64,000 bases of DNA from Strigops habroptila (Eukaryota; Chordata; Aves; Psittaciformes; Psittacidae): assembly GCF_004027225.2 (NCBI RefSeq), contig NC_044302.2, positions 72,474,993 through 72,538,992 of the forward strand. Direction: 5' to 3'. This document shows positions 1 to 64,000 of this stretch, one piece after another. The position numbers were made by a program, and so were the translations under genes. Positions within the stretch are counted from its first letter, which is position 1; every line of letters starts with the position of its first letter. The notes beneath the pieces were generated by a model. The model was not told where the DNA came from. It searched no databases and saw nothing but the letters and a program-made list of their open reading frames with translations.

Positions 1-2311
1 ATACTAGTACAGTAGCCTTTGCATATATTTTATAAATAAATGAACACATATTGGGGGTGCATGCTCAAAAAATCTTTCACCAGTACTGGCACATGATTAG
101 AAACATTCATCACTGACAAATAGTCTCTTCTAACCACAATCCAAAATAACACGTAAAATATTCAAGGACTTTTTGGCTCTAAACCACTAACAGAATTCTA
201 GCTGTTCTTACCTACACCATTTACCACAGTTTCTAGTCGTAATACCTATATTGTTTCCAAACCACAAAACAATCCATATTCTGGATAAACTTTGTTTAGT
301 TCCATTAGTTTTTAGCACACAGTAGGTGAAGAGGAGCTTTAAACATTACCACTTCACCTGAAAAATACACATACATAAATTCAGACACCTGGAAGTATTT
401 TAAAGAGCCCCGTTTTTGAAAAAATTCAAAACACAACTTCACCAGAATCATCACCTCATTCTTACATGAAACCTCTTATATTTGAGATAATAATAAGTCT
501 TAAAAAGAACATTAGCCTGAAGGGTTTTCTATTTAACGAAGTTGAATCAGTTCAACCTGACCAGAACTCAGCCTTGTTCCAAAGATACTTCTGACAAATG
601 AAAACATAGAATGTAGTAATTCTAGTATGTTTTATAAAAGTTTCACCTTCAAAATAAGCAAATACCAAAACCAAAAAGCAACAAAACAAACAAAAAATCC
701 CCACCCAAAACCTCAGCTATAGTTATAAAAATAATACAAGAGATTGTCTTAAAAATGCCCTTAACAGAAACCTTTGTCTTAGAGGAATTTTCTAATAGCT
801 GGATGCCCACAGAGGTGGTGAGATTGTAACACAATTTTTACTCTAAGACCAGGCCGTGACCAATCCTGACAAAGTCAGCACCTTCCTCAAAAGCACCCTT
901 TACATACTGAATTAAAATGTTTTTTTTTTTTTAAATAATGGCCTGTAAGTTTGCTAAACTTTTCTGCATCAAGCACATTCTTTTCATGCTCTGTCTGTAC
1001 CCAGTTATACAACATTTAATACTTGAAAACAAGTCCAAGCATGTAAGTTAATGAACACCACGCTCAGGAACAGACCAGAAAGTAAACTACATTGTAGACA
1101 ATAGGGCACATGTTTAGAAGTATTCTACAAGCCTGTTGGGTTTTTTATGTATATTCCTGGAAAAGATGAGCAGCTGTGATCTGTTGATGGACTACCCCCG
1201 TGGGTTTAACAACTGGCAAAAGCCAGGAGAGCATACACTTTATCTATACCGTGTGCCACAAACCTATGAAAACACAGACCACGTGATGACGTTCACCCAG
1301 CATATTTACTGGGCTGGTATGTCCTAGTTGGATGCTTGTATAGGTTAAAAAACACAGCATCAGCACCCCACCCACGAACTCATGAACAGCCAAGCAGAGC
1401 TCAACATATGGTAAAGTGATGAAAACTCAGCATAACTTAGAACAAGATTTTACGGCTATTACTGTCATTTGACACCTTCCAGTATCAGCTTTCTAAAAAT
1501 GGATTGATAGTTTTCTCCTGTAATCTGAGATGAACTCTATAAATTATCTGGAGTTGGAGATAGTTATAGACAGACTTAGGGTCTAATCTAGGTGCTGTTT
1601 AAAAGGATCCAGCATCAAAATTTAAAGTCAGTATCACGGCTGTTTCATTGACTGCACCAAATCAAACTGACAAACAACATTTCTGTTACCACATTAATTC
1701 AAAGTGAATCAAAAGCAAGGCACTTAATGTCAATTGTTCATTTGGTCTCAAACTGGATGTTACTGGCTCAGCAACTTCCATATAAAGCTATAGCACTTAC
1801 TCTGTTTAAGACCATGACACTTTTCAACTTTTCATGAAAAGAAAAGTTTCTGAACTTCTGTGCTATACCATTACACCGAATGTTATAGTCTGTTCTGTGT
1901 GTTATAAAAAGCTTCATACCTCCTACATTCATATGTTCTTTTATATAAAACATACAACATATGAAAGCAGACAACATGAAACATATTTGCAAAATAAGCA
2001 TTGCTACAAACACTCTATATTTAGCTTAAGCGCAATTTACAGTCAAAATAAAATAAAATAAAAAAGTTGATTAGATTTTCAGGAATAACCGGTGTTAACT
2101 CCAAAGTTGATTGATCTTATGTATTTTCTTTACGCTACATTGCTATGAGTAAACACTGTGGCTTAACCACTCTGATTCACAAATAACGAAGTATTCTATA
2201 AGCTTCAGTCCCAAATGTTACAACCCCTTCTCTTTTTACAGAGAAAAAAAGAAGGGGGCTTTTCAGCTGGGAGAGCTGGGTCTGAAGGCTAACAGGAGGA
2301 TGAATACTTAC
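1..2311 (-). other. RIC1: RIC1 intron 1 (partial)
   Basis: This AT-rich stretch lies downstream, on the minus strand, of the RIC1 exon 1 splice donor, so it is the start of RIC1 intron 1. I see no further RIC1 coding exon, no recognisable mobile element and no RNA gene in it. The short open frames look like chance. Confidence 0.75.
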
Positions 2312-2452
2312 TCTGCAGTACCAGATGCTTAGCTGTGATGGGGATAACACTGCGAAGAAAGCTCTCTGGGGATCCGTCTGGATGTGAAGAGGTTGCTCCA
2401 GGGACTCCAGAGGACACAACAGCCTCTTGGGCCAGCCGCTGAGGAAATACAT
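2312..2452 (-). CDS. RIC1: RIC1 first coding exon
   Basis: This exon encodes the first 47 residues of RIC1, the partner of RGP1. The RIC1-RGP1 complex is a guanine-nucleotide exchange factor for RAB6A and acts in retrograde traffic at the Golgi. The translation starts [15 protein letters not shown] and continues through [10 protein letters not shown] to LSIWYCR, which closely matches the N-terminus of human RIC1 as I know it; this is the start of the WD40-type propeller region. The exon ends on a complete codon (phase 0), followed by a consensus donor GTAAGT at 2311-2306. The start ATG sits just downstream of a CpG island. The rest of the gene lies to the left of the window on the minus strand. 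In human, RIC1 is also the next gene after PDCD1LG2 and in the same orientation. No damage is visible. Confidence 0.95.
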
Positions 2453-3110
2453 GGCTGTAGATTTCCCTTTTCCCGAGAAGCGGGGTCTCAGCTTGCTCTA
2501 GCCTAGCCGAGGGACAGAGGGGACATCAGCCGAAGGAGAGAAGTAGGAGGGCTCGCCAGCCGCTCGACGGCCTTCGCGCGAAGGGCTCTGACCAGCAGCC
2601 CGGAGCCGACCACGCATAATCACTGGCAAAGCGACGGGACCCCCCGGGTCACCACGGCCGCCCGGGAGGGGGGCGACTAAGGCCTCCCCGCCGCTGGGGG
2701 CTATGGGCCGTCGCCCCCAGCCGCTGCCGGTGCTCCCTTGCGGACGCGGGGAGCGCCGCAGCCGCCGAGGGCAGAGGTGTAGGCAAGTCCGGGGTGGGGC
2801 GAGAGCCAAGCGGGCCGCAGCCTGAGGGAGGCGGCGGGGGAAGCGGCCGGTCACTGCTCCGAGCAGGCCCTCGGGAGCTGCGGCGGCTGCAGCGGAGGCT
2901 CCTCCCTCCCGCGGGTGACTCGCCCACCCGCTCTCCGCGTCGCTGTCGCGGCCGAGGCCCCCGTCGCCATCTCCCCCCCTCCTCCTCCTCCGCTACGGCG
3001 CCTGAGCACCCCGGCCCCAAGCGCGACAGCGGCCCCGCGGCGAGCGACGGGGCTGGGCCGGGGCGGGGCCGCGCGCACAGCCGCCCATTGGCCCCGGCGG
3101 CGGGACCGCT

Positions 3111-3124
3111 CGGAAGTGACGTCA
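3111..3124. promoter_or_regulatory. ETS/CRE composite site
   Basis: CGGAAG is fused to a perfect palindromic CRE, TGACGTCA (3117-3124). The pair lies next to a GC box and a CCAAT box in the RIC1 CpG island. ETS-CRE pairs are common in housekeeping promoters. Binding is inferred from the motif only. Confidence 0.6.
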
Positions 3125-3270
3125 GCGGCGCCCGAGGCTCCCGGCCCCGAGAGACTCCGTGTCAAGGTTCCGAGCGGGAAGACGCGCTGCGCCGCCGGGG
3201 CCGGGGCGGGAGCGGGCGGGGGCAGCTCTTACACATGCGCGGAAGAGGAGCTTCGCGGGGAGGGCTGTTC

Positions 3271-3282
3271 TGCGCAAGCGCG
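3271..3282. promoter_or_regulatory. NRF1-type site 1
   Basis: TGCGCAAGCGCG matches the NRF1 consensus (Y)GCGCANGCGC(R). It is one of two such sites about 45 bp apart in the RIC1 CpG island. Binding is inferred. Confidence 0.55.
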
Positions 3283-3324
3283 CAGATGTGCCGGCCGCCG
3301 GTCGCGGCGGGGCCGGTGGCGGTG

Positions 3325-3335
3325 TGCGCATGCGC
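3325..3335. promoter_or_regulatory. NRF1-type site 2
   Basis: TGCGCATGCGC is a perfect palindromic NRF1 motif and the second of the pair in the RIC1 CpG island. Binding is inferred. Confidence 0.55.
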
Positions 3336-6300
3336 GGCGGGGCCGTGGGGCGGGGGGACAGCGGGACAGCGTCGTGTCCCGCCCCGCCGGGACGGGGCTT
3401 GTGGCGGCCCTGTGGGGCCTGCGCCATCGGGGTTCGCGCGCGGTGTGCGGGCCGGGTCCGTGGGGCGGTGAAAGCCTGTTCCGAGCGGGCTGTGGTGCTC
3501 GGGTGAGGCTCGGCCGCCTGCTGCAGCCGCCGGCCGGTGGGCTGCTCACGCCTCGCAACGCTGCGAGGCCAGGGCGTGCTCCCCGGCTTAGTGCTGCGGA
3601 GCCTCTGCGCGAAATAGATCCCTTTCGCACCCAGGCTGCTACCTTGGAGGTGTAGGGGTGCCTTGGTGATAGAGAGGTGCAGGGGAGGACTGCTGTAGGT
3701 GGTGGAGGCAAGTGTAAGTGAGAGGGTCCGGGGAGTCGCCACATGGATATTGCCGTTGAGGCGGTGTTGTGGGGATGAGGTGAGCACAGGCGCAGGGAAC
3801 AGCTGCAGGTGCAGCAGGGTGCCCAGATGCTGTTTCTCACACATTAAGGAGAGAGCAGGAGCCTGAGGTGTGAAGGATGAAAAAAAGAAGCTAAAGCTAT
3901 AGGTTTGGAGGTGGTGAATGAGCTTTTTAGTCTCCTCTGGTAATTGAAAAGTAGAAGGAAGTGGAACAGAACCAAAGGTAGATGTCTACACCATTGCAAG
4001 GGCAGTGTCTGTGTTTGAAAGAGTAGCTGCTGTAGAAATAACCAGAAAGCTTACTGAACCGGTCATGCAGCACTGCTTATTAGAGGAGTTCCTCTGGATT
4101 GAGCTGTCTTAAAACAGGTCTTGCTGCATGCAAGTGGCCCAGTTCCCTTCAAATAACATGGTCTGTCCCCACACCAAAGGCCTGCTCTCTTGTAATATCT
4201 TTTTCGTAATAAATTGTTCTTACTGTATAAATACCACATTCCATCTGAAATATTTCCATTTGAATGTAAACACAGAAGTGAGTTGTAAGAATGTATATGT
4301 CAGGCTCCAAACAAAACCATAATATGCCTTGGAAAAAAATTGTATTAAAGGAGCAAAATACCAAGGTATTTTGTACCCTAGACTTTTAAGTGGGCAACTT
4401 GGAAATGCCCTACCATCAAATTTCCTGCTCTCAGATAGATACCAGTTAGTGCTTCTGTTACAAATACCCTCTTTACTATAGGTGCTTCTCTTTTGGCTTG
4501 ATTTTTTTTCTAGCTAGCCTTCTAAATTAGGAGATGGAAATGATACTTAGTGTGGCACCATCTCATTAAGTCCTCTTCCTGATAGTACAAAAGAAATAGC
4601 ACAAAATATATTCTGAAGAACAGGTATGACTTTTAGAATCATCCTTCTTTCAGCTCAATTACATTTTGCCAAGTTCCTCTTACTTGATGAAATTTCTCAG
4701 GAAAATCCATGAAATCCAATTAGCAAGGGACCTGCGTGTCGATGCTACAGCATCTTAACACGTGTAAGCATAACAGACAAACGTGCTTCCAGCTCATGCT
4801 GTTCCTGCAGAACAATGTCAGGTTGTGTGCTGAGAGTAGCATTAATGAAGGAAACAGCTGCTGCTGTTAATAGCAACTACGCTGTAGGACTTTGTTGTGT
4901 GTCTACATTGTGCAAAGTAAAGAGACCAACATCTTTGTAATGTTTGCATTGCTGCTATTGTTGCTTTCTTAGTGGAGAGGCATGAGGCACATATTTAAAA
5001 TTAGAAATCATGATGGTGCAGTGTTTTGTTAAGAGTGTAACTATCAAAATCCTCACACCAGTTATATGAATATGATCTGAACTGTCACTTTTGATACCTT
5101 TTTTTGGGCTAAATCAAGAACATACTCAGATGCCTAGAATGGTAATTTGGTAATAATAGACTTTTTTAATCATGTTTGTACTTGAGTATAAAAACATAAG
5201 CATGTTTCTCAATGTGGTGGTATTAGAATCTAACTCGTATACCCTAGGACTCAAAAGTTGTGTAGAAATGAAATGCATGGAGGGGACCAAGCTCACAGAG
5301 TTTCTTAACAGATCTGGCAGTGACTACCAAGGCTCAGTTACAGGACATAGCAGCGAGGCTATGATAACAAAGCTCAACAGGATTGTGAAAGGCCTTTATG
5401 CACAGAGATCCAGTTGTCAGTTGTCATCAAGTTCACCTAGCTGAAGATAAGGCTTGCTTGCAGCTGCGTGCTCGGTGACAGTCATGTTGTTTTGGAATCT
5501 GGACTCTTGAGACAGCTGTGTCCTGGAAAGGAAGAGCTCATGCAGCGCCGTGGGAACCTCCAGGGACATTGGAATATTGTAAGCCTAGATACTTAAGTCT
5601 TAGTATTAGCAGGCTAGTGAAAGGAAGGAACGAGGACTGCTGGTGGCAGAAGATCCAGGATGAAAATGTTGCAAGAGGGTAGATACTCTTCACAGTTGCC
5701 ACTGTTAAGACTCCTGGCATCAATTCGCAGCTATTGCCATGAACTGTCATTTAGATTGTACAGCTAGCTCCCAACTGGTGTTATACTGCAGCTGTTGCAT
5801 GAACAAGTATGGAGGTTCCGTCCTTGTATGTGAAATCCCACTATTGTCACAACCAGCAGCATAGCTCAAAGCCAAACCAAAAACCTTCCAGAAAGACTGT
5901 TAGTGGGGCATGCTCATAGTCAGTGGCATGAATTTTTTGCCATGCTGCTTACGGATGCAGGCAGTATGTCATATAAACCACAGAACGTCTGTGACAATGT
6001 AGAAGCATCTGTGTTATGTACATCAAAACATCAAATCATCTTGACTTTTTAGAACTGGTTATGTAACCGTAGATTTCTGCTACTGAAGTGTGAAGATTAC
6101 CACAGCTTAGCCTGTTATATAAACTGCCTGTTTTACTTAGTCATCTTTTGACCAGCCAAAATGTACTTTTTCGTTAAAAACAGAGCCACATAAACAGAAC
6201 AAGACAGGGCAAGTATTCAACTCAGTTTGCTATAGACCATCCAGGTGTGATTTCAGTGTGCAGATTATGATGATTGTTACTGTCCTTAAAGATGAACTCT

Positions 6301-6785
6301 AAAGAAGTGTCAAAATAATATCGGAAATAAAAATAAAAAGCAGTAGAAGTGATTTTCTGTAACACCACAGGAAGATCTTACATATTTTAAAAGGAAAAAA
6401 CAAACGAACTAAAAAACCCCTCACCAAACAGATAGTGGATTAAATGCTACGGCTAGTCAGCTGCAAAGCTGTGAGTTTCAATAAAACACAGAGGAAAATC
6501 ACTCTGGTTATTACAGACATTTTCTGAGTTTAGCCAAGAGAGGTGGAAAGAGTATCCCTGTGAAGAGACTGTTAGAAGGAAGGGGAAGAATAGTTTGTTC
6601 TATTGTTACTGCAAAATCACAGTCAGCATTCTGTGTTTATATACAGTGTATGACCCAAAGTACTGGGACAATACTTACTTGCAATAACTAGACTCTGTCA
6701 TTTTACCACATAGAACAATCATCCTGGAATAGGCCAGTATAGTTCTTTTGGATTAATCATTACGTATATACACATTTCCTTTCAA

Positions 6786-6805
6786 TTTTTTTTTTTTTTT
6801 TTTTT
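6786..6805. repeat. poly-T tract
   Basis: A run of 20 T. No element could be recognised next to it. Confidence 0.9.
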
Positions 6806-9800
6806 GATTTTGTGTCGTGCTATGATTAAGTAGCTAAAAAACTAATTCTGAGCAAAAAAAAGTGCAAGTAGTAAAATTAATTGGATACATTCCACCTGAT
6901 TTTCTTAGCAATCAGTTATTCAGAGATGGACACAAAATCATTTGGCAACATTATTTATCATTTGATAATTTATAACATTATGTAATTATGATTACTGGCT
7001 TGAGATCATTCCCTAATTACCTGTATATACTCACGATCTGTTTTGTATTGGTATGTTGTTTCACAGCAGTCCCACAGTATTTTTTTCAGTTTCTCACTGG
7101 ACAGTTTGTGTAACCAGTAGCGTTAGAACTCAGTTTCCTGAGTTTTGCAATAGAGTTTTGCAATAATGTTTCTGTGTTTTTTTCAGTGCATGAACTCAAC
7201 AACTGGCTTATTTTTATTCTGAATTTTGGAAAAGTGTATGTTATTCAGAAGTGGTTTTCACTAAGCATTAAGAACACAAGCCTAAAATTTGCAAGTAAAT
7301 AAATTTGCTAGTGAATTTTGCAGCAGAAATATATATGGGTACAAATATCACAATAAAGTTGTAGTTATAGTTAGGGTAGAAATCAAATAAATTTGAGACA
7401 AAACTACTTTCTTATGTTTACTTGTCTCTGAGAAAATAGAAAGGAAAATCAAAGCAGAGCTCTTGTGTCAGACACTGACAGCCAAACACAATCTATAAAG
7501 CCAAATATGAAGGGAGAAAAAGATCTGAAAGTTCTGAAAGCAACCCATATCACTTACTGGATTAATCATTGTCAGCATCAGTAAATACATGTGCCAGAAA
7601 ATGGGCTATCAGATTTAACATAGCTACTGGAATATTTGCAGAAGGTTTGGGTTCTTTGGAATAAAACTGATAAAGAAAAAACCCCGAGAACTCCAGTTTC
7701 TTTTTTGTAACTGCTGTAAATTTGGCAGGAGGTTATTCTTTTTTAGATTCTTCTACCTCAGTGAAAATATCCTCAGAAATACGTTATCTTCTGTCAGACT
7801 TCATCGTCTGGAGTTCATTAACTGCTGAATATACTCTTAGTTTCGTGAGTAGCCTATAACTGAAGTGTTTGCTTTGTGCACACAATGACTTTACCAAAAG
7901 CTGTTGAGGGTTCTGAATGTGTCTGGAGAATTGCCTTCATTGAAGGTGTTTGATATTTGATAGTAGGAAGCTGAAACATCGAGAATCATGGATCATTTTT
8001 AAAGTCTTGGCTTTAGGAAGTCTGTTTATTCTTCTAGATTCTGGAACACATTATGCAGCCACTTAAGGAAAGCACCAACATTATGAACTGCAGATCATTT
8101 AACTGGATTAGATCACCTCTGATTAGTAAAGAGGGTACATATATATATATATCCTTTCAAGAAGAAATGGGGGTTGTAGAAGGAGCTAAATTACTCTGGT
8201 ATGCATTTCTTAACATCTTACTCAGTTTAAACTAGCTCTGGAAGAACATTTTCTATTCACAAACTGACCATAGAACTGTACAAGCTGTCATGTGTGGAAA
8301 GGAAGTAATTAAACTTTTTGGGGGTGATGGCTGCATGTTTTCACCAGTTAACAGCCTCTACATGAAGGATAGTGTACACAGAACAGTTACACTTTATTAA
8401 GTGGATGTGGGAATTCCGGGCAAAACAGTAGCAGAGATAGGAGCTCTTGCCTATGGAATCATTGGTAGATAGGATGACCTAGTCTCATAGTATTTTATAA
8501 ATTTAAGTATTTGGGTTTACTAGGTGTTTCTAGTAATTTTGTGAACATTTGCTGTATTGTATCATCTGAAACTTGTGAAAGTGGCGTTGAATTATATTGC
8601 CATACATATTACATTGATACATGTTGTGCATAACACAAGTGTTACGGATACAGTATTATCTCTAACAGATCACACCCTGACTCCGTTGTTGAGTTTGAAG
8701 AAGAATATCTTCAATCTGTAGAGGTTGAAGGAGAACATACATGTTGGAGATAAGAGTCTGATCTGGTAGGGTATTGGACGTCATCTGCAGCATGGGACAC
8801 CATCTCTATCCAAGAAGCAGGATCCTGACTTGAAGGTGTCAAGATGCAAAACACATTTGCACGTATACTCTTGAGCATATACAAGGAACAAAATGAAAGA
8901 AGAAACCAGGGACTTTCTTGTATATGATTAGTGGATATTAACCTTAGTTTCATCTTCTGTGTCTCTTCGTTGTAGGCACTTGTCTGGGCTGAGATGCATT
9001 AGTAACCTCTGACAGCATGTTAAGGTACCTGTAGCATTAGAGCAGTGCCCTCTGCAGGCTTTTACGTGGTAACCAAGAGAGAGCAACTCCACTCTTCTTT
9101 TGATTACATATTTGTACTGGTTGAGCTAGTTATTTTTAAATATTTTGCTAACAGAACATCATCTGAACTTTAGAATTTTATTCCCACGCTGCTTGGAAAC
9201 AAACACGAAGTGCTGTAAGTGAACATCCACAAGGTGCTATGCAAACAAATTACATGCTTGTTTCAAGGGCCTGGTTTCCTATCAGTTTGTATGCTTCAAC
9301 CATACAACATCCTGGGAAACAGGAATTCCAGTTTCCATCTCTCTTCCCCTTAGGAGCTCATCTTTGTCTATTCTGACCTGGCTGTATCTGAAAGAAATGG
9401 TGATCAGTTCAGTTTTTAGTTCTTTGTGATCAGTGACAACACTGATCAACTGTTTTATAGGGGCCCTGTGTCAGGTTTAGCCAAGTTGATACTGCAGTAG
9501 AGCTGTCCCAAATACAGCTGATATACAGCTGCAAGTACAACTGAAATTGTCACTGTTAGAGAAGGCATCATATTTTGAGCTGTTTCCTGTTGAAGACCAA
9601 TGTAAAAGAAGTTATTTTCAAACTTTGATTTTTTTCTACTTGTGATGATTTATCTATTGTGCCTTAAAATAGTTTCCAGTTGCAGGATAAAACTCGGAAA
9701 CCATTTATCGCTTGGTAAATTACATGAACACAGATTGCTCATCCAAAATCATCCCATTCAATGCAAGAATGTCAACAGCATAAAGTAGAGCCTTTTCGTT

Positions 9801-12346
9801 ACTGTATTTATGGGTAAATTGCTCTTCTTCATGCCTCTCTCTTGCACATCAAACAAAACATGTTTCCCAGTCAGGAGGCTCAGAGCAGTGAGGACAACTA
9901 CATGCCAAGAGTTCTAACTGCTGGTCTGAAACCATGCAGGGAAATCTGTGTGGTCTCTAGGAAGCCACCTAAGTCTTTGTTGTTACAATCCTGCTAATAA
10001 TATGTGCCTCACCAAACCATTATATGTGTAAATTAGTTAAGGAGACAGATTCCAAGTTGTTTGTCAAGCAGGAGCTTGTACTTAGTTAGTTCAGCTGAAG
10101 ATCTGAAGGGGCAAAAATGCAATGTCAGAACTAGCTGGTAATACACAAGCACACAAAAAGGGTGCATATTGTTAGTTACATTCTTAGATGGACCTGACAG
10201 GTATTAAATAACATATCAGAAAAATAAACCCATTGAAGAAGAATGCATTAGAAAAGTTACAGAGGGTTGGTTGACTATCCATATTTAGAAAAATCTCAGA
10301 ACTATCCTGTGGCTTGTTTAGAGGTTTGACGTTTGTAAGCAGACAAAACACCATGTGGAGCTGTAGAGCTTGTTCTCCTGGAGATGTAAATGTGATAGCA
10401 TCAAAACAGCAGAATAAAAGGGGAAGTGCTGTATGAACTTCTCTTTTAGAGTACACTCCAGTAGTCACATTTTTTTGGTCACTAAACCATGACAACCTTT
10501 CAGTAGTTCCTTGATAGAGTTAAATAGATGTTTTCTTAAATGTAATCAAAGCACTTGATTTCAGTGATACTATCTTAATAAAAAAGAAGAGAAGCATTTC
10601 AGCTTTTGTAGACCATACCCACAAAACTACTGAGTAGAAAGCAAAGTGGCTGGAATGCTGACAGAACAAAAGAAAATTCTGTACACTGACACTTGTTTGG
10701 TAAGCATGTTATGTATCATTGGGTGCCAGTTTTTCAGCTTGAATACTACTTTATGACTTGTCTTAATGCTTATAGTAAATAAAGGAAAATTAATGCAAAA
10801 TAAGGACATGCACAGGCAGAAATGTTTCCTTTAATCATCCTTTTGGAATTGTGTGATGAAAGGTAGCACCAATTGTTCTTAAACAATCCTGGGAAACACA
10901 GGTCTCACAGTGACTGGCGTATTTACAGTCTTATCAAAAATGATTACTAGGTTTTGTTAAGAATACTATACTTCCATAGTAAGAATTATTTTTCTGTTTA
11001 TTTATGTAGGTCAACAAAAATTGCTGGCCAACCCTGAGCGTACTGGAATAATCTCTGTGACTGAAAATCCAAAAGATGCAGCAAGATGTTTAGTCAGAAG
11101 GCTCTAGTTTAGCAAGCATGTTCTTGAAGTGCCTCAGTGACTCACACTGGCTTCAATGGTAATTAAATCCATTAAACACTTTAGGACTTTCAGTGTGCCC
11201 TGCTGTAAAGAGGAGTATTTTTTATTCACACTTTGAAAATTAACAAAGCATGTTTTTAAGTGTTTTAGCATTCCTAAACCAGGGCTACAATACTGACACT
11301 TTTTTAATCATTGATGGCCCTAACAAATGTCAGCTCAGTATTACTTTACTAATTGTAATAAGACCAATATTTTATTGGTCTGTAAGTTCAAGGTGTTCTT
11401 GTCTCTTGAACACTGTGGCTGTTCTCACCCTTTCATTTCAAAAAGGGCACCAAAGGCAAAAAGAATGATCAAACGCCTCAGGATTGCAGGCTGCTGACTA
11501 GGAGCTGACCCAGGGTTAAGCTCAGTGAACAGGATGTGGAAAATTATTGTACGTGACCTGAAAAGGACTGCAAATGTGAATGTACATGTAAGATATGAGT
11601 GAGGTCATGCATGTGTTTCACTATTGACTTAAAGACAGACCAGCCAGAGGAGGAACTGGATCAGGCCACCTGCACATCCATGCTTATGTGAGTGTGGTTT
11701 GTGTTTAGGTGGTAATCGTGCACAGAAGAGATGAGGGTGAAACACTGCAAAATCTATGAATCATGTGATACTCTTGGCCTTGTGAGGCTTCTGTCTTGTG
11801 TTCCTCTTCCCCAAGTTTTGTAGCAGTCCTTGAAATAGTGACATTTCATCCCTCCTTCCTTCATACTCCCACTAAGAGCTGGATTTCAAAATATTATACC
11901 ACTTGCTGAGACAGCAGAATAAGATGCCCATGTTACAGGCAGAGTCCTGCGCTGTGTTGCAAATATAGCTGTAGAGGTCTGAAGCGAAGTTCCCAAAAGT
12001 GACATGAAAATATCAATTAAGGAGCTGAACTTATGCCAGCAGAAGAATGCAAGAGGTACAGATATGCAGGTGGTACAGAAATAAAGGATTTTGCACCAAA
12101 CCCAGGACATTATAATTTCATTATTAACAAAATAAGTGGAACCACTTAGCAATTTCGTGTTTGAACATGTAAATGACAGGCAAGAATATAAGCTTCCATC
12201 ATGTCAATAGCAATGGAAGTTGCCACTGTTATGCCTGTTTGACAAGGGCTAGGTGTCATTAAAACTGTAAGAACACTAGAGCTGGATTCCAAGTCTCTCT
12301 GTTACAAAACGCATACATGATGCTAATGCAGAGCAAATAATCTTTT

Positions 12347-12358
12347 GGGGGGGGGGGG
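12347..12358. repeat. G12 homopolymer
   Basis: Twelve consecutive G in AT-rich intergenic sequence. Runs of this kind are prone to length variation and sequencing error. Confidence 0.9.
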
Positions 12359-14159
12359 TGGAAATTTAGAAGAAAACATCTGTCAGTGGTATTTTTGTTT
12401 TCCCTCAATGTTTCCCACAAGAAGCAACTTGAGCTGTTGTTCTCATGGCGTTCAGAAACAACCCTCACACACCCTCAACATCCCTGGACAGAGCACAGTG
12501 CTTGGGCATCAGACAGCTTGTCTGATAGAATTTGTAGTTTGACCTGAAATAGCACCTTAGTCAGATAGCATAAAATGCTCACACCTCTGTCTTTGTAAAA
12601 TAAAGCCTTTGGAGACTTAGCAGCAAAATGGGATTGTTGGAGACATCAGGCAGACAGTGGTACTATGACTCAGTTGATGTAATGTAGGTAAAAATGTTAA
12701 CAAATGCGTTGTCGTTTTACTTTTGCTTTTTCTGTGGCTCTTGGCACATACAGCTCAGGAGAAGTTTGAGATATGAAATATGCAGAGGACAGCATGGGGC
12801 GAGGAGAAGAACCAGACAGAAAATAGGACTGAATATCATTATTCCAGCATACAAAGAAACCTTTACCAATTTGCTAACAAGTTCCTGATTAGACACCCCC
12901 ATTGAAATCCTGTTTCCGTTTGAGACTCACAGTATGCCAGGGTTACGTGCTCAACAGCCATGACAGGGGTTAAATAACTGAATAGCAACACAGTTTGCTT
13001 AGCTATGAAACTATTCTCTTTTCACATCCTCAGGGCTGTATGGTAAAACATTCTTCAATTTTTTAGCAGCCTATTGCCTGTTTTGTGGGGGGGAAAGGGA
13101 GAAGTATCATAGTCACCACTTGTCATTGTCTTTGTTTAATAGTACTTGCTTTGTTCTTGCATTTTGCCATGTTTTTTGTGTTTTGTTGTTTTTTTTGTGG
13201 GGTTTTTTCTGTAAATGATGGGATCTTCTTATGAGGTCTTGATTATAATTCCCCATTACTCTGTTTGGTATTAGGCCTTTCTGTCCACTTGAGATGATGA
13301 TTTATTCAACTGAAAATCACTTGCCTCCATACAGTGATACTTTGCATAACGCTCTCTTTAAGTTAAAATGCCTTGCCTGAGCATGGTTGTTCAGTAAAGC
13401 CAGAACTAGTGCAAGGAAGGTCTCTATCACTATTGCTTTATTAGCCGTACCAATCTTCTGGTCTGCTGTGTTGTGAGAAGTAGGAAAGTTGTGCTGCGAA
13501 GATGTTGGAAACAGCCCTGAGATGGCATCTCATTGGATTTAACCAAGTTTGTTTTGAAAAAGAGAAAAGTGAACAGGTCACTAAAGCATGTAACCAGTCC
13601 ATCTGACTTGAGATACGCAGCATTGTGGTCAGCTCAGTGAAACTTAACTGCAGAGAAAGTGGACAACTTTTGTTTCCTGATTACTTTCCTATTTTCTGGG
13701 AGGAAAGTCCATTTGAGTGGGTATAGGGATTGAGTTGGCTGCATTTCTGCTCAGTTTGCATACCTTTGCTTGGAACTTAGACTATCCCTGCTTTCCCAAG
13801 GAACAAAAATTGTGCTGCTTAGCAAAGAAGAGCAACTGGAAGTTAACTGACTTAAAATCTTTGCTAATAGACAGTTATAGTTGAGTATGATATATAGCTC
13901 TCTGCATCTGTGCTTCCCCATTGCAAAAAAAAAATCATGTAGTATTTAAAAATAGCAACATGCAGGGCTGCAGTTAAACACAACAGTTAAAGCAGAAGCA
14001 CAGATACTGCGGAAGTGTCTGCTCTAAGAATAGCAGTCACAGGAGATGTCCTGCTCTTGTACAAAAATGATTGCTATTAAAAGCAGTAATAATGAACACA
14101 GGATATTTTACAGAAGGCAACAGACTCCTCATTGCCAGGGGGCTGTGTGCAACAGGAGG

Positions 14160-14620
14160 CTTTAGCTGCCCTGGCCAGTCTTATCAGTGACCGCCCATCT
14201 GCCCATGGGCTCAGAAGCCCCCTTTATGCTCATGTCCAGTCACCCAAGCCTTGCCTGAGCTGAGCTGTAGGTAGGTCTGTGCCCAGCCCTGTCCACTGAT
14301 GTCCTGACTTAACTGCTTTTTCCTGGCTGAACCATGGCCCCTGCTGTAGATTGTCCTCTCTCCAGGCCTGGCTGAGTGTGCCTAACCTGATAACCCTGGG
14401 TGGGTCTTGGACCTGGCCCATCACCTTGGCTGGTGAGGAGTTGTTGAGAGATTGTGCCACCAGCCCTGCTCCTGCTTAGGCATCATGGGGCTGTGCCACA
14501 CTGGTGAGGGCATGGTGCCGAGGTTGCCCTGGAACTCCTGGTTTGTAGCTCCTCGAGGCAGCCCTGCTCTTGCAGCTCACTGACACTTGGTTTGCCTTGC
14601 AGGGAGGGTAAAACTAGGTA
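14160..14620. repeat. GC-richer unclassified block
   Basis: About 460 bp of clearly higher GC than its surroundings, with many CCTG/CAGG words. It looks like an old dispersed repeat or LTR body, but I cannot assign a family and see no clear ends. The minus-strand frame within it (14230-14460) matches nothing I know. Confidence 0.25.
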
Positions 14621-17600
14621 TATGGGATTGGTGGTGAAACCTCAAGAGGTTTGGCTTTTGTTCCTCTGATGTCCTTCAGTCTGCTTTTATTAAGACACGT
14701 GATTGCCTTCTCCATCAATAAAATAATACGAGGGTGTTTATACATGCTTGGAAAACACTCACCGGTTCTCAGGAGATAACTGTGTTGATGCTTTGCTGGC
14801 TTACAAAACCATGAAGTCAGCTAATTAAATTCCTTTCTTGGGAATTTCTGTGCTTCTTATGAAACAGATCAGTTGACAAATAGCAAAATTCAGTACAAAA
14901 AAGTAGTCCCTTTTGTTAGTCTTCTTAAGTGAACTTATAGCCAGGATAGAAAAAGGGGTCAAAATAGGCCGCCTTGTTCCTTCTGAGAGAGAGTTGTCTG
15001 AGTCCGAAAGCAGTTACTCCTACTTTTTCAGTTATTTTGCTGCTGCTTTTTACAGCAACTGTTTCCAAAGTTACAAGTTCAAATAAACATGTGACTGTGA
15101 TGCTGGGGTCTATGGCCTGCTGTTTGGATAGACACTTTATGGAAGCAGTAAGTGCTTCCCTGCATTCAAGTATATTTGCTGTGGTACAATCTGCTGTACT
15201 TCAGCGGGCTTGTGTAAACATATCACATCTGCTTATACAAAGCAGCTTGCAGCACTGAGATCTCCAGTTACCAGGTTTTGGAGGAAAACAAGCACAACCT
15301 TATCCTGTTGTCTCAACAAAAAGCCGGTGGAGGAACCTCTCTTTTCATGAAGAAATGTGAACCTTTAAAAGACAGTTAAAACACTAATAAAAAGAAAAGT
15401 TCAACTTAAATCTACCAAAGTGGAAAATTTCAAAGAATTAGGCTGAAAATACAAGCTGGATTCCCTAGCTCGCTCCAGTTTTGTTTCTTAGCTCCCTGTG
15501 AGTTTTTTGATTTAATTAACCATCTAAAGAGGTTCAGGGACATTCATAGTCACAAGAAGGGGTTTAAACCAGGTTGTGTCACTTTTGCCCCTGCAGACTT
15601 GGCATTGAAACAATTTGTTTCAATGCTTTTGTAGCTACTCTTCACACAACATACCATGGCACAAAGCCCAATTCTGCCATGTTGTGCTTCTGTTAGCTGG
15701 GCAGTGCCTGCACAATGGGAGCAGCAGGCTGGGCAGTAACTTATACCTGTGCCCTGTACGAGTGCTCCCACTGTTAGACAGCTATGAAGTGAAAGGCTGG
15801 CATGGAGCAAGCCTGAGCATCTACCTACACATGAATCGCAGCGGTTGCCAGGTAGGACTGAAGAGTGGTTTACCTTGTTCCTTATTCCTGCTGTGAGGCT
15901 TCTGGTTTCTAAACCTGCAGCAGGCCCCTCTGGTAAAGCATTTACTTCATGATGCTGCAAGATAAGGTCAGTTTCTCATGACAAGTAAGCTTTCGATGTA
16001 TAGCGAAAGAGTGCATATGTTGTTCTCCTGGGAAGACCCCAGATTTTAACAAGTGTCTGGTCAGCCACGAAGGGCAAAACTTTTTTATTAAAACAGACTT
16101 TTTTTCTCTTTTTTTTTTTTTTAATATATAGGCCTAAGCAGTCGAATCTCTGAGTAGGAACTCAGTAGTGGATAGCTGTTTATTTGAGGGGATTATGAAG
16201 CAAAATTAATATAGGCAACACTTAATATGTGGGAAACAGTGTCTCAAAAATTGTAACTCCAGGAAAGCTGGTGCCCTCACAGGTATAGACCTCATCATGT
16301 AGTAAAAAGGATTTCTGTGATCTTTCAGACAGGAGTGCAGAATCGGAGAAGGTCTCATGATTTACCATGTCCAGAACCCTGATGTCAGAAGACCCAAGCC
16401 ATAAATCCCTTCCATAAACTAACAGAACTCTAGCTGGAAATAAGTCTGGGTTTTTCTCTACTACTTTCACTGAAAAGCTGCTTCTGAACCTCCCTACCTT
16501 AAAGCTCTCAGGCAGCCTAATCTCAACATTGCATTTAGCAGAGTGCCAATTTTATACCTTTGTTTCTATGCCACTATTGACATTTAAATAAATCCTTTCC
16601 ATCCTGGTGGACAATTCATTCAATAGCCTAAGTGAGATACTTTTCTTAACAGCAACACTGTCTTCCCTCTCAGGCAGGCAGGCAGGCAAAATCCAGGAGT
16701 ACTTAAATACTACAACTATGCAGGAAACGGGCTCGGAAACAGAAAGCTTAACTATCTCAGTTAAGATCTTGTTCTGAAATAACATGTCAAGGAGCAAGTG
16801 TTACGTGTAGCCCAGAGCTGGAGCTAAGTTGTGCTGCAGTAACTGACAGGGTACCTGAGGCAGATCAATTAAAGAATGAAGCTGAAAAATAATGCAGATC
16901 AACAAAGGATTCACAACTTATTTTAAGACTTAATGCAGAGAAGATGCATAGGTTGATGACTTTCGACTTGAGAAAATCGTGGGCCTTCTCTACATGGGAC
17001 TGTGAGTCCATCTGTCTAGGTAATTTTGCTAATCATTTCCTCCCAGTGGCGATGACTGGGGCTCTAATCTGTTCTCTTGTAGCACCTGTCATACACATTT
17101 TCAGCTTTGGAAAACTGAACAGCTTTGTAGAGAAGAAGTTTGAGGCTTGTTATAGAGAGTCTGAAGAATTCTTCATAAATCGTAACATAATGGCAATTAA
17201 AACAACTGATCCAGTGGTCTCTTCTGAAGTTAAACTGTTAAATCTGTCATCAGCAGAATGTATGGGAAGGTGGAAAAAGTTTCCATTCACAGCATATACT
17301 AATCTTCATCCAGCTCTGTGAAATTTAGACTCTCATGTAAATAAGCTTCTCAGCTGGGAATTCACCAGATTCTCTGTCTCTAAGTTTGCTGAAGCAGATT
17401 CTGCTCCTGGCTTTGAGCATTTAACTAGTCTGGAAGCAGGCTCTATCTCTGACATCTTCCCCAGTGTCTCACAAGGTCTACATTCTGTGGTTTACATTTT
17501 ACTTAATAACTCTTTAGGAGCATGATGTATGTGCATGTCAAACACAGAGAAAATCAAAGCCTTTGTGTGGAGGTCTGAATATGTTGCCTTTGCTCAATAA

Positions 17601-20555
17601 ATTTACAGCTGTTTTGCTGCCTGTTTTCTTACCAGTCGAAGAGCTCCATGGACTAGGGTTGCAGTATTTTGGAGATGTACAGAAGCATCCCTAAGCAGTT
17701 CATGGCTTTTTCTATGAACCAGAAAATTCTTTGAGCCCACAGGGCTTCATCTGACTTTACTATTCTCACAAAAATTCTGGGTCCCTCTTGAAACAAAAAT
17801 TGTTCATCTTCTCCTTTCCCTTTTCCCACCAAAAGCTTCTCTGTTCTCAGTGACATTGTTAGGTGTGTATGTCTCTTCTCCGATATTTGTCTGCTTTTTC
17901 TGCCAGCTTTTACTTTACCATTCAGAGAATACAAAGTAGAAAAAGTTATTTCACCATTTGTCAGCTTTGAATTTTGGTGTAACTGTTAGCAAGCTGGAGC
18001 ATTGTTGGGATGACAGTTGTCTATTTTAGATCTCGAAAGAGTATATTCATTATCTCATCTGAAAAAAAGGTTGGATTTCATATGCAAATGCAGTCATCCA
18101 GTAGCACAACATGCTAGCAACATTTACCTTGCAACTGGAACTCTAAATTTCTGACGAGAGAGATTCCACCCCTCACCACAGGAGGCCCTGTCTTCACCAG
18201 CTGATACTCATGTAATCATCTTGCCCCACTGTTTGAAAAACACGTGTGTGTAGGGAATGCACTTAAACCCACTCTTCAAATTTCTACTGCATATTGGTTG
18301 TTTTATTTCCTTATGTAAATACAGACTTTGCATGAAAGAAGTTTCACTTCTCACTTGGAAAAGCCCATTAAGGAAAGAGGGTTGTGAGTAAACAAGCTAA
18401 CTTCAACTGAATCCTTACCTTTCTACAGTACACCAACAGGCTATTGCTTGTGATGTTCTAATTGGGACAAACACAGGGAGATGAATAGAGGAAGTACATG
18501 TCAGAAAAGATAACGGGCATGCAGGGTATTCACCATGCCACTCTAAAATGCCAGTTGAGAGTGTAAGTAAGTTTTAAAGTCAATCCCTACAAACTAATCT
18601 TTGTGTTACATCTAAAAATATTTAATATTTTATGATCTAACAATATCAGCTCTTGACTCACTGTAAGCTTCAAAACTGTTAAAAAAACCAACCAAACCCT
18701 TCAAACATTTTACAGGCAGTTTATCTGTATCTGAAACTCTTACTTCAGCTGTTTCAAGATAACAGCATATAAAACATTAGCTGAAGCAGAAAGAAGAGAG
18801 ACTCATAATATCACACACCTATCACATGCTCAATGGTTTACAGTAAAGAACAACTCATGCATGAATTCATAGACACATGTAGACTGGCCAAGGTGCTGAC
18901 AAGCTAACTTTTGCACACTAAGATGTGACAATCAATCATCCTGATTTATTTTAATTGTAGTTTATAAGTGATAGGTGGTAAAAGTAGAAACTTATAAACC
19001 AAGATACATTTCTAGGTACTCTTGTGGTTGTTGCAGTAAGTAGTCCCATTGCTCCTTTCATACAAAATGGAGTGGCTAGGCCATGGGATTATTGTGCAAA
19101 GCTGAGCTGCCTCTGCCTGCAGGTGCCATGTGAAACCTTTCGGTGTACAGACCGTTAAAAGGGAAAGCAAAGCAGTGTTTGCTATGCCTATAAAATGGGC
19201 AGGAAGTACTGCCCACACCTCTTCTTCCCTGCCCATGCCAAGGCAACATTTACTCAGCAGCATAAGATAGCATCAGGATGACTTTCAATTCAGTAAAGAA
19301 CAATAACTACTATAATCTGATGTCGAAGGCTGTGATGTCCTATTTGTGTTCATCCACATAAATTCAGTTTTAATTACTTCTGTTTCATGATTACATGAAA
19401 AAAAGAAGTAGAAAAATGTAAAATTAATTCCTTCCAGGCACACAGTCCGATTTTTCACCATGGCTGATAGAAGGGGCTCATAGCTCCCCGTGAAGTACAA
19501 ATCTGGCATGGGGAGAAATTGCTTGACCTTATGTACTGACCTTTAAGTATTGCTAGATGGTGCAAGCCAGTGCAGACCCCACGCTGCTGTTGCATCTTGC
19601 TACAGCAAGCTTGCCTCAAGCTAACCAATGCCTCAAGAAGCTGCTTCTGATTCTCTGACATCTACCTGATTTGCCATGTCAGCAAGGACATAGCAAGTCT
19701 GGTGCAGATTTGTCTCAGCTGAATCCAGTGGCTACAAATGTATATTTATATACATAGGTATTAAAGTAGAGGTGATGACAGAGAGAGATCATGTTTTTTC
19801 TTCCACAACTAAAATCAACAGCAGCCCTGCTGTTTAAAATTGGCTCTCCGGGTGAAACAGAAGAGGGTGTGAATGCTGTCTTTCTGGCCTCATAGCAGCA
19901 CAGTAGGTCCAAATCGCTGCGACGTGGCACTGGAGAAGCAGCTCCGATCTAAATCCAGAGCAAGTGCTATAAAGAAAACCTTAACATTACTGACAGGATA
20001 TTTTTCCGTGAAAAAGATAGCACTCTTCCAAGAGTAAGATAATGACAAAAGTAGTTTCCATGTGAACACCTTTCTTCAATCTTGTTACCTCTATCCTGGG
20101 AGAAAACACAGCTGACCAGAGCCAGTGTTCTTTGAAAACAATAATACAAATCCTACCCAGTGTCCTTGACTAACTACATGATGAATATCTACGATGCAAG
20201 GTTGTTTCCTGTTTGGTGTTTTTTGAAAACTGGTACTGTAGAAGCTACGCCCTGCAAGCAGCATATCTGGAGTTGACTGAGCCATTTTTAGGCATTCCAG
20301 TAACAGGAAGTAAACCAGATGAGTGCCTGGCGTGGAAAAGACTCATCTTTTCCTCTGAAAAAAGTTACAAATACGGTTGAAAAATAAACAGTGTCTGAGC
20401 TTCATTTTCACTTTTGCTTCCAAATTCCTTCTAAAGATAATTCTATTGAGTAATCAGTTCAACTGTAGCATAGCATCACAGTTCATGGCTTTTTACCTGA
20501 CTTACTTAGCGGGGATTCACGTAGACTGTGCATTAAAATGCTTTCCTATGACATA

Positions 20556-21806
20556 ATATTCAAGAATCACCTCCTACAAGCTCAGGAGCGATGCATCCCA
20601 ACAAAGAGGAAGTCAGACAGGAACACCAGAAGGCCTGTGTGGATGAAAGGAAAACCCAGAAACTACAGGTCAGTCAGTCTCACCTCAGTGCCTGGCAACG
20701 TCATGGAGCAGATTCTCCTGGAAACTATGCTAAGGTACATGGACAATAAGGGGTGATTGGTGACAGCCAACATGGCTTCATTGTGGGTAAACTGTGCCTG
20801 ACATATTTGGTGGCCTTCTACGATGGGGCCATGGCACTGGTTGGTAAGGGAAGAATGACTGACACTATCTACCTGGACTAGTGCAAAGCATTTTATACGG
20901 TCCCAGACAACATCCTTGTCTCTAAACTGGAGCGGTATGGGTGTGATGCATGGTGGATGAGGAACTGGATGGATGGTCACGCTTAAAGAGTGCAAGTGGA
21001 GGTCAGTGACGAGTGGTGTTCCTCAGGGGACGGTGTTAGGACTGGCACTGTTCAACATCTTTGTCAGCAACATGGACAGTGGGACTGATGCACCCTCAGC
21101 AAGTTTGCCGATGACACCAAGCTGTGTGGTGCCATCGACACTGGAGAGAAGGGATGCCATCCAGAGGGACCTGGACAAGCTGCAGAGGTGGCCAATGCCA
21201 GCCTCATGAAGCTCAACAAAGTGAAGTGCAAGGTCCTGCATGTGGGTCAGGGCAATCCCAGGCACAAATATAGGCTGGGCAGAGACTGTATTGAGAGCAG
21301 CCCTGAGGAGAAGGACTTGGGGATGTTGGTTAATGAGAAGCTCAACATGACCCCACAGTGAGCGCTTGAGCCCAGAAACCAACTGTGTGCTGGGCTGCAT
21401 CCAAAGGAGCGTGACCAGCAGGTCAGGGGAGGTGATCCTGCCCCTCTGCTCTGCTCTCATGAGACCCCACCTGCAGTACTGCATCCAGCTCTGGGGCCCC
21501 CAACACAAGGAGGACGTGGACCTGCTCGAGCGAGTCCAGAGGAGGCAACAAAGATGATCAGGGGCCTGGAGCACTTCTGCTGTGGAGACAGGCTGAGAGA
21601 GTTGGGCTTGTTCAGTCTGGAGAAGGCTACGGGGAGACCGTGAAGCAGCTTCCAGTGCCTCAAGTGGACAACAATAATTCTGGAGAGGGACTTTTTAAAA
21701 GGGCCTGTAATGACAGGACAAGGGAGAATGGCTTTAAACTGAAAGAGGGGAGATTTAGATTAGACATAAGGAAGAAATTCTTCACTATGAGTGTGGTGGG
21801 ACACAA
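20556..21806 (+). mobile_element. CR1 LINE, internally deleted, 3' truncated
   Basis: The plus strand reads as CR1 ORF2 with decay. It begins in the region between endonuclease and reverse transcriptase ([11 protein letters not shown]). At about 20650 it jumps directly into reverse-transcriptase sequence ([13 protein letters not shown]), so several hundred bases of a full CR1 are missing there. It then runs through the RT and C-terminal part ([16 protein letters not shown]) to a point near the normal 3' region (RLDIRKKFFTM). Several stops and frame breaks show it is dead. It stops before the usual CR1 3' end, with no ATTCTATGA-type terminal repeat. CR1 copies normally keep the 3' end and lose the 5' end, so this edge suggests a later deletion. 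Confidence 0.85.
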
Positions 21807-24800
21807 AAGTTCCTTGGGCAACAATAAGCCCAAAAGCAAAGTGTATCAGAGGCACTCAGATAACCTCTGCACAATGGTAAACCACATTTCATGACAGCAT
21901 AATTCTCAGTAACTTCAAGATCTGTAGACGCATAGCTTTCCATTGCTGCAGTGCCAATAAATCCCCATGAGTTCACTGTTCATCTTAAAGCTAAAGTGCT
22001 GTAACTTTCCTTTGAAGTTCCCAAAACCAGATACAAAGTGCAAATTATGGCATGTGAGATGAAGAGTTTTCAAGGACTCACACTGTCTTTTGAGGCTTTG
22101 ACAGTTGACAAGTATAAAGCCTCAGTTTGAGAGTTAAAATCATCTCCTTAAAGAAAGAAAATGGAATAGTATTATTTTAAAAATAAACTAAGCAAATGAA
22201 TAGCCTGATTGTAAAGAGAGAAAGCCCTATTTTCATTTTATGCAAGCTTTTCTCTGCCATGCTGAAGTTACAGTGGCTCCTCAACACTGCCAGTAATTAC
22301 AGACATGCTATTGCAATCTTTTCAGAGGGAAGAATTCTCTCTCTCTGTCTAATCTGTGGTCCAAATTCTGAATTTTCTATTGCATCAAAGCTATCACTGA
22401 CTATCAGCCATGTAAATGAGACAACAAAACTGAAATCTGGTTAGATAGCATCCAGGGAAATGCTTGTCAGTAAAATCTGTGCATCTGAATAAAAGTTTGC
22501 AGAACTGGGACTTCAGTGGTGAGGTCAAATGTCCTACGTCTCCAGTGCTGATACAGCTTGAGCTATAAGTTAAGATGATAACATGAACAATCATTGTTCC
22601 TGTAACCAGGGCCATGTGGGTCATTTCCAAGGATCTCTGGTAAAGTATCTGTGGCTTTTATGTTCAACTGTCTACTCATCATGGAAAAAAGGTTCTTTCC
22701 AGTGTTTCTTAAAAATATATGATGCTGAGAAACGGAAGTGTTTGTCATATGACTTACTACATGTTGCTTCTTTATGCAAGCAACATGCACTAAGTTCATT
22801 TTCGATCATTAAAATGAAGAAGTAAAACAAAACCACAAAAAGCAGTCACCTCTCCTTTAATTTCTTCATTTCAGTAATAGAGGAGGCATTTCAGCGCAGA
22901 GGAGGCTAGGGCCTTCAAAGTGAAAAATTCTCCAACAGGAGTACAAAAAGCCATGGGAAGCTACACTAAGCTCAGGCAAATAGCACTGGAATTATGTCCA
23001 GACATGCACCAGCACTGTTGTCCAGATTACTGATTGCTTTGGGCTTTTGTTCATTTGCACATGGCATATTTCCACTGAAGTTTCACACCATCATGTGAAA
23101 ATGAGAAGGGAACTTTGATTGCAGCAAGGGCTGGCTTCTGAAAGGTGAAAGTGTTTTTATGAAAGTGTCGTTTTGACTGTAACATCTTCTGATGGCAGTG
23201 GATTGGACAGCTACACTTAAGAAGCAAACACTACAATCTGAGATGCTATGGGAATCGGTGAATTCATGCGCTCTCCATCCAATCCCTAGTTTTCATTTCA
23301 CCCATGGAAGTTATGTTTTAAGCTGGCGACTTCTTGGTGTATTTTTTTTTAGCAGAGAGAAACACAGGTGGATTTTCAAGTAAATCCTGTCCTTAAAAGT
23401 TGCCTATGTGTCCAGAAACTGCTATGTATTGTTTCTTTAGGCTGCTTAGTCAGCTGCATCACAGTTTTGCTCCAGTTTTGCTCCTTGAGAGAGAATCTTT
23501 CATATTCCTGAAGCACATCAGGCAGCTTCGGGGCTGGCCTCAATACGCTGTGTAAGGGTCTACCTGACAGCTGAATACCAGTGTACCTAACACTGGCCCC
23601 AGCCTCTCTGCTGACAATACATTAACCTATCAGACCTTAGGTAACAAAACTGGTTTATATAAGTAGGTGTTTTAGGGGCTTTCTTATCATGTTGCATTAT
23701 AGTTTTCTGTGGTGGTTTCTTTTTTTCAATTCAGTTTTAGAACAGGACAGTTGTATGTATCTGATGCTTTTCTAGGCATTACCTTCCCTCTGCAATATAA
23801 AAATTCCTGGATGTCTAGGAAAATCACGTACTCATAAGAAGAGAATTGCCCCAGTGGATGATGTAATATTGCAGATTAATGAGGTGTCATTTTATTTGTT
23901 GTTAAAAACTGTGGCCTGAGCCAAAAGAGTAACAGACTATTGCCACAGAAACAGCCAGCTTTCTGTGTGTATCCTACTCAGCCAAGGCTACTAGAACTGC
24001 AGTTAGTATACAGAGGTGTATACCAAGCTATGTATGCAAGCTATCTCTACCTCAGTGAAAGGGAACAAACATTTTTAGATTTTTGCATCACCTGTAAGAA
24101 AATCCTAGCATTAGATACTGCATTTTTAGAAAAATGAAGAAAATTCATATTTAAATTCAAAACCAGCCTCTATTGTGATGTGACATTATTTAAGTTTCCG
24201 TCTACAGATTTATAAAGATTTTAGCTGTAAGAAAGAAAAAGCTGTAAGTATAAATATAGAAAACCCTATGACATACTGTTCTCATCTTTCAGGTTAGTGT
24301 TCAGTTTTCTTTTCCCATTCTGTTAAATGTAAATATGTACAAATTTAGCTTAAACATTTCTATATTTGAAAGAAAAAATCTTAGATTAAAATGAGCTTTG
24401 AACACATGTAAGTCTATTTTTAACTCATACCAACTTCTCTACAGTTCTTTTCGTTTACAGATTTTGAATCAAATTCTAAAGTCATTAAGAGCAAAGACTT
24501 TCATTTCATTTCATGACAATAAATACATTTGTCTGAGTTTATTGGAGCCTATTCATCTGTAAGAAAAGACTAGAATAATAGCCTGTTTCCTTTATTACTT
24601 TTCCACTAATGCACTTGCAAACAAGGAAAGAAACACTGTTTGTAATAGCCCAGTACAGCATACCATTTTAGTTATAGAGGCTTAATGGAGATCAGAAATA
24701 AAAGTTCTCTATCATATGCTGTAGCTACAATGTCCTTGTAGCCATGAAGAAAACCACCATTCAAACTAAGTTTTTTCAGCCCTCTTTACTCAAGCCAAAG

Positions 24801-25066
24801 CTTGTTTGTGTTCTTTACAGAATAGTAGCTGGTCAGATTAAAAAAATTTATCTTCCCCTATACCTTGTCTTACAAAAGTAACAAGCTGAGGAAAATAAAA
24901 CCGAACTCAAATGATCCAAGATGTCATTTTAGACCAGAGCGCATTTAGAAATAAAGTATGACCCAAGTCACACAAGTGTGCCTAAAGGTACAAATATTTC
25001 CAAAAAGTTGTTTGCAGGAAAAGTAAAGAATAAGTGAAAAGATCCACTATCTGAAATAAAATGTAC
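21807..25066. other. 3' flank of PDCD1LG2 pseudogene
   Basis: AT-rich sequence downstream (on the minus strand) of the PDCD1LG2 transmembrane exon. Remnants of the cytoplasmic exons and 3' UTR would be expected here, but I could not recognise them. No mobile element or RNA gene is evident. Confidence 0.4.
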
Positions 25067-25207
25067 CTTTTTGGGGTTGACTATTCTTGAATGATTTTCT
25101 CTTTTGAAATATTATTAGTGCAGAGGGAAAGACAGCTACCATCACACACGTGGGGATGATAAAGAAGATCAGGGATTTTTGTCCGCTATATTGTGGACTC
25201 ACTAAAG
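25067..25207 (-). pseudogene. PDCD1LG2: PDCD1LG2 pseudogene, transmembrane exon
   Basis: On the minus strand an acceptor (pyrimidine tract then TTGACAG) is followed by an open 141-nt exon encoding a stretch SPQYSGQKS, a hydrophobic segment LIFFIIPTCVMVAVFPSAL, a basic stop-transfer QKRKSFK and an end at a GT donor (GTACAT). Human PD-L2 has the same layout, with a membrane segment containing FIPFC. The phase (2 nt in, 1 nt out) is the one expected for this family. Alone this exon is undamaged; it is called pseudogene because the two Ig exons upstream are broken. The signal-peptide exon and cytoplasmic exons were not found. Confidence 0.75.
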
Positions 25208-25757
25208 CTGTCAAAAACACAACAAGAAAGTAAATTTGTAACTTGCAAAACAGGCATCATCTATGTTCTCATTCTGCAGAGTTTTGCTCTGACTGAACAA
25301 AAGATTCTTAAAATTTTTCAGCATAGTGTTTTACACTCATTTTATGAATACTTTATTCTCCAATATTACTGTGAGAATCTTTATAAAAAATGAGTCAAAT
25401 CTCGCATTCGGATGGCATTTGAGTGAACACTACTGCGATTTATCGGTATCCCATTAGAAGAACAATTAACTAGGAGTCTAGATAAGGGAAGACACCTGTG
25501 CAGATTAAAGCACTTCCTCTGCACTGGCAGTCAAATAATGGAGCTACAGTAAAATTTAAATATACAGAAAAATGATAGACTAGCTTGTTAGAGTGCAAGC
25601 TAGCTGAGGCTTCAAAGGTGTAAATAATACTGACTTGCTTCTTTTTCAGGGCATCAATAATACATTGCTTTCTAGAACTGAATTCCAGGAATGGGTCACA
25701 GGACATGATGTACGTTCAAATACTCTCTGTCTTGTACAAGTTCAAGGTGATACAAAC

Positions 25758-26040
25758 CCAAAGTGGAAATGTGAAATGAAGTTTCTCCATTCAGTTCTTT
25801 ATTCCAGAACACGCAGCTGTAGTTCTCTCTCATATTTGGTGTGAATGCCAGGATGCTGGTGACATCATAGAGGCCGTCTGCGTTCAGCGTATAGGTGGTA
25901 TTTTGCAGAAACACTGATATTGAAGTTCTTCTCATTTTGCCAGAAAACATCTGCCAGAGGAAAGGCTTTTGATAGAAACAAACTTGTCTTCATCTGGTTT
26001 TCTCATTAGTTGAGTGTTTATTCTCTTGTAGGATGGTTGC
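25758..26040 (-). pseudogene. PDCD1LG2: PDCD1LG2 pseudogene, IgC exon
   Basis: The homology to the PD-L2 IgC domain is spread over three reading frames. The first segment reads PSYKRINTQLMRKPDED, like the human SYRKINTHIL linker. The second reads KAFPLADVFWQNEKNFNISV, like GYPLAEVSW. The third reads ANTTYTLNADGLYDVTS and then NYSCVFWNKEL, like human EGLYQVTS and FSCVFWN. Between segments one and two about 8 nt are missing relative to human spacing (near 25965-25978), and the B-strand Ig cysteine is gone. Between segments two and three there is one extra A in an A4 run (25901-25904). In the first frame a stop (TGA) follows within the exon. The native acceptor AG is not seen, because CR1 sequence starts directly at the exon edge. 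The end fits a weak GTTTGT donor in phase 1. Confidence 0.85.
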
Positions 26041-26452
26041 ATATGAAGAAGTGACAGGCTGAGAGAGTTGGACTTGTTCGGCCTGGAGAAGAGGAAACCA
26101 GGGAGACCTTAGAGCATCTTCCAGTGCCTAAAGGAGACCTATAAAAAGTCTGGAGAGGGACTTTTTACAAGGGCCTGTAGTGACAGGGCAAGGGGAAACG
26201 GCTTTAAACTAGCAGAGGGGAGATTTAGATTAGATATGAAGAAATTCTTCACCATGAGAGTGGTGAGACACTCACACAGGTTGCCCAGAGAAGCAGTGGC
26301 TGCCCGATCCCTGCCAGCATTCAAGGCCAGGGTGGACAGGGCGTGGAGTAACCTGGTCTAGTGGAAGGTGTCCCTGCCCATGGCAGGGAGGTTGGAACTA
26401 GTGATCTTTAAGGTCCCTTCCAACCTGAACGATTCTACGATGATTCTATGAA
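26041..26452 (+). mobile_element. CR1 LINE 3' end
   Basis: A 5'-truncated CR1 copy in the plus orientation, antisense to the pseudogene. It starts near GACAGGCTGAGAGAGTT, includes the CR1 C-terminal/3' UTR words (CACCATGAGAGTGGTGAGAC, then CTTCCAACCTGAACGATTC) and ends with the characteristic ATTCTATGA. Its left edge touches the PDCD1LG2 IgC exon. The exact first base is blurred by a few bases of similarity (TATGAAGA) between target and element. Confidence 0.9.
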
Positions 26453-27505
26453 GTTGAGTGAGATTACTTTATACAATAGTCACCTTCCCACTTCACTTTC
26501 CCTCCTTCCCTTTAGTGCCATATGTTGTTTATGAGTGTATCTGAGGTACGCTTACTTGAAATGAAGGATGTTTTGTAGAACAATTTATTATTCATTACTC
26601 AATCCTTCTCATGCCTACAGTGACAGAACTTATACTTTATACAAGGCAGCAGTTGACACTGAATTTAGTATTTATCAATACAGAGGAAACAAGTGAAGTC
26701 TCATGGGACTCTATTTTCACTTTTTGAATATCTATTTCAAGTAAAAGGCTGGTTTTGATGCTTTTTTTACCATAGCTTATAAACAAGTGTGACATTTTAA
26801 TCATATTAGAACAAAACGAATACTTAGAATTTCTGTGAGGACCATTCAGATGAACCAGTGTGGGTCTTAAAAATGGCTGGATCCATTGTTGCATTTAACA
26901 AAGCTCATTATTTAACTGCCTGGGAAGGAAATGACTGCCACCTTTATATCACACGGACATACTGCAGTTAATGGGAAACACCAGAGGCCTTTCAAATGAC
27001 TGCTCTATCATGCTCTTCAGAAATGTAGGCCTTTATTAATAATATCCATTTTGCTTTGATGAACACAGAAAATCACATGTCCTTGCTCTGGAAGCTGCAG
27101 TTAGTTGGGGAATTCCCAAGGGCTTGAGTAGTTGCAGCAGGGCTTGTCAGTAAATTAAAGCATGTCTGAGAAACCTTTGGGAAGGGCCGGGGTGGCCCAA
27201 GAGGGCAGGGGGCCTGATGAGAGGTGGGGTGGAGGCACGGGAAAAGAAGGTATGGGGAGAAGGAGCAGGGGTGAAGTTACTCTCCCTCTCTGGCACAGGC
27301 TGCTCCCAGAGAGGCTCAGCTCGCTGTCGGATGAAGGCTAGCCCACACTAAGACAACGGCTTTCGTTCACATGGGGGCTGAGCACAGGCTCTTGGTGAGA
27401 AAATTAGCAACAAATTCCTCCAAATGAATCAATTTCTACAAGCTTGCAGGATTTTAGTGGAGACATCTCAAGTAATATGTATTTGCATTCTGTTCAGCCA
27501 CTAAC
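26453..27505 (-). other. PDCD1LG2: PDCD1LG2 pseudogene intron (IgV to IgC)
   Basis: This is the remainder of the intron between the two Ig exons, outside the CR1 copy. It holds a small GC-richer patch around 27.17-27.35 kb without recognisable identity. No other feature is seen. Confidence 0.5.
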
Positions 27506-27864
27506 CTTTTACTTTCAAAGTAATATACTTGTAGTCCACATCCTGCTAGTCGGTGAGACAGAGGTATGATCCTGCATCTGTGATCTTCACAGTGGTGATC
27601 TGAAGGATAGCTCATTTCAGTTTCAGTTCACGGTGCAGAAATGCTGCTCTTCCTATGAAATCATGATGCTGGAATGGAGGGAATGCTTTTCCATTGCAGA
27701 GTGTGTACGCCTCTTTTGATTTTGACTGACCCTGCCTTTTTCGCTCCCAAACAACAGAAGTCCTAGGTTTAACAAGCCATTCACAGGCAGTCTGCATTCC
27801 ATGGTCACGTTGCTCCCATACTTTATAACATATAACTGTTAAGGAACTTCAACTGTAAATAAAG
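27506..27864 (-). pseudogene. PDCD1LG2: PDCD1LG2 pseudogene, IgV exon
   Basis: A good acceptor (TTTTCCTGCTGTAG) and donor (GTTAGT) frame a 359-nt exon homologous to the PD-1-ligand IgV domain. It starts LFTVEVP, continues QLYVIKYGSNVTMECRLPVN, then in another frame SVVWERK, HHDFIGRAAFLHRELKLK, ILQITTVKITDAGSYLCL and ends DYKYITLKVK. Damage: TAA at 27839-27841 directly after VEVP; a 1-nt loss near 27755-27775 that changes frame; TGA at 27612-27614; and TAG at 27546-27548. The exon length is one base short of the in-phase value. Both Ig cysteines are still coded. With three stops this exon cannot encode a domain. Confidence 0.9.
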
Positions 27865-30800
27865 CTACAGCAGGAAAAGAAAACAATTTCATTTGTTGTA
27901 TTAAAATATGTTCTGATTTTCTTTAAATTTGGGCAAAAAAGGTGTCATGTATCCAGGTGTATGATTCTATCTTGACTAAAAATTTGAAGTATTTTTGGTT
28001 CCTACTCATGCTAACATGTTTACCACATCAGTAGTAATCATCTATATTCTGTATTGATTACAGAGTCTGAAAGACAAGGACGAAATGAGCAAGGATCTTT
28101 TTCACATTTTAGAAATAACTTAAGGCTGAACCAGTGATTACACAGGGAGCACTTCTGTGAAACTATGATTGTACCTTATATACATCTTAAAATTCTAGTA
28201 AAAGCAACTGTTAATTGTGGAAATAGTAAATCTAGTTTCTTATGCTTTACAAAGAGAAAATCCAGTATAACACCTGTGAACAAAGCTGCACTGGATAAAC
28301 ACATGTAACTTGGAAGAATTGCTGTGTAGCAATTACAGTCTTCCTGAGGCCTCGGAAGCCTGGGACCATGTGAGTACCACTGATCCCATGCATCTGCTCA
28401 GATACATGCAACAGTATTAAGGAAAGTATTTAAAACCAATCTTTTTAGCTATTCACCAAATCTGAAATTCATATTGTTATGAATAGTTTGCCATTTTAGT
28501 GTGCTTGATCAAGCAGAGTTTGTTATGGTACGTCATTTAGTATACCTTGTAACTACTTTCTATACTGGATGTACCATACATTAGTAGGTTTAATTCAGAA
28601 TCACGTGGAAGTGTTGATAGTGACATTCAAAACGGAAGTTTATACAACTGTTTATGCATTCTTTATATTTCATATGTTTGTAAAATACTTGCAGGGAAAG
28701 CTTCAGTTCCTTTTAGCAATGGTTGTTTATTCACTTTAATACAACCCTAATGAGGGCAAAAATAATATGAAAAATGCCAACCCCCTTTTATGGCCTTTAG
28801 CTAAAGTTTAGGTTTTAGCCAAGCTGCTCCTGCTGCAGACATGTGCAGGAGATTACCGATGGGTTTACTTCACTCTGCCTCACACTGAAGTTGTCCTTCT
28901 TTACAACTGGCGTAGGCTGCTTTGTCATCTTCCCTCCCACAGTGATGCCTGCTAATGCTGGACACCCCAGCTGTCAACACACTGTGCTTTAAAGAAGTGG
29001 AAAGTGACGGACACCTGTCCTGTGGTCAATTAGCACACACTGCCTTCTGTAAGATGTTGCAAAGCAGAGGCTCCAGACATCACTGGTTGTTCATGCAAGT
29101 GTCGCTGGAGGTGCTGAAGCCCATGTATTGGGGGTGTAGTGGTATTTGCTGCATTGTTTCTGCTGGTGGAATTGAAAGGCAGTTTCTCTCTCACCTGAAA
29201 CCATAGAGAGTTGTGTTTTCAGGAGCATCACCATGAGGGTGTGGAATGTTTTCTCAGGTGGATCTGAAACACAAGTAGGATTGCATCAGAACTTCCAACA
29301 GCTGCCTTCTTCTGCGGAGGTGGACTAGAGCCATGCTAGCGTTCAAAACCCATCACGGTTGAAAACCAGCAAAAATAAAAACAGATGCTAGGCTACCACT
29401 GGAAACAAGGAAAATCCCAATTAAAACAACCCATGCACATGCATGGAATATGAACCACTGGCCTGTGTCAAGGAAGGGAGACAAAACATTCCCAGAACTT
29501 CATCCATGAGGCTTTCAGGATCTATAGCTTGCAGGCGGTCTTAAATAGTCTGACAGGACAGAGCTTTTACAACAACTTCACACTGAAATTGTACCCGTGA
29601 ATAATAAAATCAATTGCAGGTGGTATCTCGCATGCAGGAGAGCTTCATAAACATGCACGAGCAGACTTTTTTAACTGCCTGCACTAACACCTGAGCTAGT
29701 TTGTGATACTACTAATGTGATACTGATTTTGTTTCAACTCTGTTTTGCGTACTTTTTTGAGGATATTTATTGTCTGAGTTCTTTAACCTCAAGACCAGCA
29801 GGTACCTGGAACTCAGTGTGAGGTACTGGAAATCTCAGGATGGGTAAATCAAGGTTTGCTTCAGAGTGGGTTATATGGGGATATGAAAACTTACTGCTGC
29901 TAATTCTTTCACTTTGCACATGACAGTGCCTGGCATGTACAGAGAACCTTGTATTACTGACAGTAATCCAGCAGCCCTGAAATAATGCAAAAGAAAGCCC
30001 AGTTTCAGAGTGAGTATCTTCCTGTTCCAGTAACTAGCAAACTATTGTTTGGACTTTTGTATACAGATCATAACTGAAAATTAAAAAAAAACCCAAAAAA
30101 CAGAAAACAAACAAACAAAAAAACCCAACCAAAAAACAAAAAACAGAACACCAAAACCACAACACGACCACAAAAAAATCCCGACAAAAATATCCAATGA
30201 GATAACAGAAAAGAAGGAATAATTACTTCAAAGAAAGCATGCTAACATATAGTATAATCTGAAAAATTAGTGAAGTAGATCCAGAAATAAACATAAGGAA
30301 GTAAAGAAGAGAAGGAGCAATTTTAGACTTCCCCAGAGCTAGGCTTGCTGGAGAGGGTTTTTAATTTTACTTCCCCATTCACTTGCAGGTCAGCTTGACA
30401 CATTCTGGCTCTGATTTTCACAGGTACTGCATTTCTCTGACTTCTTCCACCTTTGGGCTCTCAGTACCTCAGAAAATCAGGTGCAAGCCTTAGCAAATTT
30501 AGCAGACAGAATTAGAGGACGTTTCATGGAAATTTAGACCTTAACCTTTTAATGTCACAGCTAAAGATGACCTTTATGACACCGTAACGGTGGATATGCA
30601 AACTACAGTAAGCAGACTTATTACATATAAATGAAAAATAATTACTTTTATCAGGGCACTGAGTTACCACTTCTTAGTGGGTGACAAATTACAATTATTT
30701 TAGCTGTATGAGAAAGCAGCTAATAAACAATATCAGCATCAGTATCTCCATTTCCTGGATGCAGAAACAAAGATCCAGCACTGCCCTGACAGCTGGGTTA

Positions 30801-32807
30801 AATTTCACTCATTATGTAGCCACCACAGTGTTTCATGATTAATACTATAGAGAAATTTACCATCCCCAGTCTCCTGCTATGCTCACTTCTCCACACAGCC
30901 CACCTAGAAGCAGGTGGACATAGAGGAGAGAACTGAACAAAGAGTGGAACAGTATCTCATATTAATGTTTAGACGTCTGGATCAGCCTCGTGGGATATTT
31001 GAGGTGATCTGCTCTCTTTTTATAGCTCAGAGTACATCTCGCATAATGTAGGGAATGGGGCTTTTTAAAATATACAGATTAGTCAGAGTAAACGGATAGC
31101 GCAAAAAGAAGGGGAAGCATAATCAAAATCCCAGCAGAGAGCAATCATAATTATTAAATATCAAATAAGAGTAAATCTTGCCTGACCAGATAGTTTAGTG
31201 TGAGAAGAGCATTACACATACCATAAATAAATAGAAAAACCCAAACAGAGAAACATTTTTGCTTGTGATGCTGAATGCAGAGTAGTGGAATACTTGTGGG
31301 GATCAGCAAGGATCTGAATTAGAATGATCAAGGATCTATCTGCAAGGATCTGTATTAGAAACCATCCTTCTCTATTACCATGATCTTACTAGCGGACATA
31401 TTGCATAGCCTGGGTGCAATCTACCCATGCAACTTGGTCCTTTGGCTCTGACAATGAGGAAGAAGCCTGACATTTCAACAGCAATTCAGATCCTGTCAGT
31501 AAATTAATTTCCCAGACCAACCTGCAGGAGAAAAAAGCAAGTTTTTACACAGTGCTGTGTGATTATGAAAATGAAGCTGAGCAAACCTTTGAGGGTTGAG
31601 GTGGTGAAAACCATAGGATCAGACATCTAAAAACCATCATGGCTTTTTATGAGTTATAATAGTTCCAATAAGGATGTAGGGCCCAAGACTAAAAACCTGT
31701 ATGGGAACAATGAAAACAAAGGCATGACAATATGAATGGAAAAAGTGAAGAATATTATTTTCTCTTTTTATACAGATTTTTTACTGAAAGTACTGATACC
31801 CATACTTGGCTTTATCTGGCCCTAAAGGAACATATTCTGATAAGGTTTCTTAGTGAATGCTGAGTAAAATCCAGAAGGCAATGATAATAAGTTGGTAAAA
31901 TTCCTCCAAAGGTCAAAACAACACTATGTAGTTTTCCTCCGTTTGATTGAATTTATCATGTCTATGACTTCAGTCCTGGCCCCAGCTCACATACCCACAC
32001 TCAAAAGAAAAAAAAAGTAATTTTTGGCCAGTGGAATGCCCAGTTCACATGAAATTTCAAGGAGTTGCCCAAAATTCCCCTGCTAAGGATTGAGAAGGAT
32101 AATTTTTGTTCCCTTAGAAAATTTAGAGTCAGCATTCCCTTTCCAAACGGCAGAAGCTGTATGCTCCAGGCCACAATATTGTTTTCAACATATTATTCAA
32201 TTTTCAATATGAAGTATAAACTTCATTCAGTTCTACAGACAGAAATGAAACATGCTTGTCTTAATGTAGCTGTGTGTTATAAAGATGGTCTATGGAGGCA
32301 AGAGTGATGGCAAAGGGGGAACATCAAACTCTCCTATATGCTTAAACCATGGAGCTCTTGAGCAAAAGCTGGGATACTTCTTTTAAGTAGCTGTGCTTTG
32401 TATAGATCTCTTTTATTGTTATGGCTGCTGGATCTTACGTTTGGGAAACACCCATGTTGTGAACCACAGTGAGTTGATGAGGTAGGCTGGCACCAATCTG
32501 GCCAGAAGTGTTAGGACAGATTTGACTTTGGTTAGTGACAAATATCACAAAGCTGGCAATATTGAAGAGTTTGCAAGAAGCTTTGTAAGCAAAGGAACAT
32601 GGGAATGACAGAATATTTTGCAATCTACTCCTTGGTAATGAAGATTGAAACCGAGTCTGAATAATGTGAATTGTGAATTCAATTCCATTCCTTTCATTCA
32701 TGTATCTGAAAGATCATAGTGCTTTTCTTAAATAAAAGGAGCAACTTAATATAAGAGCTTAGCACAAAACCCTCAGGCACTACCTTTGGTTAGTAGCCTT
32801 GCTATAA
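27865..32807. other. region 5' of PDCD1LG2 pseudogene
   Basis: The leader exon and promoter of PDCD1LG2 would lie here on the minus strand. I looked for a leader-type exon (ATG, hydrophobic run, GT in phase 1) and found none that was convincing. The only recognisable element is an A-rich tract near 30.1 kb. Confidence 0.4.
30085..30180. repeat. A-rich low-complexity tract
   Basis: About 95 bp of A runs broken by C (AAAC/AAACC words). Similar tracts occur at 41.13-41.21, 43.53-43.60 and 44.05-44.10 kb. I see no element boundary. Confidence 0.8.
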
Positions 32808-32883
32808 TTGCCCTGCTTATTGCAGGGGGCTTGGACTAGATAACCATTAAAGGTTTCTTCCAACCCAAACCATTCTATGATTG
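32808..32883 (+). mobile_element. CR1 3'-terminal fragment
   Basis: A short, heavily 5'-truncated CR1 end. TTGCAGGGGGCTTGGACTAG is followed by CTTCCAACCCAAACC and the terminal ATTCTATGATTG. It has the same orientation as the larger CR1 copy that begins about 200 bp downstream, but is a separate insertion because it has its own 3' end. Confidence 0.75.
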
Positions 32884-34318
32884 CTGCCAACAAAGTATAA
32901 CAAAGGATCCTGTGCCTGATGAATCTTCTTTATGCTGTCCACTAAACGAACACAACCACACTCCAGGGACTTATACTCTAACAAATCATTCATAACCCTC
33001 TCCTGGAAACATTGTTTCATCTTTTAACATATTTGTATTCCATTTACTGGATGATTAAGAACAGTAAGCACGTTAGCATTTACCTCTATACAAATTACTA
33101 TTTGCCTCTATTACAAACACCCATAGTATGGGGAATAAACAAGAGAAATTAGAGATGTGTACATGTCTACAGGGATATGACATTGTTGGAATCACAGAAA
33201 CATGGTGGGATGGCTCCTATGACTGGAGTGTTGGAATGGAAGATTACAGGCTCTTTAGAAAAGACAGGCCCGGCAGATGGGGCGGGGGAGTTGATATTTA
33301 TGTCAGTGATAGGCTGGAGAGTATGGAACTCTGTCTGGGGACGGGTGATAAGGTAACAGAGTGTTTGTGGGTCAGGATCAAAGGGAAAACAGCAACGGGG
33401 AACATTACGGTGGGGATCTGTTCCAGGCCGCCTGATCAAGAGGACTCTGTGGATGAAGCGCTCTACAGACAGATAGGAGCAGCCTCACGCTCGCAGGTCC
33501 TGGTCCTCATGGGGGACTTCAACCATCCTGACATCTGTTGGAGGGACGGTACGGCCCGGCACAAGCAATCCAGGAGGTTCCTCGATTATGTGGAAGACAA
33601 CTTCCTCTTGCAAGTAATAGAGGAGCCGATGAGGAGAGGTGTCATTCTTGACCTCGTACTCACCATCAGGGAGGGACTGGTTGGAAACGTGATGCTCCAG
33701 GGCAGCCTTGGCTCTAGTGATCACGAGATGGTTGAGTTCAAGATCCTCAGGACAGTGAGAAGAGCATGCAGCAAGCTCGCTGCCCTGGACTTCAAGAGAG
33801 CAGACTTTGGCCTCTGCAGGAACCTGCTTAGTAAGGTTTCATGGGATACAGTCCTAGAGGGCAGGGGGGCCCAAGGCTGCTGGGCGATATTCAAGGATCA
33901 CCTGCTACAAGCTCAGGAGCAATGCATCCCGAGAAGGAAAAGGGTCAAGAGGGCCAGGAGGCCTCCATGGATGGATAAGGAGCTGCTGAGAAATCTTAGA
34001 AGGAGAAAAGAAGTTTATAGGAGGTGGAAATGAGGACAGGCAGCCTGGGAAGAATACAGGAATGTAGTCCGGGAAAGTAGGGATCAGGTCAGGAAAGCTA
34101 AGGCCCAGTTAGAACTGCGTCTGGCCAGGGATGTCAGAGATAACAGGAAGGTCTTCTATAGGTATGCCGCTAACAAGAGACAGGCTAGGGATAATGTCTA
34201 GTCTGTCTAGAAGGAAACGGGAGAACTGGCTACCCTGGGTTTGGAGAAGGCTGAGGTTCTCAATGACTTCTTTGCCTCAGTCTTCATTAGCAAATGCTCT
34301 GACCACACCACCCAAGTC

Positions 34319-34324
34319 TTGGAA
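34319..34324. repeat. LTR target-site duplication, left copy
   Basis: TTGGAA, identical to 34754-34759 on the other side of the solo LTR. It is the CR1 sequence at the insertion point. Confidence 0.8.
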
Positions 34325-34753
34325 TGCCGCGATTGAGAGACGGGACGCAGCTTGATGCAAGCAAGATGTCGTTTTATTACAGTTATCCATATACATTTAT
34401 ACTTGTCTCTACCTAGCGTGTCTCATACTGATTGGTCTATCTTTTACAGAAGGCACACACTGATTGGCTAGCTAACATAAGACAAACTATTAATCAAGCA
34501 TTTACCTTCCTCCAGCAACATCTTTTCTTACACAAAGAGTTAGCTCCTCTTCATCAAGGTCGGCTACTCCCTTCTCCCTCAACCTTTCCAACCCGTGGTT
34601 GATAAATAGACACTGGGCCATTCTTTCTCAGCCAAGCTTTTATCCTTATCTTATTCCTCCCATGGTTTACGACCGACAAGTTCCAACACGTCTCCTTCTA
34701 TCAGCTGAACAGCACTGGGAGTCCTGCTGAGAATAGCCAAATCCTGTCCCACA
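34325..34753 (-). mobile_element. solo LTR of an endogenous retrovirus
   Basis: A 429-bp unit interrupts the CR1 copy. It begins TGCCGC and ends CCCACA, so it has TG...CA ends, and it is flanked by a perfect 6-bp direct repeat TTGGAA (34319-34324 and 34754-34759). CR1 sequence continues on both sides. On the minus strand it has a TATA-like TATAAATGTAT near 34390-34400 and an AATAAA near 34374, in the order expected for an LTR, which sets the orientation. No internal retroviral sequence is attached, so it is the product of recombination between two LTRs. The 6-bp duplication fits alpha/beta-retrovirus-like (ERVK-type) families; I cannot name the family. Confidence 0.85.
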
Positions 34754-34759
34754 TTGGAA
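34754..34759. repeat. LTR target-site duplication, right copy
   Basis: TTGGAA, the second copy. The CR1 sequence resumes directly after it (GGCAGATGCAGGGACTG). Confidence 0.8.
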
Positions 34760-35373
34760 GGCAGATGCAGGGACTGTGAGAATGAAGACCTTAGGCCCAT
34801 TGTAGGAGAGGATCAGGTTCGAGACCATCTCAAGAACCTGGATGTGCACAAGTCCATGGGACCTGATGAAATCCATCCGCGGGTCCTGAAGGAGCTGGTG
34901 GATGAAGTTGCTGAGCCACTGTCCATCATATTTGAAAAATCATGGCACTCAGGTGAGTTCCCGACAACTGGAAAAAGGGAAATATAACTCCCACTTTCAA
35001 GAAGGGGAAAATAACTCCCACTTTCAAGAAGACCCAGGGAACTACAGACCAGTCAGTCTCACCTCTGCGCCTGGCAAAATCTTGGAGCAGATTCTCCTGG
35101 AAAGCATGCTAAGGCACATGAAAAACAATGAGGTGGTTGGTGACAGCCAACATGGCTTCACTAAGGGCAAATCATACCTGACCAACTTCGTGGCCTTTTA
35201 GGATGGGGCTGCAGAACTGATAGACAGGAGCAAAGCAGTTGATGTCATCTACCTGGACTTGTGCAAAGCGTTTGACTCTGTCCCACACAACATCCTTGTC
35301 TCTGAACTGGAGAGACATGAACTTGATGGATGGACCACTCGGTGGATAAAGAAGTGGCTGGATGGCCACACGC

Positions 35374-38300
35374 GTATTAGCTATGCATGCATATTAACAT
35401 TTGTTCGAAGTCTGTTTCTCAGACCTGTCTCAGTATGTTCTGTGGATGTAGTCTTCTGCCCCCATTCTCCCCAACGCACCTCACCCACACACCTTCTCAC
35501 TTGCTGTTCTTTCTCTGCTGCTGCATCCTTATTGCGGTCACTTGTTGTCCACCTCACAGTCCATCTGCTGCTAGGTCCATGGCTTTATAACTGATGTTCA
35601 CATCACCTATGACAGGCTATTTGCACAATTTCAGCTTGCTTTCTGTCTTGCTTCAGCTTTAAGGTGAAGAAATACCATTTATCACTTCTTTGCTCACTCC
35701 TGCTGTGACTTTTCACTTCCCTGCATTGTTTGTCACCTGTTGTATCTTTTTCACTGCCTTTTTGTTTGTTGTTGTTCAATGTCAAATCCAATAATTTATA
35801 ATAATTTGAATATTTTTTTCCAAAGATGTTAGGGTAAGATTGGGTTGAAATTCTGTTACAGAAAATGCAATTACATTTAAAATGCAGCTGTGTATTCTAC
35901 AGAACACATGCCTTTCCGCTCTTAGCAACAGCATTAAACAAAGCAAGCTAACACGTTGACTTGGTACACTGCAAATTTTTTCATATCTCCAGCTTTTACA
36001 GAAAGAAAGATTTTTCAGAGAAGCACAAGAAACTCTCCTCTTCCTAGCCTGTGCTCCTCCGGGGAATGCAGAAGGTGAAAGTCCCCCTACTTGCTGTGCA
36101 ATCAAAACAACCTACCATCTGCAGGTAGATAAGCAAGATCATATAAACACATATATATACAGATTTCTTTCCCTACACAACTCTTCATTCAGAATGAAAA
36201 ATTTATAAACAGCAACATCCCAATGCATAAGCTGAAGAGGCTTGCTACCACCATTCCTCTCTGCCTTTGCCTATGACAGATTTAGTTGCAAGATAGGTTC
36301 AGTTTCTAAAACTCTTTATTCTTTGTTTATATCTGAAGTTGTATGGACCTGTGTTTTAGAATGTGGGATTTATCCAATCTCTGGTTCAGAATCAGAGTCC
36401 ATTCCTTACAAATCACTTGAAAATAAACTTTATTTAGGCAAATCTTAAGAATATAGGAAAAAAATCTGCAATCCATCAGTCAGAAATACAGTAAATGTCA
36501 AATTGCATTTTAGCAGCATTATACTCGCATCAGATCTTTATGTAGTCATTGGAAGAATCAAGTTCATATAGCAGCTATGATTTTCAATTTTTTAGAAAGT
36601 AGCTCTATCCTATTTTCATGATAGCAGAAAGTATGCAACTCATGATCAGTTTAAAACATGAACAGATAGCACAGCTTTTAGGCTGACCTTTTCAGGCTTT
36701 ATGTCACAAAACAACTGTCGTAAGAGGAAATCACCAAGTTACTCAGAAATTTTTGAGCAGTTCCAGTTTAATTTTGATGTTTCATGCTGAATGTACTCGA
36801 GTTCAGGGTTCTGCATTGCTGAGAACATGCATCCAAACAAGTTTATTCAAAGCATTCTTTAAAATATATATTCTTTGAATTCAGCTGTCAGAAGTCAATG
36901 GTTTGAATGACTGAACACTCAAAGGAGAGAGAAAGGCCCATAGGGCCGGAGTTGAGCTTGACATATGATTTACAATTAAAATCGAGTTTGCCTGTAACAC
37001 TTTCAGTAAAAGCAAAGAGGAAAACATGGCAGGAATCTATGTTTCTATGATCAGTGCTCTTTTTGTAAGGATGTGAGAGTGGGGAAATTGAATCTTCCTA
37101 GGGTGCTTCTTCCTGACTAATTCTTATGCCTATGTTTCTCTTAACTCCATCTTCACCCTCCACCTGCCACCAACTCTTAAAGGCCTTGTCTGCTTTGTGG
37201 CCTTCCACGCGAAGACAAATAGCCTATTCAGGGAAAAGTATCTATGCAAACCCACCTTGCAATTAATAACATTTTTTAAAGGATTTGTTAATAGTACAAT
37301 AAAGAAAAAGGCAGAAAAATGTGAATTATGTGCAAGTCATGCAGAGCCCATAGGCATTTTGAAGTGGGAAAGGCGGGAGATAACCCACTACTAGAGACAT
37401 TGTAAAAGATGGATGTCCCAGATGGAGTCATGGTGATTCCCAGCAAATGCCTTTGCAGAATACCAGTGTCCAAGGGAGACTCTCCACCTGCATAAAGTCC
37501 TGCGGGAAGCCTTGTTTTGTTGATTGTTATGTTCTTCTCTTCTGATTAGCCCTTTTTTTGCCTAACGCTGTCCTCAACTTCCTTACTTGTTTGTTGAGGA
37601 ATCTCTACCTCCCCTGCACCTAGGTGTCTAGTTTCCCTGCACGTATTGAGGCTTCTGGAAGGAAGATTAAAGAGTTCCTTGATCACTTCCCACCTGAGAG
37701 AAAAAGTAGCCCAAAGCTACTTCACAGTCACCATCACCATCTTCTTATCATTCTGAGCCAGCTCTGGCTACAGTAGGTTTTCTTCATATGCTCCATACGA
37801 CATGGAGGCAAAAAGCTCAGTGCAACCACCCAAGAGTCAGTGACCTGCTTTGGGCATCTCATGAATCCTGACAGGTACCTCGCTGGGACAATCCTCTAGA
37901 TGGCAGGACCAGAGAAATATAGAGAAGGAAACAGAGAACTGGGGAGAAGGTGCTGCAAAACCAGAAGTCCCACCGGTAACATCCACAAAAGCAGTAATTC
38001 CACTGTTAACCATTTTGCTGGTTAGCCTGTGCTTGGATGATGCACTGTTGGTACATGTCAATCAAGAACACTGAAGTTACTCTTTTGGCCAAAAGGGAAA
38101 AGCACCCTGCAGGCTGCTCCATGAAAAGCCCTGCAGGTCAATAGCAATGATTCTATATTTCTTATTATTCTTTAATGTAATTTTATTTAGTAATAGCATT
38201 CATGTTCTACAAAATTAAATATCACATCACAAAACAGTCCACCAGACTGGTTCATAACTACAGTTTTCAAATAAATGAGTCCTGAACTCAAATACCAGTA

Positions 38301-39763
38301 AGTCAGTTTAGACTGTGCACATGAACCAGACTTTTCTGAGTACTTTCTGGCATCTAAGAGTGCGTGGCCATTAAGAAGCAAAATGCACCCTGCTGAAGCA
38401 GAGTCTGTTCTAGTTTCCTGCTGGATTTCATTTTCCAGATACCCAGAAACTCTAAAGTAGCATATAAAAATGGTTAACTGATGGAAAAAATCTTATTATA
38501 AATATGGTGCTTAACTACATTTCTTCTGTTAGGATAGAAAGGATTTCCTTTTACCTAGTTCTCATTACCTAAATATGTCATATTTTCAGTTAGTGTGTAT
38601 TCCCCCTCTGTCATAAGCGGAAACTAATTGTGCAAAACAACTCATGGCACTCGTGCAATGATGCACATGAGTAATTGTGTAAATTACTCATGGAGGAAGA
38701 GCTTATGAGCCTGTCTCCCTATATTCATAAAAATGAAGCCCAGAGATTTAGCTTATTCTAAAAGCCTTATTTGTAATATTACTAAAACTAGATCAGACAA
38801 GTTCTGGTTTGCATATCAGAGAAATATAAAGTACAGCTTTTTACATCATGTTATCCGCCACACAACCTGCTTGTCTAATGGAGTAGCAAAATTTCGAGCT
38901 TCCTGTCAACCACTCAGGAATCCAAGCACTGGCATTGTGGATGGTAAGGTTCAGATATGGAATTTAAAAAAATATTTATATTACTTTATTTCATTACTTT
39001 ACTCATCTGATATACAGCACTGTCAATAGAAACTTACCTTTTCTCCTGCTGGGAAAATATAAATGTAACAGTTCCTGCTGTCCATGGAGCTTGGTGAAGA
39101 CATCAGCTTTTGTTTCATGAAACTAAGCATGCACTAGTAGCACTGCCTTGCAAAGGCTGATAATAATTAAAAGGAGCAGACTTTTCACTTTTACTTTAAT
39201 ATGCAAGTAGCTGTTGCAGTCTCAAAGAGGAAGTAGAAAATGAAGAGGTTGTCTGGAAGGGGAATTATTTATGTGATGATATGAAACTACATTTGTGTGT
39301 TGCTGAAAGTCAATGCTTTTTCTACAAATTGCCCTTATATTTCCGAAGCCATTCTTGCACTCCAGGAATAAATAAAAATTGGCGATCACCTTCAGCGACA
39401 CCCAGACTGTGGCCTCAAAAAGCATGTTGGGAAGTTGGGGAGGTGAGGGAAGAAGGGAGCCAAAACAAAACAAATAAACCAAAAAAGACCAGAAGCAGCC
39501 CTATTCAAGAACTAAATATTAAATTCATTATGATCATAGACATAAAGTGCTTTACCTTAGAGATATTTTTAACTAAAAGTGCATGAACTTGAGAAAGCAG
39601 AAACTCCAAGGACTTTTTACATGACAATAACTGAGTTAATACAAAAGAAGATTGCCATTACAGAATAAAACCAAAAAATTAATATCCCCCTTAATAGACA
39701 GAACACAGGACATCTGAGCTGTCAAACTTTCACCACAGAGGAAGAGATCTTCACCTACTTTCT
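35374..39763. other. CD274 3' flank and presumed 3' UTR
   Basis: Sequence between the truncated CR1 and the last CD274 coding exon. The first 230 bp after the CR1 break (to about 35.6 kb) are C/T-rich and could be a further unclassified repeat. The rest is AT-rich. The part next to the stop codon is presumably CD274 3' UTR, with a candidate poly(A) signal at 38985-38990. No other gene is seen. Confidence 0.45.
38985..38990 (-). promoter_or_regulatory. CD274: candidate CD274 poly(A) signal
   Basis: AATAAA on the minus strand about 780 nt beyond the predicted stop codon. An ATTAAA variant lies at 39195-39200. ATTTA words, as in unstable cytokine-type mRNAs, occur nearby. The choice among signals cannot be made from sequence alone. 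Confidence 0.3.
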
Positions 39764-39786
39764 TTAGGTCTTCTCAATTTGCATAT
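39764..39786 (-). CDS. CD274: CD274 last coding exon (predicted)
   Basis: The acceptor TTCTTACTTTTACAG is followed by 23 nt that complete a tyrosine codon and encode MQIEKT, then TAA at 39764-39766. The length makes the full coding sequence divisible by three. Human PD-L1 also ends with a very short coding exon (THLEET). Joined to the previous exon it forms LKYMQI, which fits the ITIM pattern. The exon is too short for homology to prove it. Confidence 0.5.
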
Positions 39787-42700
39787 CTGTAAAAGTAAGA
39801 ATTATATGAAAAATAGCAAATTACAAAATGGTGAAATCACAGAATACTTCATGGCATTGGGACTCTTTCCTAGAGTTTGGAGGTACTAAAAATTTTTCCT
39901 TCATTGTCAAAATTAAAGATCTAAAATTAAATTAATTAAAAGGTCAAATAGAAAAAGAGTATCATCATGGGAGTAGATAAAGTGCTAGTTCAAACACACT
40001 AGTGGGAAGTGCTCTCTAGGAAATACAGTGAAATTGCTGTGGCTCAGGTCCCCTGTTGTTTAAAATCTTCTTTTCAAGTTTTCCAGGTACATTCAGTGCT
40101 CTATCTGTCTGTTGGTATCCCTAGCAGCATATCCCTGGGCCCTAAGTCTTTGACTTGGAGATCTACACCTGCAGGACCAGCAGGCTTACCTTTATGTATG
40201 TTTACTACAGTTAAGTGTAGCAGGAAAGGATTCAGGATGCAATTAATGTAAGTGCTTTAGAAGTCAGCAAGAACATGAAAGAGAAACCTCAATAACTTCA
40301 CCCTTATGTTCCATACCACAGTATGTTTCAGAGATTTCACAGATTTGGTCATTTATCTCACTCATGCTTTGCTGAGACAGAATCTCATGGCTTGAGACTT
40401 GGTTAAGTGGCCATGATGGGTTAAGTTCTCTCTCCCTATTGCTGTCATCACTGCTTCAGTTGTGCTGGCACAACCGTTTCTGTAGCAAAAACGTGAGCTA
40501 GAGAAAAGACTCATTTGGATTGTTATATATCTCTACATCACATTTTCCTTCACATGGCTTTTCTTTTTAAAATTATTTATTTGATATAACTCCCAGTATA
40601 CAATGAGTTATGATAGCAATTTTGTAAGGCAGCTAATGAGAGGCTGTACTTCTCATGAAAGCTCTATCTGTTGAAACAAGTGACTAAACAAACCAGCCAT
40701 TAATCAAGGCTCTGATGACCATGGATGATTTATGCTGTGTGCAGTTTACTACTATTTTCCCCTTTATTATTTATACTTACATTTTAACTCTTTTCCTTCA
40801 AAAGAAGCATCTCTGTAGTCATGTGTATCCTTGTCTTTTGGCAGCTCTTTAAACAAAAGACATACATACAGGTAACAGTCAGCATAGCTTGAAGTTTCCA
40901 TGTGGTAATAAATCTTAGTTAAAAGCTGCGATCTCAGGCCATCCAGGAACTATGTGGCTTAAATACAGATCAGGAGAAAAGACTAACACTAGATGTTGTG
41001 TCCATTTTGGGCAAGTATTCTCAAGAGAGGTTTTCTTAGGAAAGCCCCCAACTGCCAGTATGAGCTAACTTTCACACAGCAGTTTAATTTGAAGTGGTCT
41101 CCCAATAAAACCATTAAACAAATTTAAAACAAAAAAACAAAACAAACAAGCCCCCCAAAACAACCAACCAAACAAACAACACCCCCCCAAAACCCCCAAC
41201 AAAATAACTCCAAACAACCAGCCACGAGCCATCATTAGAGGAGCCTAAATGATTTTAGTTTCTTCTCTCCCCCTGTAAATATTAACTGTCTGCACCCCTT
41301 CCTCCATTTCTCACTGTCATGGTGGTACCAACCATTCACAGAGTTTTGCTTTCAGCAAATCCATCAGTATCTCAACGTGAGGAAAAGTAAACTGTTAAGG
41401 AAGCTAAAGCTTCTTCCTGTGTTTGAACACAACCAAACCCTCTGTCCTCAGTGTTTTGACAAAGACCCCCAAATGCATACTACAATGCATAGTGTGAAAA
41501 CATAGAATGATGCCACTGTGGCTCAAATTGCAGCATAGAGTCTGCACACCAGGATGTGCTGCCGTCCTGCGGTACACATTCCAGGTAGCATGTCCCATTC
41601 TATCACAGGCTTTCCAAAACACAGCACACTGCTCTGTCCTTTTCTTGTGCATACCAGGACTGCATCTACTCCTGGAACAAGTATGCTTTTATTTTACATT
41701 TTCCTTTCAAGAGGTTAACATAGTAATGAAAAGCCATTCTTCAACTGTAATTTATAGTTGAATTTATAGTTACAAATTAAAAGTAGAAAGCAAAGCAAAA
41801 GTTGAATATAAATTGCATTAGGTTGACACCATTTACACAGTCAATTCTCAAGCAATTATTTGCACAAGAATCACAGTGAGCTGGATTTATGTCATATGAA
41901 CATACCTGCTGTTGCTGAATTAGCCACAGGTGTTCTGTGGTCCTTATTTACTCTAGCTGAAAGAAAATAAGAATTATCAAAATGAAAACAAAATACTTCT
42001 TTTTGATATAATGGGGATTTAACCACACTGATGGGAAGGGCACACTTAGCTTAGTGTAATCACTGGTTCCAAAACACTCAATTCTTTCAAAGACTAACAT
42101 ATATTCTCCAGTGCCCCCAGCTTATCAGTTTCCTTTCCAATTTCCTTTCATTGTTCTGAAGTTAGAACTCCATTGATACACTAACATCACTGGAAAATAT
42201 TTGTTCAAATGGTTTTCCATGGTATATATTCACCCAGAATTTGAACGGATTGGGCAACAGGGAACAAGAATGAGATCACCTCCTCTGTGCTTTTTGAGGG
42301 AGGAAAAAGCCCGTATTTCGGGGAGGTTCTGTTCCTGAAAAGTCACTTGTCCAGTCATATAGGACAGCTTGGGTTTTAAAACAAAAACCTGTTGCTTAAC
42401 TTCTGAATCAGCTTATCATTCGACATGCACAGATATATAACGTAATTGTGACAATCATATACATCATGACATGTATATACATAATCATGTATATATACAC
42501 ACCAACAATAAATATTACTCAGGCAACCTAGGAAACTTCTGACCCTCACTGAAATCCCCAGTGGGAATCTTCTGAGAAGTCAAAGATTTTGCTGTCCTTT
42601 CTTCCACTTTCATGTTCTGCTCCTATTCGTACCATGATCTTAGGACAATTGTATTCTTCTACACGCAGGGTTATCTACAGGCCTTCCACAGCCTGTTAAT

Positions 42701-45700
42701 ATCACTTGCAAGCCTGTTAAGCTTATGAGCACTTCTCCCAGGACACATTTCCACAGCACCAATAAAGGAGATGAGTTTGTGACCAAAACACTGAATATCC
42801 ATATTTAGTTCTATCTTGTATTTATTTTATGGAAACTGAACATGAACATACTCAGTGTAGAGTTTGCTTATAGATGGTTTTGTGTAATTTCCAGCCAGAA
42901 ATTAGGGCTGTTTCTTTTTTTCATTGTTGAACAGAGAGATGGCAGATAGGAAAACCAAAAGTTCTGCTATGCCACCCCAGAAAGTGAACCTCTCTTAGTG
43001 TGGAAGCTTTTGAGATATCACTTGAAAAGACAGTACAACTACTTTTGCACCAGTTACAGCTTAGTTTTATGTCTGCTATGTGCATTTACACCTATAAGAT
43101 TCATGAATTTCAAGAGGAGCATTTAGTCAACTATCTTGTTCTGGTTTTTGGGGCATTTCTGGTAATAATTTACAGAGTCATGCCAGTAAGATGTTATAAT
43201 ACTAAGTTACTGTAACAGCTTCAATGCCTCTTGTGCTTTTTCTCTGCAGACAACTTGACAAACAAAAATTCAAAAAGCTGTTCAGGAGAAAATTAGCAGT
43301 TATGCATCATTTAAAAAAAAAAAAAATAATCCAGAAATCTGTTATACAGAGCAAAAGTTCTGGCCAAAACCAGAACCTTTGGCAAAACCACTTTCATTTT
43401 GACATCATCAAATTAATCCTATGGATGATCTGAGATATGCATGTCTTTCTCATATCTGTTAAAATGAAGAGTGAAAAATAACCCCAAATATAAAATCCTT
43501 AAACACACCTACCTTCCCTCCAAGAAAATAAAACAACAACAAAAAACTCCAAACAAACAAACAAAAACCAACCAACCCAAACAAAAAAAATAAATTTAAG
43601 AGTATTTATTTCAAGTTAAGTAACATGTTTCAAAACCTTTTTCTTTAATTTGAAGGCAAATCATATTCTTTTCATGCTCAGATACCCTAAAAATTATTTC
43701 TCTAGGTTTTTTCTTTGGTTAGCTAGCAAGTGAAAATGAATTACCACCAATGCTTTAGCTCTTCAGCACACTGTGATACTGAAAATGTCCAGTTCAAGTC
43801 AGAACTGAAAAAGCTCAATACTTCACAAGGAAATGAATCAAATGGTATGAAGCCACAGTGGGAATATTCCCTGTAGTGAAAAAAAAATCTTTCAGACTCA
43901 AAACCTTGAACATGCCACTTCGTATGTAGTCCACCATTTTTATGGCATTTTAACGAAAATGAAGATATACATGAAATTCATAACAAGTAGATCACTTTAA
44001 AAAAAGTGCACTCACAAATCAGTCAAATTTCTTAGAGAATGCAGGAAAAACCAAGCAAACAAACAAACAAAACCAAACAAAAAACCCACACATACAAAAA
44101 AAACTCCAATGTCCTGTCTGCTCCATCAAAACGAACGTGACCAACAGGTCAAAGGAGATCATTCTCCCCCTTCTACTCTGCTCTCGTGAAACCACACCTG
44201 CAGTACTGTGCTCTGGGGTTCCCGACACAAGAGGGATGTGGACCTGCTCAAGTGAGGCTAGGGAGGCCACAAAGATAATCAGAGGGCTGGAGCCCCTCTG
44301 CTGTAGAGACAGGCTGAGAGAGTTGGGCTTGTTCAGCCTGGAGAAGAAAAGGCTCTGAGGAGACCTTAGAGCAGCTTCCAGTGCCTAAAGGGGACCTAGG
44401 AGAAATCTGGAGAGGGCATGTAGTGGAGAGGAGGTTTAGATTAGACATTAGGAAAACATTCTTCACTATGAGGGCAGTGAGACAGTGGCAAAGGTTGCCC
44501 AGAGAAGGTGTGGATGCCCCATTCCAGGCAGTGTTCAAGGCCAGGCTGGACGGTGCTTGGGGCAAAGTAGTCTGCCCCAAGGAAGGTGTCCCTGCCCACG
44601 GCAGAGGGCTTGGAACTAGATGATCCTTAAGGTCCCTTCCAACCCAAACCATTCTATGATTGTATGAAACTTCCATTTCCAGCACGTGCATAAGCTGTGC
44701 TTTGATGTTTGAATAGATTAGACACCAATCTTATTATTCTGCATCATTATGATAACAAAAATTAATAGAGATGCATGGGTAAGTTGTTTGTGAGGAGGTG
44801 ACACCCTGATCCACTCTGCTAATTTACTAGTATTTAACAAAGTAAGATAAAGAAATAGACAATGTGATAAAAAAAATATCTAGTGGTTTCAGGGTGAAGA
44901 TCTAAGGAAGACTTTTATTATCTTATCCCACCTCTGCAAGGATGAATTAACAGAAGAGATTGATAATAGCTGAGATACACTAAATAAATAATTTGAATAC
45001 CTTTTCTTATGCAGAGCATAAATAGAGGCACTGATCCAGAGAAAGCAGTCATAATGAGAAATGCCCCAACAAACCGTCTGCTCTCAGTCCACAGAACAGC
45101 ATCAGCTGAATCTTCAAGAAAAACAAGTAGGGGAAGGTATTACGTACTTGCATAAACTTCTCACTTTTCCTTTCACTTTCACGATATTATTTTTGCTATG
45201 AGCAGTTTGGACATGATAACAGTGTTTTAGATTGTGTCTAAGGTGGGATGTGATGGTACACTTCATCATTTTTCATCCCAATTAAGATAAAAACAGAACA
45301 TTTTAATATTAATTAATTATTAATATTAATAGTAATATTTGTTTCCTGCATTCCATGTGATAGCGCCTTTGATTCCTACCAAGAATCCTGTATGTCACCA
45401 AGGTACAAAGTGTTACATCTAGCTTAGTTTCCTGTCAGGACTGCAGGAAGGAGCTGACTGAGAAAGAGAACAGAGTCTCTTTCACGTCATAAAGCTCTGA
45501 GTGCAAAAGACAAGTGGTCTTCTTGAATCCCAGAGGCATTTCTTGTTAAAACTAAACTTGCCTGCTCACCACTTATTGAAAGGGTGACTTGGCTTTCTCA
45601 GTCTCAGCTACCAGTTTCCACCCCTTGCCAATACCAAAAAGTGTGCCAGCACAGGCGTCTTTAAAACTGCATGTGAACAGGACCAGGGAAATGAACTGAC

Positions 45701-48236
45701 CAAGTTACAGTCAGATAAAAAGAAATACTGTTTTTCGGTTGGATCAGGTTTTCTATCTGGTTGAAAGCTTGTGCAAACATATCAGGGTACAATGCAGAAA
45801 CTAAAAGAGTAACCAAAAGCAAAAGCAGTAGGGGTGATGCCCAGTTAAAAAGTCCAATGAGAAATTGTATTGGTCATCTCCATTCATGCATCTTCCTTCA
45901 ATCCAGACTTCATCAGGGGGAAAAAAAAGTCTGTGTAAAACTTGTGAAATGTAAATTTGTTCAAAACAAAGGCTCTGGTGGCAGGAAAAGACAATATTGT
46001 TCAAATTCATTTGACAGTTATCAGCAATACAGAACATTCTTGGAAGGTGTGTTTATACGGGAGGGTTTCAAGGCTCTAAGCTATATGCTTTTGAAATAAT
46101 AGACCTTTTTTAACACTCAGACTCAATTTTCACATAACTGTAGGTCACGCAGAATTCCTATCCTTGAACTCTTTCCACACATGCATCATGAACATGCTAT
46201 TATAGTGTAAGTGTACACTAGTAGCAAAACTTAATAACATAGCTATTTCTTTTTAGCCTTTTGAAAACTAGATAGGACAGAGAAAGAAACCATGGCTGAT
46301 TTAGCTGGGACAAAATGACATGAAGTGTATTACCACAAATGAAATCTAGAAATGTTACCTGTTATGTGTAAAATAGCAGATGTATTTTCTTGCAGCTCTT
46401 TATTCCAGAATATACAGTAAAAAATCTCATCAATTCTACTTTTGATGGTAAGAGTGCTCGTCACGCGATACAGCTGGTCACTTCCAGTTTCATAACTCGT
46501 GTTTGCCTTATCAGTCAAATCTTCATATTCTCTGTTTTGCCATATCACTTCAGCTTGTGGGTGTCCTTCTGACTGACATGTCAACTTCCATTCGTTGTGT
46601 CCTGTGCTCACCACTCCTTGGGTTATAGTCCTGTAGGGAGCTAAACAAATAGAAGAAAATGATTACTAGTAGGAAGCTAGAAGGACAGCATGTGCCAGCA
46701 AGACCCCTTTTCACCTTTTCTTTATCCTCAGCCCCCCCAGTCAAGTTTCTGTACATCAGCTTGGATTTGGTAAATAATACTCAACAGGAAAAGTAAATAT
46801 CACTATTATGTGTCTCCATAGTACTGGAGGTACAGGATGTATTACAATTTTAACGCTGTTTAGAAAATTGCATCAGCTTTCTGGTCTTTGTCCTGTCTAA
46901 ATGGTTTTGCAACACCATTCCTCATATGTCATTATGGACAGAACGTGGTTTCAACCTAGACAGAAACACAAGCTATACAGAATATGGATTCAACCTCAGT
47001 GAAACTAAAAAGTTATACAGCTGCACAAGGGCTATGAGGTGGCTCCTGTCTCTAGAGAACTTTCTTTAAATGCTAACCCAGATTTGTCTTACTTCAGGGA
47101 CTCCTCTGAAATCTTTTAACAGTATCAGTAGCTCCTGCAGCAGCATACTCACCCTTAACTTTCAGATTGATTGTCTTGTAGTCGGCTCCCCCATAGCCAA
47201 TAATGCATTGGTAAAACCCTGCATCTCTGAGCTTCACATCAGTGATCTGAAGGAGAGACCGTCCCAGTTTCAGATTCTCTTTCAACAATTTTATTCTTCC
47301 CTTAAAGTCACTGTGCTGATTTCTGAAGTCTTCCTCGCCTTTGAGAAGTACGTAAACCTGCTTCTTTAACTCATCTTTCTTTTCCCAGCTGACACTTAAA
47401 TCTCTAAACTTTAATTTCCCATTCACTGGAAACGTGCATTCCATGGTCACATTGTTCCCATGTTCCACAATGTAGAGTGACTGGGGAGCTTCAACTGTGA
47501 ATAAAGCTGAAAAACAACATTTGAAAGAAAACATAATTTTCCAATTATAGGCCTAATCTTCAAAGTCATGTCTTTCTATATACATAGGATGTTTTAAGGA
47601 CCAAAAGTATCTGCCCTGTTCAGAAAAGTTAAACATTTTTGCATGCACTTGCCCAAGATTGGGAAAAAATGGCTATTTTTACCTGCAGATACCGGCTTTG
47701 CACACACACACACTGAGATGCTGTACTAAAAATAGTTGAATATGTCTGCACAGCCCCTCAGCTGTTGTTTTCAGGACACTGTAACAGGCAATTAGTGCCT
47801 TAGATGGGAATGTTCTGGTCGTATAAATGTCAATTATTTTTACACACAGTGTTAATGAACACATGGCAATTCCCAAGTTTGACAGTGCCAGTAAAACCTT
47901 TGTGTAGTGCAAATGGTACCTTGTCAGAAATAGTGCCTATGCTGAAGCACCAATGGGGATTTCAACCTGGCCTTGTATCAAATCGCACATGTTAAGCGCA
48001 CATACCTAGTTTAATGTAAAAGCATGCTAAGACCTTTTTATTTAAAACATTAAAGGGGAAAAAAAAAAAAAAAAAATGTTAGTTCCTGAAGGAAAACTGA
48101 GGAATTGACATTTCTGTGCTTATACATGGAAAGGAAACACACTTAGAGAGTTCTACTGCTTCTTATGACTCAACTTCTTACCATTTAGGAAATGCCAGTA
48201 GAATAGTAATAAATACAAAAGCAAAAGCTTTTCCAT
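39764..48236 (-). CDS. CD274: CD274 (PD-L1), gene-level entry, seven coding exons
   Basis: CD274 encodes PD-L1, a type I membrane protein that binds PD-1 on T cells (and CD80) and dampens T-cell activation. Exons in transcript order: 48236-48182, 47506-47153, 46640-46359, 45111-45001, 41956-41906, 40846-40781 and 39786-39764. All introns are GT-AG and all junctions are phase 1, as usual for Ig-domain genes. The total is 942 nt, giving 313 residues plus stop (human PD-L1: 290). Layout: signal peptide about 1-18, IgV about 19-136, IgC about 137-230, stalk and membrane segment 231-265, cytoplasmic tail 266-313. Key features are the Ig cysteine pairs, the conserved YGGADYK at the end of the IgV domain, and AEVIW and FYC in the IgC domain. 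The extracellular exons are certain; the last two tail exons are predictions from splice signals and phase. The gene lies head-to-head with PLGRKT and upstream of the PDCD1LG2 pseudogene, as in human. Confidence 0.93.
40781..40846 (-). CDS. CD274: CD274 cytoplasmic exon 2 (predicted)
   Basis: A 66-nt exon between TGTCTTTTGTTTAAAG and a perfect GTAAGT donor. In phase 1 it encodes ELPKDK then DTHDYRDASFEGKELK. DTH is also present near the end of the human tail. If the donor is not used, the frame runs a few codons on to a stop (TAA) next to an AATAAA, giving an alternative end KCKYK. Confidence 0.6.
41906..41956 (-). CDS. CD274: CD274 cytoplasmic exon 1 (predicted)
   Basis: A 51-nt exon predicted from a strong acceptor (CTTATTTTCTTTCAG) and a consensus donor GTATGT. 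Joined in phase 1 it encodes ARVNKDHRTPVANSATA directly after the RK of the previous exon. The human gene also has a short tail exon here. The sequence is not conserved enough with human to prove identity, so the call rests on splice sites, phase and position. Confidence 0.7.
44110..44668 (+). mobile_element. CR1 LINE 3' part inside a CD274 intron
   Basis: A 5'-truncated CR1 copy in the plus orientation, antisense to CD274. It starts near GCTCCATCAAAACGAACGTG, has a small internal deletion near 44410-44430, and ends with CTTCCAACCCAAACC and ATTCTATGATTG. It lies in the intron between the transmembrane exon and the first tail exon, about 330 bp from the transmembrane exon donor. Confidence 0.9.
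45001..45111 (-). CDS. CD274: CD274 exon 5: stalk and transmembrane segment
   Basis: This 111-nt exon encodes a short stalk DSADAVLWTESRR, the membrane helix from FVGAFLIM to PLFMLCI, and the basic RK on the cytoplasmic side. The acceptor is TTTTTCTTGAAG and the donor GTATTC. Its phases match both neighbours. The human counterpart has the same layout (ERTH, hydrophobic helix, RLRKG). Confidence 0.9.
46359..46640 (-). CDS. CD274: CD274 exon 4: IgC domain
   Basis: This 282-nt exon encodes the membrane-proximal IgC domain. It starts PYRTITQ, has the cysteines in KLTCQSEG and EIFYCIF, and the tryptophan in AEVIWQN. NTS sequons occur in KANTSYE and QENTSAI. Acceptor TTTGTTTAG, donor GTAACA, both phases 1. 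The domain is closest in my reading to human PD-L1, with LTCQ and AEVIW retained. Confidence 0.97.
47153..47506 (-). CDS. CD274: CD274 exon 3: IgV domain
   Basis: This 354-nt exon encodes the membrane-distal IgV domain, the PD-1 binding face. It starts LFTVEAPQSLYIVEHGNN; the B-strand cysteine is in VTMEC and the F-strand cysteine in DAGFYQC. The C-strand tryptophan is in SVSWEKK, and the family signature YGGADYK is followed by TINLKVK. An N-glycosylation sequon (NNVT) lies next to the first cysteine. Acceptor TTTTTCAG, donor GTGAGT. No damage is seen. Confidence 0.97.
48059..48077. repeat. poly-A tract
   Basis: Nineteen A in the intron just downstream of the CD274 leader exon. No retroposed element is recognisable beside it. 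Confidence 0.85.
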
Positions 48237-48250
48237 GGTGTTGATAGAAC
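48182..48250 (-). CDS. CD274: CD274 exon 2: end of 5' UTR and signal peptide
   Basis: An acceptor (TATCATTTTAG at 48251) is followed by 14 nt of 5' UTR and the start codon at 48236-48234. The encoded leader is MEKLLLLYLLLFYWHFLN, a hydrophobic signal peptide whose end resembles the human TYWHLLN. The exon ends in phase 1 at a GTAAGA donor. Joining to the next exon gives LNALFTVE. An untranslated first exon is expected at the CpG island near 52.2-52.7 kb. Confidence 0.95.
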
Positions 48251-51200
48251 CTAAAATGATAAAATAATAGACAAACATAAATATCTGCTCATTTTCTAAT
48301 TTGCACTGCAAAATACACTTTTTAGTCACTCCATACAAGGGACTGGACAGAAGGCACTGAATTCCAGCTGAAAACATGACAAAATTGCACCTTTAACTAC
48401 AGTAGATGATCAGGCAGAAAGCTTCCTGTGTGGGTATATGCAGGAAGAACAACTAATTTTATGTGCTTTAAACATTTGTCCTTGGTTATGGCAAAATACA
48501 TGCTTTATCACTATCTGTCAGTTAGTAAATAAGTACTCACAAATACCCAATTATTCCCCTAAACTGTAGTAGGGAGTACTGCTCCTGCTAGGAGGAGAAT
48601 GGAGGATTTTTCTGTACATGTTCAGTGGAAGAAGTAAAACTTGAGTCTTCCCCAGCTGTTTGCCTCACTTTAACATCCTGGCAATATGTTTCATAACTCC
48701 TGGTCTCACAGTACTTCTCACAGGGCTCATGAAGTCATGTGTTGTGAACAGAATTCATGTGGTAATGAATCACTTTATGAGTATTTACACAATAGTGCCT
48801 TTGTAAAACAGTGACAAAGTCAGCCTAGAAACAAAACCTGTTTTCCTGAATTCCTGATGCTTTATCTCTGAACATGTGAATTATTTCAATTTTCTGTCAG
48901 AAGTTTTTCCCCTTTTCATTGACACATTATTTTATACTCCTACACAACACTCTAACATTGTAAAACACTGACTGATGTCAATTCATACAGTTAACCTTCA
49001 CACACCCACGGCACTTGCTAAGTGTGTATATAAAGTCAGAGAAATACTAGTATGAAACACCACCATCATTTTTCAAATTACTGTCAAGAAAAATTCAAAC
49101 TCACTGTAATGGAAGTCTTCCGTGACAGGCACCTGTAGAACTTTATCTACATGAAGTCCTCATTTTGGGTACCCAAACAGCCACAACAATAAGGAAACAT
49201 TGCTTTCAACTGTTTTCTAGTCATAGTTTCAGCATTGCATATGAAATTAGGCAACTGTAATAACCATCATGCTTCCTAACTGATGAAATTCTATCTGGAC
49301 TGTGACTCTTACCATTTTTTGTAAAACATTTTGTCTTTCTTTTTCTGGTTGTCAACTTCAAGATGATAATAAAGCGACAATATGATCCTGAATCATAAGG
49401 AACATGTACCTTTATATTGTTGTGGCTTAAGGGAATTGGACTCCTCGTAAGAATTGGATGCAAGCTACTTTTATCCTCAGATTCCTGCTTCCTGATCCCA
49501 ATAGCAGTTTTGCAGAAGGCAAGACAGGGAGCTAAGAAAGAGAGTCAATCTAATACATTTTTATGCAGGCATGAGCAATTACAAAAGGATGTTCTGCTAA
49601 CAGGGACAGAAAAATGCAAATACGATCGTCAGGGTGAAAGATCTGTTTCATTGATAACTAAATCACAGGCTTCTTAATGTGGTTAGGTGCCCAAATCATT
49701 CCTTAGCCACAAGTGATGTTCTTAAAAGCACTAGCAAGCTGCTGCCTAATCCTGTGGACACCTGAGAGTTTCTGGAGATATGTACACATGAGAGTGCCTC
49801 CGTCATGATTCCAGCCTGAGTAACAAGCAGTCCAGAGCACCAACCAAGCTCCAAAATAAAACTTCTCAAGCAAAGTAGATGCATACTTATCTCTCAAATG
49901 CGCTCTCACCATGCTTACTCTAGAGGCAAGCCTGCAGAAGAGCAAGCCACTGAGACTAATGGGTGTAAGTGCATACCTTCCTGTTCTCCCCGTGACAAAA
50001 AGACCAGAGTTGTAGCATGCTCAGCCCCAAAATACTAATTTTTTTGAAGCAGAGGCTGTAGCTGAGAGACTGCTCAGAACAAATAGCATGTGTGCTACAA
50101 TCTATTTGTAGTACAAATACTACACATTTGTACTACATGCCCACACACACGCATGCAACCCCTACCCATTTTTTGTCAGTAAATCTGAATGTCGGTATGA
50201 ACTCCAAGAGAGGTTCTGATTAACTCCTGGCAGACACATGACAACAAGTAAGCTTTTACAATTCTGAGGCCCATATTTGTATCCTGCAATTGCTGAACTT
50301 TGATTCACATGCTTTCTTCCACTGTAAAGGAAAACAAGCCTTACTACACAAAAAAGAAGCATGGCTGTTACAAAATTCCTCAAGACTGAGAAAGTCTGCT
50401 GATGAAATTTTTCACTTTCAGAGAGAAAAATAGTAGGTCCAGGTCAAACCCAGATGCGCATGAAGAAACCCACTGCAATAACCATTACAGACCCTTCCGT
50501 TTCACCCTGAGCAGAAGGATTCCCTGGCTGGAGATTGGTTAAAGCAGGTCAAGACCTAGATGCCAATCAAAGACCTTCTCCAAAGCTGCAAACTTCTCAT
50601 CATTTTTCATACAGAACCTACCTCAATGTCCCTTCTCTTCTGCCAGCTTCTGACATCTATGGCAAACACAGTTCTATAAAAGCAAAAAGATATTCACCGG
50701 GAAAAAATGATTTTCAGTATTTCTGCTATATGTTTACCTCACAATCAAATGAATAAGGCAGGAAAAACAGAACTATTTGCCCAAAAACTTCTTGTGACAG
50801 AACTTAAATGTTGATATAACTCCACCTACTTCTTTAGGACACTTCCCATTACTTGAAAATTCCCCACTACGGAAAATTCTTTATTGCTAATAGTGGTTCG
50901 CTTTAACCAGAGACAAAAATGTTGGGAAAATCAGTACATAAAATGTCACAGGCATTTTAAGAAGCATGTCATCTGATCAAAGATATATGTGAGCAACAGT
51001 CCTTGGAACACCAGTAGCAAGAAGTCACCCATCTACACAAACTCAGGGTCCCTATTGTAGTAATCTCAGCCAGTGCCAGGCAGCTGCTAACAATGACTGG
51101 AAATATCTACACAACTGACTCATGTCTGCAAAGGCCATAAATAGGAATAATGGGAAGAGTATTGCCCACCCTTCTCCAGTAAGAATAGTATTATCTCCCC

Positions 51201-52149
51201 AAGATTTTAGCACCTGAAAGCCCCTTGCCCTGCTGCTGTGTAGTGCAAGAGAAATTGTTAAGCCTATGCACTAACTTAGCAAAAAATAAAGAGCACTATC
51301 TTTTTCTTGATTCTAGAACTCATTCCAGAATACAGAAAAAAAACCCCAAGTATTAGAAGCCAAAAGATATACTCACACTAACTTGAGGACCACAGTGGCA
51401 TGACCTAGTCAACAGCACAAAATACAGCTTTAAACATGTGTCAGCGTAAGTTCACCTACTTACGTTATCTTCTCATATCTCAAAAAAGGGTTGACATTCT
51501 CAGAAGAGTTGAAATACTGCGAAATGACCACTTAAAAGTTTTCAGGAAGTATTTTCTTCTTTGCACTTGGCAGCCCACTCACAGCACTTGTCATGGAAGC
51601 AAAAACACGTAATACACAAAATTGGTAAGAGTTAACCTTTCTGCTCGATATGTGGGAGTAACATGGAGACAGTGGTATATGAAATAGTTGAATGTAACAT
51701 TTAGGTTCTAATAATCTGAAACTACCCTAGCAGGTTGAGGAGGTGGATTTCTGCAATAGCTGACACTGATGAACATTAATTTCCACTGATTTCTTCTGTG
51801 GTTAAAAATAGGTTTAGTGATATTTTCCTCAGAAAAAAAGAGCAAGAAAAAGAAACTGAAAATAAATTTGTAAATTAGTGACTGTGAGACCACAGAAGCC
51901 ACTGATGTAGCTAGCTTTCAATGTGATGAATTTAGTTTCCTCTTTTTAATTGCTTGCCTGAGGTCACATGGTTACTTTTTACATGTAAGTATTTAGTAGC
52001 AAATAAAAGATCAGGACAAATTATTTGTTTGTTTGGTTTTCTTCTGTTCTTGGAGGTTGTTTTATGCATACACACACACGCGTATGCATATTTACGCGTT
52101 TTGTTTGTTTGACCTCTCTTCTGCAACAGATTTCCCAGACGAAAATGTC
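48251..52149 (-). other. CD274: CD274 intron 1
   Basis: AT-rich sequence between the leader exon and the CpG island taken as the first untranslated exon. The position and scale resemble the long first intron of human CD274. I see no mobile element, RNA gene or coding exon in it. Confidence 0.6.
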
Positions 52150-52760
52150 GGTCCTGCCTGTCACCGGCTGCTCTTAAGCAAAATGCCTGGAGCAGCGCTC
52201 AGGGAGCAGGCTCCCGGGAGGGCTCCGGCCGCTGCCTGCGCCGCCGGCCGTCACGGCAGGAGGAGCTGCGTGCGGGACGGGGACAAGCTCCTGCCCCCGG
52301 CAGCACCTCGCCGGCTGAGCTCCGGGACCGCTCGCCTCCCCCTCGCCGGGGGGCGAAGCACTCGCTTCCACAGACAGGGAAGCGGAGTACGGTGGGCAGA
52401 GACCCTCCCGGCCGACCCCCAGCCCGGCTCCCCCCTACCTGACGGACCCCCGGAGAGCTGCGGACCGCCGCTCCCGGCGGCTGCTGCCGGCGGCGGCCGA
52501 TGGGGCTCTGCGGAGCGGCGGCCCCGCCTCAGCCCTCTCCGTCGTCCCCGTGGAGCCGGTGTGGTGGGCCTTCCCCTGCCGCAGCCGATATGGGTTTGTC
52601 GGCGGCTCCGGCGCCGGGAACTGCTGCGGCGCCCTGCTCCCGACCTCGCCTTCACCGACGATTCAGCCCCAGCGGGGCAGGGAGCCCTCCCGGGACATTT
52701 TCCCACTCCGAAAGACGCGGACTTTCAGGAAACAAAACCGAACCCAAATGGCTGCTTTCC
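52150..52760 (-). promoter_or_regulatory. CD274: CpG-island promoter and untranslated exon 1 of CD274
   Basis: A sharp GC- and CpG-rich block of about 600 bp, isolated in AT-rich DNA and 3.9 kb upstream of the leader exon. It is placed as the CD274 promoter because the human gene also has an untranslated first exon at a CpG island. Open frames on both strands here are GC artefacts. The exact transcription start and exon 1 donor cannot be fixed from sequence. Confidence 0.7.
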
Positions 52761-52775
52761 TTCTCAGGGATTTTT

Positions 52776-52787
52776 GTTTCACTTTAG
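52776..52787 (-). promoter_or_regulatory. CD274: IRF/ISRE-like element near CD274 promoter
   Basis: GTTTCACTTTAG on the plus strand, i.e. CTAAAGTGAAAC on the minus strand. The AAAGTGAAA core fits the IRF-family binding pattern. It lies just upstream of the CpG island relative to CD274. Human CD274 is induced by interferon-gamma through STAT1 and IRF1 at its promoter, so the site is plausible, but function is inferred. Confidence 0.4.
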
Positions 52788-52799
52788 TTTTTAAAGAAA

Positions 52800-54960
52800 G
52801 GTTCATGGTTGTTTCATGTGTGAAATCATATCCTTCGCTTGGCTTGCATGATGAGATCTGCTTAAGCGGAGGAAGATGTGTGTCTAAAGGCTGGAAATCT
52901 GAGATGCTTAGGGGAGGATCAAAGGTTTCAAAGGGAAAGGGACACATCTAAGTGATTTTGGGAAGAACAAGTTTGAAATAATAGAGGGATAAGTGGATAA
53001 AAAGGACCAGTTGTATATAAATAGTTGCCGGTTGATGCACTTGGCCATGCCCTGCACCTAGTGAGTGCAATCTATCCCCTCTTCTTGTTAAATTGCCTTC
53101 TGGTTGTATTCATGGGTGAGGGACTCTATTTTTTTTATTTTTTTTTTTGGGCGGGGAGGTATCCTGGGGTCTGCCAGCAGCTGGGGTTAAGCCATGGGTC
53201 GCAGGTCTCATGCGTCCATGGTGCAGCAACTAGACACTGAAGTGAGTGGACTTCAGTGCCAGCAACTGGAGCAAAACCTCAGCTGTAGAAGCCCCTGTGT
53301 CTGTTGTGGCAGCAGCTGGACTGGGAGCACGGGCCAGAGGGACCCTGTGCCTGGATGCTGTCAGCTGTGGAGGCCTGGGTGACACCAAGCACCAGCCCCT
53401 GGGATGGGACAGGGGATCAAAGGCCCTTATTCTCCAAGCAAAGTCTGGATCAAGAGGGTATGTGAGTGCAAGCAGAGATCCAGCTGGATGAGCAGGTAAG
53501 TATGTGTGGTGGCATGGGAGGCAGGAGGTGGGGGTCTCTGAAGGCAAGATCACAGGAGGAGCTGGGACTCTATTGCACAGACCAAGGGAGTCACAGACAG
53601 CTGCTGGAGAGACCACAGGGTCTGGGGAAACTCTAGGGGAGAGACCCCCTGGAGCTGTGGGTGTGTGTATTCTCTAAGGGAGAGACCAAGGGGGTTGGTA
53701 CCTGGGGAGCAGGGGAGTTTTGGTAGAGGGGGGAATGTTTATGCACACAAAGGAGTGAGTACAGCAGCTGGAGAGGGGCTGCAGATCTCATGGGCTCATG
53801 TGTCTGCAAGCTAGGCTAGGAGGCTGGGATCCAAGGGCAGCTAGTGCACAGTCTGAATGTCTGAGCACAGTGGCAGGAGGAATTCACCTTGTACATAGGT
53901 AAATACACTGCCACCAGCAGACTTCTGTCCTGCTCAGCCAGACAGAGGAATAGGATGAAGCTGTTGATGCTGTTTGTGCAAGTGCTCTGTGTATCTGTCT
54001 GTGGCTTCTGTGTGGCTGGCCTTATGCATATGTATGTATACAATGTGATGTATACATGAGTTCTGTGTGCATGTGCCTGAGGGCAATACACGCTCAGCTT
54101 TTACTGTTTGGATCTGTGGGCAGGAGGCTGTGGCAGTCTCACCTCTCTTGGGCTGTCAAATCTGCCTGGTGTCCCTGAAATGCAGAACTCTTCGGTTCAG
54201 TCAGAATCACAGCACCAACTGCTATTCCCATTCTCTGAGTGCTGATACCTTCCAAAACAAAAGACAGAGCTAAATTTGGAATGCAACTGCTGGAATGCTT
54301 TACTGTGTTCTGCTGTATGATCCGAACATCATTCATGCACTTACCTGCAAATTTACTACTGAATTTACGCATGCAAAACTACTAGTTGTAGTTGAAAATG
54401 ATGTATTTTCTACACAGAAGTTCATCCTCCCACCTTTGTTGCTATTGTTGGCCTGCTGACTTAATGATTGATACCTACATCAACCTTAATACATGCCCTG
54501 CTCTGTTATTGGTGTGGAGTTTTAGTTGCACTTTATTTCCAAATCTGACATTAGAGACCAGTCTGAGTGTCTGTAATGTGTGACTTATTGACACTGATTC
54601 CATTTTCCATATGGAAATGGAATATGCAAACATTTTCCTTATTAGGAACTAAAAGCAGCTTATGCATAGTACAACTGAACCCTTCCTATGGCTTCTGGAG
54701 CACAGCAAAGCAGCTTTGGATGGCCACATCTGACTTTGCTGCACATCTCTCCTGTTTTTAAACAAGTACCTCAATGGAACTGTATAAACAGGTGCATTTA
54801 CCCTCACTATGCTGAAGGAGAAATTAAACTATGCTTAATGACAGATACACTTAACGTATTGTTTATGGCCAAAGTGGAAACAGACCTTATATATAAAACT
54901 AATAATTTTTTGCTATCATAACAAGCCTGCATGTGTCTACACCACATAATAGCGTTAGTC
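52800..54960. other. intergenic CD274-PLGRKT, first part
   Basis: No gene is recognised. From about 53150 to 53850 the sequence is GC-richer with many CTGG/CAGG and GGGAGAGACC words and looks like an old dispersed or tandemly derived repeat, but I cannot classify it. A TG/TA-rich patch follows near 54.0 kb. The rest is ordinary AT-rich sequence. Confidence 0.4.
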
Positions 54961-55073
54961 ATAAAATCGTAGAATCACAGAATGGTTTAGGTTGGGAGGT
55001 ACCTTAAAGATCATCCAGTTCCAACCCCTCTGCCATGGGCAGGGACACCTTCCATAGGCCAGGTTGCTCTGAG
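54961..55073 (-). mobile_element. CR1 3'-terminal fragment
   Basis: On the plus strand it reads ATCGTAGAATCACAGAATGG, then AGGTTGGGAGGTACC and TCCAACCCCTCTGCCATGGG, which is the reverse complement of the CR1 3' end. Only about 110 bp remain. It stops at a boundary with different sequence near 55073. Confidence 0.9.
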
Positions 55074-55079
55074 CCTCAT

Positions 55080-55560
55080 GAAAAGGTAACAGAAGTAAAA
55101 TAAAATAAAAGAGCCATAGAAAACTGATCACTTAGCGAAACTGCTGCCAGACACAAGCCAAATAACACCAGGCTGCAGGCAGGTCAAGAAAAGTTCAAAT
55201 AGAGCAGGCCTGAAAAACCTCAACCCTGAGACCTCGCAAACTCAGTAAAAAGCTGATCGCCTGCTACTAGGACTGGAGACAAAGTATCACAGGGCTATAT
55301 GGTAACAACAGTTCGCGGGGACTACAGGGATTAGTTGTGGTTACATCGTTCTGTAGCATACCTAGCATATATAGTATGTGAATTGGTCACATTTGGTATT
55401 TAATATGCAGCGCTACATATGAATAAAGTCATTTTGTGGATCTAAAGACTGCAGGTCAAACAGCAGATCAGTGACTACAGTTAACCTGAAGCTGTCTTCA
55501 TCACCAGAAGGGCTAAGAGGTGTAGCCGATACCTACTAGACTATGCCTCAGAGCATATCT
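55080..55560 (+). mobile_element. possible LTR-like segment
   Basis: Unlike the flanks, this segment has the order of an LTR on the plus strand: a TATA-like ATATATAG near 55367 and an AATAAA at about 55421-55426, followed by roughly 100 bp without further signals. It directly abuts the truncated CR1 fragment. I could not define TG...CA ends or a target duplication, so the call is tentative. Confidence 0.25.
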
Positions 55561-58500
55561 GATTCTATGGAAGTCTTTGTAGCATCCACAGGGACTGGCT
55601 TAGAGCATAATCAGAGCCCACCGCAATAGCAGCAGCAGTGTCTGTGACCTCTGGATATACCATACAAGAGGTGACAGCAACCTCTACAAACTCCATAACA
55701 ATAATGCAGAAGCACTAGGGAACCTCTCTAAAGGTATCAAGTGTGATCAGATACTTAGGGGCTCTGTTAAACCTAGGAAAATGTGACAACATGAGAAGGA
55801 CAGTACAAACAAAAAATTAAATGTTCAACACTTCTCTATTCTTCAGTTTATTACAGTGAAGAAAATGCTTTCTAGTAAACTCTAAATCAAATCCCTCTAG
55901 AAAAGAAGAGAATCATATCATGGAAGCGCTTGTGAGACAAGAATCCTTTCCAGATGGAGAACCACAGTGAGCAAATATGAGCTGAGGAATCATTATTCAT
56001 GGGAATTATTAAGCAGTGGCACATATCTTTAGTAACTTCTTTACTTTGAAGTCACAGGGTGAAACAAATCTACTCCATATATTGTTATCCACTGGGTTCC
56101 TCTCCAGTTGCAGATTTCACCACCTAAATTAACAACGGAATTTGGATTTTGATTTTTAAAAAGTCCAGAACTTGACGAGTAGGGATCAAAATTACCCATC
56201 CAATTTTGTCCTTGCAGTTCAGAAAAGAGGCACACTGGTCACGGGAACTGGTGCCAAACATGAAGGTAACTAGTACTATTAATTCAGCTCATATTTTCAA
56301 AAGCTTTAAATTATTTAGTAATACACATGCCATTTGTAAATGGCAAACTTACTTATTCAGCCAGGTACTATACACAAAAATAAAGCTATAAAACAGTCAC
56401 AAAACCAGACAAAAGAGTCACAAACAGGTTTCAGAATTCTCTTTCCAGTAAGAACAACAAACAACTATTAAAGCGTTCCCAGAATGAAGAGGAAGCTTCT
56501 AGTTTATGATAAATGCTTTAGTTAACTAAGAGGATTAGATAACATCGGGACTTCCCTTATTGCAAACAAAAGATGCTGTGTCAAAGTTGAAGGTTTGTGT
56601 TTCCTCTGTGTATGTGCTTGGGTTTTCAAAGCACACTAATAAATATGTGCACACACTTCCTTTTTTCAAAAGTCGAATATTAAGAGGAAAACAAAAACCA
56701 AAAATCTTCAAGGTCAAGTCAGACAAAAATTACTTTTTGTCATTAACATAAGATAGTAGAAATATGATTTTTTGCTGAACACTCACTGTGAAAGTAAAAT
56801 CAAGCAATTGTCACAAATCAGATAATTATCATGGGGTTGAGAAAGTCTTACAGTCATTCATGTTTAGTTAGTACACTCTCAATTCTCCTCCCCATCCGGC
56901 CAAGGGTGGGGGGAAAGGGTAAGCAACAGCTGCGTGGTGCTGAGTTACCGGCTGGGCTTAAGCCATGACAGGTACTCAGATAAATATGCTATAACAAAAG
57001 AGGGAAATTGGTTTGATAGAAATTGAGAACTTAGGGCATAGAGTTTTATCTCTTTCAATCCATTTAACTATTTTGATCCAGCAGCTTTAAAATTATAAGG
57101 TATTACATAAGCATTTGCTGATCCATTTTGGAAAATGTGGATAGATTACAGAATTTAATTTTGCAGATAATGTTTCCAGTTCAACGGAATCAATCAGGCA
57201 GACTGATACGGATGTAACCTGCTTTCCAAACATTATTCTACAGGCTATCTCTAACATGATTTGTGTCCTTCTTAACCTGAATTATGAAACTTAAGTGGAT
57301 AATAAATTGTTTTACACCAAAATCATTATGATAAAATTCAAACTGATTCATCCAAATGCACTAGATATGAAGATAAGAGGAAGAATGCTTGTTTTCTTTC
57401 AAACATTCCTTCTGTTTGTTTTTCTATGCTCCTTTTTCTTTCTTGTCTTGTAAAAATCGCATTGAACTTATCCTGTAAACATCTGAATTGGCACCATGCA
57501 ATATATAATATGTTCTAATACTTTTCTGTTAACTTCATATCATGACCTGGCAGATTGGTGGTCAACAGGACATGGCCTGTAGTACTGGAACAAGAGCCTG
57601 TGCCTAAGCCTAGGTTTTATACTGCTGTACTCCCAAGGGCAATGCTGATGATGTGCCAGCTCACCATGAATAGGGCACTGTACTGAAGTGGACTTGGCAA
57701 CACCACTTAACCCAGCTCTTTTTCTTCATTATGCATTTGAAACACGGGGTAGCAAGACACTGATGCAGGGGTAAGACATAAACCATGTATCAATCAGCCA
57801 AGCAGGACAGAGATTTTGGACTTGATTGTGGCTCTTCTGGGGTGTTTCTGATTTCCTGTGACAGCTACTCAGATGAAGAGCAGCAACGTGGCTAAGGGTG
57901 TGGGAACTGGAACAGGACAGGCGATGTCCCGCAGCATGGTGCTATGAATATTCACAGTATCAGTGAAATCAGACTGTTCAGCTCATGCCTGGAGCCACAA
58001 GCAGGTATCAGCAAGCAGAGGCAATAGTTGCAGCCGCTGTTGCAGATGGGCTCCCTTCCAGTGTCTGCATCTGGTGTAGCTCACACCTGCTCCTCTTCCA
58101 CATGCATAAACCACAGTGGCTCTTGACACCCTATGCAAAACTAGCCTCTATTCTCTCTGCTACATCTTACATCCTTAATCCTTTCTACGTAAACTAGTCT
58201 CATTTCCCTAGCAATCAGCCAGTTTACCCCCTGTTCTTTATTTTTATATTATTGAAATCTGCTGCACCATCATGTTAGCCCCTCCACAGAAACCAGACCT
58301 CTGCAATACAGAGGTCTACTGCACCCTGAAATAGCTTTCTGCTCAACGAAAGAAGAAATTTGGACAGACCAAAATAGTTTGCTTGTCTGCAAGGGGCTCG
58401 GTGGGCGGGGTGAACGACATCTTTGGTAACCTGCTTTGAAGGAAAATTACATTCTTTCAAATTTACCGGTGAGAGACCCACCAATCACAATTTTCTCCGA

Positions 58501-60499
58501 CGAAACCTAATGACAGGAGTACCTGTCAGTGACTGCCAGTGCAGCACTGCCATCTTACGCAGAGCTGGAGTATAGCAGGAAATTTCTCTCCGGGATCTCT
58601 GCTGCACCAGTCACAGTAAGGCAAGACCCCAGGGTACTGCGAGCCGCCTTTACGTTCATCACACAGACCACTGCAGCAGCGCACTTGCAGGATGGATTCT
58701 TATACTCACGTGTGGACAGGCCTGTTATAAGCAGTGTGTCATTTCATCTATCAGCTGTAATTTCTTCTGTCCTCCCCCACCTTCTCACTCCCTCATCCAT
58801 TCTCGTAGTATTTTCTCTTCCTCCTTCACCTTTTTTCTTTTTTTTTTTTCCAGATCCTTCCCACTATTATGTGATTCTGCGTTTTTCATAACATTTTTAC
58901 ACAACCGCCCATCCTCGTGTGTCTAACAGACTCCGATGTATTTATCCTTCCACGAAACCTTACTACCTTCTTGGACTGCAAGCAATTAGAATTAAGTACA
59001 CCTAGTCCGATGTGAGTCAGCTTGTGAGTCAGCTCCCCTTTTCCCCCCTCCCTCAGCTGTTGCTGTCATTCACTGTATCTTTATGACAGAGAGTGTTTTG
59101 ACTCTAGGTACAGCCTTATGCACAACTTCCTAAGAAGTTTGACAACACTGGGCTTTTCAGTGTTCCTTCCCTATAATTGACAGCTAGGTATTCTACACAA
59201 ACCAAGACTTACATAAGGATTTTTATTCAAGTGAGCAATGTATACCTTCGGCAGAACTATTGACTGGGGGCAAAACCCTCTCTTTCACAAGTGCATTCAG
59301 AATCCTGAGCGAGATATCTTCATCCTTGCAAGTTCTTACATCTATAAGCAGTTAAATCAACACTCACTTTATACTGTAAATTGACAATACAAGTTTGACC
59401 TGGAACATTCTGTCAAACCTCTGGAGCTGAAAATGCATCCTACATCAATACATCAGAACAAATACATCATGTGTTTAAAGTCTGTGTCTCCTTACAAACT
59501 AAAACTACGTGTGGTCAAGAGATGAAATACTTTGAAGAGTCACAGGCATTTTCAAATTGTTAAAAAATCAGGCTCTTGAAAAGACTTGAAGTAAGAATGT
59601 TCAGCAGTTTTCCCCTATAGAAAAGAAAAAAATGTGGGTTTTTTCCTTATTTTTCTCCCAATTGTGCTGTGCCAGTAACAAAAAGGCAAGGAGGAAAAAT
59701 GGGAAGATAGCTTTCCTCGTAGGCTTTTTTCCCCACACTCACAATCTTTGCAAAAACTTACGCGTTTAGAACATAAATTAACACTAACAACAAGAATCCC
59801 TTGCAGGCCAAGACACTAGCAGACGCAAGGATTTGAAAATGACACTCACTACATTTGAATCTTGGGCTGGAAGACTCTTTGTGGAAAAAGGTGAATAATT
59901 CTTGTTTTAAGGAGAGATTTCAAGTTCCACTATGATGCGGTGTTTGACGTGAGGTATGTTGTCATCGACTAGAGTTGGAAATTTTAACGAGTTACTCTTC
60001 AGTGCCAAAAGAATCCTGGGAATCCTATCCAGCATTTGTATTGCTGTTTAAAAAGCCAACTGACAAAGCATAATTTTCGTGTCAACATTTTTTTAATTAT
60101 AAAAATTTAATTTCTTTGGATTTCGAGATCAGCCTTCAATTATGGATGATGGTGCCACGAAAACATTCTGACACATGATGAAAGGCAAAGTAATACAAGA
60201 AGCCTAAGTGTCAAAGGCATTTCATTCCTTTATTTGCCAATTTCTGCTGGGTACCTGGTTGCATCATGCCCGAGTTGTGAACCTGCCAGGGCCTGTGTAT
60301 GCGTTTAGTGTGGAGAGGAAGTCCTGGACATTTCTTGGGATGGTTTCTGTAGGAAAAGAAAAGCGGGGTGCAGATGACGCATATCCCACTGCAGGACTGG
60401 CACTTCCCACCCAGTGCATTGTTAATACCCACTTAATTCCTGCAAGAACCAGCAGGAAACCCATCACTTCTCCGCAGAACGTTTATGTTTTGAAGGTGC
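55561..60499. other. intergenic CD274-PLGRKT, second part
   Basis: AT-rich sequence without recognised genes. It contains one ERVL-type LTR end fragment near 56.9 kb, listed separately, and a short T-rich tract near 58.84 kb. Confidence 0.5.
56877..56970 (-). mobile_element. avian ERVL-type LTR, 5'-end fragment
   Basis: Read on the minus strand from 56970, it begins TGTCATGGCTTAAGCCCAGC, continues with AACTCAGCACCACGCAGC, and then ATGGGGAGGAGAAT. This is the start of a dispersed LTR family that I recall as common in bird genomes. Only the first 95 or so bases are present; it then breaks into unrelated sequence. The family assignment is from memory of the motif. Confidence 0.55.
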
Positions 60500-60668
60500 C
60501 TGAAGCCCGTTGTGTCGTTTCAAGGCCCCGGTTCTCCTCGGTTGCAAGCACAGGCGGCAGCGGTGCCGCTGGGGTGGAACGGCACTGCTTTCAGGCCGCT
60601 GCAGGGCCTAGGGGGTTTACCCGACACCACCTCACACAGCGCACAAGGGAAGCCGCCTGTGCCCAGGC

Positions 60669-60742
60669 ACACCCACACCCACACCCACACCCACACCCAC
60701 ACCCACACCCACACCCGCTCCCGCTCCCGCTCCCGCTCCCGC
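60669..60742. repeat. hexanucleotide repeats in PLGRKT promoter
   Basis: About eight copies of a CCCACA unit (60669-60715) run directly into about four copies of CCCGCT (60714-60742). The minus strand is therefore a series of GGG blocks spaced by three bases, which suits G-quadruplex formation. It lies about 260 bp upstream of the predicted start codon. Confidence 0.9.
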
Positions 60743-61002
60743 CTCACGGCGCGGAAGGAGAAGGGGACGGCCGCGTCCCTCCCTCAGGGGGCGCCCGGGG
60801 GCCCCGCCCTCCCACCGCACTAGATACCGGCCGGGGCGGGGCCGGGACTTTTAGCCGCGCCCTCCTCCGCCGGCGCCGGCCAACCGACCGCTGCCCTGTG
60901 CCCGGTGCGAAGGGGCAGTCCGCGCCGCCCATCTGCCGCCGGGCAGGCTCCTCCCCGGGGGGGCGGGCCCGCGCTGCCGTCAGTGCTGCGGTGGCGGTCG
61001 AC

Positions 61003-61064
61003 ATGGGGCTGTTTTACTCGAAGCCTGTGAACGGCAGCCTGAAAGCGCGGCGGGAGCTGCGCTC
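61003..61064 (+). CDS. PLGRKT: PLGRKT first coding exon (probable)
   Basis: PLGRKT is a small membrane protein that exposes a C-terminal lysine and acts as a plasminogen receptor; it is the gene next to CD274 in human. The frame from 61003 reads MGLFYSKPVNGSLKARREL, which aligns without gaps to the human N-terminus (MGFIFSKSMNESMK...). About 8 of 19 residues are identical and most others are conservative. The start has a good context (G at -3, G at +4). The exon is taken to end at 61064 before a consensus GTGAGC donor, because the frame meets a stop right after it. The remaining exons must lie right of the window. The divergence from human is larger than expected for this gene. Confidence 0.6.
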
Positions 61065-64000
61065 GTGAGCTCGCGGTTCAGGTAACGCACCGTCCGGCGG
61101 TGGCGTGGAGCAGCGTCACCCGGCCCGGCCCGGCCCAGCGCAGGGCCCAGGCCTCTTCCGCTGGGGAGCGCTCCCCTCCCCGGTGGGCGGCAGCGCCGGC
61201 GAGGCCCGCCGGCACAGCTGGCGCGGGTGCGTAAAGCACCTCGCCTCCGGATAGAGCGACTTCCGCAGAGCTCTCTGATAACGAGTTGTAGGCGTGGAAA
61301 CTACCCAGTAGTGTTATCCCCCGTTGTCCAAACTATTATGGTAGCTGACCCTAAAAATACAGTTTTGGAAACTCGCATTGAACAGTCCGCCGACGCACAG
61401 CTGGGCTGCTCCAGTGTCAGTCAACATGTACATGTTGAAGCGAATCAGTAACAGCATGGTTACTAAAACGGGGATGGTGTTATCTTAAAATGTATGACTT
61501 AAACATGCTTCAGCTTTCCCACTACACAAAATCTTAGAGTCAGCTCGCTCTTTAGGTTCAGTTAGGTAATTGCAGTTATTCCATGTTACTAGGAAGGCAC
61601 TACACAGCTGCGCATTGTTACGGGAACTTCAGACTAAATAGGGCATAGGGGATTGTTTGTTCCCTCTCATACATCATAGAATAGTATCAGAGAAAGAGAA
61701 GGAAAACCAGTTTGACTAAGGTGCAGAAATCCGTGCTGAACAGAACTTGCAGTGTAGTGGTAGTTACAGCTTTCTGATTTGTTAGGTGTCTTATGATCTT
61801 TAACTTTTCTATATACTAAATGCTGGAATACAATCTGAAGGACTTAGCTGGAGTTTGTCCCTTTAGTTTTGCATTTAAATTGAATACAGGTAAATCTGAA
61901 GTGTTTAAAGTAGTGATGGATGAACTTCCAATTTATTAAATTGCCAGTAGATGGCATATTCTAGTTTTCAAAGCAGTGTGCAGGTGGTATCGCGGGTAAA
62001 CTGAACTCTGGAGATGACCCTGGAAGAAGGAAAATAGTGTAAGAGAAGATGATACAATAAAATACTGTCAAGCTCTTAATTGTTTCAAGAAAATCAACTT
62101 TTACAAGTTTGTAAAAACATTTTTTTTTTGTCTGTGCAAGGTTATATGTTTCTCAGATGCAACCACAAGTTTTGTGTGCAGTTAATTTATGGGTTTTTTT
62201 TTTTTCCCCTATGCAGACATGCTCCTTCCACCCCCAAATTTTTGGAAATCCAAATGACGGGAAGATTTTCAGTTTGAGAGAATGATAATGAAATTAAAAT
62301 GAAGGCTTGCTTCATGATCTGCTTCTCTGCTGTACAGAATGAAAGAGATGAGGAAACAGCTTGAATTCAGACTAGCATTTGTAGCTGTGGGCTTTGAATG
62401 GCTAACATTTTGACCCCAGATGCCTAACAACTCTAGTTCTATCTCAAATGCTAAGGATAATATAAATAAATAAACTTCTTTGAGGACAGTTACAAAAAAG
62501 CCCTTTCAAGATTGCATACAAAATTTTTGCAAGTTGCTCTTAGGAACTCTCCCTATGTTGCATTTCTTCTTTCTGTCAATCATAATAGTCAACGTAATAG
62601 ATGTTTTTTTCTAACACTACAAATGCCTGATCGTATCTGATTTGTACTATATTTACAGACATACCAGCTATGTTAGAAAACCTGCATCTGTTTAACATGC
62701 ATAAAGTGTGCGTTTGTGTCAGGTGCAGTGGGCACAAGGGAGGACTAAATTTTGCGTCGTAAGGTGATGGAAGAAAATGGCTCTGCTCTGAGCTTAAGGG
62801 AAGTGTAGGGAAGAGGAAGACTGTCAGTTGTCTTTTTCCATATCCGAATAAAACTTGTCTGGAGCCTGGTGTTAGAAAAACTACTTTCAGGCTATTTGTG
62901 GAAAATAGTATAGCCTGATTTATTGCCTTTTAGACAGAAATTGTAACTAGAAATCCCTGGAGAAGTTAGTTTGTGCTAGGACCAGAATGAAATAGCTTAA
63001 CTTAAAGCATTAGGTATTCTCATGTGGTGGGATACTGAGATGTGCATGCTATCAGTTCTCCCATCTTCCTCTGAAAACTGTCATATTTATCAAGAAAACA
63101 GATGCTTCCACTTCAAGCATTATGATGCATTTCTATGAGAGTGAAAACTACTGATTTATTTTAAATGTACATCTATCCCAAAACAATACGTGAGATTGAA
63201 ACCTCTTGGAGCTTTTCATAGCTTCTGAATGTACTTTGGAGTGCCGCATGATAACAGTGTTGAGGGAATAGGGTACTGTTGTTACTCCAAGCCAAATGGT
63301 GCAGACCAAGAAAACTGTTTCTCTTAGAATGTCCTCTTTACTAGCAATGATGATGTGACACTGCTCAGAAACAAACTAGTAAGCCTTTGGGTTGATCTAG
63401 AACAAGACACAGCAGGTGTTGGTGACACAGTCAGAATCTGTGAAGGCTTCTCCTGTTCCTTGTAGATGAGGAGGAGTCATAAAGTTCCTGTAAATTGTTT
63501 GGAACAGGATTTCTGTGCTGTCAGTTTTCAGGACAGAACACTTACTTTATTCCGGTGTCTCCCCACCCCCTCCAAAAAAAAAAAAAAAAAAAAGAAAGAA
63601 AAAAGGGGTGTATGCTGTCCTCTGAATGGAGAAACAATGCATAGCTATTCAGTTATTGACTATGTTCTGTGCAGCATGGTAGGTTGGAAGGAGACCATTC
63701 CAAAAACAGAAGGTGAGAGGAAGGTGATTAACATGACAGAAGTTGATAAAGACCCCTTCAGATCACAAGCCTTGGTGCATGCTGAACCTCTGTCAGTTTG
63801 AGTCACTCTGATGTGTGCTGCGCACTAGAATGAGCTTGACTACTTCAGAATAAGAGAATGTTAAAAGATGTTGTGAAGTTGTGTGCATGTTTTTTTCTCT
63901 ATAACCTTTGGATAACTCTGAAAAGATAGGATTGTGGCCTTGCAGATTGTATCTTAATGCTGTTTGGAAGCCTAATAAAAACTCAACTGTCAGTTTGCCC
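61065..64000 (+). other. PLGRKT: PLGRKT intron 1 (partial)
   Basis: AT-rich sequence after the donor, running to the window end. I found no convincing second exon. It holds an A-rich tract at 63574-63604 (A20 followed by GAAAGAAAAA). No mobile element is recognised. Confidence 0.45.
63574..63604. repeat. poly-A tract
   Basis: A20 followed by a GAAAGAAAAA extension. The length probably varies between individuals or assemblies. Confidence 0.85.

Follow-up and report, generated by a model that had tools for sequence, protein, structure and literature searches.

A preliminary description of a 64,000-nucleotide stretch of DNA, the window analysed here, from the kakapo (Strigops habroptila), a flightless parrot, proposed that the gene of one PD-1 ligand, PD-L2 (PDCD1LG2), is a pseudogene beside an intact gene of the other, PD-L1 (CD274). 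Is the second ligand indeed lost at this locus, how long ago, and does this bird run its PD-1 brake on PD-L1 only? The answer developed below, which is read from sequence, is that the remnant very probably represents the single-copy PDCD1LG2 orthologue, dead by accumulated lesions and long drifting under little or no constraint, in other words a unitary pseudogene.

Identity of the locus and of the remnant

We read the minus strand from 24500 to 28500, translated the exon regions in three frames and used stork PD-L2 (Ciconia, P0001) as the reference for frameshift-aware alignment. The features are collected in Table 1. The remnant is located between CD274 and an exon recognised as RIC1, on the same strand. 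The RIC1 and PLGRKT exons are presumed from their sequence; Pfam gave no family match for the ORF of the RIC1 exon or for the ORF with the PLGRKT start.

Table 1. Positions in the window of the PD-L2 remnant, of PD-L1 and of neighbouring features
Feature	Position	Strand	Evidence and remarks
RIC1 first coding exon (presumed)	2305..2452 (lower limit approximate)	-	ORF; CpG island 2251-3900
PD-L2 final coding exon, remnant (DDFNSQTEALYLSTVKASKDSVSP, followed by a stop)	22070..22146	-	changed C-terminus, shorter than that of Ciconia
PD-L2 cytoplasmic exon remnant (KRKLNTNLKDEN)	24277..24319	-	one base off the splice phase, leading to a stop
PD-L2 transmembrane (TM) exon	25067..25207	-	open frame, splice sites intact
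PD-L2 IgC exon remnant	25758..26035	-	frameshift-aware alignment, splice-site reading, 64-bird comparison
CR1-type LINE fragment (presumed)	26050..26452	+ (antisense to PD-L2)	blastn to four other window sites
PD-L2 IgV exon remnant	27506..27864	-	frameshift-aware alignment, translation, 64-bird comparison
PD-L2 signal-peptide exon remnant	29195..29263	-	frameshift-aware alignment to Ciconia PD-L2, sequence and translation
PD-L1 (CD274), intact	39764..48236	-	exact match to annotated Strigops protein P0121, splice sites
PD-L1 coding exons	48236-48183, 47507-47154, 46641-46360, 45112-45002, 41957-41907, 40847-40782, 39784-39767	-	
PLGRKT first coding exon (presumed; MGLFYSKPVNGSLKARREL...)	61003..61065 (upper limit approximate)	+	ORF; CpG island 60351-61600; head-to-head with CD274

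A protein search with the read-through translation of the remnant gave 188 matches, the best 120 of which consist of 110 rows named for birds, 8 for turtles or crocodilians and 2 unnamed. PD-L2 is thus annotated in at least 110 bird and at least 8 turtle or crocodilian rows among these best 120 of 188, many of them partial predictions. The closest among the matches listed were PD-L2 of Ciconia, Fulmarus, Mycteria and Phoenicopterus, with 79% identity to the remnant. Three pieces of 85, 28 and 48 residues were 46%, 64% and 46% identical to kakapo PD-L1, respectively. According to PMC12151841, four IgC residues (L150, G172, N189 and S191) separate PD-L2 from PD-L1 across tetrapods. All four were found in the remnant (4/4) and none in kakapo PD-L1 (0/4). 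Their numbering was mapped via the mouse sequence. A duplicate of PD-L1 was rejected on these diagnostic residues and on the identity values; judged by its sequence and place, the remnant is the orthologue of PDCD1LG2.

Public records label many fragments of bird PD-L2 as PD1L1, though they score as PD-L2, and tallies of the two ligands in birds by name would therefore mislead.

The neighbouring PD-L1 exons had been described as all open, and this holds. We found 312 of 313 residues identical to the annotated Strigops protein P0121 (a splice junction falls within the codon of residue 307), a match that is no independent check on sequence quality if P0121 was annotated from the same assembly. 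PD-L1 of Amazona aestiva is 94% identical to that of the window. A CpG island at 51951-52950, located some 4 kb upstream of the signal exon of PD-L1, is a candidate PD-L1 promoter; by the same criteria the PD-L2 signal exon has none nearby. Perfect hexamer arrays of CACACC (8.2 copies) and CCCGCT (4.8 copies) lie at 60668-60742, immediately upstream of the start of PLGRKT.

Lesions in the PD-L2 remnant

The site of the start codon (29249-29247) reads ACA (Thr) when aligned to Ciconia, and the start is lost. Further in-frame ATGs exist downstream in the signal exon, where a restart is conceivable, and the donor GT of this exon is kept. For the IgV exon, three stops and a 1-nt frameshift had been reported. 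The stops stood at the coordinates given for them, in frame with intact bird PD-L2 by frameshift-aware alignment: TAA at 27841-27839, TGA at 27614-27612 and TAG at 27548-27546, where the 64 aligned birds carry Q (63/64), R (62/64) and Y (64/64), respectively. The frame break is also real, but its size had been misjudged: near 27757 we found a 4-nt deletion, net -1, which leaves 2 nt for one residue and removes another. Both IgV splice sites and the IgV cysteine pair are retained.

The IgC exon begins after AC in place of the expected AG, and its donor GT is present. The nearest AGs are located about 24 nt upstream, inside a CR1 repeat, and 11 nt inside the exon; the latter could be used as a cryptic acceptor. 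The two frame breaks and the missing B-strand cysteine attributed to this exon were all recovered. Frameshift-aware alignment resolved the breaks as a net 8-nt deletion around 25979-25968, with the cysteine among the residues removed (C in 64/64 other aligned birds), and a 1-nt insertion at 25906-25903, within a run of four A. We also considered the IgC donor GTTTGT as a lesion and rejected it, as the ORFs of two other birds (P0216 and P0217) likewise run on past the exon end.

In total, the remnant carries nine lesions: three stops, four frame-breaking indels, one start loss and one acceptor loss. The start loss, the IgC acceptor loss, the CR1 fragment and the frameshift of a cytoplasmic exon add to what had been described, as do the positions of the signal exon and of two cytoplasmic exons. 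Apart from the IgC acceptor, splice sites are preserved. The remnant has no open frame from start to stop, no IgC cysteine pair and no complete set of canonical splice sites, all of which a functional PD-L2 would have.

The CR1 fragment ends, with its 5′-truncated side, 14 nt upstream of the IgC exon. By blastn it matches four other sites in the window (72% over 413 columns, 83% over 222, 85% over 107 and 75% over 72). We take it to be CR1 by a motif, aided by the Pfam matches of a longer element. This longer element, a CR1-type LINE at 33077-35594 between CD274 and PDCD1LG2, contains an endonuclease frame that is open over 318 codons (Pfam Exo_endo_phos), along with fragments of reverse transcriptase, and looks fairly young. 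The insertion of the short fragment beside the IgC acceptor is plausible as an early hit on PD-L2.

Relaxed constraint on PD-L2

Conserved sites of PD-L2 were defined on 64 other birds, selected by hand beforehand out of the best 120 of 188 rows. This selection left out 9 turtle- or crocodilian-like rows and another 47, for the most part isoforms, partials and near duplicates. The same test for PD-L1 used 46 of the best 120 rows, kakapo included, with the Amazona protein P0123 excluded as a parrot. Stops and deleted residues of the kakapo were excluded from the counts. At sites invariant in the 64 birds, kakapo PD-L2 was changed at 9 of 48, against a maximum of 3/55 among those birds (Taeniopygia). 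The excess persisted at lower conservation (11/74 at 98%, 16/107 at 95% and 19/139 at 90%), and the kakapo ranked first of 65 at every cut-off (1.0, 0.98, 0.95 and 0.9). At 95%, the IgV domain showed 10/64 changed sites, the next bird having 5/70; the margin for IgC was weak (6/43 versus 5/49 in Upupa). In variable columns, states unseen in the other birds were not extreme in kakapo (5/127, compared with 8/128 in Turnix and 8/129 in Urocolius). For PD-L1, kakapo showed 0/71 changed sites at 98% and 1/110 at 95%, ranks 31 and 41 of 46.

Branch lengths gave a similar picture. The terminal PD-L2 branch of kakapo was the longest of 65 (0.170; median 0.054), followed by that of Turnix, which has an annotated PD-L2 despite its branch of 0.165. 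The PD-L1 branch of kakapo was short (0.038, rank 39 of 46). Branch length by itself would be no proof that PD-L2 is dead; once the contrast with PD-L1 and the lesions are added, the case is strong. As measured by the conserved-site and branch tests, constraint on kakapo PD-L2 is relaxed, in IgV and, with the weak margin given above, in IgC.

Could an intact gene have been broken by errors of sequencing or assembly? The 1-nt IgC insertion falls in a four-A run, the type of site where long-read assemblies err, and, as said above, the exact PD-L1 match would be no independent control if P0121 was annotated on this assembly. Three substitution stops, deletions of 4 nt and net 8 nt and a lost acceptor are, however, not homopolymer errors, and 9/48 invariant sites changed against at most 3/55 in 64 birds, with 0/71 in PD-L1 at 98%, speak against error so clearly that we give it almost no credence, in agreement with the preliminary description, which had judged general sequence error unlikely. 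Somewhat more room is left for a degenerate second copy, for example a W-linked one or a duplicate, with an intact PD-L2 elsewhere. In birds, CD274 lies on the Z chromosome. Among the best 120 of 188 matches of the protein search, the names are those of cluster representatives, behind which a Strigops member could hide; none was named there. Against such a copy speak the place of the remnant, flanked by CD274 and the presumed RIC1 exon, and the adjoining PD-L1, which is intact and does not differ from the kakapo protein as annotated; we regard a second copy as improbable. It is also very improbable that the locus is still of use, either by an in-frame fusion of a PD-L1 tail with the signal exon of PD-L2 or by exon skipping that yields a short membrane peptide. 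The frame would hold if PD-L1 exon 40847-40782 were spliced to that signal exon, the TM exon is open, and a PD-L1/PD-L2-signal tail of this type is seen in P0123, the predicted protein of Amazona, where it may be an artefact of annotation or reflect a genuine read-through transcript. As a model, P0123 is poor, however, its start and TM region mismatching P0121; annotated kakapo PD-L1 terminates in its own exon, and a skipped-exon product would be without both Ig domains and would meet the stop in the cytoplasmic exon.

Nor does the decay appear recent. The kakapo bottleneck is well known, and a loss fixed by drift in the small modern population might be imagined. In a neutral simulation over the 250 non-stop codons of the remnant, 1.9% of runs reached three or more stops when nucleotide divergence was 2%, and 14.6% did so when it was 5%. 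The excess of PD-L2 over PD-L1 replacements per residue (0.170 versus 0.038, about 0.13) fits about 6% nucleotide divergence in the simulation, by a scaling done by hand, and 0.17 replacements per residue at such a divergence would mean tens of millions of years at avian rates. A recent loss was accordingly rejected on branch lengths and simulation, and we consider it extremely unlikely. Neutral rates in birds are 1-3 substitutions per site per billion years. Very roughly, decay may have lasted for 20-65 million years, a crude bracket modelled from these rates and without a relative's DNA. The unitary pseudogene is the reading retained: the claim of a dead PD-L2 adjoining an intact PD-L1 is upheld by gene and exon order, the 79% identity, the diagnostic residues, the nine lesions and the conserved-site excess.

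A probable single PD-1 ligand, other parrots and related gene losses

On the retained reading, lesions would have accumulated in place over millions of years, under little if any constraint, and no PD-L2 protein would be made from the locus. As an IgV-IgC protein appears impossible from it, any PD-1 engagement would have to come from PD-L1, and PD-1, if present, would be engaged by this ligand only. Of the two ligands that turn T cells off via PD-1, PD-L2 is the more restricted and occurs chiefly on myeloid cells (PMC12151841). Inhibition that could pass in other birds via a second, differently regulated ligand would in kakapo come from PD-L1 or be missing. The kakapo thus probably runs the PD-1 brake on a single ligand.

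Is the loss older than the kakapo lineage? No parrot was named among the 110 bird rows in the best 120 of 188 PD-L2 matches, where each name stands for the representative of a 90% cluster; two parrots were named among the PD-L1 matches listed. Falcon and stork PD-L2 ectodomains are 93.5% identical, and naming by 90% clusters thus weakens the absence of parrots. The predicted Amazona protein P0123 contains the PD-L2 signal exon followed by intron read-through, with no IgV exon joined. Such read-through is what would be expected of a broken IgV exon, and hints that other parrots are without PD-L2. P0123 retains the start methionine, so that the start loss of kakapo is not shared with Amazona. 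A protein search with the frame-shifted IgC ORF gave 4 relatives (5 candidates), all in the functional frame (two aligned, two by eye) and none with the kakapo shift. In our estimate, the chance is somewhat short of even that PD-L2 was lost early in parrot history, perhaps via the CR1 insertion at the IgC acceptor, which would make all parrots natural PD-L2 knockouts with single-ligand PD-1 and a second lost immune brake beside CNR2.

CNR2, an immune brake, has been lost in parrots (PMC9727682), and 74 genes are lost in six parrot genomes (PMC8854603); some parrot gene losses coincide with CR1-psi insertions. PDCD1LG2 is absent from the main texts of both papers. Selection on PD-L2 in vertebrates was analysed in PMC7066927, the available part of which does not contain the words 'pseudogene' or 'lost'. 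Among the matches listed for open-licence papers, by titles and abstract openings, there was no report of PD-L2 loss in any bird. PD-L2 being annotated across birds, turtles and crocodilians among the matches listed, a lineage without it would be a natural experiment on the role of the second PD-1 ligand. If common to parrots, the loss would give them a further missing immune brake in addition to CNR2, with possible relevance to their inflammatory disease. For the kakapo, it would be a species-wide immune trait relevant to conservation immunology, far older than the modern bottleneck.

The remnant shares locus order, exon order, sequence and diagnostic IgC residues with PD-L2 of other birds, turtles and crocodilians; it differs in that frame, start, IgC acceptor and IgC cysteine are destroyed. 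Its paralogue CD274 (PD-L1), a two-Ig-domain B7 ligand from the same duplication, has the same IgV/IgC architecture but is intact and conserved in the window, and bird PD-L2 proteins among the matches listed are about 52-54% identical to kakapo PD-L1. The parrot gene losses (CNR2 and the 74 genes) resemble the kakapo case in the loss of an immune brake (CNR2) and, for some, in the coincidence with CR1-psi insertions; CNR2 itself is an unrelated gene. Similarly, TLR5 pseudogenes in passerines, as given by a title cited in PMC9727682, offer an immune gene that decayed in place in one lineage, as kakapo PD-L2 did; the kakapo case differs in concerning an inhibitory T-cell checkpoint ligand whose sister ligand was kept.
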